From positions 16,944,637-17,008,636 of the forward strand of contig CM026425.1 of the NCBI GenBank assembly GCA_014871385.1: a stretch of 64,000 bases of DNA, given 5' to 3'. The translations under genes were made by a program, and so were the position numbers. A model generated the notes under the pieces. It was not told where the DNA came from. It did not search any database and was given only the letters and a program-made list of their open reading frames with translations. Shown one piece after another: positions 1 to 64,000 of this stretch. Origin of the DNA: Ceratodon purpureus (lineage: Eukaryota > Streptophyta > Bryopsida > Pseudoditrichales > Ditrichaceae). Position 1 is the stretch's first letter. Every line of letters starts with the position of its first letter.

Positions 1-777
1 CTCGTCCTCCTGGATCTCGCATTACACACCTTCGGCATCGCGCAACACACTAAATTGTTGTAGTCTTAAAACGTTCCACGCAAGCCTACAGATTGACCCC
101 CCCGAACTCCATCGCTACCTTCGCATACAGCACAGAATGCCAAGGACTGTATGACTATCCTAATACGCCACCTCGAGACAAGCTCAAGAAACGAAGAGTG
201 ACCTCCTTCTCTGGAACCCAGCTTACCAAGTGTTGTTTCATGATGAAAATCTCCTACTTCTATCACTCAAATTCAGATGCTTCGCTGCCTAGGAAGAGAG
301 AGTAATCTACGATGAAGACAAGGACTCTGACAAGGTATATCTTGGTTTCAGCAGTCAAGATATTATACACGAATTTTGAAATATTCTAGGAAGTTTTCAA
401 ACCTTGCCTCCTTTATGTTCTGTGATATTTGTTTTTTTCCTTGTGCATTTACATAATCCTATGAAAGAATTATTTGTTTGATCTAAAACTGAACGCCTGA
501 TCATTGTATCTTGCCTAAACCCATGACGAATCTAAAGGAATGTATGCATGACGTCATCATGACATCAGCCCTAATTTGTATCTTAGAGAACAAACGTAAT
601 AAATTCTTACCAGAGATAACCCTAATTTCCACGGTAATATACTTTTTATTCTAAAAAAAGTGTCAAAATTAAGCCTTAATTTAGTAATTTTCCACGGTTA
701 TAGGGTCTACTTTGCTTTTGAAAATTTTCCTAATTCTCAATTCTATGCTCTCCATTCTGCGCTCACCGCTCTCCGCT

Positions 778-1158
778 CTACGCTCTCCGCTCACGTACGA
801 ACTTTCCCCTCATCCATGTCGAATCCTTAATAATCCAAAAGATATTCTTAGTCCGAAATATACTCACCGAAACGTATGAATCACAGAATTGAGTTTCTGC
901 ATAACTTGTGGTGTCAATTAGAAACCATACCTCAGTAGAACCCCGCTGAGACGGGTGTCTCCCGTATGTTCGTAAATGCTGGTTCACCACAGTCCTCAAA
1001 CGAAGAGACCTAGTCTCTCCCAAGCAGATATTGCAAGGGCAGACGCGCTTCCTGGCTTGAGTACGATCAGCCCTCAACTCTTCTCTAAAAGTTAGCTTGT
1101 AGTCTCTCTGTTCTCGTCTCCTTCTGTCTGTCGCTGGCAACCTCATCTCTCCTTCCAT
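778..1158 (-). CDS. CACTA transposase N-terminal (transposase-associated) domain, probable exon
   Basis: An arginine-rich N-terminus leads at about residues 39-75 into a C-P-C-x2-C motif followed by VVNQHLRTYGRHP. This C-x-C-x2-C ... VxxHLxxxGxxP pattern is typical of the transposase-associated domain at the N-terminus of plant CACTA (TNP2-type) transposases, which act as DNA-binding recombinases in the nucleus. A good splice donor (GAG followed by GTATGG, near 931-935) comes right after the motif, so the last ~50 residues are probably intron. The rest of the transposase would run leftwards; a minus-strand ORF at 66-266 may be another exon but is not recognisable. The gene is divergent from the accessory ORFs at 3-5 kb. 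The family call rests on motif recognition only. Confidence 0.45.
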   Translation of the reverse strand: MEGEMRLPATDRRRREQRDYKLTFREELRADRTQARKRVCPCNICLGETRSLRLRTVVNQHLRTYGRHPSQRGSTEVWFLIDTTSYAETQFCDSYVSVSIFRTKNIFWIIKDSTWMRGKFVRERRA

Positions 1159-2954
1159 AGTGCGATGTGTTGTTGCTCACCTTCTGTACGAGTTTAGAGT
1201 CGCAATTTGCAAAAGAAGTGAGCCAAGTACGACTCTCTGCCTTTAGAAAGGAGGTAACTTCATAACAGCTCTCTCTGTTATAACGGAATTCATCCCTGGA
1301 GACGGCAGCTGGAACAAAAAGTGACGACGGTACTCGTTCAGCAATGTGGGCCAACGGGTTATTTATTGAAAGAGGAGGAACACAATTCAGAATTCTGGCA
1401 AGAAATCTTTGCTGAATTTCTGAGAAGTTCGTGCCAATCTACCAGTAATGCCCTGTACAATGTCATACGAACTCGGAACTCTAACTTTGCTAGCAATATC
1501 TTAATATTGTCTCGCCGTCCCTCTTGAAATCGAATCTCAGTCGCTGTAATGTTTGAAGAGGAGTAGCAGCAGATCGCAACGAGACGAAGATGGAACGTTG
1601 TACTCCACGCACAATAGAGTCAGCAGAAGCAGATCAAAGCAAAAAAGCGCGAGGTCCTTCGCGAGTCCGTTCACCTCATTCTCGCTGTCCCTTGCACTTG
1701 TTTCCGGAATTCCTTGCACCCTCAGCACGCCATTGCAGTCGCATCCCACGGCGTCGATGACCTGACTAGAAATATCGCCTGTTGACTCCATCTCCCGGAG
1801 TGCCTCACCCCATTCCCCAAAATTCCAAACATGGACTACATTTCCGAAAGAGTCCACCCTCAGGAGACCACCCTTGAGCTTAGTCGTAGGGCTCCAGTCT
1901 TCCATCACAATCAGAGGTAACCCCTACGTGGTGATTTTGGCAAAGATCCAACAACAACTTAGACTTGCAACGCACCCGTCGTTATCCAGCCTAGGTCAAT
2001 GTCACGAGCCTGGAATAACACCATCAGCACACCCCACATATTTTGCGGAATCAAGTATTCATTCCAGGCCGCCGCCACATACATTCCAGACGTTTCCCAG
2101 TATCTAGCACCACAAGTCCACCCAGCTATTATCTCAGTGAACTTTATAGAGAGCCCTATTATTACTAGATAGATCCGGAGAGCCCAATGAGATCGCACCT
2201 TGGCTCAACGCTTCTCATCGCAAATAGACTGAAGGAGACGCCACCACGACTAGCCAGACACAGCATGGGTCGATTTTAGATCTTGAAGATTTTTTCGCAA
2301 ATACACTCTCTACTGACTCACCTTTTTCGTTCTCTATTTTATCTCTTGTTCCAGAGCGGCGTCGCTTGAACCCTAATGGGAAAGGACAGAACCCTGAATC
2401 GGCTAGCATTCGAGGTCTTCGATCCTTGGCCAGAGGGTCCTTCTTCGTCTCAGGACAGTTCTGCATCGGTTGACGACCCTGCATCACCACCACTCCCCAA
2501 CGTTAGAGCTTGAATCAGGTTGGATATGGCCTTCCCTCCGAGGATCAACGTCGACTTGCCCTCCTCGTTCAGTCAGGTGAGATCCTCCATACCGCAGAAC
2601 TGCATCAGATTTCCTTTCTCATTCCATGTTCATGACACTAAGATGTTTAATCCACAAATGAATTGATTGGACCGGAGTGTGTGAATTGACCCTGGCCCCG
2701 CTCAAGAAACATGTGCCTCTTCTCATTAGACAACCACCGAGTTGAACTCAACAAGGTCAGGCTTAGTTCTCGACACCCTAAAAATTCAAAGTCCAGAAAT
2801 GCGACATGAATTATGCAACAGTTCACCTCCATTACTACTAAACATTCTGTCGTAATGTATGGGTTTCATAGGAAGGATGAAGATTATCTGGATGGCCTAT
2901 ACCCCAATCACTGCCGGTAAGTTCCAGCAACCCTAAAACTCTAAATAAATTTGC

Positions 2955-3935
2955 ATGTTGTTTATTTATGTACTGTATGGGACGATTTACAAATCGTACC
3001 CTGTCCATGCTTCGGTGCCGCAGCAATATAGGGATGGAGGTGCACCTTCTTCTTCGGCCCTAAATATGCAACACAACGTACTTGAACACGTACAACACAT
3101 TGGCGACCCTTCGCAACATCCCCCTTTCCAATCTCACATCAGTGATTTCCCTGCCCAAGGTCCTCGGACTCATGATCGGACACATTCCGCGCCTAGTCTC
3201 CAAGGCGGTGTACCATCTTCAATGTACCCGGCAAGACCCCCTGTTTCACAGTCTCTACATCGATCTTCCCCTCATACGATGCACCAGTCTTCAGCCCCCG
3301 AGTGGTCTGCCGAAGTGGAAACCCAGCCTGACAACGTGCGGACTACAAGCACAAAGAGAAGGGCCATTTCAAGAGACTTCCAGCGTCCTTACCTCAAGGA
3401 GATGGCCGATGCCCACGCACAGAATCGAGAACCCCAACTTCTGATACCGGTCTCTAATTCAGGTATGATTCTTGGCTTAAAAAGTCCTTGGCATCGCGTT
3501 GCAAGACTTTGTGCAAGACCTCTAGATATAAATTACTTGGCAAAATTTCTGAAAAATACCTTAAAGAACGATAGAAAGGTTTGGAAGAAATATTTCATTT
3601 ATACCGGTGGCCTTAGACACCACCGATGTCCTCTCGAGGCTTTCATGGAGTGGCGTAAATACTGGGTGAGTGCAGCTGCAAAGGACGAGTCCATTCAGAT
3701 GTCAGAGATGCGGAAAGGCAAGCAAAAATCTCAACGCACTGAATTCATATATTCCATTGAAGAGAATGGGTGCCCACGTCCTCAAGGAAATCAGGTACAA
3801 GACTACCATGACTTCAATGTACCACTTATTCAGTTGGTCCTCCCATATCGATGGATGAATCTGATATTCTCTAACCAGCCATTGAAGCCATCGCAGGTGC
3901 TCCATGTCCCACCCAGCCAAGACCATGCAGGCTAG
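2955..3935 (+). CDS. CACTA (Ptta/En/Spm) accessory protein, N-terminal part
   Basis: A 326-residue ORF. The first ~150 residues are low-complexity and rich in Ser, Pro, Gln and His. From about residue 160 comes a globular stretch (LLIPVSNSGMILGLKSPWH, then DRKVWKKYF, then MEWRKYW) resembling the plant transposase Ptta/En/Spm (transposase_24-like) domain carried by CACTA elements beside the transposase. A possible acceptor (gccgcag) precedes residue ~22, and internal GTATG/GTGAGT donors near 3463 and 3664 make the exon limits uncertain. The last ~60 residues may be intron. It probably forms one gene with the downstream ORF at 4197-5297. Its role in transposition is not established. Confidence 0.4.
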   Translation: MLFIYVLYGTIYKSYPVHASVPQQYRDGGAPSSSALNMQHNVLEHVQHIGDPSQHPPFQSHISDFPAQGPRTHDRTHSAPSLQGGVPSSMYPARPPVSQSLHRSSPHTMHQSSAPEWSAEVETQPDNVRTTSTKRRAISRDFQRPYLKEMADAHAQNREPQLLIPVSNSGMILGLKSPWHRVARLCARPLDINYLAKFLKNTLKNDRKVWKKYFIYTGGLRHHRCPLEAFMEWRKYWVSAAAKDESIQMSEMRKGKQKSQRTEFIYSIEENGCPRPQGNQVQDYHDFNVPLIQLVLPYRWMNLIFSNQPLKPSQVLHVPPSQDHAG

Positions 3936-4196
3936 TTTCAAACCTTTTCAGCATACCACAGCGACTCCACGAATACTTACAGCACAGACTTCCAACAGTC
4001 CACCCCCACCAATGGGACCGGTCCTCACGTACAAACATGTGCCTCCGCCCTAGGACCGAACGAGGTGACTCCACATTTCCCGCCGGTACAGTCATCTTTA
4101 AACTGTATCATACATATAATCCGATGTTTTTTTTTATTGGCAAGTCATTTCACAATCTGAACGTCGTAGTTAGCAATTCGCACATGACGAGGACCT

Positions 4197-5297
4197 ATGC
4201 ATGTCGAGCTAAAAACTAACGGGACACTTACCGCTAATTCCGCTGTACATGATTGTTTGCAGCGTCCTGGGACACCTTCGTACATTGTTCGTGAATCTAC
4301 GCGCATACATGCTTTAGAATCGACTGTCCAGAAGATGGCGTCAGATTTAACCACAAGCAAGGACGAAATTAAGGAGGTAAAAGAACTTCTCTTACGCCTT
4401 ATTGATCCGACGCGTACGCCATCAGCTCCAGCCAGTCAACCAGCCTCTGCCCCCGAAGGAACGACTCGTGATTGCAGCAGAACTCGATGTCCTTTGCTGG
4501 ATTCTTCCACACCGCAGCCGCCGAGTACGACTCTCCATCCACAACAGCAATCTCCGAACCCCCCTGCAGTTGAAGCTTCGGGAGGAGGAGCAATAGAGGT
4601 CCCCTCGGCATTCATGCCGCCTGTTACTTCAGCACCTTCTTGGGCGAGCGGTGACACCGTCCCCGTCACCCCGAATAGCCTTTTACAGAAGTTCCGCAAT
4701 AAAATGCCAATTGGCGTAGCTGTCTCAACGGATATTTCAGCATCGACGGCGAGGACGTCAAATGGTCTTTCTCCTCAATCTCACAGCAGCGACATTCAAA
4801 GACAGTATGTCCATGAAGACACCGTCCCCCCTGTATCTAACAATCCATCAGTGTTGGTTGCTAACGGCGAAGGTGGAGTGACAACGAGAGGGAGAACGAT
4901 CACGACAGAAAAAGAATCACTGCCACGTCCACCTAGAGAACGGTTTGATGTAGGCCTCTTACCTCGATGTACAAATGGTGCCATCGCTGCGAACGCTCCG
5001 TGCTGGATTCTACACCCGGATCGTGGAGACACCGTCGTTGCAGAAGGGAGGACCGGCGAGAGTTGGAAATCCCCCAAGCAAAAATTTGGATCGTTGTGCC
5101 GTGAAGGCCAGCAAATGGTGCAGATCCATAAGGTTATTATTCCAAACCTTCCACTACCGTACATCGAGGAGCGGCAGCCCTTCACAACCATCGACCACGC
5201 TCTTGTTAAGCCTTCAGGCTCCTCGGTGTATGTCAAGTGGGACACGAGGCTCCTGTTGAAGAAACGAAAGGCCGCAACAGCTAGACGTTTAGAGTAA
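4197..5297 (+). CDS. CACTA (Ptta/En/Spm) accessory protein, C-terminal part with DUF8039-like domain
   Basis: A 366-residue ORF. The likely exon starts after the acceptor TTGTTTGCAG at 4262 and ends at the donor GTAAGT near 5293. Residues ~35-70 form a short coiled coil (STRIHALESTVQKMASDL and following). A long Pro/Ser-rich linker follows. The C-terminal ~90 residues (CWILHPDRGDTVVAEG, VQIHKVIIPNLPLPYI, PSGSSVYVKWDTRLL) match the pattern of the DUF8039-type module at the C-terminus of plant CACTA accessory proteins. The preceding gap 3936-4262 would be an intron. Divergence cannot be measured here; the ORF is uninterrupted over 1.1 kb, so the element is not very old. Confidence 0.5.
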   Translation: MHVELKTNGTLTANSAVHDCLQRPGTPSYIVRESTRIHALESTVQKMASDLTTSKDEIKEVKELLLRLIDPTRTPSAPASQPASAPEGTTRDCSRTRCPLLDSSTPQPPSTTLHPQQQSPNPPAVEASGGGAIEVPSAFMPPVTSAPSWASGDTVPVTPNSLLQKFRNKMPIGVAVSTDISASTARTSNGLSPQSHSSDIQRQYVHEDTVPPVSNNPSVLVANGEGGVTTRGRTITTEKESLPRPPRERFDVGLLPRCTNGAIAANAPCWILHPDRGDTVVAEGRTGESWKSPKQKFGSLCREGQQMVQIHKVIIPNLPLPYIEERQPFTTIDHALVKPSGSSVYVKWDTRLLLKKRKAATARRLE

Positions 5298-6274
5298 GTG
5301 ACTGTTTTTTGAAAGCAGCATAAATTATCCAAACTAGCAGAGTAACAGACACAGAATTCCGAGAGCATTGTCTGTAGGGTACAGAGAGGATGTTCAGGAT
5401 GTTCCTGTCTGGGTTCGATGCCGGGATATTTCCCAAATGTTGCAATCGACGTGGTCAATTGAATTGCATTATTGAATTATTCGCGTCTATTCTATCCGGA
5501 ACTGTGTAAATCCAATACAGAATCAATGCAATTGCACCTATTCAGCAAAACCCTAAACTCAAAACCGGAACAGGATCCCAGCATGCAGTACATGCAAATT
5601 TAGATTCCCCGATCATTATGCGACCAATGACGACGGATTTAAAATAGTGAGACACCCTAAATCGGTCAACTATTTTCAAACATGCAATCAGGCAGATTCT
5701 AAATCAGGGATCAGATATAATTGAGCCAAAAAAAGCCAACCCTAAACCAGAGAGATCTGCTATTTCTGAAAGGATAAACAGAGACCAGAAATGGACCGAC
5801 GGAGTCACATACCCGGCGTCGGATCAACATTGACAACCGATATGCGCCATTACGTAGGGAGTCTGGATATACAGGAGTGTATATGCAATGGTCCCGGGCA
5901 TGCACTACTCACGAGAACCGGACACGGGTACGATCCAAGTATCACAGATATGGACATTGAACCCACTCGTCAATCCATGATAACCACAGTATCTCACGGA
6001 TACGTTTGGCCGGACACAAACGCAATATAGATACAGGGTATGAAGCGGAAACGAGGTAAAATGGGGAATGGAAGTTACACGCCAAGATGCTTCTCCGCCA
6101 ACGAGACATCCATCACAGAGTCATGGCAGCATCCATCCAACACTAATGTACCGCGCCCCTTGAATCGTTTACAAAGAGTCAGTTTGCAGAGGTAACTCGC
6201 GAGCGTGACCCTCGTGGCCATCGCAATTGTGGGGCCAGGGGTCGCGATACAACCTCATTTGCAAATCTCGAAAA
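5298..6274. other. non-coding 3' part of the CACTA region
   Basis: There is no convincing coding sequence. Short plus-strand ORFs at 5791-6030 and 6205-6393 lack recognisable motifs. A tRNA B-box-like string (GGTTCGATGCC, near 5413) has no matching A box or tRNA fold. Confidence 0.4.
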
Positions 6275-6395
6275 TAGTAGTCACCACTGTCCAACTACAC
6301 CGAAATGAATATGCATTACACCAAATGCTCTGTCCCCAATTTAACCAAAATTTCAGTGTACAGTTCGGTGTAGTTGCACTGGTTTTCCACTAGTG
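6275..6395. mobile_element. CACTA-type terminal foldback (element end or ~120-bp MITE)
   Basis: The right side reads CACTAGTGGAAAACCAG on the minus strand from 6395. The 13-mer CAACTACACCGAA at 6291-6303 has its exact inverse at 6365-6377. The left side (TAGTAGTCACCACTGTCC from 6275) is a diverged mirror of the right end that lacks the initial CAC. It could be the subterminal foldback of the CACTA to its left or a separate small derivative. Confidence 0.55.
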
Positions 6396-6404
6396 GGAGG
6401 TAAA

Positions 6405-6680
6405 ACATATATCTTTCTCTTACCTTATTCATTGTAGCTTATTTTAGCTTATGGTTGAATAAAATGTGTGACATATGCCGTTATTCCTTTCAATCATTTT
6501 CAAAATTAAAATTGAATGAAACATGTGACACATGCACCACTCCTCCTACATGCTATCTTTTTTAGTTAGAGCTGAATGAAAAATGCAACATATAACTCAC
6601 CCTTCACTACCTTAATTTCTACAATTATTATTAAATGAAGACTAGAGCATATGCCTCACTCCCTTTCTTCCTTCCTTCAT
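6405..6680. repeat. diverged tandem repeat, locus 1
   Basis: About four decayed monomers of roughly 60-80 bp share a core of the form TTTTAGTTxxxGCTGAATGAAA, then ACATATGC and a C/T-rich stretch (CTCACCCTTC-like). A related array lies at 11530-11730. Nothing coding is visible. Confidence 0.45.
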
Positions 6681-6681
6681 C

Positions 6682-6685
<4 letters not shown>

Positions 6686-6737
<52 letters not shown>
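6686..6737. repeat. (TA)n microsatellite
   Basis: An uninterrupted AT dinucleotide run of about 26 units. Confidence 0.9.
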
Positions 6738-6741
<4 letters not shown>

Positions 6742-6985
6742 ATAGTAATGCAGTCATACCACTGTTCGGGAAGAACCGTCGGTTAGTTACAAGTGAGCCA
6801 AATAAATTTTCGAAATAGTCGGTTCAATTTCAAGGATAGAGGCAAATCACTGAACTAAATGATTGAAGAACAAATATATTTAGTATTCATAGATATAAAA
6901 TGCAGCCCATATATTCTAAAGAAACCGGCTAATTTTCAAAAATAGAGGACATGGATTGGCTGGCCCAAAAAGCTTTCCAAACACT

Positions 6986-7200
6986 GGGTCATACCAAGGC
7001 TACAACACCAGATCCCGTTAGAACTCTAAAGTAAAGCACCTTTGGGCCGGAATAGTATTGGGATGGGTGACCTCCCCGGAAGTCCCACTGTTGCATCGAA
7101 TTAGTGAATAAAGCCTTTGTCCAGTGGCCATCGAATTAGTGAATAAAATGAACAAACACTATATTCACGTCGGCTCCTATGGGACCAAAGTTCTTCTTTT
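6986..7200 (+). mobile_element. 5S rRNA-derived SINE (SINE3-type)
   Basis: The head at 6986-7096 aligns along most of a plant 5S rRNA: GTCATACC, then AGATCCCGTTAGAACTC, the box A region, and box C as GGATGGGTGACCTCC ... GGAAGTCC, ending TTGCATC. Many substitutions (AAAGTAAAGCACC where 5S has AGTTAAGC) rule out a functional 5S gene. The head is joined to an unrelated tail with TTTGTCCAGTGGCCAT, GAACAAACACTATATTCACG, GGGACCAAAGTTC and a T-rich end. The same tail without the 5S head occurs elsewhere in the window, so this is a retroposon with a 5S promoter. GAATTAGTGAATAAA is duplicated at the head-tail joint. Confidence 0.8.
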
Positions 7201-7988
7201 ATATAAACCATGGTTCAATATAAACAAACGTGAAATATGTCTCATCCTATGTAGCTTCAACGTCATATGAAGACTTTTCCCAAATATTTAATCAATTTCT
7301 TAGTTTTACATATCATAATTCCAAATTTTGAAGAAATTTTTCTAATTATCCAAAAACTGAATTTTCAAAAAATTGCAAAGATTTAGGAGTTTCTAAAATA
7401 GTTTGTTCCTAATTGATTTAAAAATACAACATGCAAAATTGATTCAACTATCAAGTTTTCTTAAATCTACAATGAGAACTTTTTCAATGGTCCAGAACAA
7501 AAGTTGTAGAAATCATTACTATGAGGTTTTCAAAAATAAAAATTAGCATGCTAAAAGAATGAGTATTTTAGAATTATAAATAGTAATAAGAAGACCAATA
7601 ACAAACATTGATACATCAGTTCAAACTTGGCAGGTTAGATTTTTATAATTTTTGTAGGCATGATAGAAATTATGTGAAATTTACAATGACGACACATTTA
7701 TTTTAGAAATGATAGACAAATATCGAATACAAAACATGGGATTTTCATCCTAAATAAAAAATTTTAAAAGTAGGGTGTACGATGGATGAGGAGCAATAAT
7801 CGTTAATGTGTATGATTTGTAAGTATGGAGAAATTCTAATGCAGGTACAGATTTTGGTTATATTTCCAAAGTAGGAGTAAGATTTGTACATGATAGTTGA
7901 ATGCCTTGAGGCATGGCGGTCTAATACATAAAGTAATAGAATTTGTATTGTAAAAACGAGTTGATGATTTGAAAATATTTTTAGGATG
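7201..7988. other. AT-rich intergenic DNA
   Basis: No gene, RNA or structured repeat recognised. Confidence 0.6.
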
Positions 7989-8596
7989 CACTAGTAGAAA
8001 TGGCCACCAAATACACCAAGCTTTTACACCGAAAAAAAGGTTTGGTGTTCATCTATTGCTGGTCGAGCAACCTGATTGGCCGGATCCGGTTCCTGGTGTT
8101 CACTGCTGAAGAAACTGATTTTGTGATGATAATTTTGGAAAGGCAGCTTTTGGGCGCCGGGTCAGACCATCAGAATAGTATATTTATTTTACAGGTGTTT
8201 CGGTTCTTTCCTGTTCATCGACGAGTTTTCCGGTTTGGGAGTTATATTGGCTCCGGAGGTGAAAATTCAATGGCTGTCAGAGGGTTAATTTCGAGGGATG
8301 AACACATGTGGATCTCAGCGGAGGAATATGTCGTTCACTGTTCCTGTCGTTTCATTTTACTGAAGCCCTTTAAGTTACAGAACTAGGAGGGGTTGTCCCA
8401 CAAGGATTGTATACCGAATGTCAATTTTCAGGTACATAGAGGCTCCCTAAACTTCCCACAATCACACACATGTAATTGCTCAGCATGGAGCAAATCAATC
8501 TTTGTGGATTGGGACCCAAGTAAATCCATGTGTAACCTTGTGTGTACATAAAATTCTCACAATACAAAAAGTAATAATGACCTCATTAACCTGAAT

Positions 8597-8686
8597 ACAG
8601 TAAGTTCGTACATCTACAGTAAGTTTGTTCATGTAAGGTGCATCTACAGTAAGTTTGTTCATCTACAGTAAGTTCGTTCGATCCAA
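8597..8686 (+). repeat. short tandem repeat inside the CACTA element
   Basis: About four copies of CATCTACAGTAAGTTTGTT(C), with small variations and one spacer. Confidence 0.75.
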
Positions 8687-8765
8687 GCGGTGAAAACGAA
8701 AGGAATATCTCAAGCGTGCCCCATGTGGTTCTGAGTTCAAATCTAGCCGACCCGAAATTAGTTGT
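8664..8765 (+). mobile_element. possible tRNA-derived SINE fragment
   Basis: A B-box-like GAGTTCAAATCTAGCCG follows CCCCATGTGGTTCT. Upstream, TTCGATCCAAGCGGTG resembles a degenerate A box. The order and spacing resemble a tRNA-type SINE head, but no cloverleaf or tail can be defined. Confidence 0.3.
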
Positions 8766-8828
8766 GTCAGGTGGCCAACTACACCAAACTCTTTTCTGTG
8801 AACACCAAACCTCAAACACCCCAATTAA

Positions 8829-9111
8829 GGTTGACACACCTATAGTCGACACATGACCAATAGCCGATATCTTCTAATTCCTAGATTATGAAAGAACAGA
8901 TGTACCTCATTTGTATATATCGGCTATTGGTTCGGAAGTACTTTTCACTTTGAAAAATTGTACAAATTTCAATATTGGGAGATAATTCATGAAAAAATGC
9001 TCATTCTTCATGAACATTATTTTCCTATGAACCAAAAATATCTCCTTGTCGATAACCCAAGCTTTGATATGCTAAACTGCTTTAAGTTGTCGGTTATAGG
9101 TGTGTCAACCT
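8829..9111. repeat. nested inverted repeat in the CACTA element
   Basis: GGTTGACACACCTATAG at 8829 has its inverse near 9094-9111 (TATAGGTGTGTCAACC), and the inner arms ACCAATAGCCGATAT and ATATCGGCTATTGGT also pair. It is probably a small foldback element inserted in the larger one. Confidence 0.6.
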
Positions 9112-9165
9112 TAGTATCCATTTCAGTGTAAACTTCGGTGTTTTTGGTGGCCATTTCTACTAGTG

Positions 9166-10776
9166 ATATGGACTTGGTAGGTTTGTAGCTAAAAGTTTGG
9201 TTTTGTGTTGAATAATTATCATTTGTGCATGTGGAGTAGTGGGGATAGTATTTTGGATCGTGAAGAGTACTGTATTCAAAGAAACAATGTTCCATGTATT
9301 TTTTTGGGTTTCATAGTGTCAAAAAGAATTTGTTTGTGATTGGGAAGCTGGGATGTTTGGTAGTGGTGGAGGCTGCATGTATTCATTTAGTGGTTTGTGG
9401 TATCTCAAAGCTTCAATTATGAGCAAGTTACATGGATAAAGATTTATTTTTCTGTAGGATTTGTATGTTAGGGGTTTCCTTGTGAAGTGGATGATGTTGT
9501 AGAGTTGGTCACGAATAACTTCTAATTGGTCATAATCTTAAAGTAGGCTTCTTTAAGATTTTAGGCAGGTTCTTACTATGTCAATTTTGTATGTGATTTT
9601 TTGAAAGTTTTTTTCGACGTAAGAAATTGCAAGAGCTTCAAGGAGATATGATTGTTTTTGCACTAAACATTAAAGAAAATCCTTTATGGTGCCCAAAGCA
9701 GTTATTCTTCTTGATTTTTTTAGTACACCTCTCAACTACCTTTGGGATTTTTATACAAGTAAATATCATGATTGACTGTGAGACTATGAATAAAGAATCT
9801 TTAATGGGCAAGATTTTTTTTTTTTTTTTTGGAACAAATGGTATCTTTACTACCAATGCAAAAGCAACAGAAATAAATAATACACATCGAAAAGCTGGCG
9901 GGAGAAGAGAATGAGTATCAGCCTATCGATAACCGCCAAGGGCGGGTAGAGAGAGTATCGGCAAGATTTTCATTCCATGAAGAGTCTAAGTTTTCTCATT
10001 CTTTTTGGTTTAGCTGCAATTTTTTTTTCTTTACGACATAAAAGATAGAGATTTTGTTTGTTCTTTTCCAAATTCTTTTTACTTCAAGATTAGATACAAT
10101 CCTTTGTTTTTGACCTCATAGATATTTTATATTTTGAAGAAAAATGTGATATTGAAAAAATAATTTGAATGTTAGTAATAACAATTTCACAATTAATCAT
10201 ACAATACTACACTTTTTTCTACGTCTAAAATATTTTGAACAAGAAACTATCCTCATTTAGACCATGATAGTGTAAAACTCTCAACTTATGTAGAGCATAA
10301 ACAAGATACAAAGAGAAGTTAAATTTTGATGATCTTGTATAGAAAGGATTAAAAAAAATTACTTCAAAATGCATAATCTTCCAACCCATTCGATCATTTG
10401 TAGTGAGACGTTTTATACTTGATCTTTTAGTAATCCTTATCAAGATTTTATGGTTGGAGATGCAAAGAAAGCTTTAGTTTTGGTTCTTTCACTTTTGCTT
10501 TAGAAATATCAGTTTTTGGAGTGCTTCTGGTGAGAAATGGTCTTAACTATTTAGAATAATATCATATGAATTAATCATATTATATTTGTTGTTAGTAAAA
10601 GTGTCATATGGATACTAGATGAAAATATGTCACTTGGATGCATTGGAGATGAACCATCGTTTTATAAAAGAAATTATTAATTGCATAAGTTTTGACCTTG
10701 TTGTATGGGTACCCAAAAAGACCTTGGAGGAGATGACATGTCCGTTGTCTTCAAGGCACTTAGTGTAAAAAGTGTT
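9166..10776. other. AT-rich intergenic DNA
   Basis: No gene recognised. It contains a T homopolymer at about 9814-9831. Confidence 0.6.
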
Positions 10777-10905
10777 TACCTTCGAAAAGGGGAGTAGCTC
10801 TAGATTCATTATCCTTTGTCCAGTGGCCATTGGATTAGTGAATAGAATGAACAAACACTATATTCACGTCGGCCCCTCTAGGGCCAGAGTTCTTCTTCTT
10901 CTTCT
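10777..10905 (+). mobile_element. SINE tail, copy B
   Basis: It contains CGAAAAGGGGAGTAG, CCTTTGTCCAGTGGCCATTG, GAACAAACACTATATTCACG and GGGCCAGAGTTC, and ends in a TTC microsatellite. It is the same 3' module as in the 5S-headed SINE at 6986-7200 but has no 5S head. Confidence 0.65.
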
Positions 10906-11529
10906 GCATATGTCTTGGTGCTGTTGAGTGAAGAGTAATGATGCAAGAACTTTGCAGAAGGTTGTTTGACGAGACTGAAGTTGAAGAATAATAGAGTTGA
11001 TGGCAAGCACATATTCTACATTAGAGAAGGATATTGACATTGCAAGAGGTTGAGGGCAATAGCAATCTAATACCAATGGTGGGTCCTTATTTTCCAATAT
11101 GAAGCACAGTTATAATAACCACTACTTGTAAAGAATTTTTTTTAAATGAAATTTTATATGCCATTTGTATTCATTCACAACCTTTCAAATAATATTTTGA
11201 AATTTCTTTGTAGGCAATTTTATAGCATTCATTTATAAACATTTCTATAAAGTTTTACTTTAAATTTTGAATTTAGCCACTTTTGCAAATATCTTATCAA
11301 AAGCACCTACCTACTTGTGTAGTATTTGCACTTTCAAAAGTAAAAAAAGTGACAAATGTAGACCCTCATGGTATTGTTTATACATTGTTGTAGGCAATAC
11401 GTGCATTTCAACTTTCATAGAAATTCCAAAAAGAGGAAAAATAGTCAAAGGTGGTCGCAAAGCTGTTCTATTTTAAACTCTTATAATTATAGAATTCTTG
11501 TTTAATGTAGGCTATAAAAGCAAATATTT
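10906..11529. other. AT-rich intergenic DNA
   Basis: Nothing recognisable. The short ORFs here have no motifs. Confidence 0.55.
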
Positions 11530-11730
11530 CATTGAAGCATGAGCATAACCTTCTACTTTTATTATTTTAGTTATGATGGAATGAAAGGATGTGATATATG
11601 CCTCACCTTCCTTCCTTTTTCTTAAATTACATCTAAAGACAAGATGAAGCATATAGCAAACCCCACTTCTGCCTTCTATCATTTTAGTTGAATGAACGCA
11701 TAGCATATGCATTTCCTCACTTTAACTTAT
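11530..11730. repeat. diverged tandem repeat, locus 2
   Basis: About three monomers with the core ATTTTAGTTGAATGAA, then GCATATGC or GATATATGCC and a C/T-rich stretch. They are related to the array at 6405-6680, which places this family on both sides of the 6.7-11.5 kb segment. Confidence 0.4.
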
Positions 11731-12349
11731 TCTTAATTTCTTTATTAGAACATATCTAGATAAAAAGAAAAAAATTATTATACCATAAGCTTAAATTTAG
11801 TTGAATATTCAAAAATAATCTCTAAAACAAAACGCAAGAGGTTATGTGCACTTTTAACAAAGTTGATGTTTAAAAATAACTTTTAAAAACAACACACTAA
11901 TTTTTGTACCATACTAATTTAAATACTTAATTGAACTAGGGCTTTGCTACTCTTCGCATTACCAATGATGATTGATATTTTATGATACATTTGAACATAA
12001 TTGAAGAACAAAGTTAGTATATATGTCATTATATAATACTTATAGTGATAGTATGTATATGTTTATGTATAATTAAATTATATATAGAGATGATTTTTAA
12101 TTTTTTTTAAATGGTTTATATGAATTGTGTACATAATATTCATTAATCCATTATTTGTTTTTTGAAAATGGTTTAGGTTTTGATTAAGTGGTGCAATCTC
12201 TTCAACAATGTCTTATATTAGGAATATTGTATATTAATGTTTTAGGATTTATTTCATATTTATTTAAATTGCAGTCTAGAGTACTCGTACTCGTCAACAA
12301 CAGACCTAGTTAAGTAACACGGGAGTATATTCAATAAGCTGTAGCCATT
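11731..12349. other. AT-rich intergenic DNA
   Basis: Nothing recognisable. Confidence 0.55.
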
Positions 12350-12707
12350 CACATTAGTGGAAGTCACACTAGAGAAACCTCAGGGAATGTCCATTCTCCC
12401 GGAATGCTACTTCATCCAAGTAAAAGTTACCTTGAGTTACCATTCTCCCACTTCATGGAAGTATGATGAGGTGTCACCCTCTCCTCCAACCTCAATGTCC
12501 ATTCTCCCGGAAGCGCTTCCATCTTCCCAAGAGCACGGAAGCGCTTCCGGGAGAATGGACATTGAGGTTGGAGGAGAGGGTGACACCTCATCATACTTCC
12601 ATGAAGTGGGAGAATGGTAACTCAAGGTAACTTTTACTTGGATGAAGTAGCATTCTGGGAGAATGGACATTCCCTGAGGTTTCTCTAGTGTGACTCCCAC
12701 TATTGTG
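12350..12707. repeat. near-perfect 358-bp palindrome (foldback MITE)
   Basis: The two arms of about 170 bp are inverse copies centred near 12528, around a ~16-bp loop (ATCTTCCCAAGAGCAC). The arms differ at only a handful of positions, and both strands therefore encode almost the same 87-residue ORF. The termini read CACATTAGTGG and CACAATAGTGG, resembling CACTA-type ends. No clear target duplication was found. The right edge lies 5 bp from the splice donor of the kinase-pseudogene exon at 12715-12865. Transcripts from either side would form a long hairpin. Confidence 0.85.
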
Positions 12708-12747
12708 TAAGTACCTCATTGAAGATACTAGCTTCGGTTTTATCCTA

Positions 12748-12885
<138 letters not shown>

Positions 12886-13835
12886 TCAGAACCTTCTACA
12901 AAAGATATTTAAGAGTGAAAAAATTTCTCTACTCAATGAGTAGGCTATTAACTTGAAATACACTTCTCAAAATAAAACTCACATGCTTGGCATGTCTAAT
13001 GTATGAAATCGCACTTCTCCAACAAAGCTCGGTTCTGATGCCTTCTGAGAAAACAACTACCGAAATACTGAGGTCAAGCAACTCTTTGACAAAAGATGTT
13101 GAAAAGAATTAAGAATACTTCTTTCCATGTGAATATACATGGCTTGATGTAATCAGTGAGCCCAAAATCAGTCGCCTTCAGTGGCGAGTCTTCTTTGGTA
13201 AAATTAAACAAAAAATTCTGCATCGTCCCAGTTGAACAATGACCACAACATTTACATCAGAACATTCTTTAAGTTTGAGTTAACGACAGACCACAGTATC
13301 CATTCACTAATCAAGGTGTAATTGTTACAACTTAGTGGGATTTTTCAGCAGATCCGATACCTCATGTTTCAGCAAATCAAGTTTCATGTCGCGATGTTTC
13401 AGGTTTCATGACATCGCGCAGTAACATTGAGCATTTCCTTCACTATTCTAGCAGCATCCCTTTCGAAATATCAAATGTCCTTCCTGCATAAAAAGGTTGA
13501 TTTAAAGGTAGAGGTTACAAGAGTGATTCATATTGAAAACAAAACAAAATTCCTGGCAGTACAAGGAGTTTATATGAACTCCTGATAACTCCTCACAGAA
13601 CAACAAGATTCTAAAAGCTAATACTGTAAACATGATGCTCCCCGTGGAAAAAAAAATCTACTAAAACTTTCTTACAACTTCTGATACAAATAGACAAAGA
13701 TAGCACATCCCCCGCAAGTTTTTTAGTTTATTTTAGTGCAGCTTAACTTACTTGGCTAGAATTCAATCCAAGAGTTCTCCACCTTCACACAATCTGATCA
13801 GAAAACGGAACTCGACAATGTCAGCTTGAAGTAAA

Positions 13836-15652
13836 CACTATAAGAATCCCGCGTTTTAGGTGACGTTCTCCAAAAACATGGTCGAGTTTTTTTCATGTCT
13901 GTGTGTAAGTCATTCATGTCTTAGGGAACGTGAAGACGTTAACTTGTTTTTTGAGATAAACTGGGCTTATCGTCACCAGACACGAGCGCACTATCCTAAA
14001 AACGCAAAGACGTTTGGAAAAACATCCGCGTCTATGGGGACATGGCAGAGGACATCCTTGTAGATACGTAATTGCCACGTCAACAACGACCTCGTTTTGA
14101 CGGATGGTAAAATGGGCGCGAAGTTACGAAGCTGCAAGGTAACTTTCTGCCCACAGTGAAAAAAACCACAAGAAGGGCAGGGTCAGCCAAGGGAGCAAAA
14201 AAAGGCCGAGAGGGATTGAAGAACCTTTTTTTATTTTTTCTTTATAAATGAAATTTACAATATCAAAGTTCTTCTCTCTTTCTTTTTTGGAGATGTCCGC
14301 ATGTCTCGAAAGATGTCGACACAGACATCTGTCGAGACATGGTGATGTTCAATAATACATTTTTCATTCATTGGTGGCAACATTCATCCATCAAGGCTTT
14401 AGGTTAGGGTTTTCAACCTTGGTAGGGTTAGGGTGAGCCGCCACTTCGGCGGCTTCTCACCTTGTATTTGAGAGCTTGTTTTCAAGCTTTTGGTGTTTTC
14501 TTCCTCCTCCATGGACTGTCTCCCATTGTTTTCCCTATCAGTCCCTTGTATCTTCTCCAAGTAGAGTGAGATTCACCAAAGTTGTAGATCTCTTGTAGGG
14601 CTTTCCAATGGTAGTTAGCACGTCCAATTCCGAGTTATAAGTAGTGAGATATTGCCTCACTAAGTTGGGGTTGTCAAAGGAGTGCGGCTGGAGGAAGGGT
14701 CTCGGATTTTTAGCAATCAGTCCGAGGATTTTGATCCTATGCTTTTGAGATTTTAAGGATAGATGCACAATCAACTTAGCTTTCCAAAAAGCTAAGGCAC
14801 GCCTCAATCCAAGCTACTAAGCTAGAATGGAGAGATGGCAACCTAAAAACTGAAAGGTACTTCAAAAAAATCCGGGGGGGGGGGGGGGGGGGGGGGGGTT
14901 CTCCTAACTTGTCTCCTCCCTTGTTCCTTTCTTCATGTGATCTTCTTTCCTTAGTTTTCTTGTGATCAAATGCCACCATCATCGCTATCGAAACACCTTT
15001 GTGGCTGCAAAGACACCTTCATGTCTGCAAAACACCTTCATGTCTACAAAAACACATTCATCTTTGCAAAAATACCCTTCCAAACATCACGTACACATTG
15101 ACATGGCCATGTCAAGCATGGCAAATTCTACAGCATGGGGATGTCCACTATAACAAATGTTGGATACAGTTCACGTCCGCACAGACATCGCCGTGGACAT
15201 CACGCTGTCACCACATAGACGTCTAAAAAACCACGGTGATGTCCTCGATGACGTCTACAGTAATGCAATTCTAACTCAAAAATCACCGGAAACTATGCTT
15301 ACTTGGCAAACCACGTCACTCCTTTGCGGCTGACACGTCAGAATTTTGCGCCGCCACGTCAGAAAATGGCGGGTCCACGTAGTCCGCTACGTCACCATGG
15401 CAGCGATGACATCCTCCTCCCATGTGGCACTGCCCGGAAAAAACTTTGCTGATGTGTCGTCGACGTGGCGTCCACGTTGCATACTTCACTGCCCCTCAAA
15501 ATCACCCGGAGACGCGCGTACTACGGAGATGTCTGCATTTGTTTTTGCTGCGTCTTAGATGTTCTCATGTCTGCACAACATCCTTTTCAACGTCCACTTG
15601 TTTTTTGAGACATGATTCAGGATGTCACCTAAAACGCGGGATTCTTATAGTG
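13836..15652. mobile_element. non-autonomous CACTA transposon, 1817 bp
   Basis: The terminal inverted repeats of about 30 bp begin CACTATAAGAATCCCGCG and continue through TTTTAGGTGACGT or TTTTAGGTGACAT. The flanking trinucleotide AAA is duplicated exactly (13833-13835 and 15653-15655), the 3-bp target duplication expected of CACTA elements. Subterminal regions are rich in GATGTC/GACATC and GACGTC motifs, as is usual for transposase-binding arrays of the superfamily. The interior has no transposase coding capacity. It belongs to a different family from 7989-9165. Confidence 0.9.
14874..14898 (+). repeat. 25-base G homopolymer
   Basis: A run of 25 G inside the CACTA element, capable of G-quadruplex formation and prone to sequencing length error. 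Confidence 0.9.
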
Positions 15653-16007
15653 AAACCTCCTGAACTTGAAACTCGAGTGTGTCTTTGTCGACATGGAGAT
15701 ACTAGAAACTTTTCCATCAACGCTGATTGGTCTCATACCATTCTAATTCCACATTAACCGATGAAACTTATCAAGCCAAGAATCACCTGCTGCCAAAAAC
15801 CTAAAAGCAACTACTCATCAAAACACAACGCAAATAAACTACAATACGTTGCCGAATAGGAGCATCAAATACTTACTCCATTACAATGTAGACCAGATCA
15901 TCATCTTCAAAGGCAGCGTAAAATTGCACGACATTCTCGTGACCAGATAAAGTTCGTAAGATCTTCACTTCTCGCTTCACATCTTCCACATAAATTGGAA
16001 GGGTCAT

Positions 16008-16975
16008 CTGTATCAATAGACCAAAGTAAATGTCATTCAGGAGCTTCTCACCATATTCTTCATTCCAGATTCACGAAAAAAAAAGCAACCTAATATTCCA
16101 TTCCTAAATAGTGTCATTAAAAATTCCTGGATCTCCAACAAGAAGAACTACTCCTATGTCTATCAGAGGCTCATGTAAGCCAAAAATATTCTTCACCCGG
16201 TTCCAAAACTGCGATTCCATATTAAGAAGCGTAGTAGAAGTTACCAAGTTCCCACGCCTACTCCAAGTTACTCACCAGAAGTACCAAAAATGAAGATAAT
16301 CCTCACGTGCACTTTTGTGTTCATAAAACCAAAACCTCACTTCCACGCAAAAAATGCAGAAAACGATGCATACCATAACAAAAACGATATCACGCGTTTT
16401 GTAAGTCCAATGTCCTGCATGTACTTCAAATGCCTAAGATATTGGAATATATACCAGACAAGTGCAATACCATCAGCAAACTCGACTAAAACAGAGGAAC
16501 TCTCCATCCACAATCTAGCAAACAAAAAGCCTACATTCTCCATGATTCTAGACAGACACGTTTTCCCGTAAAACTGAAAGCTCAATAAATCAAATTCAAA
16601 CACCGGTACCTTCTCAAACCACGGCACAAGTGATCGAATCGGCTGCTTTCAATTCCAATTGCATTGACACCACGCTAGCTTCTACACTTCATCAAGAAAC
16701 ATCAAATCTCTCCTCAATTCAAAGAGAAACCATTCTCTTATGAACTCTACAGTTCAAGAAACGACAAACTCCAAAATCCTGAACCCTAGAGACTTCGTAT
16801 TTACCAAATCAACCACCGCCTAGTCCACCATTTTCTCTCATTCCTACTCCGCTTCAAAACTCTGCGTGTGCACAATCCGGTTATAGAGAAATTCAGGAGC
16901 ATTAAACCCATACCGTCTGTCGAGGTGGGAAGCGGTGGGGAGGGATAAGATGTCTGTGAGATTAGGAGTGTCTTC
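16008..16975. other. intergenic DNA upstream of the kinase pseudogene
   Basis: It may include lost 5' exons or the former promoter of the kinase, but no kinase N-lobe motif was found. ORFs on both strands lack motifs. Confidence 0.4.
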
Positions 16976-17022
16976 TACATCCCTCGGCCTTTTGGCTAAA
17001 ATGGAGGCGCAATAACTGTTCT
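16976..17022 (+). ncRNA. U2 snRNA 5'-end-like fragment, probable pseudogene
   Basis: CTCGGCCTTTTGGCTAA at 16983-16999 is identical to the conserved 5' segment of plant U2 snRNA. It is followed after a diverged stretch by ACTGTTCTG, resembling the U2 branch-site and ATCTGTTCT region. The Sm site and the 3' stem-loops are absent, and no upstream sequence element (TCCCACATCG type) was seen. A functional gene is unlikely; a chance match to 17 bases is also unlikely. Confidence 0.5.
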
Positions 17023-17067
17023 GCGCAGCTCTCCTTCTCCCTTCTAGGAGGAATCCAAACGACTGGG

Positions 17068-17230
17068 GCGCAGGAACTCAATTACTGGGAACGCGGAACT
17101 CGATTACTGGGAACGCGGAACTCGATTACTGGGAACGCAAATACCGGGAATGATGTTGGAATTGTCGTGGTGACGAACGAAACGGAATTGTCGTGGTGAC
17201 CAAATGGAACTATCGTGGGTGACAAAATGG
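17068..17230 (+). repeat. compound minisatellite
   Basis: Three copies of a 22-bp unit (GGAACTCGATTACTGGGAAC plus GC) are followed by about three copies of GGAATTGTCGTGGTGAC with spacers. Confidence 0.85.
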
Positions 17231-19199
17231 AACTGTCCTGTCGACGAACGACCATCCTAGCCATGCTAAACCAGTTCCGACTTAGGTCGTCACTCGAACT
17301 ACATTTATTGTATTATCTTATTCTACCAAATTGCCATGTATACTCCAAAATAATATGCAAAATAAAATCCAAACAAAATAGTTATTTAAGGTCATTGTTG
17401 TTGCTCGCTATACTTCTTTTTATGTGGAAAACACTTACTAATTTTAATCAATTTTATTCATCCCATTCTTTATCGTTTGTCGAAGTTTCCTTAGTTTGAT
17501 GTTCATCAACATTGATCATTTGTTTCTAATAGCCTTATAGGTCATACTTCTAACTTTCCTTGTGATATTGTAAAATTTTGATGTTAAAAAATATAGTTTT
17601 GTTCATTTTTATTTAATTTTGTACATAATGTAGTGTTTTATTAATTAATCAATTTTTGGTTTAATAGATTTTTATTCTAAATTATGCCTATTGTCATCAA
17701 AACTCTATTCTATATATGAAGATAGATTCAAATTTTTGGATATAACTCACTCAATTTAACCTTCAATTAATCTTTATCATTAATAAGAAAATATAGAAAT
17801 TCATAATGTATATTTATAGTCCATTTATTTATTTTAAGACTAAATGAAATTTTTTGCTTCAAAAAATTTCAACTTAGAGAATATTTTATCAAATAAACAA
17901 ACCAACAATTAATGCAACATCTTTTCACCCTTGAGCACATTAATTCTAGTTTGGACGTGAAAGATGAAGTTAAGCATATATCTTTTGTAACAAGTACTAC
18001 ATTTATTATTATAATGCGGTGTACGTATTTGGGTGGAAATATCAACATCAATGAGTGTGATTTTGAAGCCAAACCTTACGCTTACCTTCTTGTAGACTAA
18101 ATTTAGAATTACAAATAATTTGAAAAAGGAGGTGAAATCTAACCAAACTCATATAGAACACTTTGAGCAATTACAATGAAACGAAAGTTTAAACTTGTTT
18201 GATAACAACATATTTCAATGGCAAGGAATCTCTTAAGTCTAAGTACAAAATTGTAATGCCGTAACTAAAAAATGTAAACAGTTCTTTCATATTAGAGTAT
18301 CAAAAGATCAATAATAATAGAAGTAGAAACTTTGCATAAATCAACAATATTTTTGCAAGATAAACCAAACTAGAAGACCAAACTTTCAGAAGAAGACATC
18401 TTTCTTCATCTTGAGTGGATTCAATGTCAATAAGACCTCAATAAGCTATTTATTGATTTACAACTAAGTTTAGCTAATAAATTACCAAGTATTTAAATTT
18501 AGACATAAAAATCTCTAGACAACCATGGTTTGTGTTAATAAAATACAAAAAACAAAAAAGATAAGTAGATATGTAACTTAAAAAATTAGAAATTAGAATA
18601 TTGTAATTTTCAAATGATGGCCCTAATAATCCAACTTGGCAAAAACTAGTTCAAATCTTAAGGATCATCTTAGACCACCTTCAACAATATAAGTTTCTTT
18701 AACCTTCACAAGAAGCCACAAGAAAAAGAAAGAAATTTATTTATTACATCCATAACAAATTGTAATTGAAAGCCCATTATTGCATACCAAGGATCACAAT
18801 TAATTTTAGCTTTAACTTGACTTTCTCCTAAATAAGGTAACCTTATTTAAGCATCTGCTTATAAATTGTTGGCAAATTCAAAAACTAAGATTATAGAAGT
18901 GTTTCCAATACAAGCTACAACTACCACGTTTAAAATTTTGCATACATCGTGGATGTAACATCACTTTGGATAATTATCTCTAAATTAATAATACTAATTA
19001 GGCCCTCTAGTATAAATAACTTCAGCAAGAATCTTAATTATCAAATCTTCAACAGAACATAGCTTGGTGAATTCAATTCACAAAAGTCATCAAAAATCCA
19101 AAAAACAAAAATAATATATTACATTCAATATACAAAACAACTTCTTCATCTAATCATAAAGCATTACTATATCAGAGGCTCATACCACATTGTGAAGCA
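17231..19199. other. AT-rich intergenic DNA
   Basis: No gene, RNA or structured repeat recognised. Confidence 0.6.
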
Positions 19200-20166
19200 C
19201 TTCAAGTCTTGTAGATGGCTTTAGAAGCCGCTTCAAATACTAACACCTTACCATATTCAATACTTGGAGATCCTCTTTGAAAGTTCTTCTAGAGACTCAC
19301 ACCTACTCAAATCCAACACGGTGAAGCACTTAAAGATGCCCATGTCCTCCGGAGGCCGCTTCAAAGACTTGCATCCTTCCATTGATATATGAGACCTTCC
19401 AAGGTGCTGATGCTCTTTGGAAGTTCTTCTAGGGTCTCACACCCCAACAAATCCAACTCTGTGAGGCACTTCAAGTTGCCAATGTCCTCCGGAAGCTGCT
19501 TCAAGGACTTGCAACCTCTCATTCTCAACACTTTGAGACCTTCCAAGTTGCTGATGCTCTTTGGAAGTTCTTCTAGGGACTCACACCCCCACAAATCCAA
19601 CTCTGTGAGGCACTTCAAGTTGCCGATGTCCTCCGGAAGCTGCTTCAAGGACTTGCAACCTCTCATTTGCAACTCTTTGAGACCTTCCAAGTTGCTGATG
19701 CTCTTTGGAAGTTCTTCTAGGGACTCACACCCCCACAAATCCAACTCTGTGAGGCACTTCAAGTTGCCGATGTCCTCCGGAAGCTGCTTTAAGGACTTGC
19801 ACCCTCCCATTTGCAACTCTTTGAGACCTTCCAAGGTGCTGATGCTCTTTGGAAGTTCTTCTAGGGTCTCCCACCCCCGCAAATCCAACTCTGTGAAGCA
19901 CTTCAAGTTGCCGATGTCCTCCGGAAGCCGCTTCAAGGACTTGCATCCTACCATTCTCAACACTTTGAGACCTTCCAAGGTGCTGATGCTCTTTGGAAGT
20001 TCTTCTAGGGACTCACACCCCCACAAATCCAACTCCATGAGGCACTTCAAGTTGCCGATGTCCTCCGGAAGCCGCTTCAAGGACTTGCATCCTACCATTT
20101 TCAACACTTTGAGACCTTCCAAGTTGCTGATGCTCTTTGGAAGTTCTTCTAGGGACTCACACCCCC
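19200..20166 (-). pseudogene. NLR leucine-rich-repeat fragment 3 (distal part of the split array)
   Basis: An open frame runs from 20166 to 19361 on the minus strand. It encodes about ten alternating 24-residue repeats of the forms LKCLTELDLWGCESLEELPK and GCKSLKRLPEDIGN. From about 19370 the repeats decay, with in-frame stops down to ~19200. No NB-ARC or start region is attached. The sequence continues in frame from fragment 2 (20904-21125) if the element at 20167-20903 is ignored, so it is the former C-terminal half of the NLR at 21806-24265. Because it lies beyond the transposon-supplied stop, it is probably not translated as part of that protein. Confidence 0.8.
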
Positions 20167-20903
20167 GAGGGGAAGCACAATAAAGTGGACCACAAAAGTG
20201 CTTAGCTCATTGCCAATTTCCGCCATTGTTGTAAACACTAAGAAAAGTGCCATATAAGTTTTTGATATGTTGAAAGCAGGATGGAATATAGAAAATAGAC
20301 TCGGTCATCTTGAGTCCTGGAAATTTGCATAAGAAGGTAAGGTGTTTACGATGCCCTACGAGTACCTCAAAGTGCGACAAAGTGAATGTAGTCATTTGAA
20401 GAAGTGGCTAGAAAAGAGTGCAAACTTTGTCAGAAAACACTTTCAAGCGGATGGTGCCCTCCGTTTATGAATTGTGGTCGTGGAAATAAGCACCACCCAC
20501 TTCGTTCGGAAGTTTGGACGGACGAGAAGTATATCTGGGATGTTTTTTAGGAGGGTCACTTCGGCGGTACTTTTTGTGAGTTTTTCTTCACCGAACGTCG
20601 TTTTTTAAATTGGAAAAAACATCCTCTAAAGACAATAGAGGGCACCAAATGAAGAAATCAAGACTTCGGAAAAGTTCATTTTCATGATTTAGAACTAGTG
20701 GTCAAATTTAGTTTCAATTGAGGATGTTCTATTTATGAAGATGCGTGTAAGATACCTTATGACACCCTAGAAAGTGACTGAAATGCTCAAAAACTTCACC
20801 AAAATGCTCAAAATCAGCTTTGAGCTTTAAAAAACAGCACACTTCATATTCACTTCTTAGTGATCACATATTGCACTTTGTGGTCCACTTTATTGTGCTC
20901 TTT
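20167..20903. mobile_element. inverted-repeat (TIR) element in the LRR array, copy 1
   Basis: Inverted ends read AGCACAATAAAGTGGACCAC with slightly diverged tips. The host string CACCCCC is present on both sides (20160-20166 and 20904-20910), a possible short target duplication within a C-rich site. There is no transposase ORF. It is related to copy 2 at 21126-21863: the half nearer the right end is very similar (a shared block around TTTAAATTGGAAAAAACATC), the left half more diverged. The superfamily is undetermined. Confidence 0.8.
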
Positions 20904-21125
20904 CACCCCCACAAATCCAACTCTGTGAGGCACTTCAAGTTGCCGATGTCCTCCGGAAGCCACTTCAAGGACTTGCATCCTACCATTTTCAACACTTTGA
21001 GACCTCTTAAGTTGCTGATGCTCTTTGGAAGTTCTTCTATGGTCTCCCACCCCCGCAAATCCAACTCTGTGAGGCACTTCAAGTTGCCGATGTCCTCCGG
21101 AAGCCGCTTCAAGGACTTGCATCCT
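20904..21125 (-). pseudogene. NLR leucine-rich-repeat fragment 2
   Basis: An in-frame piece of the LRR array on the minus strand, about three repeats (GCKSLKRLPEDIGN, LTELDLRGWETIEELPKS, GCKSLKWLPEDIGN), trapped between the two TIR elements. Short ORFs run from one element end through the repeats into the other. Confidence 0.85.
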
Positions 21126-21863
21126 GGGGGGAAGCACAATAAAGTGGACCACAAAAGTGCTTAGCTCATTGCCAATTTCAGCATGTTGTGTAAACACGCT
21201 AGAAAGTGGCATCTAAAACTTCTTGATGGGAAATTAAGTTTAGAATACGGAAAGTAGACTTGATGTACTACAACTTCCGAAATTTGCGTTTGTAGTTGTT
21301 GAGTTGAGACACCTCTATGAACACGACAAAGTTGAACAAAGTGAATGCAGTCATTTGGAAAAGTGACCGTATTACATTGTAGTTTTGACAGAAATCACTT
21401 TTGACTTTGTGGGGCCCTTCGTTTGTACATTACGCTTGTAGAAATGATCCGGGTGGCCGTGTTTGCAATCCTAGATTGGCGAAAAGTATCCCCGGGACGT
21501 TTTTAAAACACTGTTTACGGTGAAACTTTTTGTGAGGTTTTTTTCATCAAAAATTGTTTTTTAAATTGGAAAAAACATCCTCTAAAGACAATAGAGGGCC
21601 CCAAATGAAGAAATCAAGACTTTGGAAAAGTTCATTTTCATGATTTAGAACTAAGGGTCAAATAAAGTTTCAATTGAAGATGTTTTTTTCATTGAGATGT
21701 GTGTAAGATACCTTATGACACCTTAGAAAGTGACTAAAATGCTCAAAAACTACACCAAAATGCTCAAAATCAGCTTTGAAATATAAAAAACAGCACACTT
21801 CATATTCACTTCCTAGTGATCACATATTGCACTTGGTGGTCCACTTTATTGTGCTTCCTCCCT
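21126..21863. mobile_element. inverted-repeat (TIR) element in the LRR array, copy 2
   Basis: Ends GGGGGGAAGCACAATAAAG and AGGGAGGAAGCACAATAAAG are inverted, and CCT of the host occurs on both sides. The element has no transposase ORF. Its right end supplies the last ~19 codons and the stop of the NLR ORF at 21806-24265. Confidence 0.85.
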
Positions 21864-24265
21864 CCTACCATTCTCAACACTTTGAGACCTTCCAAGTTGC
21901 TGATGCTCTTTGGAAGTTCTTCTAGGGTCTCACACCCCAACAAATCCAACTCTGTGAGGCACTTCAAGTTGCCAATGTCCTCCGGAAGCTGCTTCAAGGA
22001 CTTGCATCCTACCATTGTCAACACTTTGAGACCTTCCAAGTTGCTGATGCTCTTTGGAAGTTCTTCTAGGGACTTACACCCCCACAAATCCAACTCCGTG
22101 AGGCACTTCAAGTTGCCGATGTCCTCCGGAAGCTGCTTTAAGGACTTGCACCCTCCCATTTGCAACTCTTTGAGACCTTCCAAGGTGCTGATGCTCTTTG
22201 GAAGTTCTTCTAGGGTCTCACACCCCCGCAAATCCAACTCTGTGAGGCACTTCAAGTTGCCGATGTCCTCCGGAAGTCGCTTCAAGGACTTGCATCCTAC
22301 CATTTTCAACACTTTGAGACCTTCCAAGTTGCTGATGCTCTTTGGAAGTTCTTCTAGGGACTCACACCCCCGCAAATCCAACTCTGTGAGGTTCTTCAAG
22401 TTGCCGATGTCCTCCGGAAGCCGCTTCAAGAACATACATTCTGAGAGGTTCAAGTGTCGAAGATATTGTAACTTGCCAATGTTCTCCAATTTTGCTTGCG
22501 AAGGTAGAGCTCTTGAAAGGTCTAAGAGTTTTATACTTGAGTTGTTTATGAAAAAATCTAGCGGCATTTTTTCCTCTAAATTTGTGATCTGCTGAAGTAT
22601 ACACACTTTAAGCTGAGAAATGTGGAGGTCCTCCGGCCATTGGAAAATTTTGCAATCAACAAAAGCCAATCTCTTGAGATATTTTAGCAATTCCTTGTTT
22701 GGAAATGATGCCAATCCTTTCCCTGATTGAAAGAAACATTCATGTGCACATTCTCCAGGTTTGGACTTGCTAATGATGTAGATTGCAAGATCTCGAAGAA
22801 TGTCATGTACCTTGGCATAGTCAGCTCTTCCGTCCCAGTCGATCAAAGACCGCTTTGTTAGTATTTCCAAATGTGCCCTTGCTTTGTTCTGAGCTTCTTT
22901 GCCATCAAGGTTGGGGCCAAATAGTTCTTCTCCAACCCATATATTGAATAGTTCGTCCACTGGAATCTCGTAGTCTTCAGGGAAGGCCGCGAAGTACAAG
23001 AAGCAGATCTTTGTTACATCAGTCTTCAATTCGTTATAACTCAATTGGAGACGTCCAAACAATTCAGTATCCACAGTTGAATCCAAAATTGGTATAGCTT
23101 GTTTCAAATCAGACAGAGCAGACTCCCATTCTTCCACAATCACTTTGTCCATCATTGCACTGCCAATAACTTTCAAGGCTAAAGGAAGGCCTTGACATTC
23201 CTCACATACAGCTCTCGCTAAATTTTCCGGAATTGTTGATACAGAACCTGCATTGTCAAATGCAAAGGAACTGAACAATTTCCAACTATCCGCTTCTGAA
23301 AGCTTTAACACCACTTCCACTTCTGCATGCGCTTTGAGAAGAACTGATTTACTTCGGCTTGTTATCAATGTTGCAGATCCAGGGGCTTTTGCAATATCCA
23401 GCCAATACATTATTTCATGATGATCACATACCGTATCCCATACATCGTCCAAAATCAAGAAAATCTTCTTCTCAGCAAATGCGTTCTTGAGAAGGGTGCG
23501 TTGCTCTTCTTGGTTCTTGATGGATTTCAGTCTTTCTGAAACACCGCTGCCCAGTATGCAACTGTTTCCCATCCTTTCGTAAAGATCACCTACTTTTGCA
23601 TCATTACCCACGGTGACCCAGATGACTGAATCCTTCCCATACTGCTCTTTGATATTGGGATCATTATTCAACATCTGGGCAAGCATAGTTTTCCCCGCTC
23701 CACCTCTCCCCAGCAATCCAAAGCAGCTTGCTTCAATGTCCTTTTTGGAACTTTGCAGTATAGACGTCTGAAGTTTGTTGAAATGCTCATCCACTCCTAT
23801 AATCAGTGATGGAGTATCTTGTTTTGCAAAACTGAAAGATGGCGTAAGGTGTGGGGATTTCATCGATAGAAGAATGCCAAGTGTAACAAAATCTGTGTTC
23901 GCTCTTGCCTCCTCAATGTGACGAGTGACTTTTAATACACGTGACGGTAATTTTTTCCAACGCCAAAATTTCAACGCCCTCTTTGCCTTGCCACGAACAG
24001 TTTCCTGTGCACATTCCTTGGTGACAGCTTCTGCACCTTCCAAAAGTCCTTTAAAGTGTGTCAACCACTTCCTGCAGGCTTCATTTCCCTTCTGTTCATT
24101 TTTCTCTACTTCTACAATAAGTGGCATAATATTCTCCAATTTCGCCGCTAGCTCATTGCACTCGTCTTTACAGTTGTAAGCCATTTTAGCTGCCTTGATC
24201 ACTTCAGTAAGAAGTGTAGACACAGCAAATCCTACTATAGCAGGAGTAAACAAAGGATCTGCCAT
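21806..24265 (-). CDS. RPW8/CC-type NB-ARC-LRR immune receptor (NLR)
   Basis: An 819-residue single-exon protein of the intracellular plant immune-receptor family, which binds ATP/ADP through NB-ARC and signals on pathogen recognition. Residues ~1-130 form a helical RPW8/CC-like domain (VSTLLTEVIKAAKMAYNCKD). NB-ARC follows: P-loop GRGGAGKT 186-193, kinase-2 IFLILDDVWD 268-277, RNBS-B TLITSRS about 299-305, QGLPLAL 358-364, RNBS-D CFLYFAAFPED 421-431, and an MHD-like VHD at about 486-488. About eight LRRs of 24 residues start near residue 600 as LPEDIGN/LPKSISN pairs. All ATPase motifs are present. The last ~19 residues (HNKVDHQVQYVITRK region) are encoded by the inverted end of the TIR element at 21126-21863, so the LRR domain is truncated compared with the original gene. 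The start ATG is followed by a typical MADP. Whether the short form is functional is unknown. Confidence 0.9.
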   Translation of the reverse strand: MADPLFTPAIVGFAVSTLLTEVIKAAKMAYNCKDECNELAAKLENIMPLIVEVEKNEQKGNEACRKWLTHFKGLLEGAEAVTKECAQETVRGKAKRALKFWRWKKLPSRVLKVTRHIEEARANTDFVTLGILLSMKSPHLTPSFSFAKQDTPSLIIGVDEHFNKLQTSILQSSKKDIEASCFGLLGRGGAGKTMLAQMLNNDPNIKEQYGKDSVIWVTVGNDAKVGDLYERMGNSCILGSGVSERLKSIKNQEEQRTLLKNAFAEKKIFLILDDVWDTVCDHHEIMYWLDIAKAPGSATLITSRSKSVLLKAHAEVEVVLKLSEADSWKLFSSFAFDNAGSVSTIPENLARAVCEECQGLPLALKVIGSAMMDKVIVEEWESALSDLKQAIPILDSTVDTELFGRLQLSYNELKTDVTKICFLYFAAFPEDYEIPVDELFNIWVGEELFGPNLDGKEAQNKARAHLEILTKRSLIDWDGRADYAKVHDILRDLAIYIISKSKPGECAHECFFQSGKGLASFPNKELLKYLKRLAFVDCKIFQWPEDLHISQLKVCILQQITNLEEKMPLDFFINNSSIKLLDLSRALPSQAKLENIGKLQYLRHLNLSECMFLKRLPEDIGNLKNLTELDLRGCESLEELPKSISNLEGLKVLKMVGCKSLKRLPEDIGNLKCLTELDLRGCETLEELPKSISTLEGLKELQMGGCKSLKQLPEDIGNLKCLTELDLWGCKSLEELPKSISNLEGLKVLTMVGCKSLKQLPEDIGNLKCLTELDLLGCETLEELPKSISNLEGLKVLRMVGGRKHNKVDHQVQYVITRK

Positions 24266-26600
24266 AACGAGGTATTACACACCTGCCCAAGAGTGCGATT
24301 CATCATTTTAGCCAGAAAAAAAATGTACGATAAGAGAGTACACGTCAAGCCTTCAAATGCAGTCCGAAGCAACAGAGGTGGCAACCAACTATTGTTTGGT
24401 AAGTATCCAGAAAGCATACAGAAATAAAAATCCTCTCAACAGAAAGTACCTGATTGAAATATGTAATGTCTTGGAATTCAGAATAGCTTACAGTCGTGAC
24501 ATAACAAATTATGTTCTATAATAATCCACCTCCAATATCAAGAAATTTTCTGTAGACTGCTACAAAATCACCTGTGTAATATCAATCACTAGTCATATTG
24601 CTGCAATGGGCTTGAATGGAAACATCAGCAACTAAGTCCGCGAACTCAAAGCAACCTTGCATAGCAGTAAACAAGGGGCGCATGAGGAATCTCAAGCCAT
24701 TTTGACATGTTCAACATGATTACTATTCTCAACACAAAATTTCGTGACACAAGATTCAGGCACATGACTTCATGAACAATTGGTTGGTACCTGCACTTGA
24801 ACCACTGAATTCGCAAAATAAACGGGGTATCAAGAATTAACACTTTGTTGCAAGCAGCGAAAGTGAGCCGATGCCCACCCCAATGACAAGCTGTGGTCCA
24901 CGTCCTTGTATAATTGAAGATGGTTCACTGCAAATCCAAGACAAAATTAACAAGTCTCCAACAGTACCTCCGATAGAATTACCTGTCCGAACAGCAGCAT
25001 TATGTCTCACAAACAAAAAGTTTTGAACCTACCCTCTACGATCCGATCTCGGAGGTAGGTAGTACAAAACATGTCCCTCCGAGATCGGTCTCCACAGAGC
25101 AGCACGACAGAAGCTCCCCTTCCCACTCTCTAGAGCCAAGTTCTACAGCTAGTCAGGTATCTGTGTTCGTCTGGGGCATAATGACACTGATATTTGTGAG
25201 GACCACGCTACGATGATAACAGAGACAAAACAAAAGCATGGGGTACTAGAGCCTGGAAAACAAGACAGTAATTAAAACATGGTCGACATCCCACACGTCA
25301 CCAGGTGCTTATCTTCTAAGCCACAACTCAACACTGACATGCGGCCAGGATTTGACACACAACTAGCGATCTCCAACCACTAAACGACGTGATAAGCACC
25401 CATTAAACAATCCAATATAACCGGCATCCTCGGTTCGGTCACGAACACCCCAACGGTACTGATATCGCAAAGAAGGGACTTGACAAGCTGACCAAAACGT
25501 AAAATGTCAAAGCATCCAAAACTTTACAAGAAGCATGAGGTAACGCAAGTGAGGAACATGTTGCGTACAATCAGAGCCGGGGGAGTAGAACGTCGCTCAA
25601 ACCTCCCTCTGGCACAAACACTATTGGATTCTCTCACGAGCAGCAGCACGCAGAACTGTCTCCGGGGAAAATCACCTCACCCTCACGGCACTCAGCAGAA
25701 AGCACACAGACGTGCAGCTTGTTACCGGCATCCACACCTCTTACATTCCTGAACACCTCTACACGGACCTCAAATGGAGCACTCGGCACTGACGACGACG
25801 ACTACGATGTCCGAAGTCACAGTCTTCCAAAGCCAGGGCAGGACCACGACAGAATAAAGATCAGCCTGGTCCAGATGAAAGCAAACCGACGGTACTCCTA
25901 TCACGGACTGTTCTGTCCACAATCATCTGGTTTCTGCATCGTCGATGGTGTCCCATGCAGACACCGTGTTCCAAGTTACTGTAGATCCCAGCCTCCCTGT
26001 GACGTAGAAGCCACCGCTAGTAATCTATCAAATTAACAGAACTAAGGAGATGCTTCGATCGATGTCCATCAACTCTTCCAGAGGCGGTGATTTTGGAGCT
26101 CTGGATTGCAGTGTCTGCAGGAACAAGGTGGTAGATATTCGATTCGGACTTTGGTATGTGGCGATCGAAAGGAGGGAAAGGAGGACCCAAAAGTCATGCT
26201 TAAACGCGTAATTGACCCATTTGACAGCATGCACTTGTCATTATTGGAGTGAGGAATCTGAACAGGTCAATTGAGGAATCGTAGATACTTGAGTAGTTGT
26301 AGGATTGAATAATTGCAAGCAGCATCTTCGAGGCTGTCGATGATTTGCTGATGGCGCTCCACGCCACCCAAATTCTGCAGTCCAGCTCAATGTTAATCGT
26401 TAAATACAGAGCCGGGGTATCTATAGCAGCTTCAGGGGCCCATTTTGTGAGTGGAGCATCACCTCACCAACTCCAAAGTAAACCAGTCTATTTCTGAACA
26501 GTCTCAAGTCTAAGAAAATAATGAGAATATAATAGAGTGTGCAGACAATAATGTACACCTTAGGTACATGAAAGTCTATGTTTGGAAGTCGGCGTAGGTA
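24266..26600. other. NLR upstream region without recognised genes
   Basis: It would contain the NLR promoter and any 5' UTR. The ORFs here (for example 25504-26036 plus) are basic, low-complexity and unrecognised. CCGATCTCGGAGGTAG and CTCCGAGATCGGTC, about 40 bp apart near 25047, form a short inverted repeat. Confidence 0.45.
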
Positions 26601-28914
26601 TTTCAAAATTCAGAACATATTCATATGGTTCCAAAAAATGTACCTGCATAGAGTGTGTTGGAATCATCTTTATTTTCTTGATGAAATCTGATTTAAAAGT
26701 ATTTTTGATTGATTTATCAAGTGTGCTAATTTCTGAAATTCTTGGGAATAAGTATGAATAAATAGAATACCGAAGTCACTAGTGATTGGCCAAGTTCATA
26801 AAATGTAATTTGTAACTTCATCAACTCAAATATGATTATATTTTTAATGGCTTTACATATTTGATAGAAGCAAAAGAGGACTTTCAATTAGAATGAAATG
26901 AAGAAAACGGGTTTAAATTAAGACTAACATATTAAGTTTAAATATGAATTAAAATTTTATGTTTAAAATTATATCCAAGGACATTGACGTAATCTTAGAG
27001 AATTAAGCTGGTTAAACCTTACCACAACAGAACCAACAATGATACAACTGAATCTTATAAAGAGTTATTCATTCTTATAATATTGATATTCTAGAGAGAT
27101 ATAGAGATATTATTGTTATCATTTTTTTCCCATTTCCAATTTTTTAGCAAGTATTGTGTTTTAAAATAATATAATATGTTAATTATAATAAATAAATAAA
27201 ATACAATCGTTGTCTTGATCTGTAATAACAATCAATTCCATTTATAAATTTAATAAAAACCTACATAAAATCTTATCGATATCTTTTAGTTGTAGAGATT
27301 TAATGGAGTAAAGATGGATAGAAATAAGCATCCAGGAGAAATTAGATTGAACAAGGGTAAAATATATTCAAAGTGACAAAGGAATGATAAAAGAATAATT
27401 TCAGAGATCAAAACTTCTTGAAGAATGAAAAATAAGCAATTGGTTTGGGATTTTTTTTTTATATACATTCAAGAGCAACTTTATCTTTAATAATATTTTT
27501 GAGGTATGGGCCAAAAATCTACACATATCAAGTTTTCAAACCATGATATACTTAAATATACATACTCCATGACGTTATCTCTGAAATCTTCATATGTTCA
27601 ACATTCATACTTTTAAAAACTTTAAATAAAGTTTCAGCTTAGCTTCTAAGGACATCTTTTATTTTGAAAGCATATGTGACCATTTTTCATATGAGTCAAA
27701 TTATGGTGAATTTTAGAGCTTCATGTTTTCAATACAAATATAGTAAACAAAATATGTAAAGGTCATTCAATAACTTGAAGTTGCCTGTAATCATTATTTT
27801 AAAATTTACATAGTAGTAGATTTTTAAGAAACTATTTTAACCCCTAAATGTTCAAGCTGTTTTTGGACCTCCAAAACCAAAAACTGTAATTTTTGACAAC
27901 CTTGTAGAAGTTGAAGTATGACTCTTAATTTTTTTTATTTTTTGATACATCTAACCGTAAGATCTTAAACCTGACTACCTGCACTAATACCATGTCAAAT
28001 TTCAACGGTTGGTTCTTTACCATTTGTGAGATTATAACGTTCAAAGTTGACTGTTTTTTTTTTTTTGGCTTTGTGCAAAATGCATACTCTAAATGGTGCC
28101 AAGGGAGACTTCATTATTGTAACCTCAAACATTTTGCTCATATTTTTTTCCACGTAGATAACTAAGCTGAGCACTTCCAGGCAAAATTTTAGAGTCTCAT
28201 TACACTTTTTTGGCCTTCATGCAAATTATTTTCCACAAGAAGGTACAAAAACCACAATATGGTAAAACTTAAATGACGTGAAATGCTTTTGGTTTTTTAA
28301 AAAAGTGAACGGTTAAATTATTGGAATTTTTTTTTTAAAAAATTCCTAAATCTCAAATGTTGACAAATTTTGAAAGAAAAATTTGTAAAATTACCAAAAA
28401 ACTGTGAAGGTTGTTTCTGTGATTTTTGGAGGTTGCCCTTGTAAAATTGGTAAGCTTTTTGACTTAGGCCACTTTGGATTTTGAGTAATGAATTGGTTAT
28501 GAACACATTTCCAAGAAAAAAATTCTAAAAAAGCCTAATTTTAAACTGCCCGTTTTGGACTTGAAACCTAAAATTTCTAAATGAAGGTTCTAAAAGTGAA
28601 ATTTGGCTTCGAAAATTTTACCACATATACTTTGCCGTATAAGGAGCATCCATTGAAATTCTTAGGCAGAAATATTATTTTTAACCCCTTCATTTAGGCT
28701 GCCCGAAACAACCGAGAGCCATTTTGGATTTCCAGAATCTTTAGGGGTTAAAACATTGTACGTGCTTTGGTATACCTCTACACAATGTACGTTATAAATA
28801 CCATGTCTATCTTTAACTACAAAATATGAATAGAAAATCACCAACCTTTACCTCAAATACAAGATATCCTTGAGCTAAAATCCAAAGTTTTGTGGTTATA
28901 ACCACTTTATTAGA

Positions 28915-29020
28915 TGTTGGCAACAAGTGTATCGTCTCTTATCACGCATGTGATGAAAGGAGTGGAACAAATAGACACTTAATTCACGTCACTCTCTTCC
29001 TAAGACCAAAGTTTATCATC
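28915..29020 (+). mobile_element. SINE tail, copy C
   Basis: GTGGAACAAATAGACACTTA, ATTCACGTCACTCTCTTCC and AAGACCAAAGTTT match the 3' module of the SINE family at 7107-7200. The 5' head is not recognisable. Confidence 0.55.
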
Positions 29021-31597
29021 TATTTGTTAAAAATTTGAAAATTTGAAATTAATAAAATTATTAATATTTTTATATTTTTTAAAAATGTAAGATTTGAGCC
29101 TAGAACTAATATTCAATGCAAAAATGTTTTAGCCCATCATGAAATTTTTATATATTTACATGTGTAATATCACAAAAGCAAATTTTAAAATAAGATTAAA
29201 TGTTCTTTTTTATCACATAAAGTTATATATAAAATAAAACTAAACTTAAAATTTTAGAATTAAATAATTAATTGCAGTGTAAACTACTTGGAATATATAA
29301 CTACTTTGAAGATGCAAAATATACTTTAATAGAATATTTGTATTAGTATTGTTTACTATATTATTTTATAATGGACTATGGATATGAATTGGTATTGGCG
29401 CCATAAGCGCCAATGCTTTGTCGTTGCAAGCATAATCTACTTGAATTTAAAACTTTTGCAATTATAGCTTTTGTATGTTTGTAATTTTAGAACTCATTTT
29501 GATATCATTGAATTTGCACACTTACGAACTATCCATGAATACGTAATTTGTTGAATAAGTTGAAGTATTGAAGGAAAAATAAAAACAAAAATCTACATGA
29601 TTCTAAATGTACTCATAAATTTCTATCAGTGAGGATTTATATCACAAAATTAGTGTCTAAGAAATATTCAAGATAGAGTGTTTAATTGTTGAATAACTTG
29701 AATTGAACATATATAGAAAAAAATGTTGTTGTTTTGACTTCTAAAGTTGCTTTATTGGTAGTTACCACCTTTCTAGGAATGCTTTTATATAAAGGCCATG
29801 AATTTAAATGTTATTTGGATGTTTAGACATTAATCCAAGATATTTAATCATAAAATCTAATAAAAACTGCAAAGAAAAATCAAGTGAAGCCAAGCTTTTG
29901 GCAATGTGGTAGAAGGGGTTTTATATTAGATTAATAGCACACTATCAATATTCAACCTTAACCCCTAAACGTCCTCACCTATGTCCAATTTAGATAGTTT
30001 TGTAAAGATGCATTATAAAATGCAATTAAAATGAATATTTAGAACTTGATATGTGAATAAAGTTATACATTTTGAATTTTAGATTCTATCTATACGGTTA
30101 GATCTATGATTGCTATCACTAAACTTTATTTATAAATTTTGAAACATAAAATAAAAATTTATTTTGTAATTTATTTACGAATTAGATATTGACAATAAGT
30201 AGATGAAATTTGTTGTGATAGGTTATAATGTAGTACTACAGGTGTAGTGATTTTTGGAGATTTTTTGGATGCTTGATTTTATGAGTTTATTTTTTCAAAA
30301 ACACTTTTAGACTAAAATCTTCAAAATTTTAGGTGAAACACTGCAACACAAAATGAAGCATAATTTCTTCAAAAATTGTTTCCTTTTCGATCGGATGACA
30401 CATACAAGAAGCTAACTTTCCATAGAAAATTCAATAAAAAAACCACACCAGAAAAAGTGCATGGCGGATGAGAAAATGCAGATGGAATCTGTACATTAGG
30501 CCATTTTGGCATGCTTGGGCAAGTTAGGTAATATGTAAGGTAGAAGGGGTAGTGAATGCCAATTCTTCTACGTATATAATCCCTAGAGGACAATCTTCCA
30601 CATTTGGACATGGAAGTTGGAAATGGCAATTTTGAAGTGTTTTTTTGTGGAATATAGTCAAAATACTTTAGACGTTAATGATTGATTTTCAAGTTGAAAA
30701 AACAAATTACAAATCATGATTGGGTGCAAATCATGCAACTTGCAATTATGCGTCAAAAGACTTTGGCATGGTTTGAGGACAATGAATAAGGCTTTGACAT
30801 AAATGGATATTCTTCCATAATCCAACCACTTGAGCTAGTGTAGCGTTGATGATTAAATTAGACATGTTTATTTTATTTTTTGATTTATTCAAATATATGG
30901 GATTGTGGTCTTACCAGGATAGCCAATTAATAATTTAGAATATAAAGATGGTTAAGATAGAGAGAATTGGGATGCTTATGAGCTTCTATTCAATTGATAT
31001 GAAGTTTAGAAGGAATTAGAAAGAGTATGGAAAGGAAATGCTATTGTCATTTTTCTTTGGCCATATTCATCATAGTATCTCAATTCAATATACATATATT
31101 CTGATTTTATATTAATAAATATAATTAGATCTACTTCCATGAACTATGAATTTTCAAAGTGAATTGTAAGAAAGAAGACTGTGTTTATTATTGATACTAT
31201 TGTCTTATGGTAGTGAATCAGAAGACTATGATGAGAGTAGCTGATCACACAACCTATGATCTTTAGTTTTGACAACTCAAGAATTTAGTTTGTGTAGGAA
31301 GTCGAAGAGTGCGTGATTAAGAAGAACTTAACAAAGTTGGGCTATAACATATAGAGAGAAGAAAAGACTATCGTCTAAGTAAGAAAGAAGAACATACCTC
31401 TAATTACCTTCCAAAGTAACATACATCTAATTACGTTGCGAGTTGCGAGTCAGAAGATTATAATAAACTATAAACAGTTAAGTGTATGATTGGTAGTAGT
31501 ACATGTTATGAGTGAAGAGTTCAATTTTAAAATTAACAAGTGCAAGTAGTCTCATAGTGTAATTAATTGCATTGATTACAAGAAGGTTATGAACTAG

Positions 31598-31786
31598 GTA
31601 ACCCTCAGCCGGATGGACGGATTCCGCTGAAATGTGACGAGATTTTGCTCGAATTTGATAAGATTCTACTCTACATCCAAGACTGGATTCCTTTTTCATC
31701 GAGTAATCATTATCGATAGGTTACGACTTGTAACCTTGCTGCTCTCGGCCAATCAGAGTCCAGGATTCACACCGGCTGAGGGTTAC
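31598..31786. mobile_element. 189-bp foldback element
   Basis: GTAACCCTCAGCCGG at 31598 is mirrored by CCGGCTGAGGGTTAC ending at 31786. A second internal pair (GGTTACGACTTGTAACC) lies near 31720. No clear target duplication. Confidence 0.65.
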
Positions 31787-33554
31787 GGTCTTATGAAAAA
31801 AAGTTGACTCCTTGTAGTGGAAGTTACAGGAGAATACAGTGAAGAAGGAATTATCAAAAGCCAAAGTCCTTACAAGAAGCAGATAGGCAGATTTTAAAGA
31901 AAGGAAGTAGGCCATAGCCAAAGAAATTGTCAATGAAGGCAGCAGAGTATTGTTGTTAAATTACAAACCATTATTAAATTAATATTTTTTTGTGCACATA
32001 TAATCGAAAGAAGAAAACTTGTTTGATATATGAATGATGTATGAATGATGAAATACCTTGATCAAGTATTGAGTTTCTTTGTTATTTATATCTCATGAAT
32101 AATAATATTAATACAATATAGCATGTACAATGTGATACTATCAGTAATATATATTTGATTATTTGTGGATATTGTTAAGATTATATGATATTGCAATGAA
32201 AAGCTATATTAGACTGTTCCTTGAGATTATTATAACTATCATCATTGGAAGCTAAGACTATGGCCATTGGCATTATATGAATCTTAAGTTTATAATCTGT
32301 ATGTGCATAGAGAGAAAACAAATTTCCAATTGTATGAATTTCGGAACCACTAGGTGATAAGATACAACTTAACAAACTAGCAAACAACAGATAAAGGAAA
32401 AAAATAATTTAAAAAATGTAATTTATATCTCAAGGCCTTAGGCTTTTTTCAATCAAAATAGATCATTTGAAAAAAATGCCATATGTCAAAATGGAAGGGA
32501 AACATGGAAATCTCAATCGCATTATTGTGTAGTAAACATGTTATGGACATTATGGATTCAATTTGGACCTTATTTGATGTCATATATTGGAGGATTGTAT
32601 CGTACATAGATAACATGTTCATAAATATTTCTAAAAGAAAACCAAAAATATTGGAAATTTTTAGGATCGAAAACAATATGAGAAATTATTTTATGTGATA
32701 TTTTTCTATTTATATCCATCTAAGGCAAGTTTGAATGACTTGCTTTGAAAAAAACTAAAACTAAAAATCAAACTTTAAGTAATGAATCTTATTTTTCAAA
32801 AAAATAAAATTTGTTCAAGTGGGAATGAACCTTCTATCGATGTACAATTATGTTTTAATGTCCAAAAGTATATAATGTCTTGTTGTAGGCACTATAGAGT
32901 TGAATTGCTCTTCATCAGTTATGGGCAACTACAAAGGTTTTATCTACATGTTTATTTAAAACCATATAATAAACAACACGGTGTTACGACATTAAATAAT
33001 GAAAAAATAATGTATCTAAAAGTAGGCTTATAATGTCAAAAATGACCAAGGTTTGACAAAGCAAAACAAGTCCAAACTAAACCTTCATTATTAAAACTTT
33101 TGTCAAAACTTGACAACATCTTTTATTACTCTAAGATTTTCAATGCATAAAGTGGACTTGAATTGAAATCAAATTCAACTTTTTTTTATTGGCATTGAGA
33201 CTATTAATGAAGAAGAAACTACTCTTCAAAGTCAAACATTCATAATTTCTACGCTTGGACAATTAATCTAATTAATAAATTATGGCTTGCATTCAATAAT
33301 TCAAGTACAACTCTTTTTTTCTTTGGTTTTGATCTAAATTGCATTAGATCAGAGCTAATTCAAACCATTTTCAACCCAATCACTTCCACTTTGCTATTAT
33401 TGTAGCTTTGTGCCTAATTTAATTAATAGATTGTATTGTTGACAAAGTCATTTAAGGATCAATAATTTAATCTAATGTGCAATGAAGATTTTAAGTCCAT
33501 TGTCTAAATTAACACACTTTGTGTACTACTTATAAATTCAAAATTTGGATACAT

Positions 33555-33625
33555 AGAGAGAGAGAAACTTCGATCTTTGGATGAGACTAACGTGAATTAA
33601 GTGTTTGTTCCATCTACTTCCAGTC
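33555..33625 (-). mobile_element. SINE tail, copy D
   Basis: The minus strand reads GATGGAACAAACACTTAATT, then CACGTTAGTCTC, then GAAGTTTCTCTCTCTCTC: the same module as copies A-C and E, in the opposite orientation. Confidence 0.6.
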
Positions 33626-35526
33626 CAATAAGGATACATAGAACATCTATAAGGTCCCATTTTGCAAGCAAAAAGTTAGCATTGGTCCATTGCTTCATCA
33701 ACCTCGACATTTAAATAACCAAAACTCACCTAAATCTTCAAATGCTTATTGTATTCACAGTTTTGATAGTTTGAAGCACATACCGAAATCAAATTATTAT
33801 ATTTATTATTTGTATCTGTTGATCTATAGCATGTCCAATAAATTGAAGTATTGAGCGCATACAAAGCAAAAAGTGACAGGATGCTAAAAAATGCTCATAA
33901 CTTTCAAACAATGAATGATCATATTAGGAATTTGGTGTTTATGAATGGCTCTTGAAAAAATTTTGAAGGTTAAAATATTCAAATTTACAATTGGAACATA
34001 TATTATTGAAAATGAAAAATTTGTTTTAACTTATCAAAGTTTTTTTTGTTGGTTGTTACTTTCAAATTAGAGTAATTTTTTCAATCAATGTAATTTTTTT
34101 TGTAGTTGAATTTCTAATTTTAAACAATCATGTTTAGAAAGCCAAAAGTTGCTTAAATTTGATATTATTTTGTAGGTTTTTTCATATCATCTAATACCAA
34201 TTTTTATACATGACAACGATTTAAACCACCAACTATTTTTTCCAAGATGCTTAACATGCTATTAAATAATTGTTTTTTTTCCTAAAGAATGAACCATGGT
34301 GGTTTATAGTTGAGAGAAGGTTGACTTTGATAATAGTGCCTCATGGAGTTATCAAGGTAGTGGTGGAAATAGATGCTTTTACATTATTAGACTATTGTGT
34401 GCTAGTGTTAGTAGTTGATTGGACACAAACATAATATTTATTACATTGGATTTTGATTGCATCAATGATTTACAAGTTGAATCCATTGCTAAATAACTCA
34501 TACAAGATTAATTGTCCTTCACATATAAGTTCATAAAGATCCTTATTGCAAATTGGCCAAAATTCTCAAAATAAACTCTTTTCTATTTCAAGAATAATAA
34601 ATCTTAATCTAAGCATTATTTATGAAATCTAACCAAAATCTATTAAAATTAACTTTATATACTACTCATACACAAAAATTGGATTATTGATTTATCTTCA
34701 TTTGTGAAATCATGAAGATCAAAGTGGTCTTAAATTGTTTTTTAGCAATTGTAGAGTTTATTTTTGTCAAACTTTGAAGCTTATCCTTGTATAACCCATG
34801 TATACTACAACTTATGTAAGTTGGTAGTTTGAATAAAAATATGCTTAAGAATACGTTACAATGATTTTATAAAAATATACATGCTAAAAATAATAGTTTT
34901 TTAGCTCCCAAATATGAAGAACAATAAGTTTTTCAATGATAAATTTCCCAAAAATCATAAATATACCAAACAAATCACACAATTAGGTTGTAGTAAAATC
35001 TTGATTCACTAAAAAATTTAGTCAAAATTTCTTTTTTTACTACTCTATTAAAGGTCATCAGTATCCATTATTCGATTTGGATTAAATGAAGCTTTAAAGA
35101 TTAATAAACTACATTAGATCATTGGATGAATTTTCATCTTTAAATCTCCTCCTTTATGAAGTTTCTTACAATCAAACATTGTGAATAGGTAATTCATAAA
35201 GTTCTTGTTTTATTCAACTCAAATATTTGGTATTGCTAAAGTACTTTCTTCATTATGATTACAAGTGTTGAAGTGTGCATATATGAAACTTTGACGAAGT
35301 TAAATTTGCATTGTCATTAGTTCAAAGTGGTATTGGAAAACGAGGGTATAAAATTTGAAAAATCATCATGTAATAAATGTCTCAATTTTAACCCATTTCA
35401 AGAAATAAAATTAGAAATAGTAGTATTTTATTTATAATTCAATCTAGGAAGAATTTTTAATTACAATGGCATGCAACTAAACCAAACTCAACACCAAAAC
35501 TAGAGTTGATTCAGAATTAAAGAGAA

Positions 35527-35579
35527 TGGTAGAGAGAGAGAATGGTAGAGAGAGAGAATGGTAGAGAGAGAGAATGGTT
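35527..35579 (+). repeat. 17-bp tandem repeat
   Basis: Three copies of GAATGGTAGAGAGAGA(G), ending GAATGG. Confidence 0.85.
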
Positions 35580-35708
35580 TGTTTAATTGGTCTCATGCCG
35601 AGGCAATACTTGATTGATTTCACTTATCTCTATCTACCTTACAGCGTCCAAAACTTCGACTTTGCTTGTTTGGCACATTAGGAGGCAAGCAACAGTAAGG
35701 TATTTGTT

Positions 35709-35741
35709 TTTTTTTTTTTTGTTTTTTTTTGTTTTTTTTTT
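35709..35741 (+). repeat. T-rich homopolymer tract
   Basis: Three runs of T separated by single G. Confidence 0.8.
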
Positions 35742-35860
35742 TATGTGGGCTTCAACTTATACTGAACTGATTTAGATTCAACGACTCGATCCACGAGTTG
35801 GTCATGCTCAATTAATTGCCTGGTTAAATGTCTGGATAATTAGATAATGTTGATTCCTAG

Positions 35861-35969
35861 CACTAGTGGGAAAGGAGTTCTTCCCCTCAAAAATTTTGGT
35901 AACAATTGGAGGAAGTGTTACCGATTCCTCCAAATCTTCTCGAGGGGAAGGACTCCTTGTCCATTAGTG
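35861..35969. mobile_element. 109-bp CACTA-like MITE
   Basis: It begins CACTAGTGGGAAAGGAG and ends with the near-inverse CTCCTTGTCCATTAGTG. Inner arms TTCCCCTC and GAGGGGAAG also pair. The tips match the CACTAGTGG start seen at 6395. The flanking trinucleotides (TAG, AAG) do not form a clean duplication. Confidence 0.65.
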
Positions 35970-36349
35970 AAGAGAAGTGCTAGGTTCAATGCACGTGATT
36001 GAGTTGTAAATGGAAAAACTAAAGCGGCAAAGCCAAGAACTCATGGAGAGGTTCATCATGCTGAATGCAGAGTCTCACTTCTAGGAGGACAACCATTGGG
36101 AGTGGGTTCTTTAGAGTGTGAGACCGCGTGTGAACTGACAAGTTCAAATGTCCAAATGATAGTGAACCAAAAATGGATAGAGATGGAAACCGATTTTTGT
36201 TTGGGGTCAAATGAAATATACAGTTTCAACTATTTACTATGACTATTCCTCTAAGGGAAAAACTAGGAAAATAATAATTTTTTTAATAAATCAAATTAAG
36301 TTTTATAAATAAAATGCATAATTTTCATTAAATTATATAAAAAAGAGAA
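35970..36349. other. intergenic DNA
   Basis: Nothing recognisable. Confidence 0.5.
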
Positions 36350-36490
36350 GGCTTTTCAAATCCATTGAGCAAAGCGAGAAGGGTTTGAATAAGGGCAACG
36401 GGTCTGGTAGGCCCCGTTGCCCGTTAAGTCTTAGGGTTCACTCAAAACAAAGATAGCGGGGTAGCTAGGGCTGATCTCATTGAATTATGT
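36350..36490 (+). repeat. stem-loop repeat module, copy 1
   Basis: About 140 bp that recurs in inverse orientation at about 42035-42180 inside the MULE-like element. It contains the perfect 9-bp hairpin GGCAACGGG ... CCCGTTGCC, followed by TTAGGGTTCACTCAAAACAA and GGGGTAGCTAGGG. Copy 1 has no GC-rich inverted ends. Confidence 0.7.
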
Positions 36491-37147
36491 CATTAAATTG
36501 TTTAATGGTTTAAATATATTGTACATGTATTTTAATTGATTTCAATTAAAGCAAATTTTGGGTTTTATAGCCCCTATTTTATCATCCAAATTATATAAAC
36601 TCAAAATTATCAAAATCAAAGAATTAGGATACAAAAAACCATTTATATAAAATCATTTATCAATAAATAATCACTTGATCCAATCAACGAATCAAATTAG
36701 TTTTTTAACCATAAATTACAAACATAATAAATAAATTTCTAAAGGTCAATTTGGAAATATTTAATAATAAAGTTTGTCATAAAATCAAATAATAAAATTA
36801 TTCAATGCACAAAATTTTTAAAATTAAATAAAAAGATAAGTGAATCCCAAGGATCCATGGCTTCACCGTGGCAATGTCAAAGTTTCGTCACTGTCACTGT
36901 TTTTTATCCCTTACAACTTTGATGATGGACCACCCATGTGGTCTACAATGCAGGAGAATCAGCCTAAATATGCCCTCACCCATCCTAAACGATCCACTCC
37001 AAAAACACTACCTCCACTTCTAGTAAAAAAAAAAAAAAAGTTGGACAACACGAAGACTATTGTGAACATCCTCTGATCCAACTTATAGCGGCTGCAGCAT
37101 CTCAAAGAACTCCGACAGCAGAGAGTACTACACTCAGCGTTTATGTT
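36491..37147. other. AT-rich DNA upstream of the retroelement
   Basis: No reverse transcriptase or other domain visible. A 15-base A tract lies near 37026. Confidence 0.5.
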
Positions 37148-38437
37148 TTGTTTTTCTCAGGCTCCGAAGAAATAGAGCGCATCAAATATCAAGATTGTGT
37201 GAGATCCCCTATCACTAGAACATTGTTTTTACTCAAACATGAAGCCGGAGTCCACCTTAAAAGCACTATAGGAAATTTTCTATTAAATCCATCCCCACTC
37301 GAAACCGCATGGATGCAAGAAGCACAACAACTACATGGCCTAAATCCCAAAACTTCTCTCAAACTACTACAAAAACTACTATTACATAATATAATAAACT
37401 TAGAACAAATAACCATGCCTAACGGGACCACCCTAATGAACCCAGAAGAATATAAAATATACCACTCCAACCCCACAAAACTCATAAAAAGTGCGCTAAA
37501 TATTGCCAGTCAATTATTTTGTAAACCCACTTGCCATCAAAGATGCCAAATACCATGTAGATTCCGATTCCACTCCCCCCCAAGAACCCTAAAAAATGAT
37601 TACATATTATTAAACCACAACATTCTACCACAACAATTGAACCCCCCAATACACCCCCCCAACCCTCCTATTCCCGAACTTCCTCCTCCTCCCAACAATA
37701 TGCTTAAATATCCAAGACAATTCCCCATACACACAATATTAAACCACAAACAAAATAAAATCAAAGATCCAAATGGGATAAACTATAAAGATACAACATA
37801 TTTATGCCAATGGACCACGCCAAATAATAATACATACAACAAATGGCGTAGCCAAAGAGAACTTTTCCCGTGGAGCGACATTAACACCTGCCTCCACAAT
37901 ACTGAATTACTTACACAATACTACACTAAACAACAACATAAACATTTTTCAAACATCATCGAAAAGCACTTCTCCATAGAACAACAAAAAGATACAAGAT
38001 ACGTTACTCCGGCCACAATTATCCCATTGGCACATGTCTCCATTAATGAATGCAACCCAGAAAATGACATCGAAACAAAATCAAACATTATCCAAACACA
38101 ACATGACGTTGCACACATATACGAAGATAATGGCCGACACCTCATCACCATTCCGAAAACTAGACTACTATGGCTATGGAAACAATATCAACATGCAAAA
38201 AACACTCCACATGGCCTTGAGCCATCCACCCAATCATTTGAAACTGAAATTGTCTGGCTATATCAAAGATATAAATACCGTATCCCAAAAAATGATCCAC
38301 TTAAATGTGCTCAATACACAATACCAACTGAAATACTAGATTTTCTAATATCAACATTCAACATCCACCAATCTTACTTTTCATCACCAGTTACATGCCC
38401 TACACAATTTACCCAATTTTACTCACCATTCTCATGA
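37148..38437 (+). CDS. retroelement ORF, post-RT region with chromodomain-like segment
   Basis: A 429-residue ORF with no sure start (the first codon is TTG and the copy is 5'-truncated). Residues ~15-125 resemble a helical post-reverse-transcriptase region (LETAWMQEAQQLHGL, NLEQITMPNGTTLM). A Cys cluster C-x3-C-x3-C-x3-C follows at about 127-139, then a Pro-rich linker. Residues ~192-250 (FPIHTILNHK, TTYLCQWTTPNN, KWRSQRELFPW) have the hydrophobic and aromatic pattern of a chromodomain, which in retroelements can read chromatin marks at the target. The last ~30 residues (SSPVTCP) begin the methyltransferase-like segment described next. All of these except the retroelement context are tentative. 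Confidence 0.55.
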   Translation: MFFSGSEEIERIKYQDCVRSPITRTLFLLKHEAGVHLKSTIGNFLLNPSPLETAWMQEAQQLHGLNPKTSLKLLQKLLLHNIINLEQITMPNGTTLMNPEEYKIYHSNPTKLIKSALNIASQLFCKPTCHQRCQIPCRFRFHSPPRTLKNDYILLNHNILPQQLNPPIHPPNPPIPELPPPPNNMLKYPRQFPIHTILNHKQNKIKDPNGINYKDTTYLCQWTTPNNNTYNKWRSQRELFPWSDINTCLHNTELLTQYYTKQQHKHFSNIIEKHFSIEQQKDTRYVTPATIIPLAHVSINECNPENDIETKSNIIQTQHDVAHIYEDNGRHLITIPKTRLLWLWKQYQHAKNTPHGLEPSTQSFETEIVWLYQRYKYRIPKNDPLKCAQYTIPTEILDFLISTFNIHQSYFSSPVTCPTQFTQFYSPFS

Positions 38438-38770
38438 GATATAATATTTGGCTCCCTAGGGAAAGCATTTGATCACAAATGGAAAGGAATTGGCTATGCT
38501 CACCCCCACAATGAAACCGACATACAACAAGCCATTCATTGGGCCCGCCTTGCGGCAAAAAATGACCCAAACAATATCACCATATTCATCTCTCCCGATA
38601 CTAACTGGTACCAAAACTCCAACCCCTACACTGGTCCATTCCCAAACACACATATTATTGCCCATTTTGCTGCAGACACCATTACATATGACGAGCCAAC
38701 AATTCCCCCCGAACTTAAACTCGAAAGAAAAGAACTTTCTACGCTCCGAATATTCTGTATCCATCACTAA
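38345..38770 (+). pseudogene. phage-Dam-like N6-adenine methyltransferase-like segment of the retroelement (degraded)
   Basis: The pattern SSPVTCP, FYSPF, KWKGIGYAHPH, AIHWARLAAKNDP, TIFISPDTNWY and GPFPNTHIIAHF follows the order of a phage-type DNA N6-adenine methyltransferase fold: a motif, then G-x-G-Y-x-x-P-x where active enzymes have NPPY/DPPW, then a helix and a strand ending in an aromatic. The catalytic NPPY position reads AHPH, so even an intact copy might lack activity. Interrupted here. The identification comes from pattern only and could be wrong; a non-enzymatic relative is possible. Confidence 0.35.
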
Positions 38771-39046
38771 AACAACAACATCGGTACACACGAGCAAATA
38801 CATCAACTCATTCAAACAATTAACAATCTCCAAATATTACAAACTCACACACAAATTGCATCTCCGACCCCCTTAAACACGCATGTCAATCCCAGTAAAA
38901 AATGGTCCAAATCATATTATCCAAACACCCCCGCAAATAACTCAACACCTATCCCACAAATACCAAATTACCAAACAAATCTACCACTAAAATTCCACCC
39001 CCAATTCAGTTATTACACAGATGGATCATTCAAACCCCCAAAAGAA

Positions 39047-40468
39047 ATGGGCAACGGTAAATGGAGAAGAGAAAAAGCCGGATACGGTATTTACAGCCCC
39101 AAAGGCCTCAATATCCCCAAAAGACTCCATGGACACCAAAATATACTCCGTGCCGAAATGATGGCAGTACACAAAACACTCAGAATTATTAACACACAAT
39201 TCCCCAACGAACCAGCATACATATTTACCGACTGTCTAAATGTACTATACTTACTTAATACACAAATAAAACACCCCACACTACATAATAGTCACCCCGA
39301 TCAAACCACACTTGCCTCCATAGTAGAACTACTCCAACAAAGAACACAACCAATTTCACTATACAAAGTTAGAGCACACATCAACATTGACGGTAACGAA
39401 GAGGCAGATTATTTAGCAAAGCAAGGTCTAAAACTAGCACACAGAAAAGCCCTACACTCGTACGAACATGCCCATGCCACTCCGTTCTACTTCCAAAAAG
39501 ATAACTGGCCTTCAAGAAACGATGTTCCAGACAAAGGACCAGTTAGAACTCTAGAAAAACAAATCAAAAAATATGACAGAGAAAACAATCTAGAAAACAT
39601 GGCCATACAAACCCCCAACATTTGCAAATGGACGGAAAATGTAGACATAGACAATGTACTTTCTAATGAATTTTGGGAAAATCCAGTCATTACTGACAAG
39701 CAAAAATCATGCCTCATAAAATTCCGTACGGGAACTTACATGGGCCAAGCTAGAAAACAAATGTTCTTCGGAAGAGAAAGATTTCCATCCATCACATGTC
39801 CCATTTGCAAATCACGTGAACCGGATACATGGCTACATGTATTACTCACATGCCAACAACATATACACTCCCTCCGAGTCAAAAGACACAACAAAGCAGT
39901 ATGGGAAATTAGAAAACTACTAGTCTCATCCGAAAAATCTCGTTGTTTTATTCTAATGAATGCGGGCACCTTCAATGATAAACCCCCAGAAAATACCGTT
40001 CCCAATTGGTTACTTCCATGCACATGTGGCACTCAAAGATGTCATTGTAACTCTAGATTTAGACCAGACATTCTCTGCGTTAAAGGTTTGCCGTACCAAA
40101 GCGATCCCCCTACAGAAATAAACCCCAATCTTACCATAAAATTCATTGAATTCACATACTGCAATGACAAATTCTCCCCAGAAACATTTTTAGCTAAAAC
40201 CAACAAATACAACCCACTAATTGCCAGTCTTACCGCTAGAGGATGGAAAGTCGACCCCCTCATTGTCATCACAGCAGGCGCTAGAGCTACCACACACATT
40301 CCTTCAATGAAACTACTTGCAGACAATTTCAAAATACCATGGCTTACCATCAAAAACACCTTTAAAAACATAAACACTATTGCCATACAATATGCCATGT
40401 CTATACTTCTCCACAAAAGAAGAATAGAAAACCACCAACCATTACCCGAGACATTAGACCCCCCATAG
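39047..40468 (+). CDS. retroelement ORF: RNase H, CCHC and restriction-like endonuclease
   Basis: A 473-residue ORF. The RNase H begins just upstream of the first Met (YYTDGS at about 39013-39030). Its acidic residues are all present: TDGS, RAEMMAV, FTDCLNV and DGNEEAD (about residue 118-124). At about residues 248-266, C-x2-C-x9-H-x4-C (CPICK ... WLHVLLTC) is the CCHC motif that precedes the nuclease in R2-like LINEs, followed by RHNKAVWEI. The endonuclease core is RPDILCV, then after ~19 residues IKFIEFTYC, the R-P-D ... E arrangement of PD-(D/E)xK enzymes that nick the target for target-primed reverse transcription. RNase H would remove template RNA. A CxC cluster (CTCGTQRCHC) lies between. 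The ORF is complete to its stop. Confidence 0.8.
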   Translation: MGNGKWRREKAGYGIYSPKGLNIPKRLHGHQNILRAEMMAVHKTLRIINTQFPNEPAYIFTDCLNVLYLLNTQIKHPTLHNSHPDQTTLASIVELLQQRTQPISLYKVRAHINIDGNEEADYLAKQGLKLAHRKALHSYEHAHATPFYFQKDNWPSRNDVPDKGPVRTLEKQIKKYDRENNLENMAIQTPNICKWTENVDIDNVLSNEFWENPVITDKQKSCLIKFRTGTYMGQARKQMFFGRERFPSITCPICKSREPDTWLHVLLTCQQHIHSLRVKRHNKAVWEIRKLLVSSEKSRCFILMNAGTFNDKPPENTVPNWLLPCTCGTQRCHCNSRFRPDILCVKGLPYQSDPPTEINPNLTIKFIEFTYCNDKFSPETFLAKTNKYNPLIASLTARGWKVDPLIVITAGARATTHIPSMKLLADNFKIPWLTIKNTFKNINTIAIQYAMSILLHKRRIENHQPLPETLDPP

Positions 40469-40535
40469 TCAAAGAAAACCCCTAAATATAATAAAAAAAA
40501 TTTTAGTAGCTAGAGCTACTTTATTTGAATTGATA

Positions 40536-40767
40536 GCATACGGGTGTCAAGTCTCTTGTCAACTTCTCACAGAGGGGGCTGTTGGTTGGCACAACTCTCT
40601 ACTGCCTGCAATTGCTCACTCAGCAGTACCAAGCCACTTCATCCCCCACATCCACTCAAACGAGTCCATCAGGGTTCGAACCCGGACCAGATTAATGAGA
40701 CAAACGCTCACCTCCAACCAACAAATGAGCTTGTGGCTTGGTGTCCAAAAGTGAAATCAAATGAATC
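40536..40767 (-). mobile_element. tRNA-type SINE with target duplication
   Basis: On the minus strand the head contains an A-box region (TTGGTTGGAGGTGAGCG), then TCTCATTAATCTGGTCCGG and the B box GGTTCGAACCC. The body continues with GATGGACTCG and ends near GACTTGACACCCGTATGC. The 11-bp string TTGAATTGATA occurs exactly at both borders (40525-40535 and 40768-40778), a target-site duplication typical of LINE-assisted retroposition. The tRNA-like part has a CAT in the anticodon-like position. Confidence 0.85.
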
Positions 40768-40829
40768 TTGAATTGATAATCACTGCTATTACTGGCTACT
40801 TGTTACTAGTTACTGGTTACTGGCTACTT

Positions 40830-40985
40830 TGTGACTAAAGTGTCTACTCTCGAAAGGGGGGAGTAGATCTTTACTTCCATACCTTTGTCCTGTGGGCATT
40901 GGCTTGGGGGTGGATCGAACAGACACTTAATTCACTTCGGTCTCCTCCGGAGACCGTAGTTTCTCTCTCTCTCTCTTTTGTTTTT
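40830..40985 (+). mobile_element. SINE tail, copy E
   Basis: It contains CGAAAGGGGGGAGTAGATC, CCTTTGTCCTGTGGGCATTG, GATCGAACAGACACTTAATT and GGAGACCGTAGTTTC, and ends in a CT microsatellite. This is the same 3' module as copies A-D. It is preceded by short TTACTGGCTAC tandem repeats. Confidence 0.65.
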
Positions 40986-41524
40986 CTCAAGGTGGTGCGA
41001 CAGGCACCTAGGAATGAAGCCAAGTAAGAAAAGTATATACAAATTTATCCATTTGAACGTACTCATCCATAAAATTATCTATAACAAGACACTTCCATCC
41101 AAATACTGGCGAATTTGGTTAATTTTGTAGAAGATTTTGGCAATTTCATCCAATATTTTGCTCAAATTTTCCAGTGTATCAGTAGCGAGCACGCGGATCA
41201 GGTAAAATTCAGGCGATTTTTCACCTGCAAATTAAACGCTACCTACACTTGTTGAGTGTGCTAATGCGGGAACGTTTGGATGCTTCTCATTCCATGCTAA
41301 CATCTGTGCTTGTGTTAGGGTTGCGAAGGCCATCTCAACTTTGCCCACTTTGCATGAGGGCCAGCTCAGCCATTGCCCAAGAATACTAGTGTCCAAGTCT
41401 TTATGATCTCAAATTACAACACCAAAAATCGTAACTGCATTTCAATATCAATTCAGTGTAATACTGAAACCCCTCTGCAATGAGACTCCCCTAGATAAGC
41501 ATGCGGCAGGCTCATATGCGACAC
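40986..41524. other. intergenic DNA
   Basis: No gene recognised. Confidence 0.5.
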
Positions 41525-41860
41525 AGAAAGGGGAATATGGGATGGGCTGAAGACTTCTTTAAATCTTGAAGACAGGTTTTCGGCTAGACAAGGCCTTAAG
41601 TTCTCTTGGGATAATGGAAGGCTTCAGGAGGAGAGGATCCGTGCTCGTCTCAATCGTTTCTACACCCCAAAGAGAGCCTTGGGCTGTGATATGAACATAA
41701 CCTCTTACCAGATTGTTGGAGGCTGCACGCTATCGGACCACCTCCATGTACGCATTCAACTCGAGCTCACCCATGCCAAGGCTACTCGAAGCTCCTTGTG
41801 GAAAATGAATATTTGCCACATTAAGGAGTCCAGTCTTGAGATTCAAAGAATCTGGCGATC
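41525..41860 (+). pseudogene. LINE APE endonuclease, C-terminal remnant
   Basis: The translation includes WDGLKTSLNLEDRFSARQG, FSWDN, RIRARLNRFYTP and SDHLHV. These are the late motifs of L1 APE-type endonucleases (S-W-D-N ... R-I-x-A-R-L-x-R-F-Y ... S-D-H), with the catalytic SDH present and the earlier catalytic half absent. After the MULE insertion the linker resumes (LPTTTPFF, RVIHFYRDF). Confidence 0.8.
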
Positions 41861-42386
41861 GGGACACATGTAGCAGACGTGACCTCCGGCTATGGCCCCG
41901 GGGAATTGAAGGGTAGGGGCAGGGGACCCGGCGCTCACTGGGCGGGCAGCCCCGTGGAATTTGATTTTTTTTTTTTAAATTTTTTTAAAAAAAAACTTTA
42001 AAATTACTTGGGAAAAAAATAGAGGCAATAAAAACCAAAATTCAATGAGATTAACCCTAGCTACCCCGTGATCGTTGTTTTGAGTGAACCCTAAAATAAC
42101 TTAACGGGCAACGGGTCCTACCGGACCCGTTGCCCTTATTCAAACCCTTCTCGCACCGCTCCATGGGTTTGAAAAACCTTATATTATTCATATAAATTTC
42201 TGAGACAATTTGTCTCCCAAAAAAAAAAAAAAAAAAAAAATTAAAAAAAAAAAAAAAAATTAAAAAAAAAATGAAAGTTAGGGCTGCCCGGTGAGAGCTG
42301 CCCCTGCTGGATGTCGGGTCCTCCTGCCCCCGACCCTCCACTCCGCCGGGTCGAGGAGATAAGGTCACCTCTGCTACATTCATGCC
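41861..42386. mobile_element. MULE-like non-autonomous element with 9-bp target duplication
   Basis: CTGGCGATC is duplicated exactly at 41852-41860 and 42387-42395, the 9-bp length typical of Mutator-like elements. Inverted ends of about 100 bp share ATGTAGCAGACGTGACCT (with a C/G change), GC-rich blocks and GGGCAGCCC. Removing the element restores the LINE reading IWRSLPTTTPFF, which confirms the borders. The centre holds a copy of the stem-loop module of 36350-36490 in inverse orientation, then long A/T runs. No transposase. Confidence 0.9.
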
Positions 42387-42500
42387 CTGGCGATCTCTCC
42401 CTACCACCACACCTTTTTTCTCGAAGATGAAGAGGGTAATTCATTTCTATAGGGATTTCTCGAAGAAAAAACTGAAGCTAGAAGGGAAGAAGAAACCAAA

Positions 42501-44924
42501 TTGAGAACCCAAATGGCCGAGGCTCAAAGTCAGTTGCACAGTCACCCTTGTTCCTTCCCATTACAACTCGAAGTAGCAACCATTCGAGAGAAGCTGGCAG
42601 CTTTGGAACAACATCAGTCCAATGGTCAACGTCTCAGATCGAGAATCAAATGGCGATGGAAAGGTGACGCCTGTAACAAAGAGTTTTTCCAAATGGTAAG
42701 AGAAAAACCAAGGAAGCAACCCATTGCTCAACTACGGGCCCCAGACGGTTCACTTAAATCATCAGATCAAGAATTAGAGGAGATTTGCAGGAGCTTTTAC
42801 AGCGAACTGTATGCAGCACCAATGGATCCAGCACCGGGGTTAATTGACAGAGCCCTTGCCAGTGTGACCACAATTGCAACCAAAGAAATGAGAGACCGCC
42901 TGGGGAGGGACTTCACAGTAGAAGAGCTCCAGAAGGCCGCTGAAGCGTTAGCCACTGATCGTGCCCCCGGCGCGGATGGAATCAGTATAGTTTTTTATAC
43001 ACACCATTGGGATCTCATCGGCCCAGAATTCCTGGAAATGGTCAATCTCTCTCTCCGTCGAGGCTGCCTCCCCTCCCGTGTCACACATGGCGCCATAACT
43101 CTTATTCATAAATCTGGCCCCTTGGTTGATCTGGGTAATTGGAGACCAATTACCCTTTTCAACGCTGCATACAAAATCATAGCTAAGGCACTGCAGCTTC
43201 GCTTGAAACCTCTGATGGCGGAATTAATCAGTCCCGACCAGACCGCATTTGTGCCACACAGGTATATTCTAGACAATGTCTTTGTGGCTCACGAAACGAT
43301 AGACATAGCCAGGCGCTCTAAGCAGCCACTTCTCTTTCTGAAAGTAGATTTTAAAAAAACCTTCGATAAAGTTAGTTGGCCCTTTCTGTTTGCCTGCATG
43401 GAGAAGATGGGTTTGGGTGAAGGATTCATAAAATACACCAAGCTTCTGTTCCAAGGTGCAACGGCTTCGGTGCTGCTGAATCGACAACAGACCTCTCCCT
43501 TCAAGATTGAGAGAGGTGTTCGGCAGGGGTGCCCTCTGGCACCCCTCCTCTTCCTCATAGCTGCTGAAGTACTCAACGCGATGCTGAGAAAAGCGGAAGA
43601 AGCTGGTCAGATTTCAGGGATTAAACTCCCTAATTCGACACAAACGCAGCTAATCTCACAATTCGCAGATGATACGTCCATTTCGCTGGAAATCAGCCAA
43701 CCTCACGCGATTGCTAATCTGCTGGACATCCTCAACCTCTACAAGTCAGCATCCGGGCTTGAGATAAACTGGTCAAAAAGTCACGCGTATTGGTGCTCCA
43801 CAGGAAGAAAACCGGCTTGGCTGAGAAACATTGGCTGGCAATGGGCCGAAGAATCAGACCTCTCAAAACTTCTAGGAACACCCTTTGGCCTTGATCTGGA
43901 GACGGAAAGCATTGATAACTTCCTGATTGACCGTATAAAGTCCAAGCTAGCTTATTGGTGCTCAACAAAACTCTCTCTAGCAGGTCGGGCAATGATTGTA
44001 AAACATGTTTTTCTCTCTTCTTTATGGTATTTCCTTGCAATTTGGAGTCGATCTGTTAAGGCTACGAGCAAAATTAAAGCTCTGCTTCGAAATTTCCTTT
44101 GGTCGGGTCAGGAACATAATGCAAGAACCAGAGTCAACTGGTCGGATTGTTGTGCACGCAAGCATGTTGGTGGCCTAAACTTGATAGATCCACAGGAAGG
44201 GACTGTAAGTCTTCTATGCAAGTGGGCCATTACAGCATACTTGCCAGGTTCCTCAAACTTACAGGTTATTTTGCGACATAAACTTTGGAATTCAAGCCCG
44301 GACAGGAACACCAAATGGCCTCCGAACGCACAGTGGGGACTAGTATGGAACCATTCCCCAACCCCAGGCTCCAAGGTATGGAGCAAAGTCCTAGCAGCGT
44401 GGAAGAAAATGATTCGTCACCTACATGAAGCTCTCCCCTCCAACAGAGCCGAAGCCAAGCAAGCTCCATTATGGTGGTCATTCAGATTTTTGGGTGGAAG
44501 TTGTGATACTTCCATTCGAAACGCTCTTTCCCTTTATCAACGAGGTCTCCGCACGATTAATGATATATGGGACTGCAACCGAAACTCACTCAAGACGGTG
44601 CAGCAAGTGGACAACGATGTTGGTCTTAACCAGGATGAGCTCCCTAAAGTAGAAGCCCTCATAGCACAGGTTCAGCAGAAGTATGGAGCCGTCCTAACCA
44701 GGGAACATAACTCCCCTCATGTGGGCGAATGGGTAGGCGGGTTTATGGGTGATATCCACCAGCTCCCTGTGTTTGTGATTCAAGTAGGCAGAGCCTGGCA
44801 ACCTGGCGAAATAGACAGCCCTGATGGCCTTCGAACCTTGCCCCCAAAATACCCAGTCCACTCCATTGGATCACAATCCAGATCCCTCATTCCTGACCAT
44901 GCAAACCGACTCCTAAACGTGTGA
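42501..44924 (+). CDS. LINE reverse transcriptase
   Basis: An 807-residue open frame (first codon TTG, open upstream to about 42453). It begins with a coiled linker, then KWRWKGDACNKEFF at about 50-63. The fingers/palm motifs of a non-LTR RT follow: GADGISIVFY, then NWRPITLFN, PDQTAFV, LFLKVDFKKTFDKVSW, RQGCPLAPLLF and the catalytic box QFADDTSI. The thumb region (GLEINWSKS, KLLGTPFG) is also present. It would copy element RNA at a nicked target. The motifs are well preserved, so the copy is fairly young despite its frame breaks. Confidence 0.9.
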   Translation: MRTQMAEAQSQLHSHPCSFPLQLEVATIREKLAALEQHQSNGQRLRSRIKWRWKGDACNKEFFQMVREKPRKQPIAQLRAPDGSLKSSDQELEEICRSFYSELYAAPMDPAPGLIDRALASVTTIATKEMRDRLGRDFTVEELQKAAEALATDRAPGADGISIVFYTHHWDLIGPEFLEMVNLSLRRGCLPSRVTHGAITLIHKSGPLVDLGNWRPITLFNAAYKIIAKALQLRLKPLMAELISPDQTAFVPHRYILDNVFVAHETIDIARRSKQPLLFLKVDFKKTFDKVSWPFLFACMEKMGLGEGFIKYTKLLFQGATASVLLNRQQTSPFKIERGVRQGCPLAPLLFLIAAEVLNAMLRKAEEAGQISGIKLPNSTQTQLISQFADDTSISLEISQPHAIANLLDILNLYKSASGLEINWSKSHAYWCSTGRKPAWLRNIGWQWAEESDLSKLLGTPFGLDLETESIDNFLIDRIKSKLAYWCSTKLSLAGRAMIVKHVFLSSLWYFLAIWSRSVKATSKIKALLRNFLWSGQEHNARTRVNWSDCCARKHVGGLNLIDPQEGTVSLLCKWAITAYLPGSSNLQVILRHKLWNSSPDRNTKWPPNAQWGLVWNHSPTPGSKVWSKVLAAWKKMIRHLHEALPSNRAEAKQAPLWWSFRFLGGSCDTSIRNALSLYQRGLRTINDIWDCNRNSLKTVQQVDNDVGLNQDELPKVEALIAQVQQKYGAVLTREHNSPHVGEWVGGFMGDIHQLPVFVIQVGRAWQPGEIDSPDGLRTLPPKYPVHSIGSQSRSLIPDHANRLLNV

Positions 44925-44976
44925 CATCAGGCTTGTTTGTGTAACAGAGACAAGTAGAACCCCAAAAGGAAACTCC

Positions 44977-45804
44977 ATGGTCTACTATGGAGCAGTCGGA
45001 CACCTTCCAGATTTTGACCTAGTGCTTTGGAAATGGAGAATTAATCAGCCCCTCATGATGTATAGTGCAAAAGTGGGAAAGGAGATACTCAATGAACGGA
45101 CGCAGCTGAAAACTCCGATTGCTGTTAAGTGGAGACAAGAATACACCCTCAATTTTCAACTGGACTGGAAGAAACTATGGAAGAGCAGATCACAGAAAGA
45201 AGCAGCATTTCTCTGGTCACTGTGGCATCAAGCAATCGCAACAAACTCATGGCGAAGTAAGTACAACCCCCAAGCTGATTCTTGCTGTCCTCTTTGTGTA
45301 ACCCCCTGTCAGGAAAATTATTCTCACAGGTTTTACCATTGCCCACAGGCCAAACGTGTCTGGGCTGTAGCATTTTTAATTGTGCATTGGTTGTGCAGAG
45401 GGACAAGGAACTTAGGTCCTCCTAAGAACTTCCCTCTAGATCAATGTCTTTTCGGTAGAAGAATCAGGATCCGCATGATGGGAGTAGCCCGAGTCTGGGA
45501 CCTCCTCCGAGGCATTGCAGCATGGGGATGCTGGATTTCAAGGAACGAAGTTGTCTTCCAAGGTGAATTATGGTCAAACGCCCGCATCAGAAGATACGTC
45601 TGGGACTCCATTCTGGAGTATGGGCGGATCGAATGGAACAAAGCTCTTGCCAAATACAAAAAGGCAAAGACCCCTGAAAAAGCCCACAACATACTCATGG
45701 GCTTTGATGCGACTTGGTGCACTAGAAACGTTCTCTATATTAGGACTGGTTTATCTGTAGCTTGGCAACCGTTTCCCTCTGCTAACCCTATCATTCTGTG
45801 GTAA
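44977..45804 (+). CDS. LINE zf-RVT (C-terminal zinc-binding) region
   Basis: A 275-residue ORF. Residues ~50-130 match the zf-RVT pattern of plant L1 elements: WKKLWKSRSQKEAAFLWSLW, then CCPLCVTPCQENYSHRFYHC, then AKRVWAV. It lies in a different frame from the reverse transcriptase, so it is now separated from it by a frameshift. It ends about 70 bp before the A-rich 3' end of the LINE. Confidence 0.8.
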   Translation: MVYYGAVGHLPDFDLVLWKWRINQPLMMYSAKVGKEILNERTQLKTPIAVKWRQEYTLNFQLDWKKLWKSRSQKEAAFLWSLWHQAIATNSWRSKYNPQADSCCPLCVTPCQENYSHRFYHCPQAKRVWAVAFLIVHWLCRGTRNLGPPKNFPLDQCLFGRRIRIRMMGVARVWDLLRGIAAWGCWISRNEVVFQGELWSNARIRRYVWDSILEYGRIEWNKALAKYKKAKTPEKAHNILMGFDATWCTRNVLYIRTGLSVAWQPFPSANPIILW

Positions 45805-45893
45805 CCTGCCCTGGGCTTTGCCCGAAGAGGGCTTGTAATCTATTTCTCTGCAATGGAAATCCTTTGCTTCAAAAAAACAAAAGAAACCCCCCT

Positions 45894-47254
45894 GCAATCA
45901 CTGGGAGGTTATTAGAGTGCCTAACACACCATTCAATAATAACACACGATAATATTGGTCCATTGAACAGTGTCTGTCCCTCTAGCAGTGGCACCGGATG
46001 ATGCAGAGCTAGGTAAATATAGAAAATTTCCATCAGGTAATTAGGTCAAGGAGGCTATTCTTGATGAACACCATTTCACATTTTTGGTGTAAACCATGGA
46101 TTCAATTGTACGTTGTTTCTAGTGGTGTAATTTTCAAGTATTATAATAAGACATTGATGATAGCATTATAAATCCATCTGTTGAAACAAAATCTAAAAAT
46201 TCAAAGTGTACGGCTTCCATTTGTGCATTTTTTCTAAAATCCTCCTCATATTAAAACTTTGGAGTGGTTTTAAAAGATCTTCTATAAAAAAAAAAAACAC
46301 CCTCTTAAGGTAAATTGAAGCAGAAGTTCAGGTGCAAAGGTGGAGTTACTCTATGGTCTAAAGTGGTTTGACTTATATGTAATAGGAGATAAGACAAGAG
46401 AGAGCCGGGAGAGGTGAACACCATTCACAAATTTAGGGTTTAAATGAAAAGATGTTTTTTTTAATTTATATAGTTGGAAACTTAGTTTAAAGCAAAAGTC
46501 CAAAGTGCAAACAAGGAGTGCCTTGGAATTACTCCATTCATATGTCAAAAGTAGCTTAACTATTCATGTGATTGGAAGAGAGATCCAAGAGAGATGGAGA
46601 GCCCTTGTAAAATTGAGGTTAGAAATGACACATGCTGTTGCTGCTTTAAATACCCGTACTCCGGTTTAATCTAGGCATGGACTTCCGGCTTGTCTATGGA
46701 TGACTTGTGGATGACATGTGGATGACTGGAAAGCAGTTAGAATGTCATCACCTAGGACACTAGGAGGGATGATCTGCTAACATTACATTGGAACCAGGTA
46801 ATTGTCAAAGTGTGCTCTAGTCCAGCAAGTTGATCCAGACTTCTTTTGATATGATCTCATCATGAGTAAACAGTATCGCTGAAACACAAGTGAAGAGGCA
46901 TGCAAATACCTCTGGGACCTTGTTAATTACGTCCAAATCCAGTGAAGGTGAGCATTGGCAGGAGTGCACTATGTACTGTACATTGAAGATCATGCTCATC
47001 ACTTGGGCTGTCAACCAGGTGGAACATGATCTCCAGGAGATTTCACACAGGTTCTCGATCTGATATTCAGAATGCCTGCACTCACCTCATGGCTGAACCT
47101 GCTACATAGGCTCCTACTTGAAGCCATTAATTTCTTTTCAACTATTATAATCCGGCTAACCGTTTTACCATCTACGAGTTCAGTCGCTAGAATCAGAGTT
47201 TATGGTTCTATCGGTGACAGTCCTAGAGGAAGAATAATTCTCAACATTATGTCG
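45894..47254. other. intergenic DNA between the LINE and the receptor kinase
   Basis: No gene. Diverged direct repeats of the type GTGAACACCATTCACA and AGAGAGCCGGGAGAGG occur between 46060 and 46640. The segment next to 47255 would be the 3' UTR of the receptor kinase. Confidence 0.45.
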
Positions 47255-50200
47255 TCATGAATTACTTGTCTGAAGATCAAAGAATTCCGCAATTTGCTTC
47301 ATCTTCGGCCGTGATTCAGGGTTGACTGCAATGCACGCCAACGCTACCTGTGGTGCAATCGGAGATTAACCCGAGTCATTAATTGCAGATAGTGACCACA
47401 TGTACACTACATCACAGAATATTTGTTCAAATCCATGGAAATATTTGTTCAAATCCGTGCAAATATTTGTGCATATATAAGAGGACAAGGGTTGCAAGAG
47501 TTAGCAATTTCTTTACCTGCAAGCTTTCAATCATTCTGCTCTGTTGATTGTTGGCAGTTTTCAGCAGGAATGGATCGAACATCTCAGAGAGAGCACGCTT
47601 CTCCAGAAGAGCCATGCGCATCCACGACACAAGGTCGAGATCTCCACCGGCAAGCTGTTTGAAGGGGGACCTGCCTGTGAGAAGCTCAAGCAACACCACG
47701 CCGAACGAGTATACGTCGCTCTTCTGAGTGAATCTCTTCGCATTTGTTGCCTCTGGAGCTTGGTACACTCCCACCAAAAATGGTGCCACCATTTGTGCAG
47801 CCCCTTTGGGACTTTCTGATCTCCTTCCAAATTCTGCAAATCATTCCAGTGCAAGCAGATTTAAACATCAGCCTTGCACTCCAGCTCAAGAAGAGGCGAA
47901 GTTAGCGTCACGGTGATATATATCTCATGCAGGAGAATCTGAGGAGCTATGAATCAGGCTTGAGGGGAAGATGCTAACCAGGAAGAGCAACCGCAGCTGC
48001 AGCTGCAGTTGGAGATAATCTAGTACCACTGTCACCTCTCGTGCTTCCAAACTCCGTGACAGGTGCTGGTTGTGCTAACGCAAGCAACCTCTGCAGCCCA
48101 AAATCAGCAATTCGAGGTTCCAAAAACGCATCTAGTAGAATGTTGCCGGGTTTGATGTCGCCATGGATGTACTGTTTTCGAGGGTTACACTCATGTATGT
48201 GTGCGAGACCTTGGGCTACTCCTCGCATAATCCGGATTCGCACCTCCCATGACAGAGGCCCCTTCAATCCCTCTGACCGGCCACCTGCAAACACCAGCTC
48301 AAATCACTCAACAAACTAATTCTTCATCGATTCCAAACGCAATAAACGCACTAATATGGTGAGTACCACAAACCCGAGCTTACCGTGAAGAGCAGTTTCC
48401 AAGCTGCCATTGGAAAGGTAATCATAAATTAACAGCTTCTCATCAACCGTCCAGGAATATGAATGCAGGCAGACTATGTTTGGATGGCGCACTTGCGCGA
48501 TAGCCTTCACTTCGGCCTCGAACTCTTTGTGTCTCTGCTCCCCTCCTGCCACCCCTAACCTTCGAACAGCCACAACGGTGCCTTCATCCAACACCGCCTT
48601 GTACACAATCCCCACTCCGCTCTTGCTCAAAACATACGCAGAAGCTCGCAGCAATTCCTCCAATGTGAAGGACAACACTCCCGTTAGGTGCACCAAGTCC
48701 CCTTCGTCGTCCTCCTCCTCGCCTGACTTTGCCTCACTTGCAGACTCTCTCCATGAGCACAGAAAGCCTCGAAGGCCATTGTCAGACCTTGACAAGGTCA
48801 ATGTCTTCTTAGCCATGGCCAGCTTGCGCACGAAGAAGCAAAAGACGAGAATAGCCATGAGTAGCCCCAGAACTCCACAACCAACCGCAATGCCAATAAC
48901 AGCACCCTTGCTCAAGCGTTTCTTGCTCGAAGAGTGGGCTTCTGCTGCAGTAGAGCTGTTGGCCGAGCTGGGAGATGGTGAAGGCGCGCAATCAGTCTTC
49001 AAAGGCGCACCACAGAGCGCGGCGTTGCCCAGAAATGCTGTCTCCCCTAAAGACTGGAAGTATGAGTCAGGCGGAATAGGACCTGAAAGATTGTTGTTCC
49101 GCAAGTCAATGAACACGTCCCGGAGGTTGGCCAGAGATTGAGGGATTGAGCCTGACAAGTGATTGTTCGAAAGATTGAGAGTTCCCTGCAAGACGCAGAA
49201 CAAAAAAAGTTCGGTGATCAACTCTCGACAAGTGCACGATACGTCGATCGAGTTGACCTCCCTAGAATCATGAAATGTAAAACAACCATCTCTCGATTGT
49301 TGGCAAATCTCAAATCTCTCAGCAAACCAATGTATCCAGGAGTTGGTCTCTAGGACATATACATAGGCGTTTCCCGGAATTTTGCATCAAAACGTGGAAC
49401 TGAATTGACCAAATCTGAATCTCTATCCTTCTAAGTTTCTCTGCCCACACCACCATCTCTCTCCTACCATCTCGACAGTACTTTGATCAGTGTATTAGTT
49501 CACATTCACTTCCTAGGTCTAATGTCATTGGCAATCTGATGCCGATTCCTGCAAGAAGGATCAGGCACCTAGTTGCAATTTCGCTCAACTAGCCCTGCAT
49601 GGAAGGCTTGAGGGCAACATACTAGACCGGTGCCCATGTTCTCGACTAATCGTCCATTTAAGACGCGGCACCGACTGTCTCGCAATCCTCCCGCACAAGA
49701 TAGCTCGACTTATCTAAGCCATTTCACTTCCGACGAATTTCGCTTCTATTCCGGGGAGATTGCACCACAACAAGGATTCTGGAGTGATGACACATTTTGT
49801 TACTTCTTTTTTAAGCACAAAGTTTCATTGCAGGAGAGAGAAAGCAGGCCAAGGCCCTAAACTTTGTGACCGAGCGCAAGTGTAGCTTCAGTGGCATGGT
49901 GTCTCAACTAATATTAGCCCACAACTCAAGGTGGGAACTTCGCAACTGCGAATGCCACTCGAATCGTACCCATTATTCATGTCGCAGTACTTTATGCATC
50001 GCCACTTTACCCTGAACCTTCTTGTCCTTTTGTTCATATGGAGTATATCTCGTGGCGACGTGACCTAGAATTTTTCTCCAGATGGGAACCGACAGCAAAC
50101 CGTCATGTTCTGAACCTCTTCTCCCAAATTCATGCCCTTGATTGCTTGCTAACATAACTGTAAGTTGCCAAAGCGTGGAGCGCCGTTGTGATGAGCAATC

Positions 50201-51161
50201 TCGATGCTTACCTAACTTCCCCGACTCTAATCTGTTTTCTGATGAGCTTTGAAACGTGGACTTTGGTTGTTGAGGATGCGTACCTTCACCGACGTGAGGT
50301 TGCCGAAGTCATCAGGGATGGGGCCGCTGAAGCGATTCATAGACAAGTCCAGCCGTTGCAGCTCCGTCAGATTCGAACCCAAACCGATCGGTAAGACGCT
50401 TGTGATGTTGTTCTTGCTGAGAAGTAGTCTTTTAAGTCTGTAACAGTAGCGAATGTCCTCCGGCAGGCCAGTCAATTCATTGCCACTCAAGTCCAGCACT
50501 TGCAGGTATTGCCCCACGTTGCGAATCGCCGCTGGGATGTCTCCCGACAAAGCGTTGTTGGAGAGATCCAGCAGGGTTAAGTGGAGGCGGGCGTGGAAAA
50601 GCTCTTTCGGAATCTGCCCAGTTAGCCTGTTGGTTCCCAAATTCATTGAAATAAGATATTCAAGGTCGCCGAGACGGGGCGATATCGTTCCTCCGAGCGC
50701 ATTTCTGGAAACAATCAACGTCGCGGTCATGTTGTCGTCAAGACATTTTCGAGAATTTTTCACTCTTGCAAACCGAGACAATCTGAGGTGAACTAGATTG
50801 GTTATTGAATTTTACAATGCAGAAATTGTAGAGACCCTTACCTGGAGAGATTGATTTCCACCACCTGCTCCTCTGAAACGCCTTGAATTGTTTTGCAGAT
50901 GATGCCATTCCAATTGCAGGGAGTAGCGTCGGCGGTATTCCAGCTCTGCAAGTATTTGTCAGGATCCGAAGTGATGCCATTCTTAAAATCCAGGAGGGCG
51001 TTTCCGTCCGCGTTCAATCCTTTGGCGCTAAAAGGCGCTTCAGCTGCTAGAATTACGATGAACAAAACCAAGGTGAGCTTCCCGAGCACCGTGAATCCAC
51101 CTGAAAATTCTTCCATGAAGTGCAATCCTAACACGCCATTTCTTCTCTCTAGGGCACTCAT
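47255..51161 (-). CDS. LRR receptor-like kinase, LRR-III family, ZAR1-like
   Basis: Six exons with GT-AG borders: 50842-51161, 50284-50704, 48384-49185, 47979-48284, 47517-47833 and 47255-47347; 2259 nt, 752 residues. The order is signal peptide (hydrophobic about 28-46), LRRNT (ALLDFK ... PCNWNGIIC), LRRs to about 300, AALCGAPL, a TM helix at about 342-367, and a kinase from about 420 ([18 protein letters not shown]) with [14 protein letters not shown] and YQAPEA. It is a plasma-membrane receptor close to Arabidopsis ZAR1, which regulates the asymmetric zygote division. The ATP-binding Lys is Arg in VAVRRL, HRD is HGD, and the first glycine of the loop is Ser, so catalysis may be weak or absent. 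The replaced Lys and HGD also occur in ZAR1. A second in-frame Met at residue 16 places the signal peptide better. The fifth exon ends SLQ and the sixth encodes [18 protein letters not shown]. Confidence 0.92.
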
Positions 51162-53542
51162 GATAACCTCTGGAGTCTGTGTAACTCTCCAATTTTGAAA
51201 CAGTTATGCGAAATCTGTCCTAGAGTCATGTTAGCAATCGAGAACCAACTAATTCCTGGAAACTAGAACCCAATTCTGTAGGACAATCCATCGCTTGCCG
51301 TCCTGTGAAACACCGCTTGAAGCCTTTTTGGGGTCCTCAACAGGAAAACCAGTGTACCTTGAATGTCAACTCATTCTTCATGTTTTGTATGACTAATTGA
51401 CTCAGTAAGTGGCCCTCCCCTGCCAGCTGAGTCTGGCCAAGTGGTATCCTTGTGTCCTTGATACATGGTCAGAATTGACATATTCTCGGGACCGGGCCGG
51501 CCCTGTTCAGATAAAAGTACTACTATTGCAGTATCTTCGATGCAAATTGTCTGCAACAGTTGTTGGTTCGAAGATTTTCCTGCTGCACCTGGAGACAACT
51601 CTCCTCGATATTCCCCTAGATGTTAACTGAACGTGCTTCACATCGTGGTCGTTCAATGAATTCAACAGAGACTCTACTTAATTCGATGCAAGTATCTCCT
51701 GAAAACTGACAAATAATCTCTTCGTCTCTGCCCAGAAGATCGTCTATTAAGCTCTCTGTGCAGGCTCAACCCACCTTGAAAATGAAGGGATATCAAACAC
51801 TGAATATGTGAGCATGAAAGCTGATGATAGCAACAGAGTTGGTGGCCTACAAGCTTGGGTTTGGTTCACGCACAACAGCTACTACTTCAAAACTGAGTGG
51901 GATTGAGAACACCGACGTGTACCGCACGTTTGTGGAAGAAAGATTAAATCTGGCTGATTTCAAGGACCAAGAAGTTGAAATTTGAATACCATGTCAAGGT
52001 GAGACCAAGTTAGGGCCAATAAGCTCGTTTGCCCCTAGAGGTGATGCTGAATGATGATGCAGCACTTGTTCACAATCATGGTCTAGATCTGGAATATTCT
52101 CCAGGTCAGCACATTCTGCGAACTGGGATCTTTTTCTTCCCCGAAGAAGACGATGACATGCCAGCTGCAATTGGAGAATTATGTCCTCCTCATGACTCGG
52201 CTCTGTAGTAACCGCAATCATTTGACAGCATTTTTATAATCATTCGTAAACACTGTTGCAGAAAACCACCACTTTGCTTTTCCATGCCTTGAAATTTGGA
52301 TTTGATATTCCAAAGCGAACAGATTCAAGCCTTTTATCAGGCGTTCAAATGGTGGACCTTAATGGTGGACCTTAATTTGTTTCCGGGCAGCATGTTTGGA
52401 ACAGATGCTGCAGGGAATGTGACTGTCAGGCTCGTTGAACTGCTTTCTTCAATTTTGTGTCACAAATAATGCTACAACCATATTGAGTTGCATTATTGCA
52501 CTCTGTCGGAGTATATGCCGAAGCCTGAGTGACCATTGAATTCCTCCTTCACTCACTTCTTATCGACTACCCATAGCACAATGTCATTGGATTTCAGTAG
52601 ATTTCGATACATCTCTGATTGTCAAGGTGCCTGGGGGAATTTTAGAGCAAGCAGTTTCTTCGTAGCACCTTGACATCAGACTCCCCGCAGACTTTCTTGG
52701 CAGGAGCGTGCATGCGGCATACTGTGCTTTGACAACTCAACTGTTGAGGATTCTGAGCTGGTCTGAGCAACTCAGCGAAAGTCGGAGTATGTATTTGCAA
52801 GCAAGCTTCCATCGTAACTGATGCTGAGTTTAATGCGCACTATTTCAGTGCCACACATGAAAATTAAATCCTTTTTACAGCCAAGACAAGCATGTGGGAA
52901 TCTACACTGCGAAAGCATGAGTTAGTCAAGAAAGTAGGCTGCAGACAAGGTTAACATTAACGTGGAAGTCCGTGTCAGGTCCAACGCAGAATCATAGCCG
53001 AATAAAGTCTTCAGCTCATCTCTTTTTGGCTTTAAGTAAATATTAAGCAAATAGGTGTAATACTTCTAGCATGAACATCTTGAACTGTTACGTTGTAGCC
53101 TAACCTAATGATAGACTACTGTGTGAATATAGAATTATTGCAAAATCAATTACAGAGAACATGTACGATGATCGGCTCCCATGGAGCAGCTGGCATCTCG
53201 TAGACATGCATTAGCAACCTCCAGTGCCGGAAAGAGACTCTCTTATTGCGCACAAACACGATCCTCAGAATCCCCACGTTAGGCGGTGCATCAGCTGCGC
53301 ACTGGTGTCAAAGTTCAAGTAGGCAATACAAAATTGGTTCGACGACCTGTTTTCTTGAGGTTTCTTAAAACAAGATATAGGTACACTATAACAGCAAGTT
53401 AAAAATTTCAACATGAGACTAAGCATTTGGTCGAATTCTCCTTTGGAAGGATGGCATTAACAGCAGTCTCAAGAAACAAGTATATCAGGAAAACAACTAG
53501 AAATACTCTGGAGTGCTAGATGAAGTAGAACTAGAGTGTCCT
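51162..53542. other. region between the receptor kinase and FKBP18
   Basis: It would include the kinase promoter and the FKBP18 3' UTR. No convincing ORF. A 13-bp direct duplication (ATGGTGGACCTTA) occurs near 52351. Confidence 0.5.
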
Positions 53543-55772
53543 TTACTTGATTTTGATAAGCTGCACCTCAAACACCAGAGGCTCTTTAGCATGAGACATT
53601 AGAGCCCTTCGAGGTCCAAACTGCAAAACACAAATAGTGGCAGTTAGTCCCTCTGCTGTAAATATCTGAATGATTGTGACAGAAACTAGTGCCCACAGTA
53701 GGTATCTCACAGAAAAGCGAACCATCAAGAACTTTTTCATTCTTAGTGAGGATGACATTACCTCGCGAGGCTGAGGCTCAAGAGATGGATCGGTGTAGCC
53801 CACCTCTGGAGGAATTAGTGCCCTTCTCTTTCCTGCAAGTAAAGATGCGAGGAAATTAATATGCTGGTCCAATGCACACCCCAGATGTAACTTTCTTTGT
53901 GTGCATGCGCTTCAAGACAGAGCACAAACACACATATCAGCCTTAGGTCTTTTAGTCAACACATATACCGGTATACAGGAAGAATTTGATAAATTGACGC
54001 ATGACGTGGTGACCAAGACTTTGAAAACACCAAGGCAAATTACCTCCAGGTCTCATTCCCGCAAGGACCTCCTCCAGGCCTGGAATTATCTGCAGTTTCA
54101 TGGGAGGTCTCAGTTGAAGTTGCACAAACTAGGGAAGAAAAGAAGAGGTTAATGAAGGATAAAACATGGAGTACTACCTTTCCTGTGCCGAGGGGAAGCA
54201 CGGCAGGCCGGCTCTGGTCATTGAACTGATCCACTGTGCTGCAATATTTCCAACGGAAAGAATCACTATATATGGAAAAAAGCAAGAGCCCCAACTAAAT
54301 AGCACTTGAACTCAACACTATTCGCAATGTCAACAAAGCACCTGTAAACAAAGTAGCCGTTGGATCGTCGGCATACAAAGTCGAATTCCAAGGTGTCACC
54401 AGTCTTTGCCTCGGGCCCGGATCCATCCACAACCTCTGAGAAAAACCAGACCTCCCGAGTTCAGCTCTTTACTGCTCACATGCATCCACATCGACAGAAC
54501 ACCACCCTGTCCCATGACCCATCCCAAGAGTTTAAACGACACTCAGAGTCCGCACATGTACCTAAAAATTGGCTCTAACTTCAACGTGTCGTCCACTTTT
54601 CACAAACAAAACAAGGTGGGGTTGTGTAATTTCAGAAATAAATTAGGTGTCCAGTGACTTTCAGCTCTCACAGCAGCCTACCAAGGCTAATTTATGAATG
54701 GATGGTTTTGTTGACGTAGTCCACCTTTTTATGTCTTGTAATTGATTATTCCGTTACTCAATTCAAATGTTCAGAGAGAGAGAGAATGTAAACCTTGAAT
54801 TCTGACTCCAGTAGGTGTTTTTCGAAATCTGCACAAGCAGTAATCATTTAAATCATAAGTGGGACATAAACATTAATTAGATACCTAAGCCATGAACACT
54901 ATCGATTCAATAATCTAATCAATATAGTGAAATTGAATAGGATAACATTCAAGAAAAAGATTCAAGAATTTTGTAGGGTTACCTTGGAAGATCGGGTTCC
55001 ACCATCATGGGCATCATCGGCTTTGCACCCGCCGATGACGTCGCAGCAGCCACAAGAAGCGTACTCATCAAAGACACAACAGTACGCCTCAGGACAGGCT
55101 TCAAATCCTGAGCATCTGATTCCGAAGCAGCGCAGCTGCACCTAAGCCGGTGCTGGTATGGCAGAATCCCTAGCTGGGTTGAAATCTGCGTATCCCATTT
55201 CCTGCAAACAAGGCAACCCTTATCACATTCGTTCACAATCCAACACTACACTCCCAAAAGACAAAATCCTCTCACTTGTAAACCATACCCGATTACCAAC
55301 GCTAACCCATTTCCATCAAACACTGATCACCATACACATCCCATACTTCAGTCATGCCAATCTCTTCTCCCCATTTCGAATACCTGCCTGCAAGCTCAGT
55401 CGAGTATCTCTCTAACATCCATCCCATTGCACTACTCCTCCAAGCCTAACTCCAATCTTAATTGCTACTGATCATCCACAACGAGCAACAATCCCAACCT
55501 CTCTACACCCGTAAGATTCCAAATCCGCGATCCTTGCTAGCACAAATAAAAAATTTAAAAAAATCATACATCAACCCCACTCTCTTCTACAAACAAGCAC
55601 GTCAACCCCCCACCCACTCTCCACACACAACTGATATCAACAACCGAGCTCCAGGAAAAGACTAACATGGCATGGCATGACATGACATGAGTGTGAGATG
55701 AAACCTTGGAGACCGGGAGAGGAAGTCGGTGCGGGCAGAGAAGACAGAAGAAACGGAAGTCCGCAGCTCCAT
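53543..55772 (-). CDS. FKBP18: FKBP18-type peptidyl-prolyl isomerase, chloroplast thylakoid lumen
   Basis: Eight exons with GT-AG borders: 55705-55772, 54983-55201, 54794-54828 (35 bp), 54342-54435, 54178-54238, 54044-54089, 53762-53832 and 53543-53620; 672 nt, 223 residues (Arabidopsis FKBP18 is slightly longer). It catalyses cis-trans isomerisation of X-Pro bonds. The N-terminus is a bipartite transit peptide: a Ser/Arg-rich stroma signal, then twin Arg at 61-62 (VLRRTVVSL), a hydrophobic stretch and a SAGA cleavage site near 82, suggesting Tat import into the lumen. The FKBP domain reads TPTGVRIQ, GDTLEFDFVCRRSNGYFVYS, TVDQF, IIPGLEEVLAGM, GKRRALIPPEVGY, FGPRRAL and EPLVFEVQLIKI. Some of the drug-binding aromatics of canonical FKBPs are replaced, as in FKBP18. 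The frame is also open upstream to a Met at 55958, so a longer start (for example MDDVEL) cannot be excluded. Confidence 0.92.
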
Positions 55773-56857
55773 GACGCCTGCAAAGCTTCCGCACTGCCGA
55801 AGCTTCAAGTGACAAACAATTGTTCCGAGGTCCCACAAACTGAGAGCCTGGGCACTCCGAAAGCGCAGTATGCGTGCGTTATCCGAAGCGAGAATCAGCT
55901 CAACGTCGTCCATGTCCCACCTCGGCCAGTCTCCGAGCATCCATCCCGTTCCACACATTCATCGCACTTCTGCTAACTCTGTTTTAAGCCCACTTTATAT
56001 ACATTCTGCGGCTGGCCGGAAGGTGGGCCGGATTGAATATTTTTGCAGGCCAAGTTCGGGCTGAAGTTGGAAGTTTGGGCCGAAGAAAATCTTGTCCCAA
56101 TTTTATCAAGCTGGTCTAAATAATTTAGCGCCAAAACAATGTCACTTCGGATGTCACATAAGATACATTGTAATTCCGGTCTAGTCCTAATAATAAAACC
56201 CTTGGTCTGAATTTGATAAAATTAAGTGATCGTATTGATTGAAATTGAAGAATTTTGGCCGGCCCTCAATTTTGCCTCGAGTATAATTGATCCTTAGCGT
56301 GTTTTTTTGTTTTTTGTTTTTTGTTTCTAGAAACTAGAGTAACATTTTGTTCATGGCATGTTTTCCGCTTTGGGTGTCTTATGTTGCAATTATACATGTT
56401 CGAGAATTTGTGATGATATGTGGATTTGAAAGGTTATTATTTTGAATGAATGGCCGAAGTCATACTTAAATACTACAATTTTTCTTTTTTTTTCTCCTCT
56501 TCTTCATTTTTACTCTTCATTCTACAATAATATCACCTTTCCTAACAATAATTATGCACAGACGATACAATAAAACTAACAACAAAAGTAACAAACATTC
56601 AAAGGAAAGAATATTTAATGTCTACACACACAAAATAGAAAAGCCCTCTCGCAAGCCCCCGCTTCATCCAAATTCATTCATCGGTTCCCCAAGTCTCATC
56701 CACTTTCATCCACGCATGGTCCGAAATTAGGGTTCGGAGCTCAACAAACGCGCGCTTCACTTTATTCGGAGAGGACCTGTTTTTGCTCATTTCGAATTTC
56801 CTTCATCTTCTTATATTTCGAGTTGCCGATCGGCTGCGACACCGCCAGTCGATCACC
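55773..56857. promoter_or_regulatory. shared upstream region of FKBP18 and SF3B5
   Basis: About 1.1 kb between two divergent genes. No TATA box or named element could be placed. The part near 56640-56760 is C-rich and next to the SF3B5 start, and is probably its core promoter and 5' UTR. Confidence 0.4.
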
Positions 56858-58134
56858 ATGCAGGTTCGTGGCTTCCCTTCCCCGCCCTTTGTTACTTGAC
56901 CAATCATGCTTACCGCTCTTGGTTCGTTTCTTTCCGTGCAAGTGAGGGAGTGGGATTGATGAGTGGAGCTCTCGGGTTGATCGTTTCGGTGGTTCTAATT
57001 CGTGTTGTCGTGTATGGCAGGCCAGCGACAGGTTTAACATCAACAGTCAGCTCGAGCATTTGCAGGCCAAGTATGTCGGGACAGGGCATGCTGATGTCAA
57101 TCGATTGTGAGTTCTGCTCTCCTTGTCGTGGTTGTTTGTTTGGTAGGTTTTGTAATTGTGGTATCGGAAGAGAGCAGGGGAGGGTTTGGTGTTTTTTTGG
57201 TCTCTGTAGCTAGGATGCTGGTGGTTGCGCATGGGTTTTTAGTGAACATCATTGAAATTATAAAACGCCGCTTATTGTAAAATTGGTTCAGGCCCATGTT
57301 TGAGGGAGTTCAGTTACTTCGTGCGAGGTTTACTTTCTCTATCATGCTTCCGGTGACCTTATCACTGAGTATGAGTTTCTATGGAGTTGAAAATGTTCTG
57401 CTTAGGGTTTGAAAACGTTGTGGCAAGGGTTTAAAAAGAAATTTGTGTAGGATATCAAATTTGTTCTGTCTAGGGTTTTAGATTAAATGGCTGTTGATGT
57501 GTTTGCTCGGTGTTCTTTTAGCATTGATATGTGGGATGTTCCGGTTATGCCCGCACTTGTAGGTAGATAACTTTTTAACGAGGTTGTGCATAGTTTGGGG
57601 TGTGCCATCTACTTTGTTGTTTAATCCAAGGTGGAGGGATAGTGTTATTCTAGTTTCACCGGGAGCTCTTAGTGTCTTACTCGTATAAACGTAGACAGTG
57701 CTGTTATAGCTCCCTCGAGACTTCAAGTTGAGTGAGGCGTATTGAATATATGTGTTAGCATCATAATGTTTTATTTTATTTTATTTCAGGATTCCTCATG
57801 TCACTGACAATCATCGTTTCTTTTGTTTGTGACAGTGAGTGGGCAGTGAACATCCAGAGGGACAGTTACGCCTCGTATATCGGCCATGCTCCACTCTTGT
57901 CCTTCTTTGCAGTTGCAGAGAATGAGTCCATCGGACGAGTGCGCTACACTTTCATGCAGGTGAGCAAACATATTCGTGCTATTCATAATCTGGAAAAAAT
58001 AATATCTTATGTTTCATGAGCATTCACTTCCAGTAATGTGTTTCTAGACCGTGGGTTTCTCACTCATTTTTGTGTGTTTGCAGAAAATGCTGCTGCCTTG
58101 TGGAAAGCCCCCAGACAGGGACCAAGAAGACTGA
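56858..58134 (+). CDS. SF3B5: splicing factor 3B subunit 5 (SF3b10)
   Basis: Four exons: 56858-56863, 57021-57106, 57836-57959 and 58084-58134, all with GT-AG borders; 267 nt, 88 residues, the usual length of the family. It is a core scaffold subunit of SF3b in the U2 snRNP, in the nucleus, where it contacts SF3B1 and SF3B3 during branch-site recognition. Family signatures are INSQLEHLQAKYVGTGHADV, then RDSYASYIGH, AVAENESIGRVRYTFMQKML and LLPCGKPPDRDQED. Exon 1 codes only Met-Gln, followed by ASDRF; the tiny first coding exon explains why simple ORF searches miss the start. The gene is divergent from FKBP18. Confidence 0.96.
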
Positions 58135-60261
58135 GGCCGGATGTTTCTACTTTATATGCTAATGATCATATGTGAAATGGTTCAACCAGTGAATACCGAC
58201 GGCCCATCATGTGTCATAGTTTTTTGAAATCCTATTTGTAACACGTTGCATCTCACAGCATGAGCAGGCTCGTTGTGCTTACACGGCTGTGTCTAGGAGT
58301 TATATTAAATTCCATATTGCGACAGTATTCTGGTGGAGTGCTACTTTATTTAGTGTAATGAGTACGAACGCCAGACTAGGTGACTCGGAATGTTTTTACC
58401 GTCCTTCGAGATCAGAATTGGGATGTAAGCTTTTCACGACATATAGCTGAACTTTCCCCTGCACTGTTTCCGTTGTAAGATGTTATTTGTATGTTGTTGG
58501 TGATGATGTCTTGACGTTTCACATCGTTATTATGTCGGTGGTCTGCTATGGTAACAAGTGAATGAGGCCATTTGGAGAGGATGAAGCCTGAATTGATCGG
58601 TTCATATTATATGTTGTTTAATAACGAATTGAATACCTGGAGTAGTTGTTTCGAAAGGAAATGACTGAAAGAAGATTCATAGACTCAACACTTTAACTCG
58701 GAACTTATTCCTTACTTCGGTGATTACAATGTACTGGCGCATGTTCCTACAAGATTCAGTTTAAATTCTCAAAGGATACCATAAAATTTAAATGAAAACG
58801 TTGAATTGTACAAAATTATAACTCTTTACAGTGGTATTCTGTAAAAGTGAATGAAGAATGGAACAATATATTGATGCAAGAAGTAAAATTTGTTGCATGA
58901 TAAAACAACTACAATGAATATATGGTGGATAATGATGAAAATAAAACACCAAATGCGTATAATCCTCGGTTCTACAGATGGATTTGATTAAATGTTGGCA
59001 GATATCTTTTATTTACAAAATCATGAGGAAGAGTTTTAAGGTGAAGATTCTTTCACAAACCATAGTGCTCATATTGGCAAACATATTTCAAATAACATAT
59101 AGAATGTAACAGTAGTAACAATAGAAGGAAACTATTACCCTTAGTTTAAATTATGATCCTTTAACACATGAGAACCATAACCTCTAATTTTTGGATGAGA
59201 ATGGGTGTCTTCCACTTTAGATATCCAACAATAAGCCAATTGGTCAATTGTGATAGGGCACAATTTAACCATCTATACCGATATGGGTAGATTATCTTGT
59301 TGGTAAGCCCTTCTATCCACATCTGAAAGATTACTGCTCGTAAATGTGTTGCTTTCACATCACAGGCTCACAAGACTAGCAGATCTAACCATTCCATCGT
59401 TCACTTCTTCGCTAGTTTCTTATTTGTTTCTTCACTTCTACATGAAGCACTCTGAAGTGCTTGACATGGACTAGTGGTTGGCTGAACTTGCTGGATACAA
59501 AGCAAAAGAATTCCTCCTGGCCATGTTTGAATGAGATAAGCATTTTCTACAATTATGTCAATAGGGGTTCAATGTGAACTAATTAGAGCTATGGACGTAG
59601 TGACAAGACAAAAAAACAAGATGGACTATGATTTTGACACTATTTCTTTGTCGGGTTTTTGCAGTCCTCAGGACAGATCAAAGACAGCTACAAATCACAT
59701 GTAACATTGCTTCACCATTGAAGAGCTTCAGTTTCCTCACTCAAAACAGAAACAATACCATGTCTGCACATGCTCAGAAAAGGTGTAAACTAGTGCTTTT
59801 TGTAATTACAACTTTATACAAACACCGAATAAAATGTTAAGACATAACTCTGGTACAGAGCACATGTCACACTACCACGGCAAACATGGAGGCAGATGTC
59901 AAAAAAATCCAATCTGCGCCGAACCGGTCTTCAAATCTCAATTCTGCACGAGTCTGACATCCTCTCCAACCAAGTCACTGCACACATAACATCAAGGCCA
60001 ATAAGCCATTCGTCTCACAGCTCTGAAACCAACCATCCAATGACTGACACAATATCATACAAACAACCCTAATAAAGATTTTCCTGAACCCTAAAATAAA
60101 ATGAACCACATAGGACCCCAACCCCGCAGTCACCTAATGCGAACCAAACACAGAACTTGCCTTGCAGCAATAACTGGCCAAACATGGGCATCATGCAAGT
60201 AATCACAACCGGTTCAACTACCGACAAAGAAAACTCACATCCACATAGCAGCAACAACAGC
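58135..60261. other. intergenic DNA downstream of SF3B5
   Basis: It includes the SF3B5 3' UTR. No further gene recognised. Confidence 0.5.
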
Positions 60262-60552
60262 CTACTCAAGATGAGTATCAGTCTCGCCCCGTCGCACTTC
60301 CAGAATATCCTCAGCCTTGGTAGCAACAGAAGCCCCTCTGGGATCCAAAATCTTCTCAGCGTCTACCCCAGCCAGCGGCTTGCTAGTATGGCCCGGGTCC
60401 TTCCGCAGCTCCACGTTCCCGCTCTCCGTCTCGTGAATCTCCGCCGTCCTGTGCAGCCCCGTGGCGTCGTGGTGCGGATGCTCCTCCATACTAGGCCGCT
60501 CCCGCATCTCCCCGGACCTGTCGAGCGTGGGGCCATCGGACGCCATCGCCAA
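60262..60552 (-). CDS. small hydrophilic protein, function unknown
   Basis: A 96-residue ORF beginning MAMASDGPTLDRSGEMRER and rich in Glu, Arg, His and Asp, with no Cys, no hydrophobic segment and almost no aromatic residues, so probably disordered. GC-rich third positions contrast with the AT-rich surroundings, and the ATG lies in a purine context (GGCGATGGCG), both of which favour a real gene. The general composition recalls small stress- or desiccation-related plant proteins, but no family motif is recognised. Upstream, the minus strand is also open and C-rich to about 60830, consistent with a 5' UTR or an unrecognised first exon. Confidence 0.45.
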   Translation of the reverse strand: MAMASDGPTLDRSGEMRERPSMEEHPHHDATGLHRTAEIHETESGNVELRKDPGHTSKPLAGVDAEKILDPRGASVATKAEDILEVRRGETDTHLE

Positions 60553-62278
60553 ACCCTGGGAAGCTCTCCTGAAAGTAACGCTGATGACACCAACTTACAG
60601 TGAACGATGGCACTTAGTGTGGGCGAGAGATCGAGTTCGCAGATGGTTGAGAGAATGAGGATCGGGAGGGATTTCACTGGGTTGGGGATTTGAAGGTGGG
60701 AGGGTATGGGTAATGGGTTGTGGTGGGGTGCCACTTGGGGGGGCGTGGGGGTGCCATGTGGGGGGGAATTTGTCCACGCTGGACTCGTCTGGAGCTTGGA
60801 TAGGGTCCACTTTGCGTTTGGCAAGTGTCATTTTGGGGTGATAATGTTGGGGTGTTGGAGTGGGGCCCGGAGGGACGGGGAGTTGGATTTTAAATACTTT
60901 TCTAATTCAGATTTTTTTAATTAAGTGGGTGATCGATGCATGGTGACCCACACCCTTGTAAACTGTGATTTTGACACAATGTTAATATATAGTTTGCGTA
61001 GTTAAAACGATTCAAAATGAGGATACTGTTGTGTGATATTAGAAATGTGTGTAGGATTTTACGCTATTCAGTGTATGGATTGGGTGGATAATGTCGACTT
61101 TGGGTGTAATGATGGCAATGAATGTTTAGTATTCTTATACAGTGGAACAAAGATCTTTGGCTTTAATCCAAAATCACAAGTAGGGCTCATTCTTCAAACC
61201 AAGGAATAATAAGTGAGTTCTTACCCAAATTTTTAGTATAAACTTAAATAAAAAAAACCACAGCCTATAGCGAAGCTATGATCATATTACTAAAAACACC
61301 AAAGTCCAAACTATAACTTTAAAACAATACTTGTAGAATACAAGTTGATTAACATTATCGATTGTAGCCTAAAGAAATAATTATCCACTTTTGTCATATA
61401 GGATTGTAATTGGATTTTTTTATCCAAGGAAAACAGATTTAATTTAATTCTTCTTTAGTAAAAGTTCAAAAACTAGATATTGAAGTTATTCATCAATGAT
61501 TTTTTTAATTTTCTTAGGCTCTAATCCAATGTTTTTATATGTGATTTCATCAGAAAAATATTAATTTAAATGTACACAAGGCACTAATTTTCTAATCTCA
61601 CTAAAGTTCTAAATTACAAGATAGTTATCTTTTGTTATGCATTCATGTTGAATAAAGAAGCAATTAGATTTAGACCTTGCAATTATTGTTTAGATTGGTT
61701 ACAATTGTGAATTGAATTACACTTTTGGTTTCTACTTCAATGACATTTTTCTTTGAGATTTGTATTTAGATGACTACTCAAACACAATCAATCTAAAGAC
61801 CATCATGAGATTCATTGTTGTAGTAGTGGTTGAGGTTGGAGAGCAAAGTCACGTCCACCTACATAGGTGAAAATGGCAACCAATTACATTGAAGTGAAAC
61901 ATAAAAAATTAAACAATGGGAATGTGAAATGGAATTGAATAATGCAATGTTGGCATTGTATGGTGTAAATGGTCACATGTCAGAAATATTCTTGTTGAGT
62001 TGAAAGAAGTTTTCATTCTTCTATGTGGTCACACTTTTACTATTGAAGTGAATATTCTACATGGATGTCTTAATGCATGAATGTGGATTCTATCATAACG
62101 TGGTGCTATAGACTAGTTAGATTGTACATGTAATGTAAACACCCAAATGAAATTATTTGACATTTAATTGAACTTGATACTCCAAACTACTTTATATCCG
62201 CATGATTTTAAAGGGGTAATGTGATCCTCATACATATGATGGACACCCAAGTTGATATTGACTCTTAATGTTTCCAAG
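60553..62278. other. intergenic DNA
   Basis: G-rich near 60700-60880 (on the plus strand), then AT-rich. No gene recognised. Confidence 0.5.
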
Positions 62279-62500
62279 TAAGGTAGAAGGTTTCAAAACC
62301 AACCGAGTTCTAATTCCAAAAGAATCTAGACCGTGCATTTATATTAGAAGAGAAATCTAGCCACATCATAGAACTCTTATTGGATGTTGACCGAAATGAT
62401 AAACTATCCATGGCTTATCTAGATTTAGGTTTTAGGATGATTATTGTGCCTAGATTCTCCTGGAATTAGAACTCGGTTGGTTTTGGAGCCCTCTACCTTA
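62279..62500. mobile_element. 222-bp foldback MITE
   Basis: The left end TAAGGTAGAAGG and AACCAACCGAGTTCTAATTC is mirrored by the right end, which finishes CTACCTTA at 62500. Arms are about 52 bp with a few mismatches. No sure target duplication. Confidence 0.75.
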
Positions 62501-64000
62501 TATTGCATTGGGGAGTTCTTGTTTGAACTCGTCATTGCTTTTGAAATTTTTATACAATTCAAGAATTTTCCATTACAACCTTCCACTCTCCAATTCATAC
62601 CTTCCAAATGCTATAAAGTTGTCTCAATGTGTAAACGTATGCATGTTGTGCATGCTATATCAATAAATCTACAAGTAAATCTATTATTTTGCTAATAAAA
62701 GTTAATCTCATATCTAAATCTTTCCTTTTCCATACACAAATATTGTTGCCACTAGTTGGACTGATGTTCATATGTACATCCACTAATACTCAATAGTAAA
62801 TCCTTCTACATTTTCAACCAAAGTTTTGACTTCCTTGCACAAATTACTCCGTTTAGTTAAATTGATCCGACAAGTAAATGGAAATCATACAATTGTGTAG
62901 TCACCCATCGTTTTGCAATTATCCGTATAAATTCCATTCTATCAATCAACTCAAAGTGATTGTAATTGATAAATACCATTCTCCATTTCTAGATCTCTTG
63001 GTGCAATTGAACACTATTTCAACTAGTATATAGATTTTTTTTTAAGTTACAACACCTTATACACTTTCAAAATTCCAAACATTTAAAAGGTTAAATTTTT
63101 AAATTGTAAGCAATGAATGCTCAAACCTTCCAAAATTAACTAAAGGTTTTTATTTCTAAGACTTAGTAAATGATATATGTCATATTAAGTCATATTAAGT
63201 CATATTATTCAAATATTTAAATATTAATCCACTTTCAATGACATTTTTGAAAATATCAAAAGCCTAGGTATTAAATTGTTTAGACCAAAATCAATATTAC
63301 AAAATTAAAAGATATTTTCTAAAATATCCAAATCTTCCAATACTATTTAAAATTTATGTATATATTTATTGAAAATTCATTTAATATATATATATATATT
63401 TATTCCAAATGTATTTTAAATTGATTTCTGTTTGATATTTAATTCCAGGGTTCCCAGCGTGGTTCGTAGCACGGTTGGAAGGCGGAGGGGGCGTCGGCGT
63501 GGGGAGTGGAAAGGGGTTGTGGAATCTGGGAGCAAGGCCACTACCTTGTCGGCACTCGCAGCCCACTGCCCCACCCAGACAAGCTCACGCGCACCGCATC
63601 TCCATCACATCCCTCTCTCATCACTCATCACGCATCATCCCCCGTGCCCCGTGCCCCATCGCATCAAATCCACTTCAACCATCACGAACGAACAAATAAA
63701 CAAACAAACTCCCCAGCACACGACAAAACTGCACTTGATCCACTCTCAACACTCCCAACTCCAACTCAAAGCTCGCCAACCCCATGGATGGGCGTCCCAC
63801 CACCTTCCTGCCATCACACCGCACTTGCCCATCGACCTCACGCATCTCCTCATCGCGCCCTCAATCCACGCTTGCCGTGTCCAGGAACCCTCACACTTGG
63901 TATTCCATCATACCATCGCACCATCCCATTCTCACCTCCACTGCAGTCCTCTCGTAAGCTTACTCACAGTCTTTCTCATCCCGCCCATTGGAAGTATCTC
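62501..64000. other. AT-rich DNA, then C-rich low-complexity edge
   Basis: AT-rich until about 63440, including a short (TA)n near 63385. From about 63475 the composition changes abruptly to GC/C-rich with CCCCGTG repeats and CATCxC motifs. This resembles the 5' region of a gene lying beyond the window, but no exon could be assigned. Confidence 0.4.

Follow-up and report, generated by a model that had tools for sequence, protein, structure and literature searches.

A PCIF1/CAPAM-like domain with an altered active site in a probable Dualen/RandI-type retrotransposon of a moss-like land plant

The retroelement at 37160-40975 (+ strand) of the 64,000-nucleotide stretch of DNA analysed here (the window) is very probably a dead, 5'-truncated copy of a non-LTR retrotransposon of the Dualen/RandI type that is abundant in a moss-like land plant. 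Its polyprotein carries a PCIF1/CAPAM-like domain which would serve as a non-methylating RNA-binding module, and we put the probability of this explanation as a whole at roughly 60%.

Results

The initial annotation recognised a retroelement at 37148-40503. The retroelement stands, while its limits had to be corrected to 37160-40975 on the basis of a target-site duplication (TSD) and of an alignment to the intact copy L031 (97.1% identity across 3,820 columns, the first of them at window position 37159). The same 14-mer, TTTTGTTTTTCTCA, is found at both junctions (37146-37159 and 40976-40989, + strand); when stretches of the window were paired at random, 1 of 4,977 pairs shared 14 or more bases. 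A single reading frame (36989-40468, + strand) is broken by two in-frame stops, TGA at 38435-38437 and TAA at 38768-38770. The 5' start of the copy falls inside the region after the reverse transcriptase (RT), and both the RT palm and the APE nuclease are absent from it. From the 5' end, all on the + strand, we find a remnant of the thumb and linker on the C-terminal side of the RT (37161-37702), which aligns to the L031 frame downstream of RVT_1, a small module of predicted strand-strand-strand-helix structure (37703-37990, approximate limits), the PCIF1/CAPAM-like methyltransferase domain (38132-38746, approximate limits), RNase H (39008-39430), a CX2CX9HX4C zinc-finger-like motif (39797-39853), a putative R2-type restriction-like endonuclease (RLE; 40008-40465, approximate start) and the 3' UTR (40469-40975), which ends in a variable (TC)n tail.

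The RNase H with four acidic residues that had been noticed at the outset is confirmed by its D-E-D-D and His residues in the window copy and by a PF00075 match (3e-13); the same family also matches the intact copies L031 and L063. For the R2-type endonuclease the motifs hold but a profile match does not: CX2CX9HX4C and R/KPD...IEFT...K..KY show no variation across the 6 aligned copies, which represent all four families aligned (RPD at 40061-40069 and the Glu of IEFT at 40148-40150 in the window), and profile searches with this segment gave no significant match.

Searching the genome with the 565-amino-acid frame yielded 77 scored matches, all at E = 0 and with 82-100% identity. Because these 77 were scored among 1,620 candidates, the copy number is a lower bound of at least 77. 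Full-length copies containing an RT, for which a genome search had been suggested, do exist, and the open frame reaches at least 2,700 amino acids in 9 of the 77 scored loci. Intact copies encode one frame of 2.7-3.2 kaa with a low-complexity N-terminus, a 2A (StopGo) motif, APE, an R2-like RT, the small module, the methyltransferase-like domain, RNase H, CCHC and a PD..E nuclease motif, in this order. Pfam recovers APE, RT, PCIF1 and RNase H in the same succession in L031 and L063; in L062 it finds RT and PCIF1, APE and RNase H not being reached at E ≤ 1 with their motif residues present. All 13 long frames show the landmark order 2A, APE, YADD, FG..G, RNase H, followed by the RLE PD, and contain the APE residues N, E, DxN and SDH. 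The APE profile PF14529 matches L031 at 4.3e-7 and L063 at 3.6e-6 (27.3 bits, just below the cut-off of 27.4). Among solved structures in the PDB the RT is nearest to R2 (1.3e-30), with LINE-1 ORF2 entries at 1e-14. This combination of APE, RT, RNase H and R2-type nuclease motif agrees with the Dualen/RandI-like plan considered in the initial annotation. The 2A motif D(V/I)ExNPGP is present in 12 of 13 long frames and occurs at 146 places genome-wide, compared to 0 in the control. RT, APE nuclease and 2A motif are features of complete copies and are invisible to a reader of the window alone.

TSDs were found in 2 of the 4 copies whose 5' junction was covered, in a sample of 30 copies of which 26 had no 5' junction covered (L011 and L030 were oriented by BLAST for this analysis). 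Intact copies contributed no TSD, the sequence analysed for them stopping short of the 5' end. Target-primed reverse transcription is the probable insertion route and would produce truncated 5' ends, the (TC)n tail and TSDs of about 13-14 bp. Target-sequence specificity was rejected, as the 3' flanks differ after the (TC)n tail when families A and B are inspected by eye (41 loci, including three duplicates and two, L011 and L030, on the wrong strand). Enrichment on the large contig C6 was likewise discarded (24 of 77 places, much as expected from the 30% of the genome that it holds), as were relatives in viral contigs (11 pattern stretches, 0 relatives by tblastn) and, in the 3' UTR, matches to RNA families (two, both well short of the gathering scores and taken as chance).

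We characterized the segment between RT and RNase H, previously described as patterned like phage Dam. PF12237, the PCIF1 family, matches the window read-through frame at 9.3e-11 over 38216-38542, with the TGA at 38435-38437 interrupting the domain, and scores 41.6, 48.9 and 48.1 bits in the three full frames searched (cut-off 31.1). Genome-wide, 150 of 150 scored places lie above the cut-off, and since 277 candidates were available the true number is at least 150. Among these 150 places 22 of the 77 RNase H-RLE loci have no PF12237 entry, and at least one of the 22 (L033) does contain the domain. Alignment A1 (20 rows taken from 13 long copies and 20 snippets, representing 19 loci with L042 lying inside L062) was used as a profile against the PDB and matches only two PCIF1 sequences at E ≤ 10 (5.5e-5 and 6.1e-4). 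This is further supported by Foldseek, where all 6 matches at E ≤ 0.001 are PCIF1 (4.9e-9 to 2.2e-7), the query being a weak AlphaFold model with a mean pLDDT of 58.7 and long stretches below 50. The segment is thus almost certainly a PCIF1/CAPAM homologue. A methyltransferase fold at this position had been correctly suspected, with significant matches to both family and fold; in other copies these segments recur in an unchanged order and at fixed spacing, so that they are not separate insertions. By contrast, the assignment to Dam (PF05869) has to be replaced by PF12237: Pfam lists no Dam family at E ≤ 10 for the window or at E ≤ 1 for the three full frames, a negative to be read with the HMMER filters in mind, which drop most matches above 0.1. 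Because PCIF1/CAPAM are RNA-cap methyltransferases and not phage Dam enzymes, "DNA-modifying" is no longer the natural reading of this fold. No WW domain is listed by Pfam in the three full frames at E ≤ 1; PF12237 has "WW" in its name, yet here it matches the methyltransferase part. When the host genome was searched for a PCIF1 gene of its own that retains the motif intact, the one pattern match had an in-frame stop, and none was identified; introns may interrupt such a gene.

The small module had been called chromodomain-like. PF00385 matches 2 of 17 members at E ≤ 10, with a best value of 0.075 (13.4 bits, cut-off 25.1), and unrelated families score 0.0087 and 0.015. The PDB profile search returned no match, and Foldseek with the AlphaFold model of the module gave nothing below E 0.28 and no chromodomain among the 50 matches listed. 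An element that reads chromatin is therefore not established, since the chromodomain behind this idea is not. The chromodomain-like spacing and the weak Pfam match, together with the Dam-like enzymes known from DIRS retrotransposons (PMC5890265), would favour an element that reads chromatin through a chromodomain and modifies DNA with a Dam-like adenine methyltransferase; with PCIF1 as the sole significant fold and neither a Dam family nor a chromodomain fold listed, we consider this very improbable.

Motif IV of the window copy (38495-38512, + strand) reads Tyr-Ala-His-Pro-His-Asn where PCIF1 has Glu-Ala-Asn-Pro-Pro-Phe, and the degenerate motif (AHPH for NPPY) suspected earlier proves to be general: a His stands in place of the catalytic Asn in 56 of 58 distinct loci, the motif not being found in the other two. 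The pattern W.G.GYAH occurs at 215 places genome-wide (backward control 0), its Asn/Asp version at 3. In the element domain the canonical NPPF of PCIF1 is replaced by YAHPHN, YAHPPN, YAHPNN and similar sequences in which the Phe is lost and the PP pair is kept in some families. The retained PP pair, the SPL.C and D..FGS.G blocks that align to PCIF1 and the purifying selection described below would suit an active adenosine methyltransferase with an unusual HPPN/HPHN motif, acting on the first transcribed adenosine of its own capped RNA. This is unlikely given the near-uniform replacement of the Asn and the loss of the aromatic residue, NPPF being described as key to PCIF1 activity (PMC11345611). 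The usual route of methylation is most likely closed to the PCIF1-like domain.

Around the old active site, the columns T-C, FG..G and W..YAH show no variation in the 20 rows of A1 (19 loci); columns further N-terminal are not fairly comparable, as several rows do not cover them. A mere structural spacer between RT and RNase H, binding neither RNA nor SAM, would fit the altered active-site residues and the position between catalytic domains. We regard it as rather unlikely, because a spacer need not keep invariant columns around the old active site. Between families A and B, dN/dS is 0.08 for the PCIF1-like part and for RNase H, 0.06 for APE and RLE and 0.03 for RT. In the close pair L034/L036 it is 0.18 for the PCIF1-like part and 0.00 for RNase H, and distant pairs, where dS is saturated, give 0.16, 0.17, 0.28 and one undefined value for the PCIF1-like part. 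The domain is under purifying selection. The two stops in the window copy might be taken as decay in a piece of some host gene, picked up by accident and carried along as a neutral passenger, which is hardly credible for a domain shared by families about 45% identical within it and constrained like RNase H between A and B. Its maintenance by selection despite the replaced active-site residue suggests that the element uses the domain to handle RNA.

Discussion

In complete copies the single polyprotein frame probably gives two products through 2A during translation, a low-complexity protein from the N-terminus and a large protein with the catalytic domains. The PCIF1-like domain may have been retained to bind RNA, most plausibly the element's own transcript at its capped 5' end. 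Non-catalytic RNA or cap binding, proposed solely from the homology to PCIF1, is a tentative assignment that we hold at somewhat short of even odds. More speculatively, and probably going too far, the former cap-adenosine methyltransferase, now a pseudo-enzyme, might be the element's own cap reader: by tethering the LINE RNA through its m7G-capped 5' end to the reverse transcriptase, it would ensure that the element's own full-length transcript is selected and that the 5' junction is completed.

It is an open question how LINEs pick out their own full-length transcripts and complete the 5' end; a domain dedicated to binding the cap or the 5' end would make the question accessible to experiment. 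Captured DNA methyltransferases have already been seen in retroelements; an RNA-cap methyltransferase fold in a LINE would connect retrotransposition with modified RNA 5' ends. The element domain also represents a natural, selected and active-site-altered version of PCIF1, and its host is a land plant with a dual-nuclease LINE bearing a native 2A motif. We found no description of such an element in the literature searched, which did not extend to the original Dualen paper and the 2016 adenine-methylase survey.

Dualen/RandI elements are defined (PMC4640811, PMC3636483) by APE and an R2-type nuclease in one element together with RNase H. The present element shares APE, the R2-type nuclease motif and RNase H as well as an R2-related RT, and adds 2A and, in the RT-RNase H interval, the beta-alpha module and the PCIF1-like domain, a difference with respect to this definition. 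A 2A motif is known from APE-type non-LTR retrotransposons, a likeness taken from a title cited in PMC12846837; here, in contrast, it occurs with an R2-like RT, a putative second nuclease and a land-plant host. Profile and fold searches show homology to PCIF1/CAPAM, a cap-specific adenosine N6-methyltransferase, across the methyltransferase part, whereas the element domain has no WW domain by Pfam, has NPPF replaced and is encoded within a retrotransposon. According to PMC5890265, SymbioLINE-Dnmt, KnitGypsy-Dnmt3 and DIRS elements with Dam likewise carry captured methyltransferases under purifying selection. While these act as DNA cytosine methyltransferases or are adenine enzymes like Dam, the domain described here belongs to an RNA-cap family and has an altered active site.

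Genomic copy, target-site duplication and neighbours

The frame at 36989-40468 (+) is open but for two stops, TGA at 38435 and TAA at 38768; its initial ~170 bases are non-element sequence and the element portion begins at 37160. Homology to the intact relative L031 (family A; 97.1% identity over 3,820 columns) begins at window position 37159, and the 14-mer TTTTGTTTTTCTCA is present at both element junctions (37146-37159 and 40976-40989). As a chance control, 4,977 pairs of stretches were drawn at random from the window, and one pair shared at least 14 bases. Thus, the window copy is a single insertion, 3.8 kb long and truncated at its 5' end; 0.5 kb of it is 3' UTR, which closes with a (TC)n tail. 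Among the four copies, of 30, with an available 5' junction, target-site duplications (TSDs) were found for the window copy and L003, and none for L027 or L028. Insertion would proceed by target-primed reverse transcription. Positions 40581-40689, which contain GGGTTCGAACCC, are 76% alike to the 3' UTR of L063 (family D) over ~110 columns, with no match between families A and D in the remaining 3' UTR; this shared stretch is possibly an RNA signal recognized by the RT.

A different, second LINE adjoins the element at 42453-45801 (+); its RVT_1 frame (6e-34) precedes a zf-RVT frame (1.8e-9). The window also holds an NB-ARC/LRR gene with an RPW8- and Rx_N-like N-terminus at 21809-24274 (-), an LRR fragment beside it at 19364-20206 (-), and LRR and protein-kinase pieces at 48319-50811 (-), perhaps one intron-split receptor-like kinase gene.

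Domain order of complete copies

We searched the 362.5-Mb assembly (one contig of 110.5 Mb, other large contigs examined 16.7-29.0 Mb) with the RNase H-RLE frame. All 77 scored matches, the best of 1,620 candidates, were strong, giving at least 77 loci, 9 of which have an open frame of at least 2,700 aa. We then compared 13 long copies: families A and B supplied 11, and the more distant families C (L062) and D (L063) one apiece. Landmark motifs follow the order 2A-APE-RT-PCIF1-like-RNase H in all 13, with the RLE motif C-terminal to the others, and the chromo-like landmark expression matched 11. Pfam finds RVT_1 (3.5e-26 to 1e-28; L031 2.3e-26) and PCIF1_WW in each of three representatives (L031, L062, L063), and RNase_H and Exo_endo_phos_2 each in two; Exo_endo_phos_2 is just below cut-off in L063, and L062 gives neither at E<=1. 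Against solved structures the RT profile scores best with R2 (1.3e-30), compared with 2.1e-15 for an entry titled only RNA-directed DNA polymerase and 1e-14 for LINE-1 ORF2; by this measure the RT is closer to R2 than to LINE-1 ORF2.

The initial annotation had considered that other copies might reveal the segments as separate insertions. In 55 of the 77 loci a PF12237 (PCIF1_WW) place lies just upstream on the same strand, with start-to-start distances of 552-637 bases on the plus strand and 172-278 bases on the minus strand, the latter counted from the opposite end of the PF12237 match. This steady spacing and the 13 long frames, in which the segments co-occur, rule out separate insertions. 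The other 22 loci are no proof of absence, since 150 PF12237 places were listed and the domain is present in L033 (family B), which belongs to this group.

D(V/I)ExNPGP is found in 12 of the 13 long frames, while L036 has NPGP and falls outside the motif; the pattern GDIExNPGP occurs at 146 places genome-wide (control 0). The polyprotein would be split co-translationally at this 2A site. According to a 2026 study, 2A works in plants and no evidence was found for its natural use by plant viruses (PMC12846837). The part N-terminal to 2A differs in length between copies. In L033, residues 60-400 form a long HPKSKI-like array with a repeat unit of roughly six residues; L062 and L063 show no comparable array.

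The middle domain is related to PCIF1

Sequence and model comparisons identify the middle segment as a homologue of PCIF1 (CAPAM), the cap-adjacent m6Am methyltransferase. The Pfam match on the window reaches 9.3e-11 for the read-through frame and 2e-5 for the pre-stop part. PF12237 scores 41.6-48.9 bits on three families (cut-off 31.1) and exceeds the cut-off at all 150 genome places scored, the best of 277 candidates; the control search matched 0 of 14 control genomes. In the PDB, a middle-domain profile (20 rows, 19 loci) matched only the two PCIF1 sequences (5.5e-5 and 6.1e-4). With an AlphaFold model whose quality is modest (mean pLDDT 58.7), every one of the six Foldseek hits at E<=0.001 was PCIF1. 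The methyltransferase homology proposed initially is thereby retained, with PCIF1 instead of Dam as the family. Despite 'WW domain' in the Pfam name, the match covers the methyltransferase part, because the PDB matches are PCIF1 and the human crystal fragment holding the methyltransferase (residues 165-668) excludes the WW domain (residues 40-86; PMC7948815). Reports of PCIF1 are confined to eukaryotes (PMC8868631).

The PDB alignment places Y-A-H-P-P of the element opposite E-A-N-P-P-F of PCIF1, where NPPF is described as the key motif (PMC11345611). Of the 58 distinct loci that were read, 56 carry His at the catalytic Asn position, bearing out the degenerate motif (AHPH for NPPY) noted in the initial annotation. 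Residues beyond His differ (YAHPHN 38, YAHPPN 8, others 10); the motif was not found in the remaining two of the 58, L007 and L027, the latter truncated past the motif site. Genome-wide, the back-translated pattern W.G.GYAH has 215 matches (control 0), and its Asn/Asp version has three. One of these, C2:18871821, sits in an element recorded by both the RNase H-RLE and PF12237 searches, and the other two have no adjoining PF12237 place among the 150 listed. The Asn-to-His replacement probably predates the families seen here.

For families A and B (L031 versus L033), Nei-Gojobori dN/dS is 0.08 for the PCIF1-like domain and RNase H, 0.06 for APE and finger-RLE, 0.03 for the RT palm, 0.11 for the chromo-like module and 0.39 for the N-terminal region. 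These values are rough because dS is ~1, but pN (0.075) and pS (0.563) contrast clearly. For the PCIF1-like domain, distant pairs yield 0.16, 0.17 and 0.28, with the ratio undefined in one; the two close pairs yield 0.11 and 0.18, against 0.22 and 0.00, respectively, for RNase H. The PCIF1-like domain is constrained, perhaps as strongly as RNase H.

The chromo-like module

The segment at ~37703-37990 is conserved: all 17 members compared share its L, C, N, K, W, Q, F, N and L columns. Its fold (pLDDT 68.6) is predicted to have three strands plus one helix. Its earlier assignment as a chromodomain is not supported, and the module is left unassigned: the Chromo profile touches only 2 of 17 members (best E 0.075) and is outscored by unrelated families (0.0087, 0.015), profile comparison with the PDB gives no match, and the fold search returned nothing significant (best E 0.28) and no chromodomain among the best 50 of 758.

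Comparison with known elements

Dualen elements are defined by APE and RLE together, and a review of land-plant elements lists plant LINEs as L1 and RTE (PMC4640811, PMC3636483; PMC9033089). Captured methyltransferases are known in retroelements, namely DNMTs in LINE, DIRS and Gypsy and Dam in DIRS; PCIF1 is not mentioned in the passages of that account that were examined (PMC5890265). Among the titles and abstract openings of the matches listed we recognized no description of a retrotransposon PCIF1-like domain; such a domain may already appear in the first account of Dualen or in a 2016 survey of adenine methylases in eukaryotes. A precedent is METTL14, an adenosine methyltransferase relative whose own motif is lost and which serves in RNA binding, and the PCIF1-like domain may likewise bind RNA.
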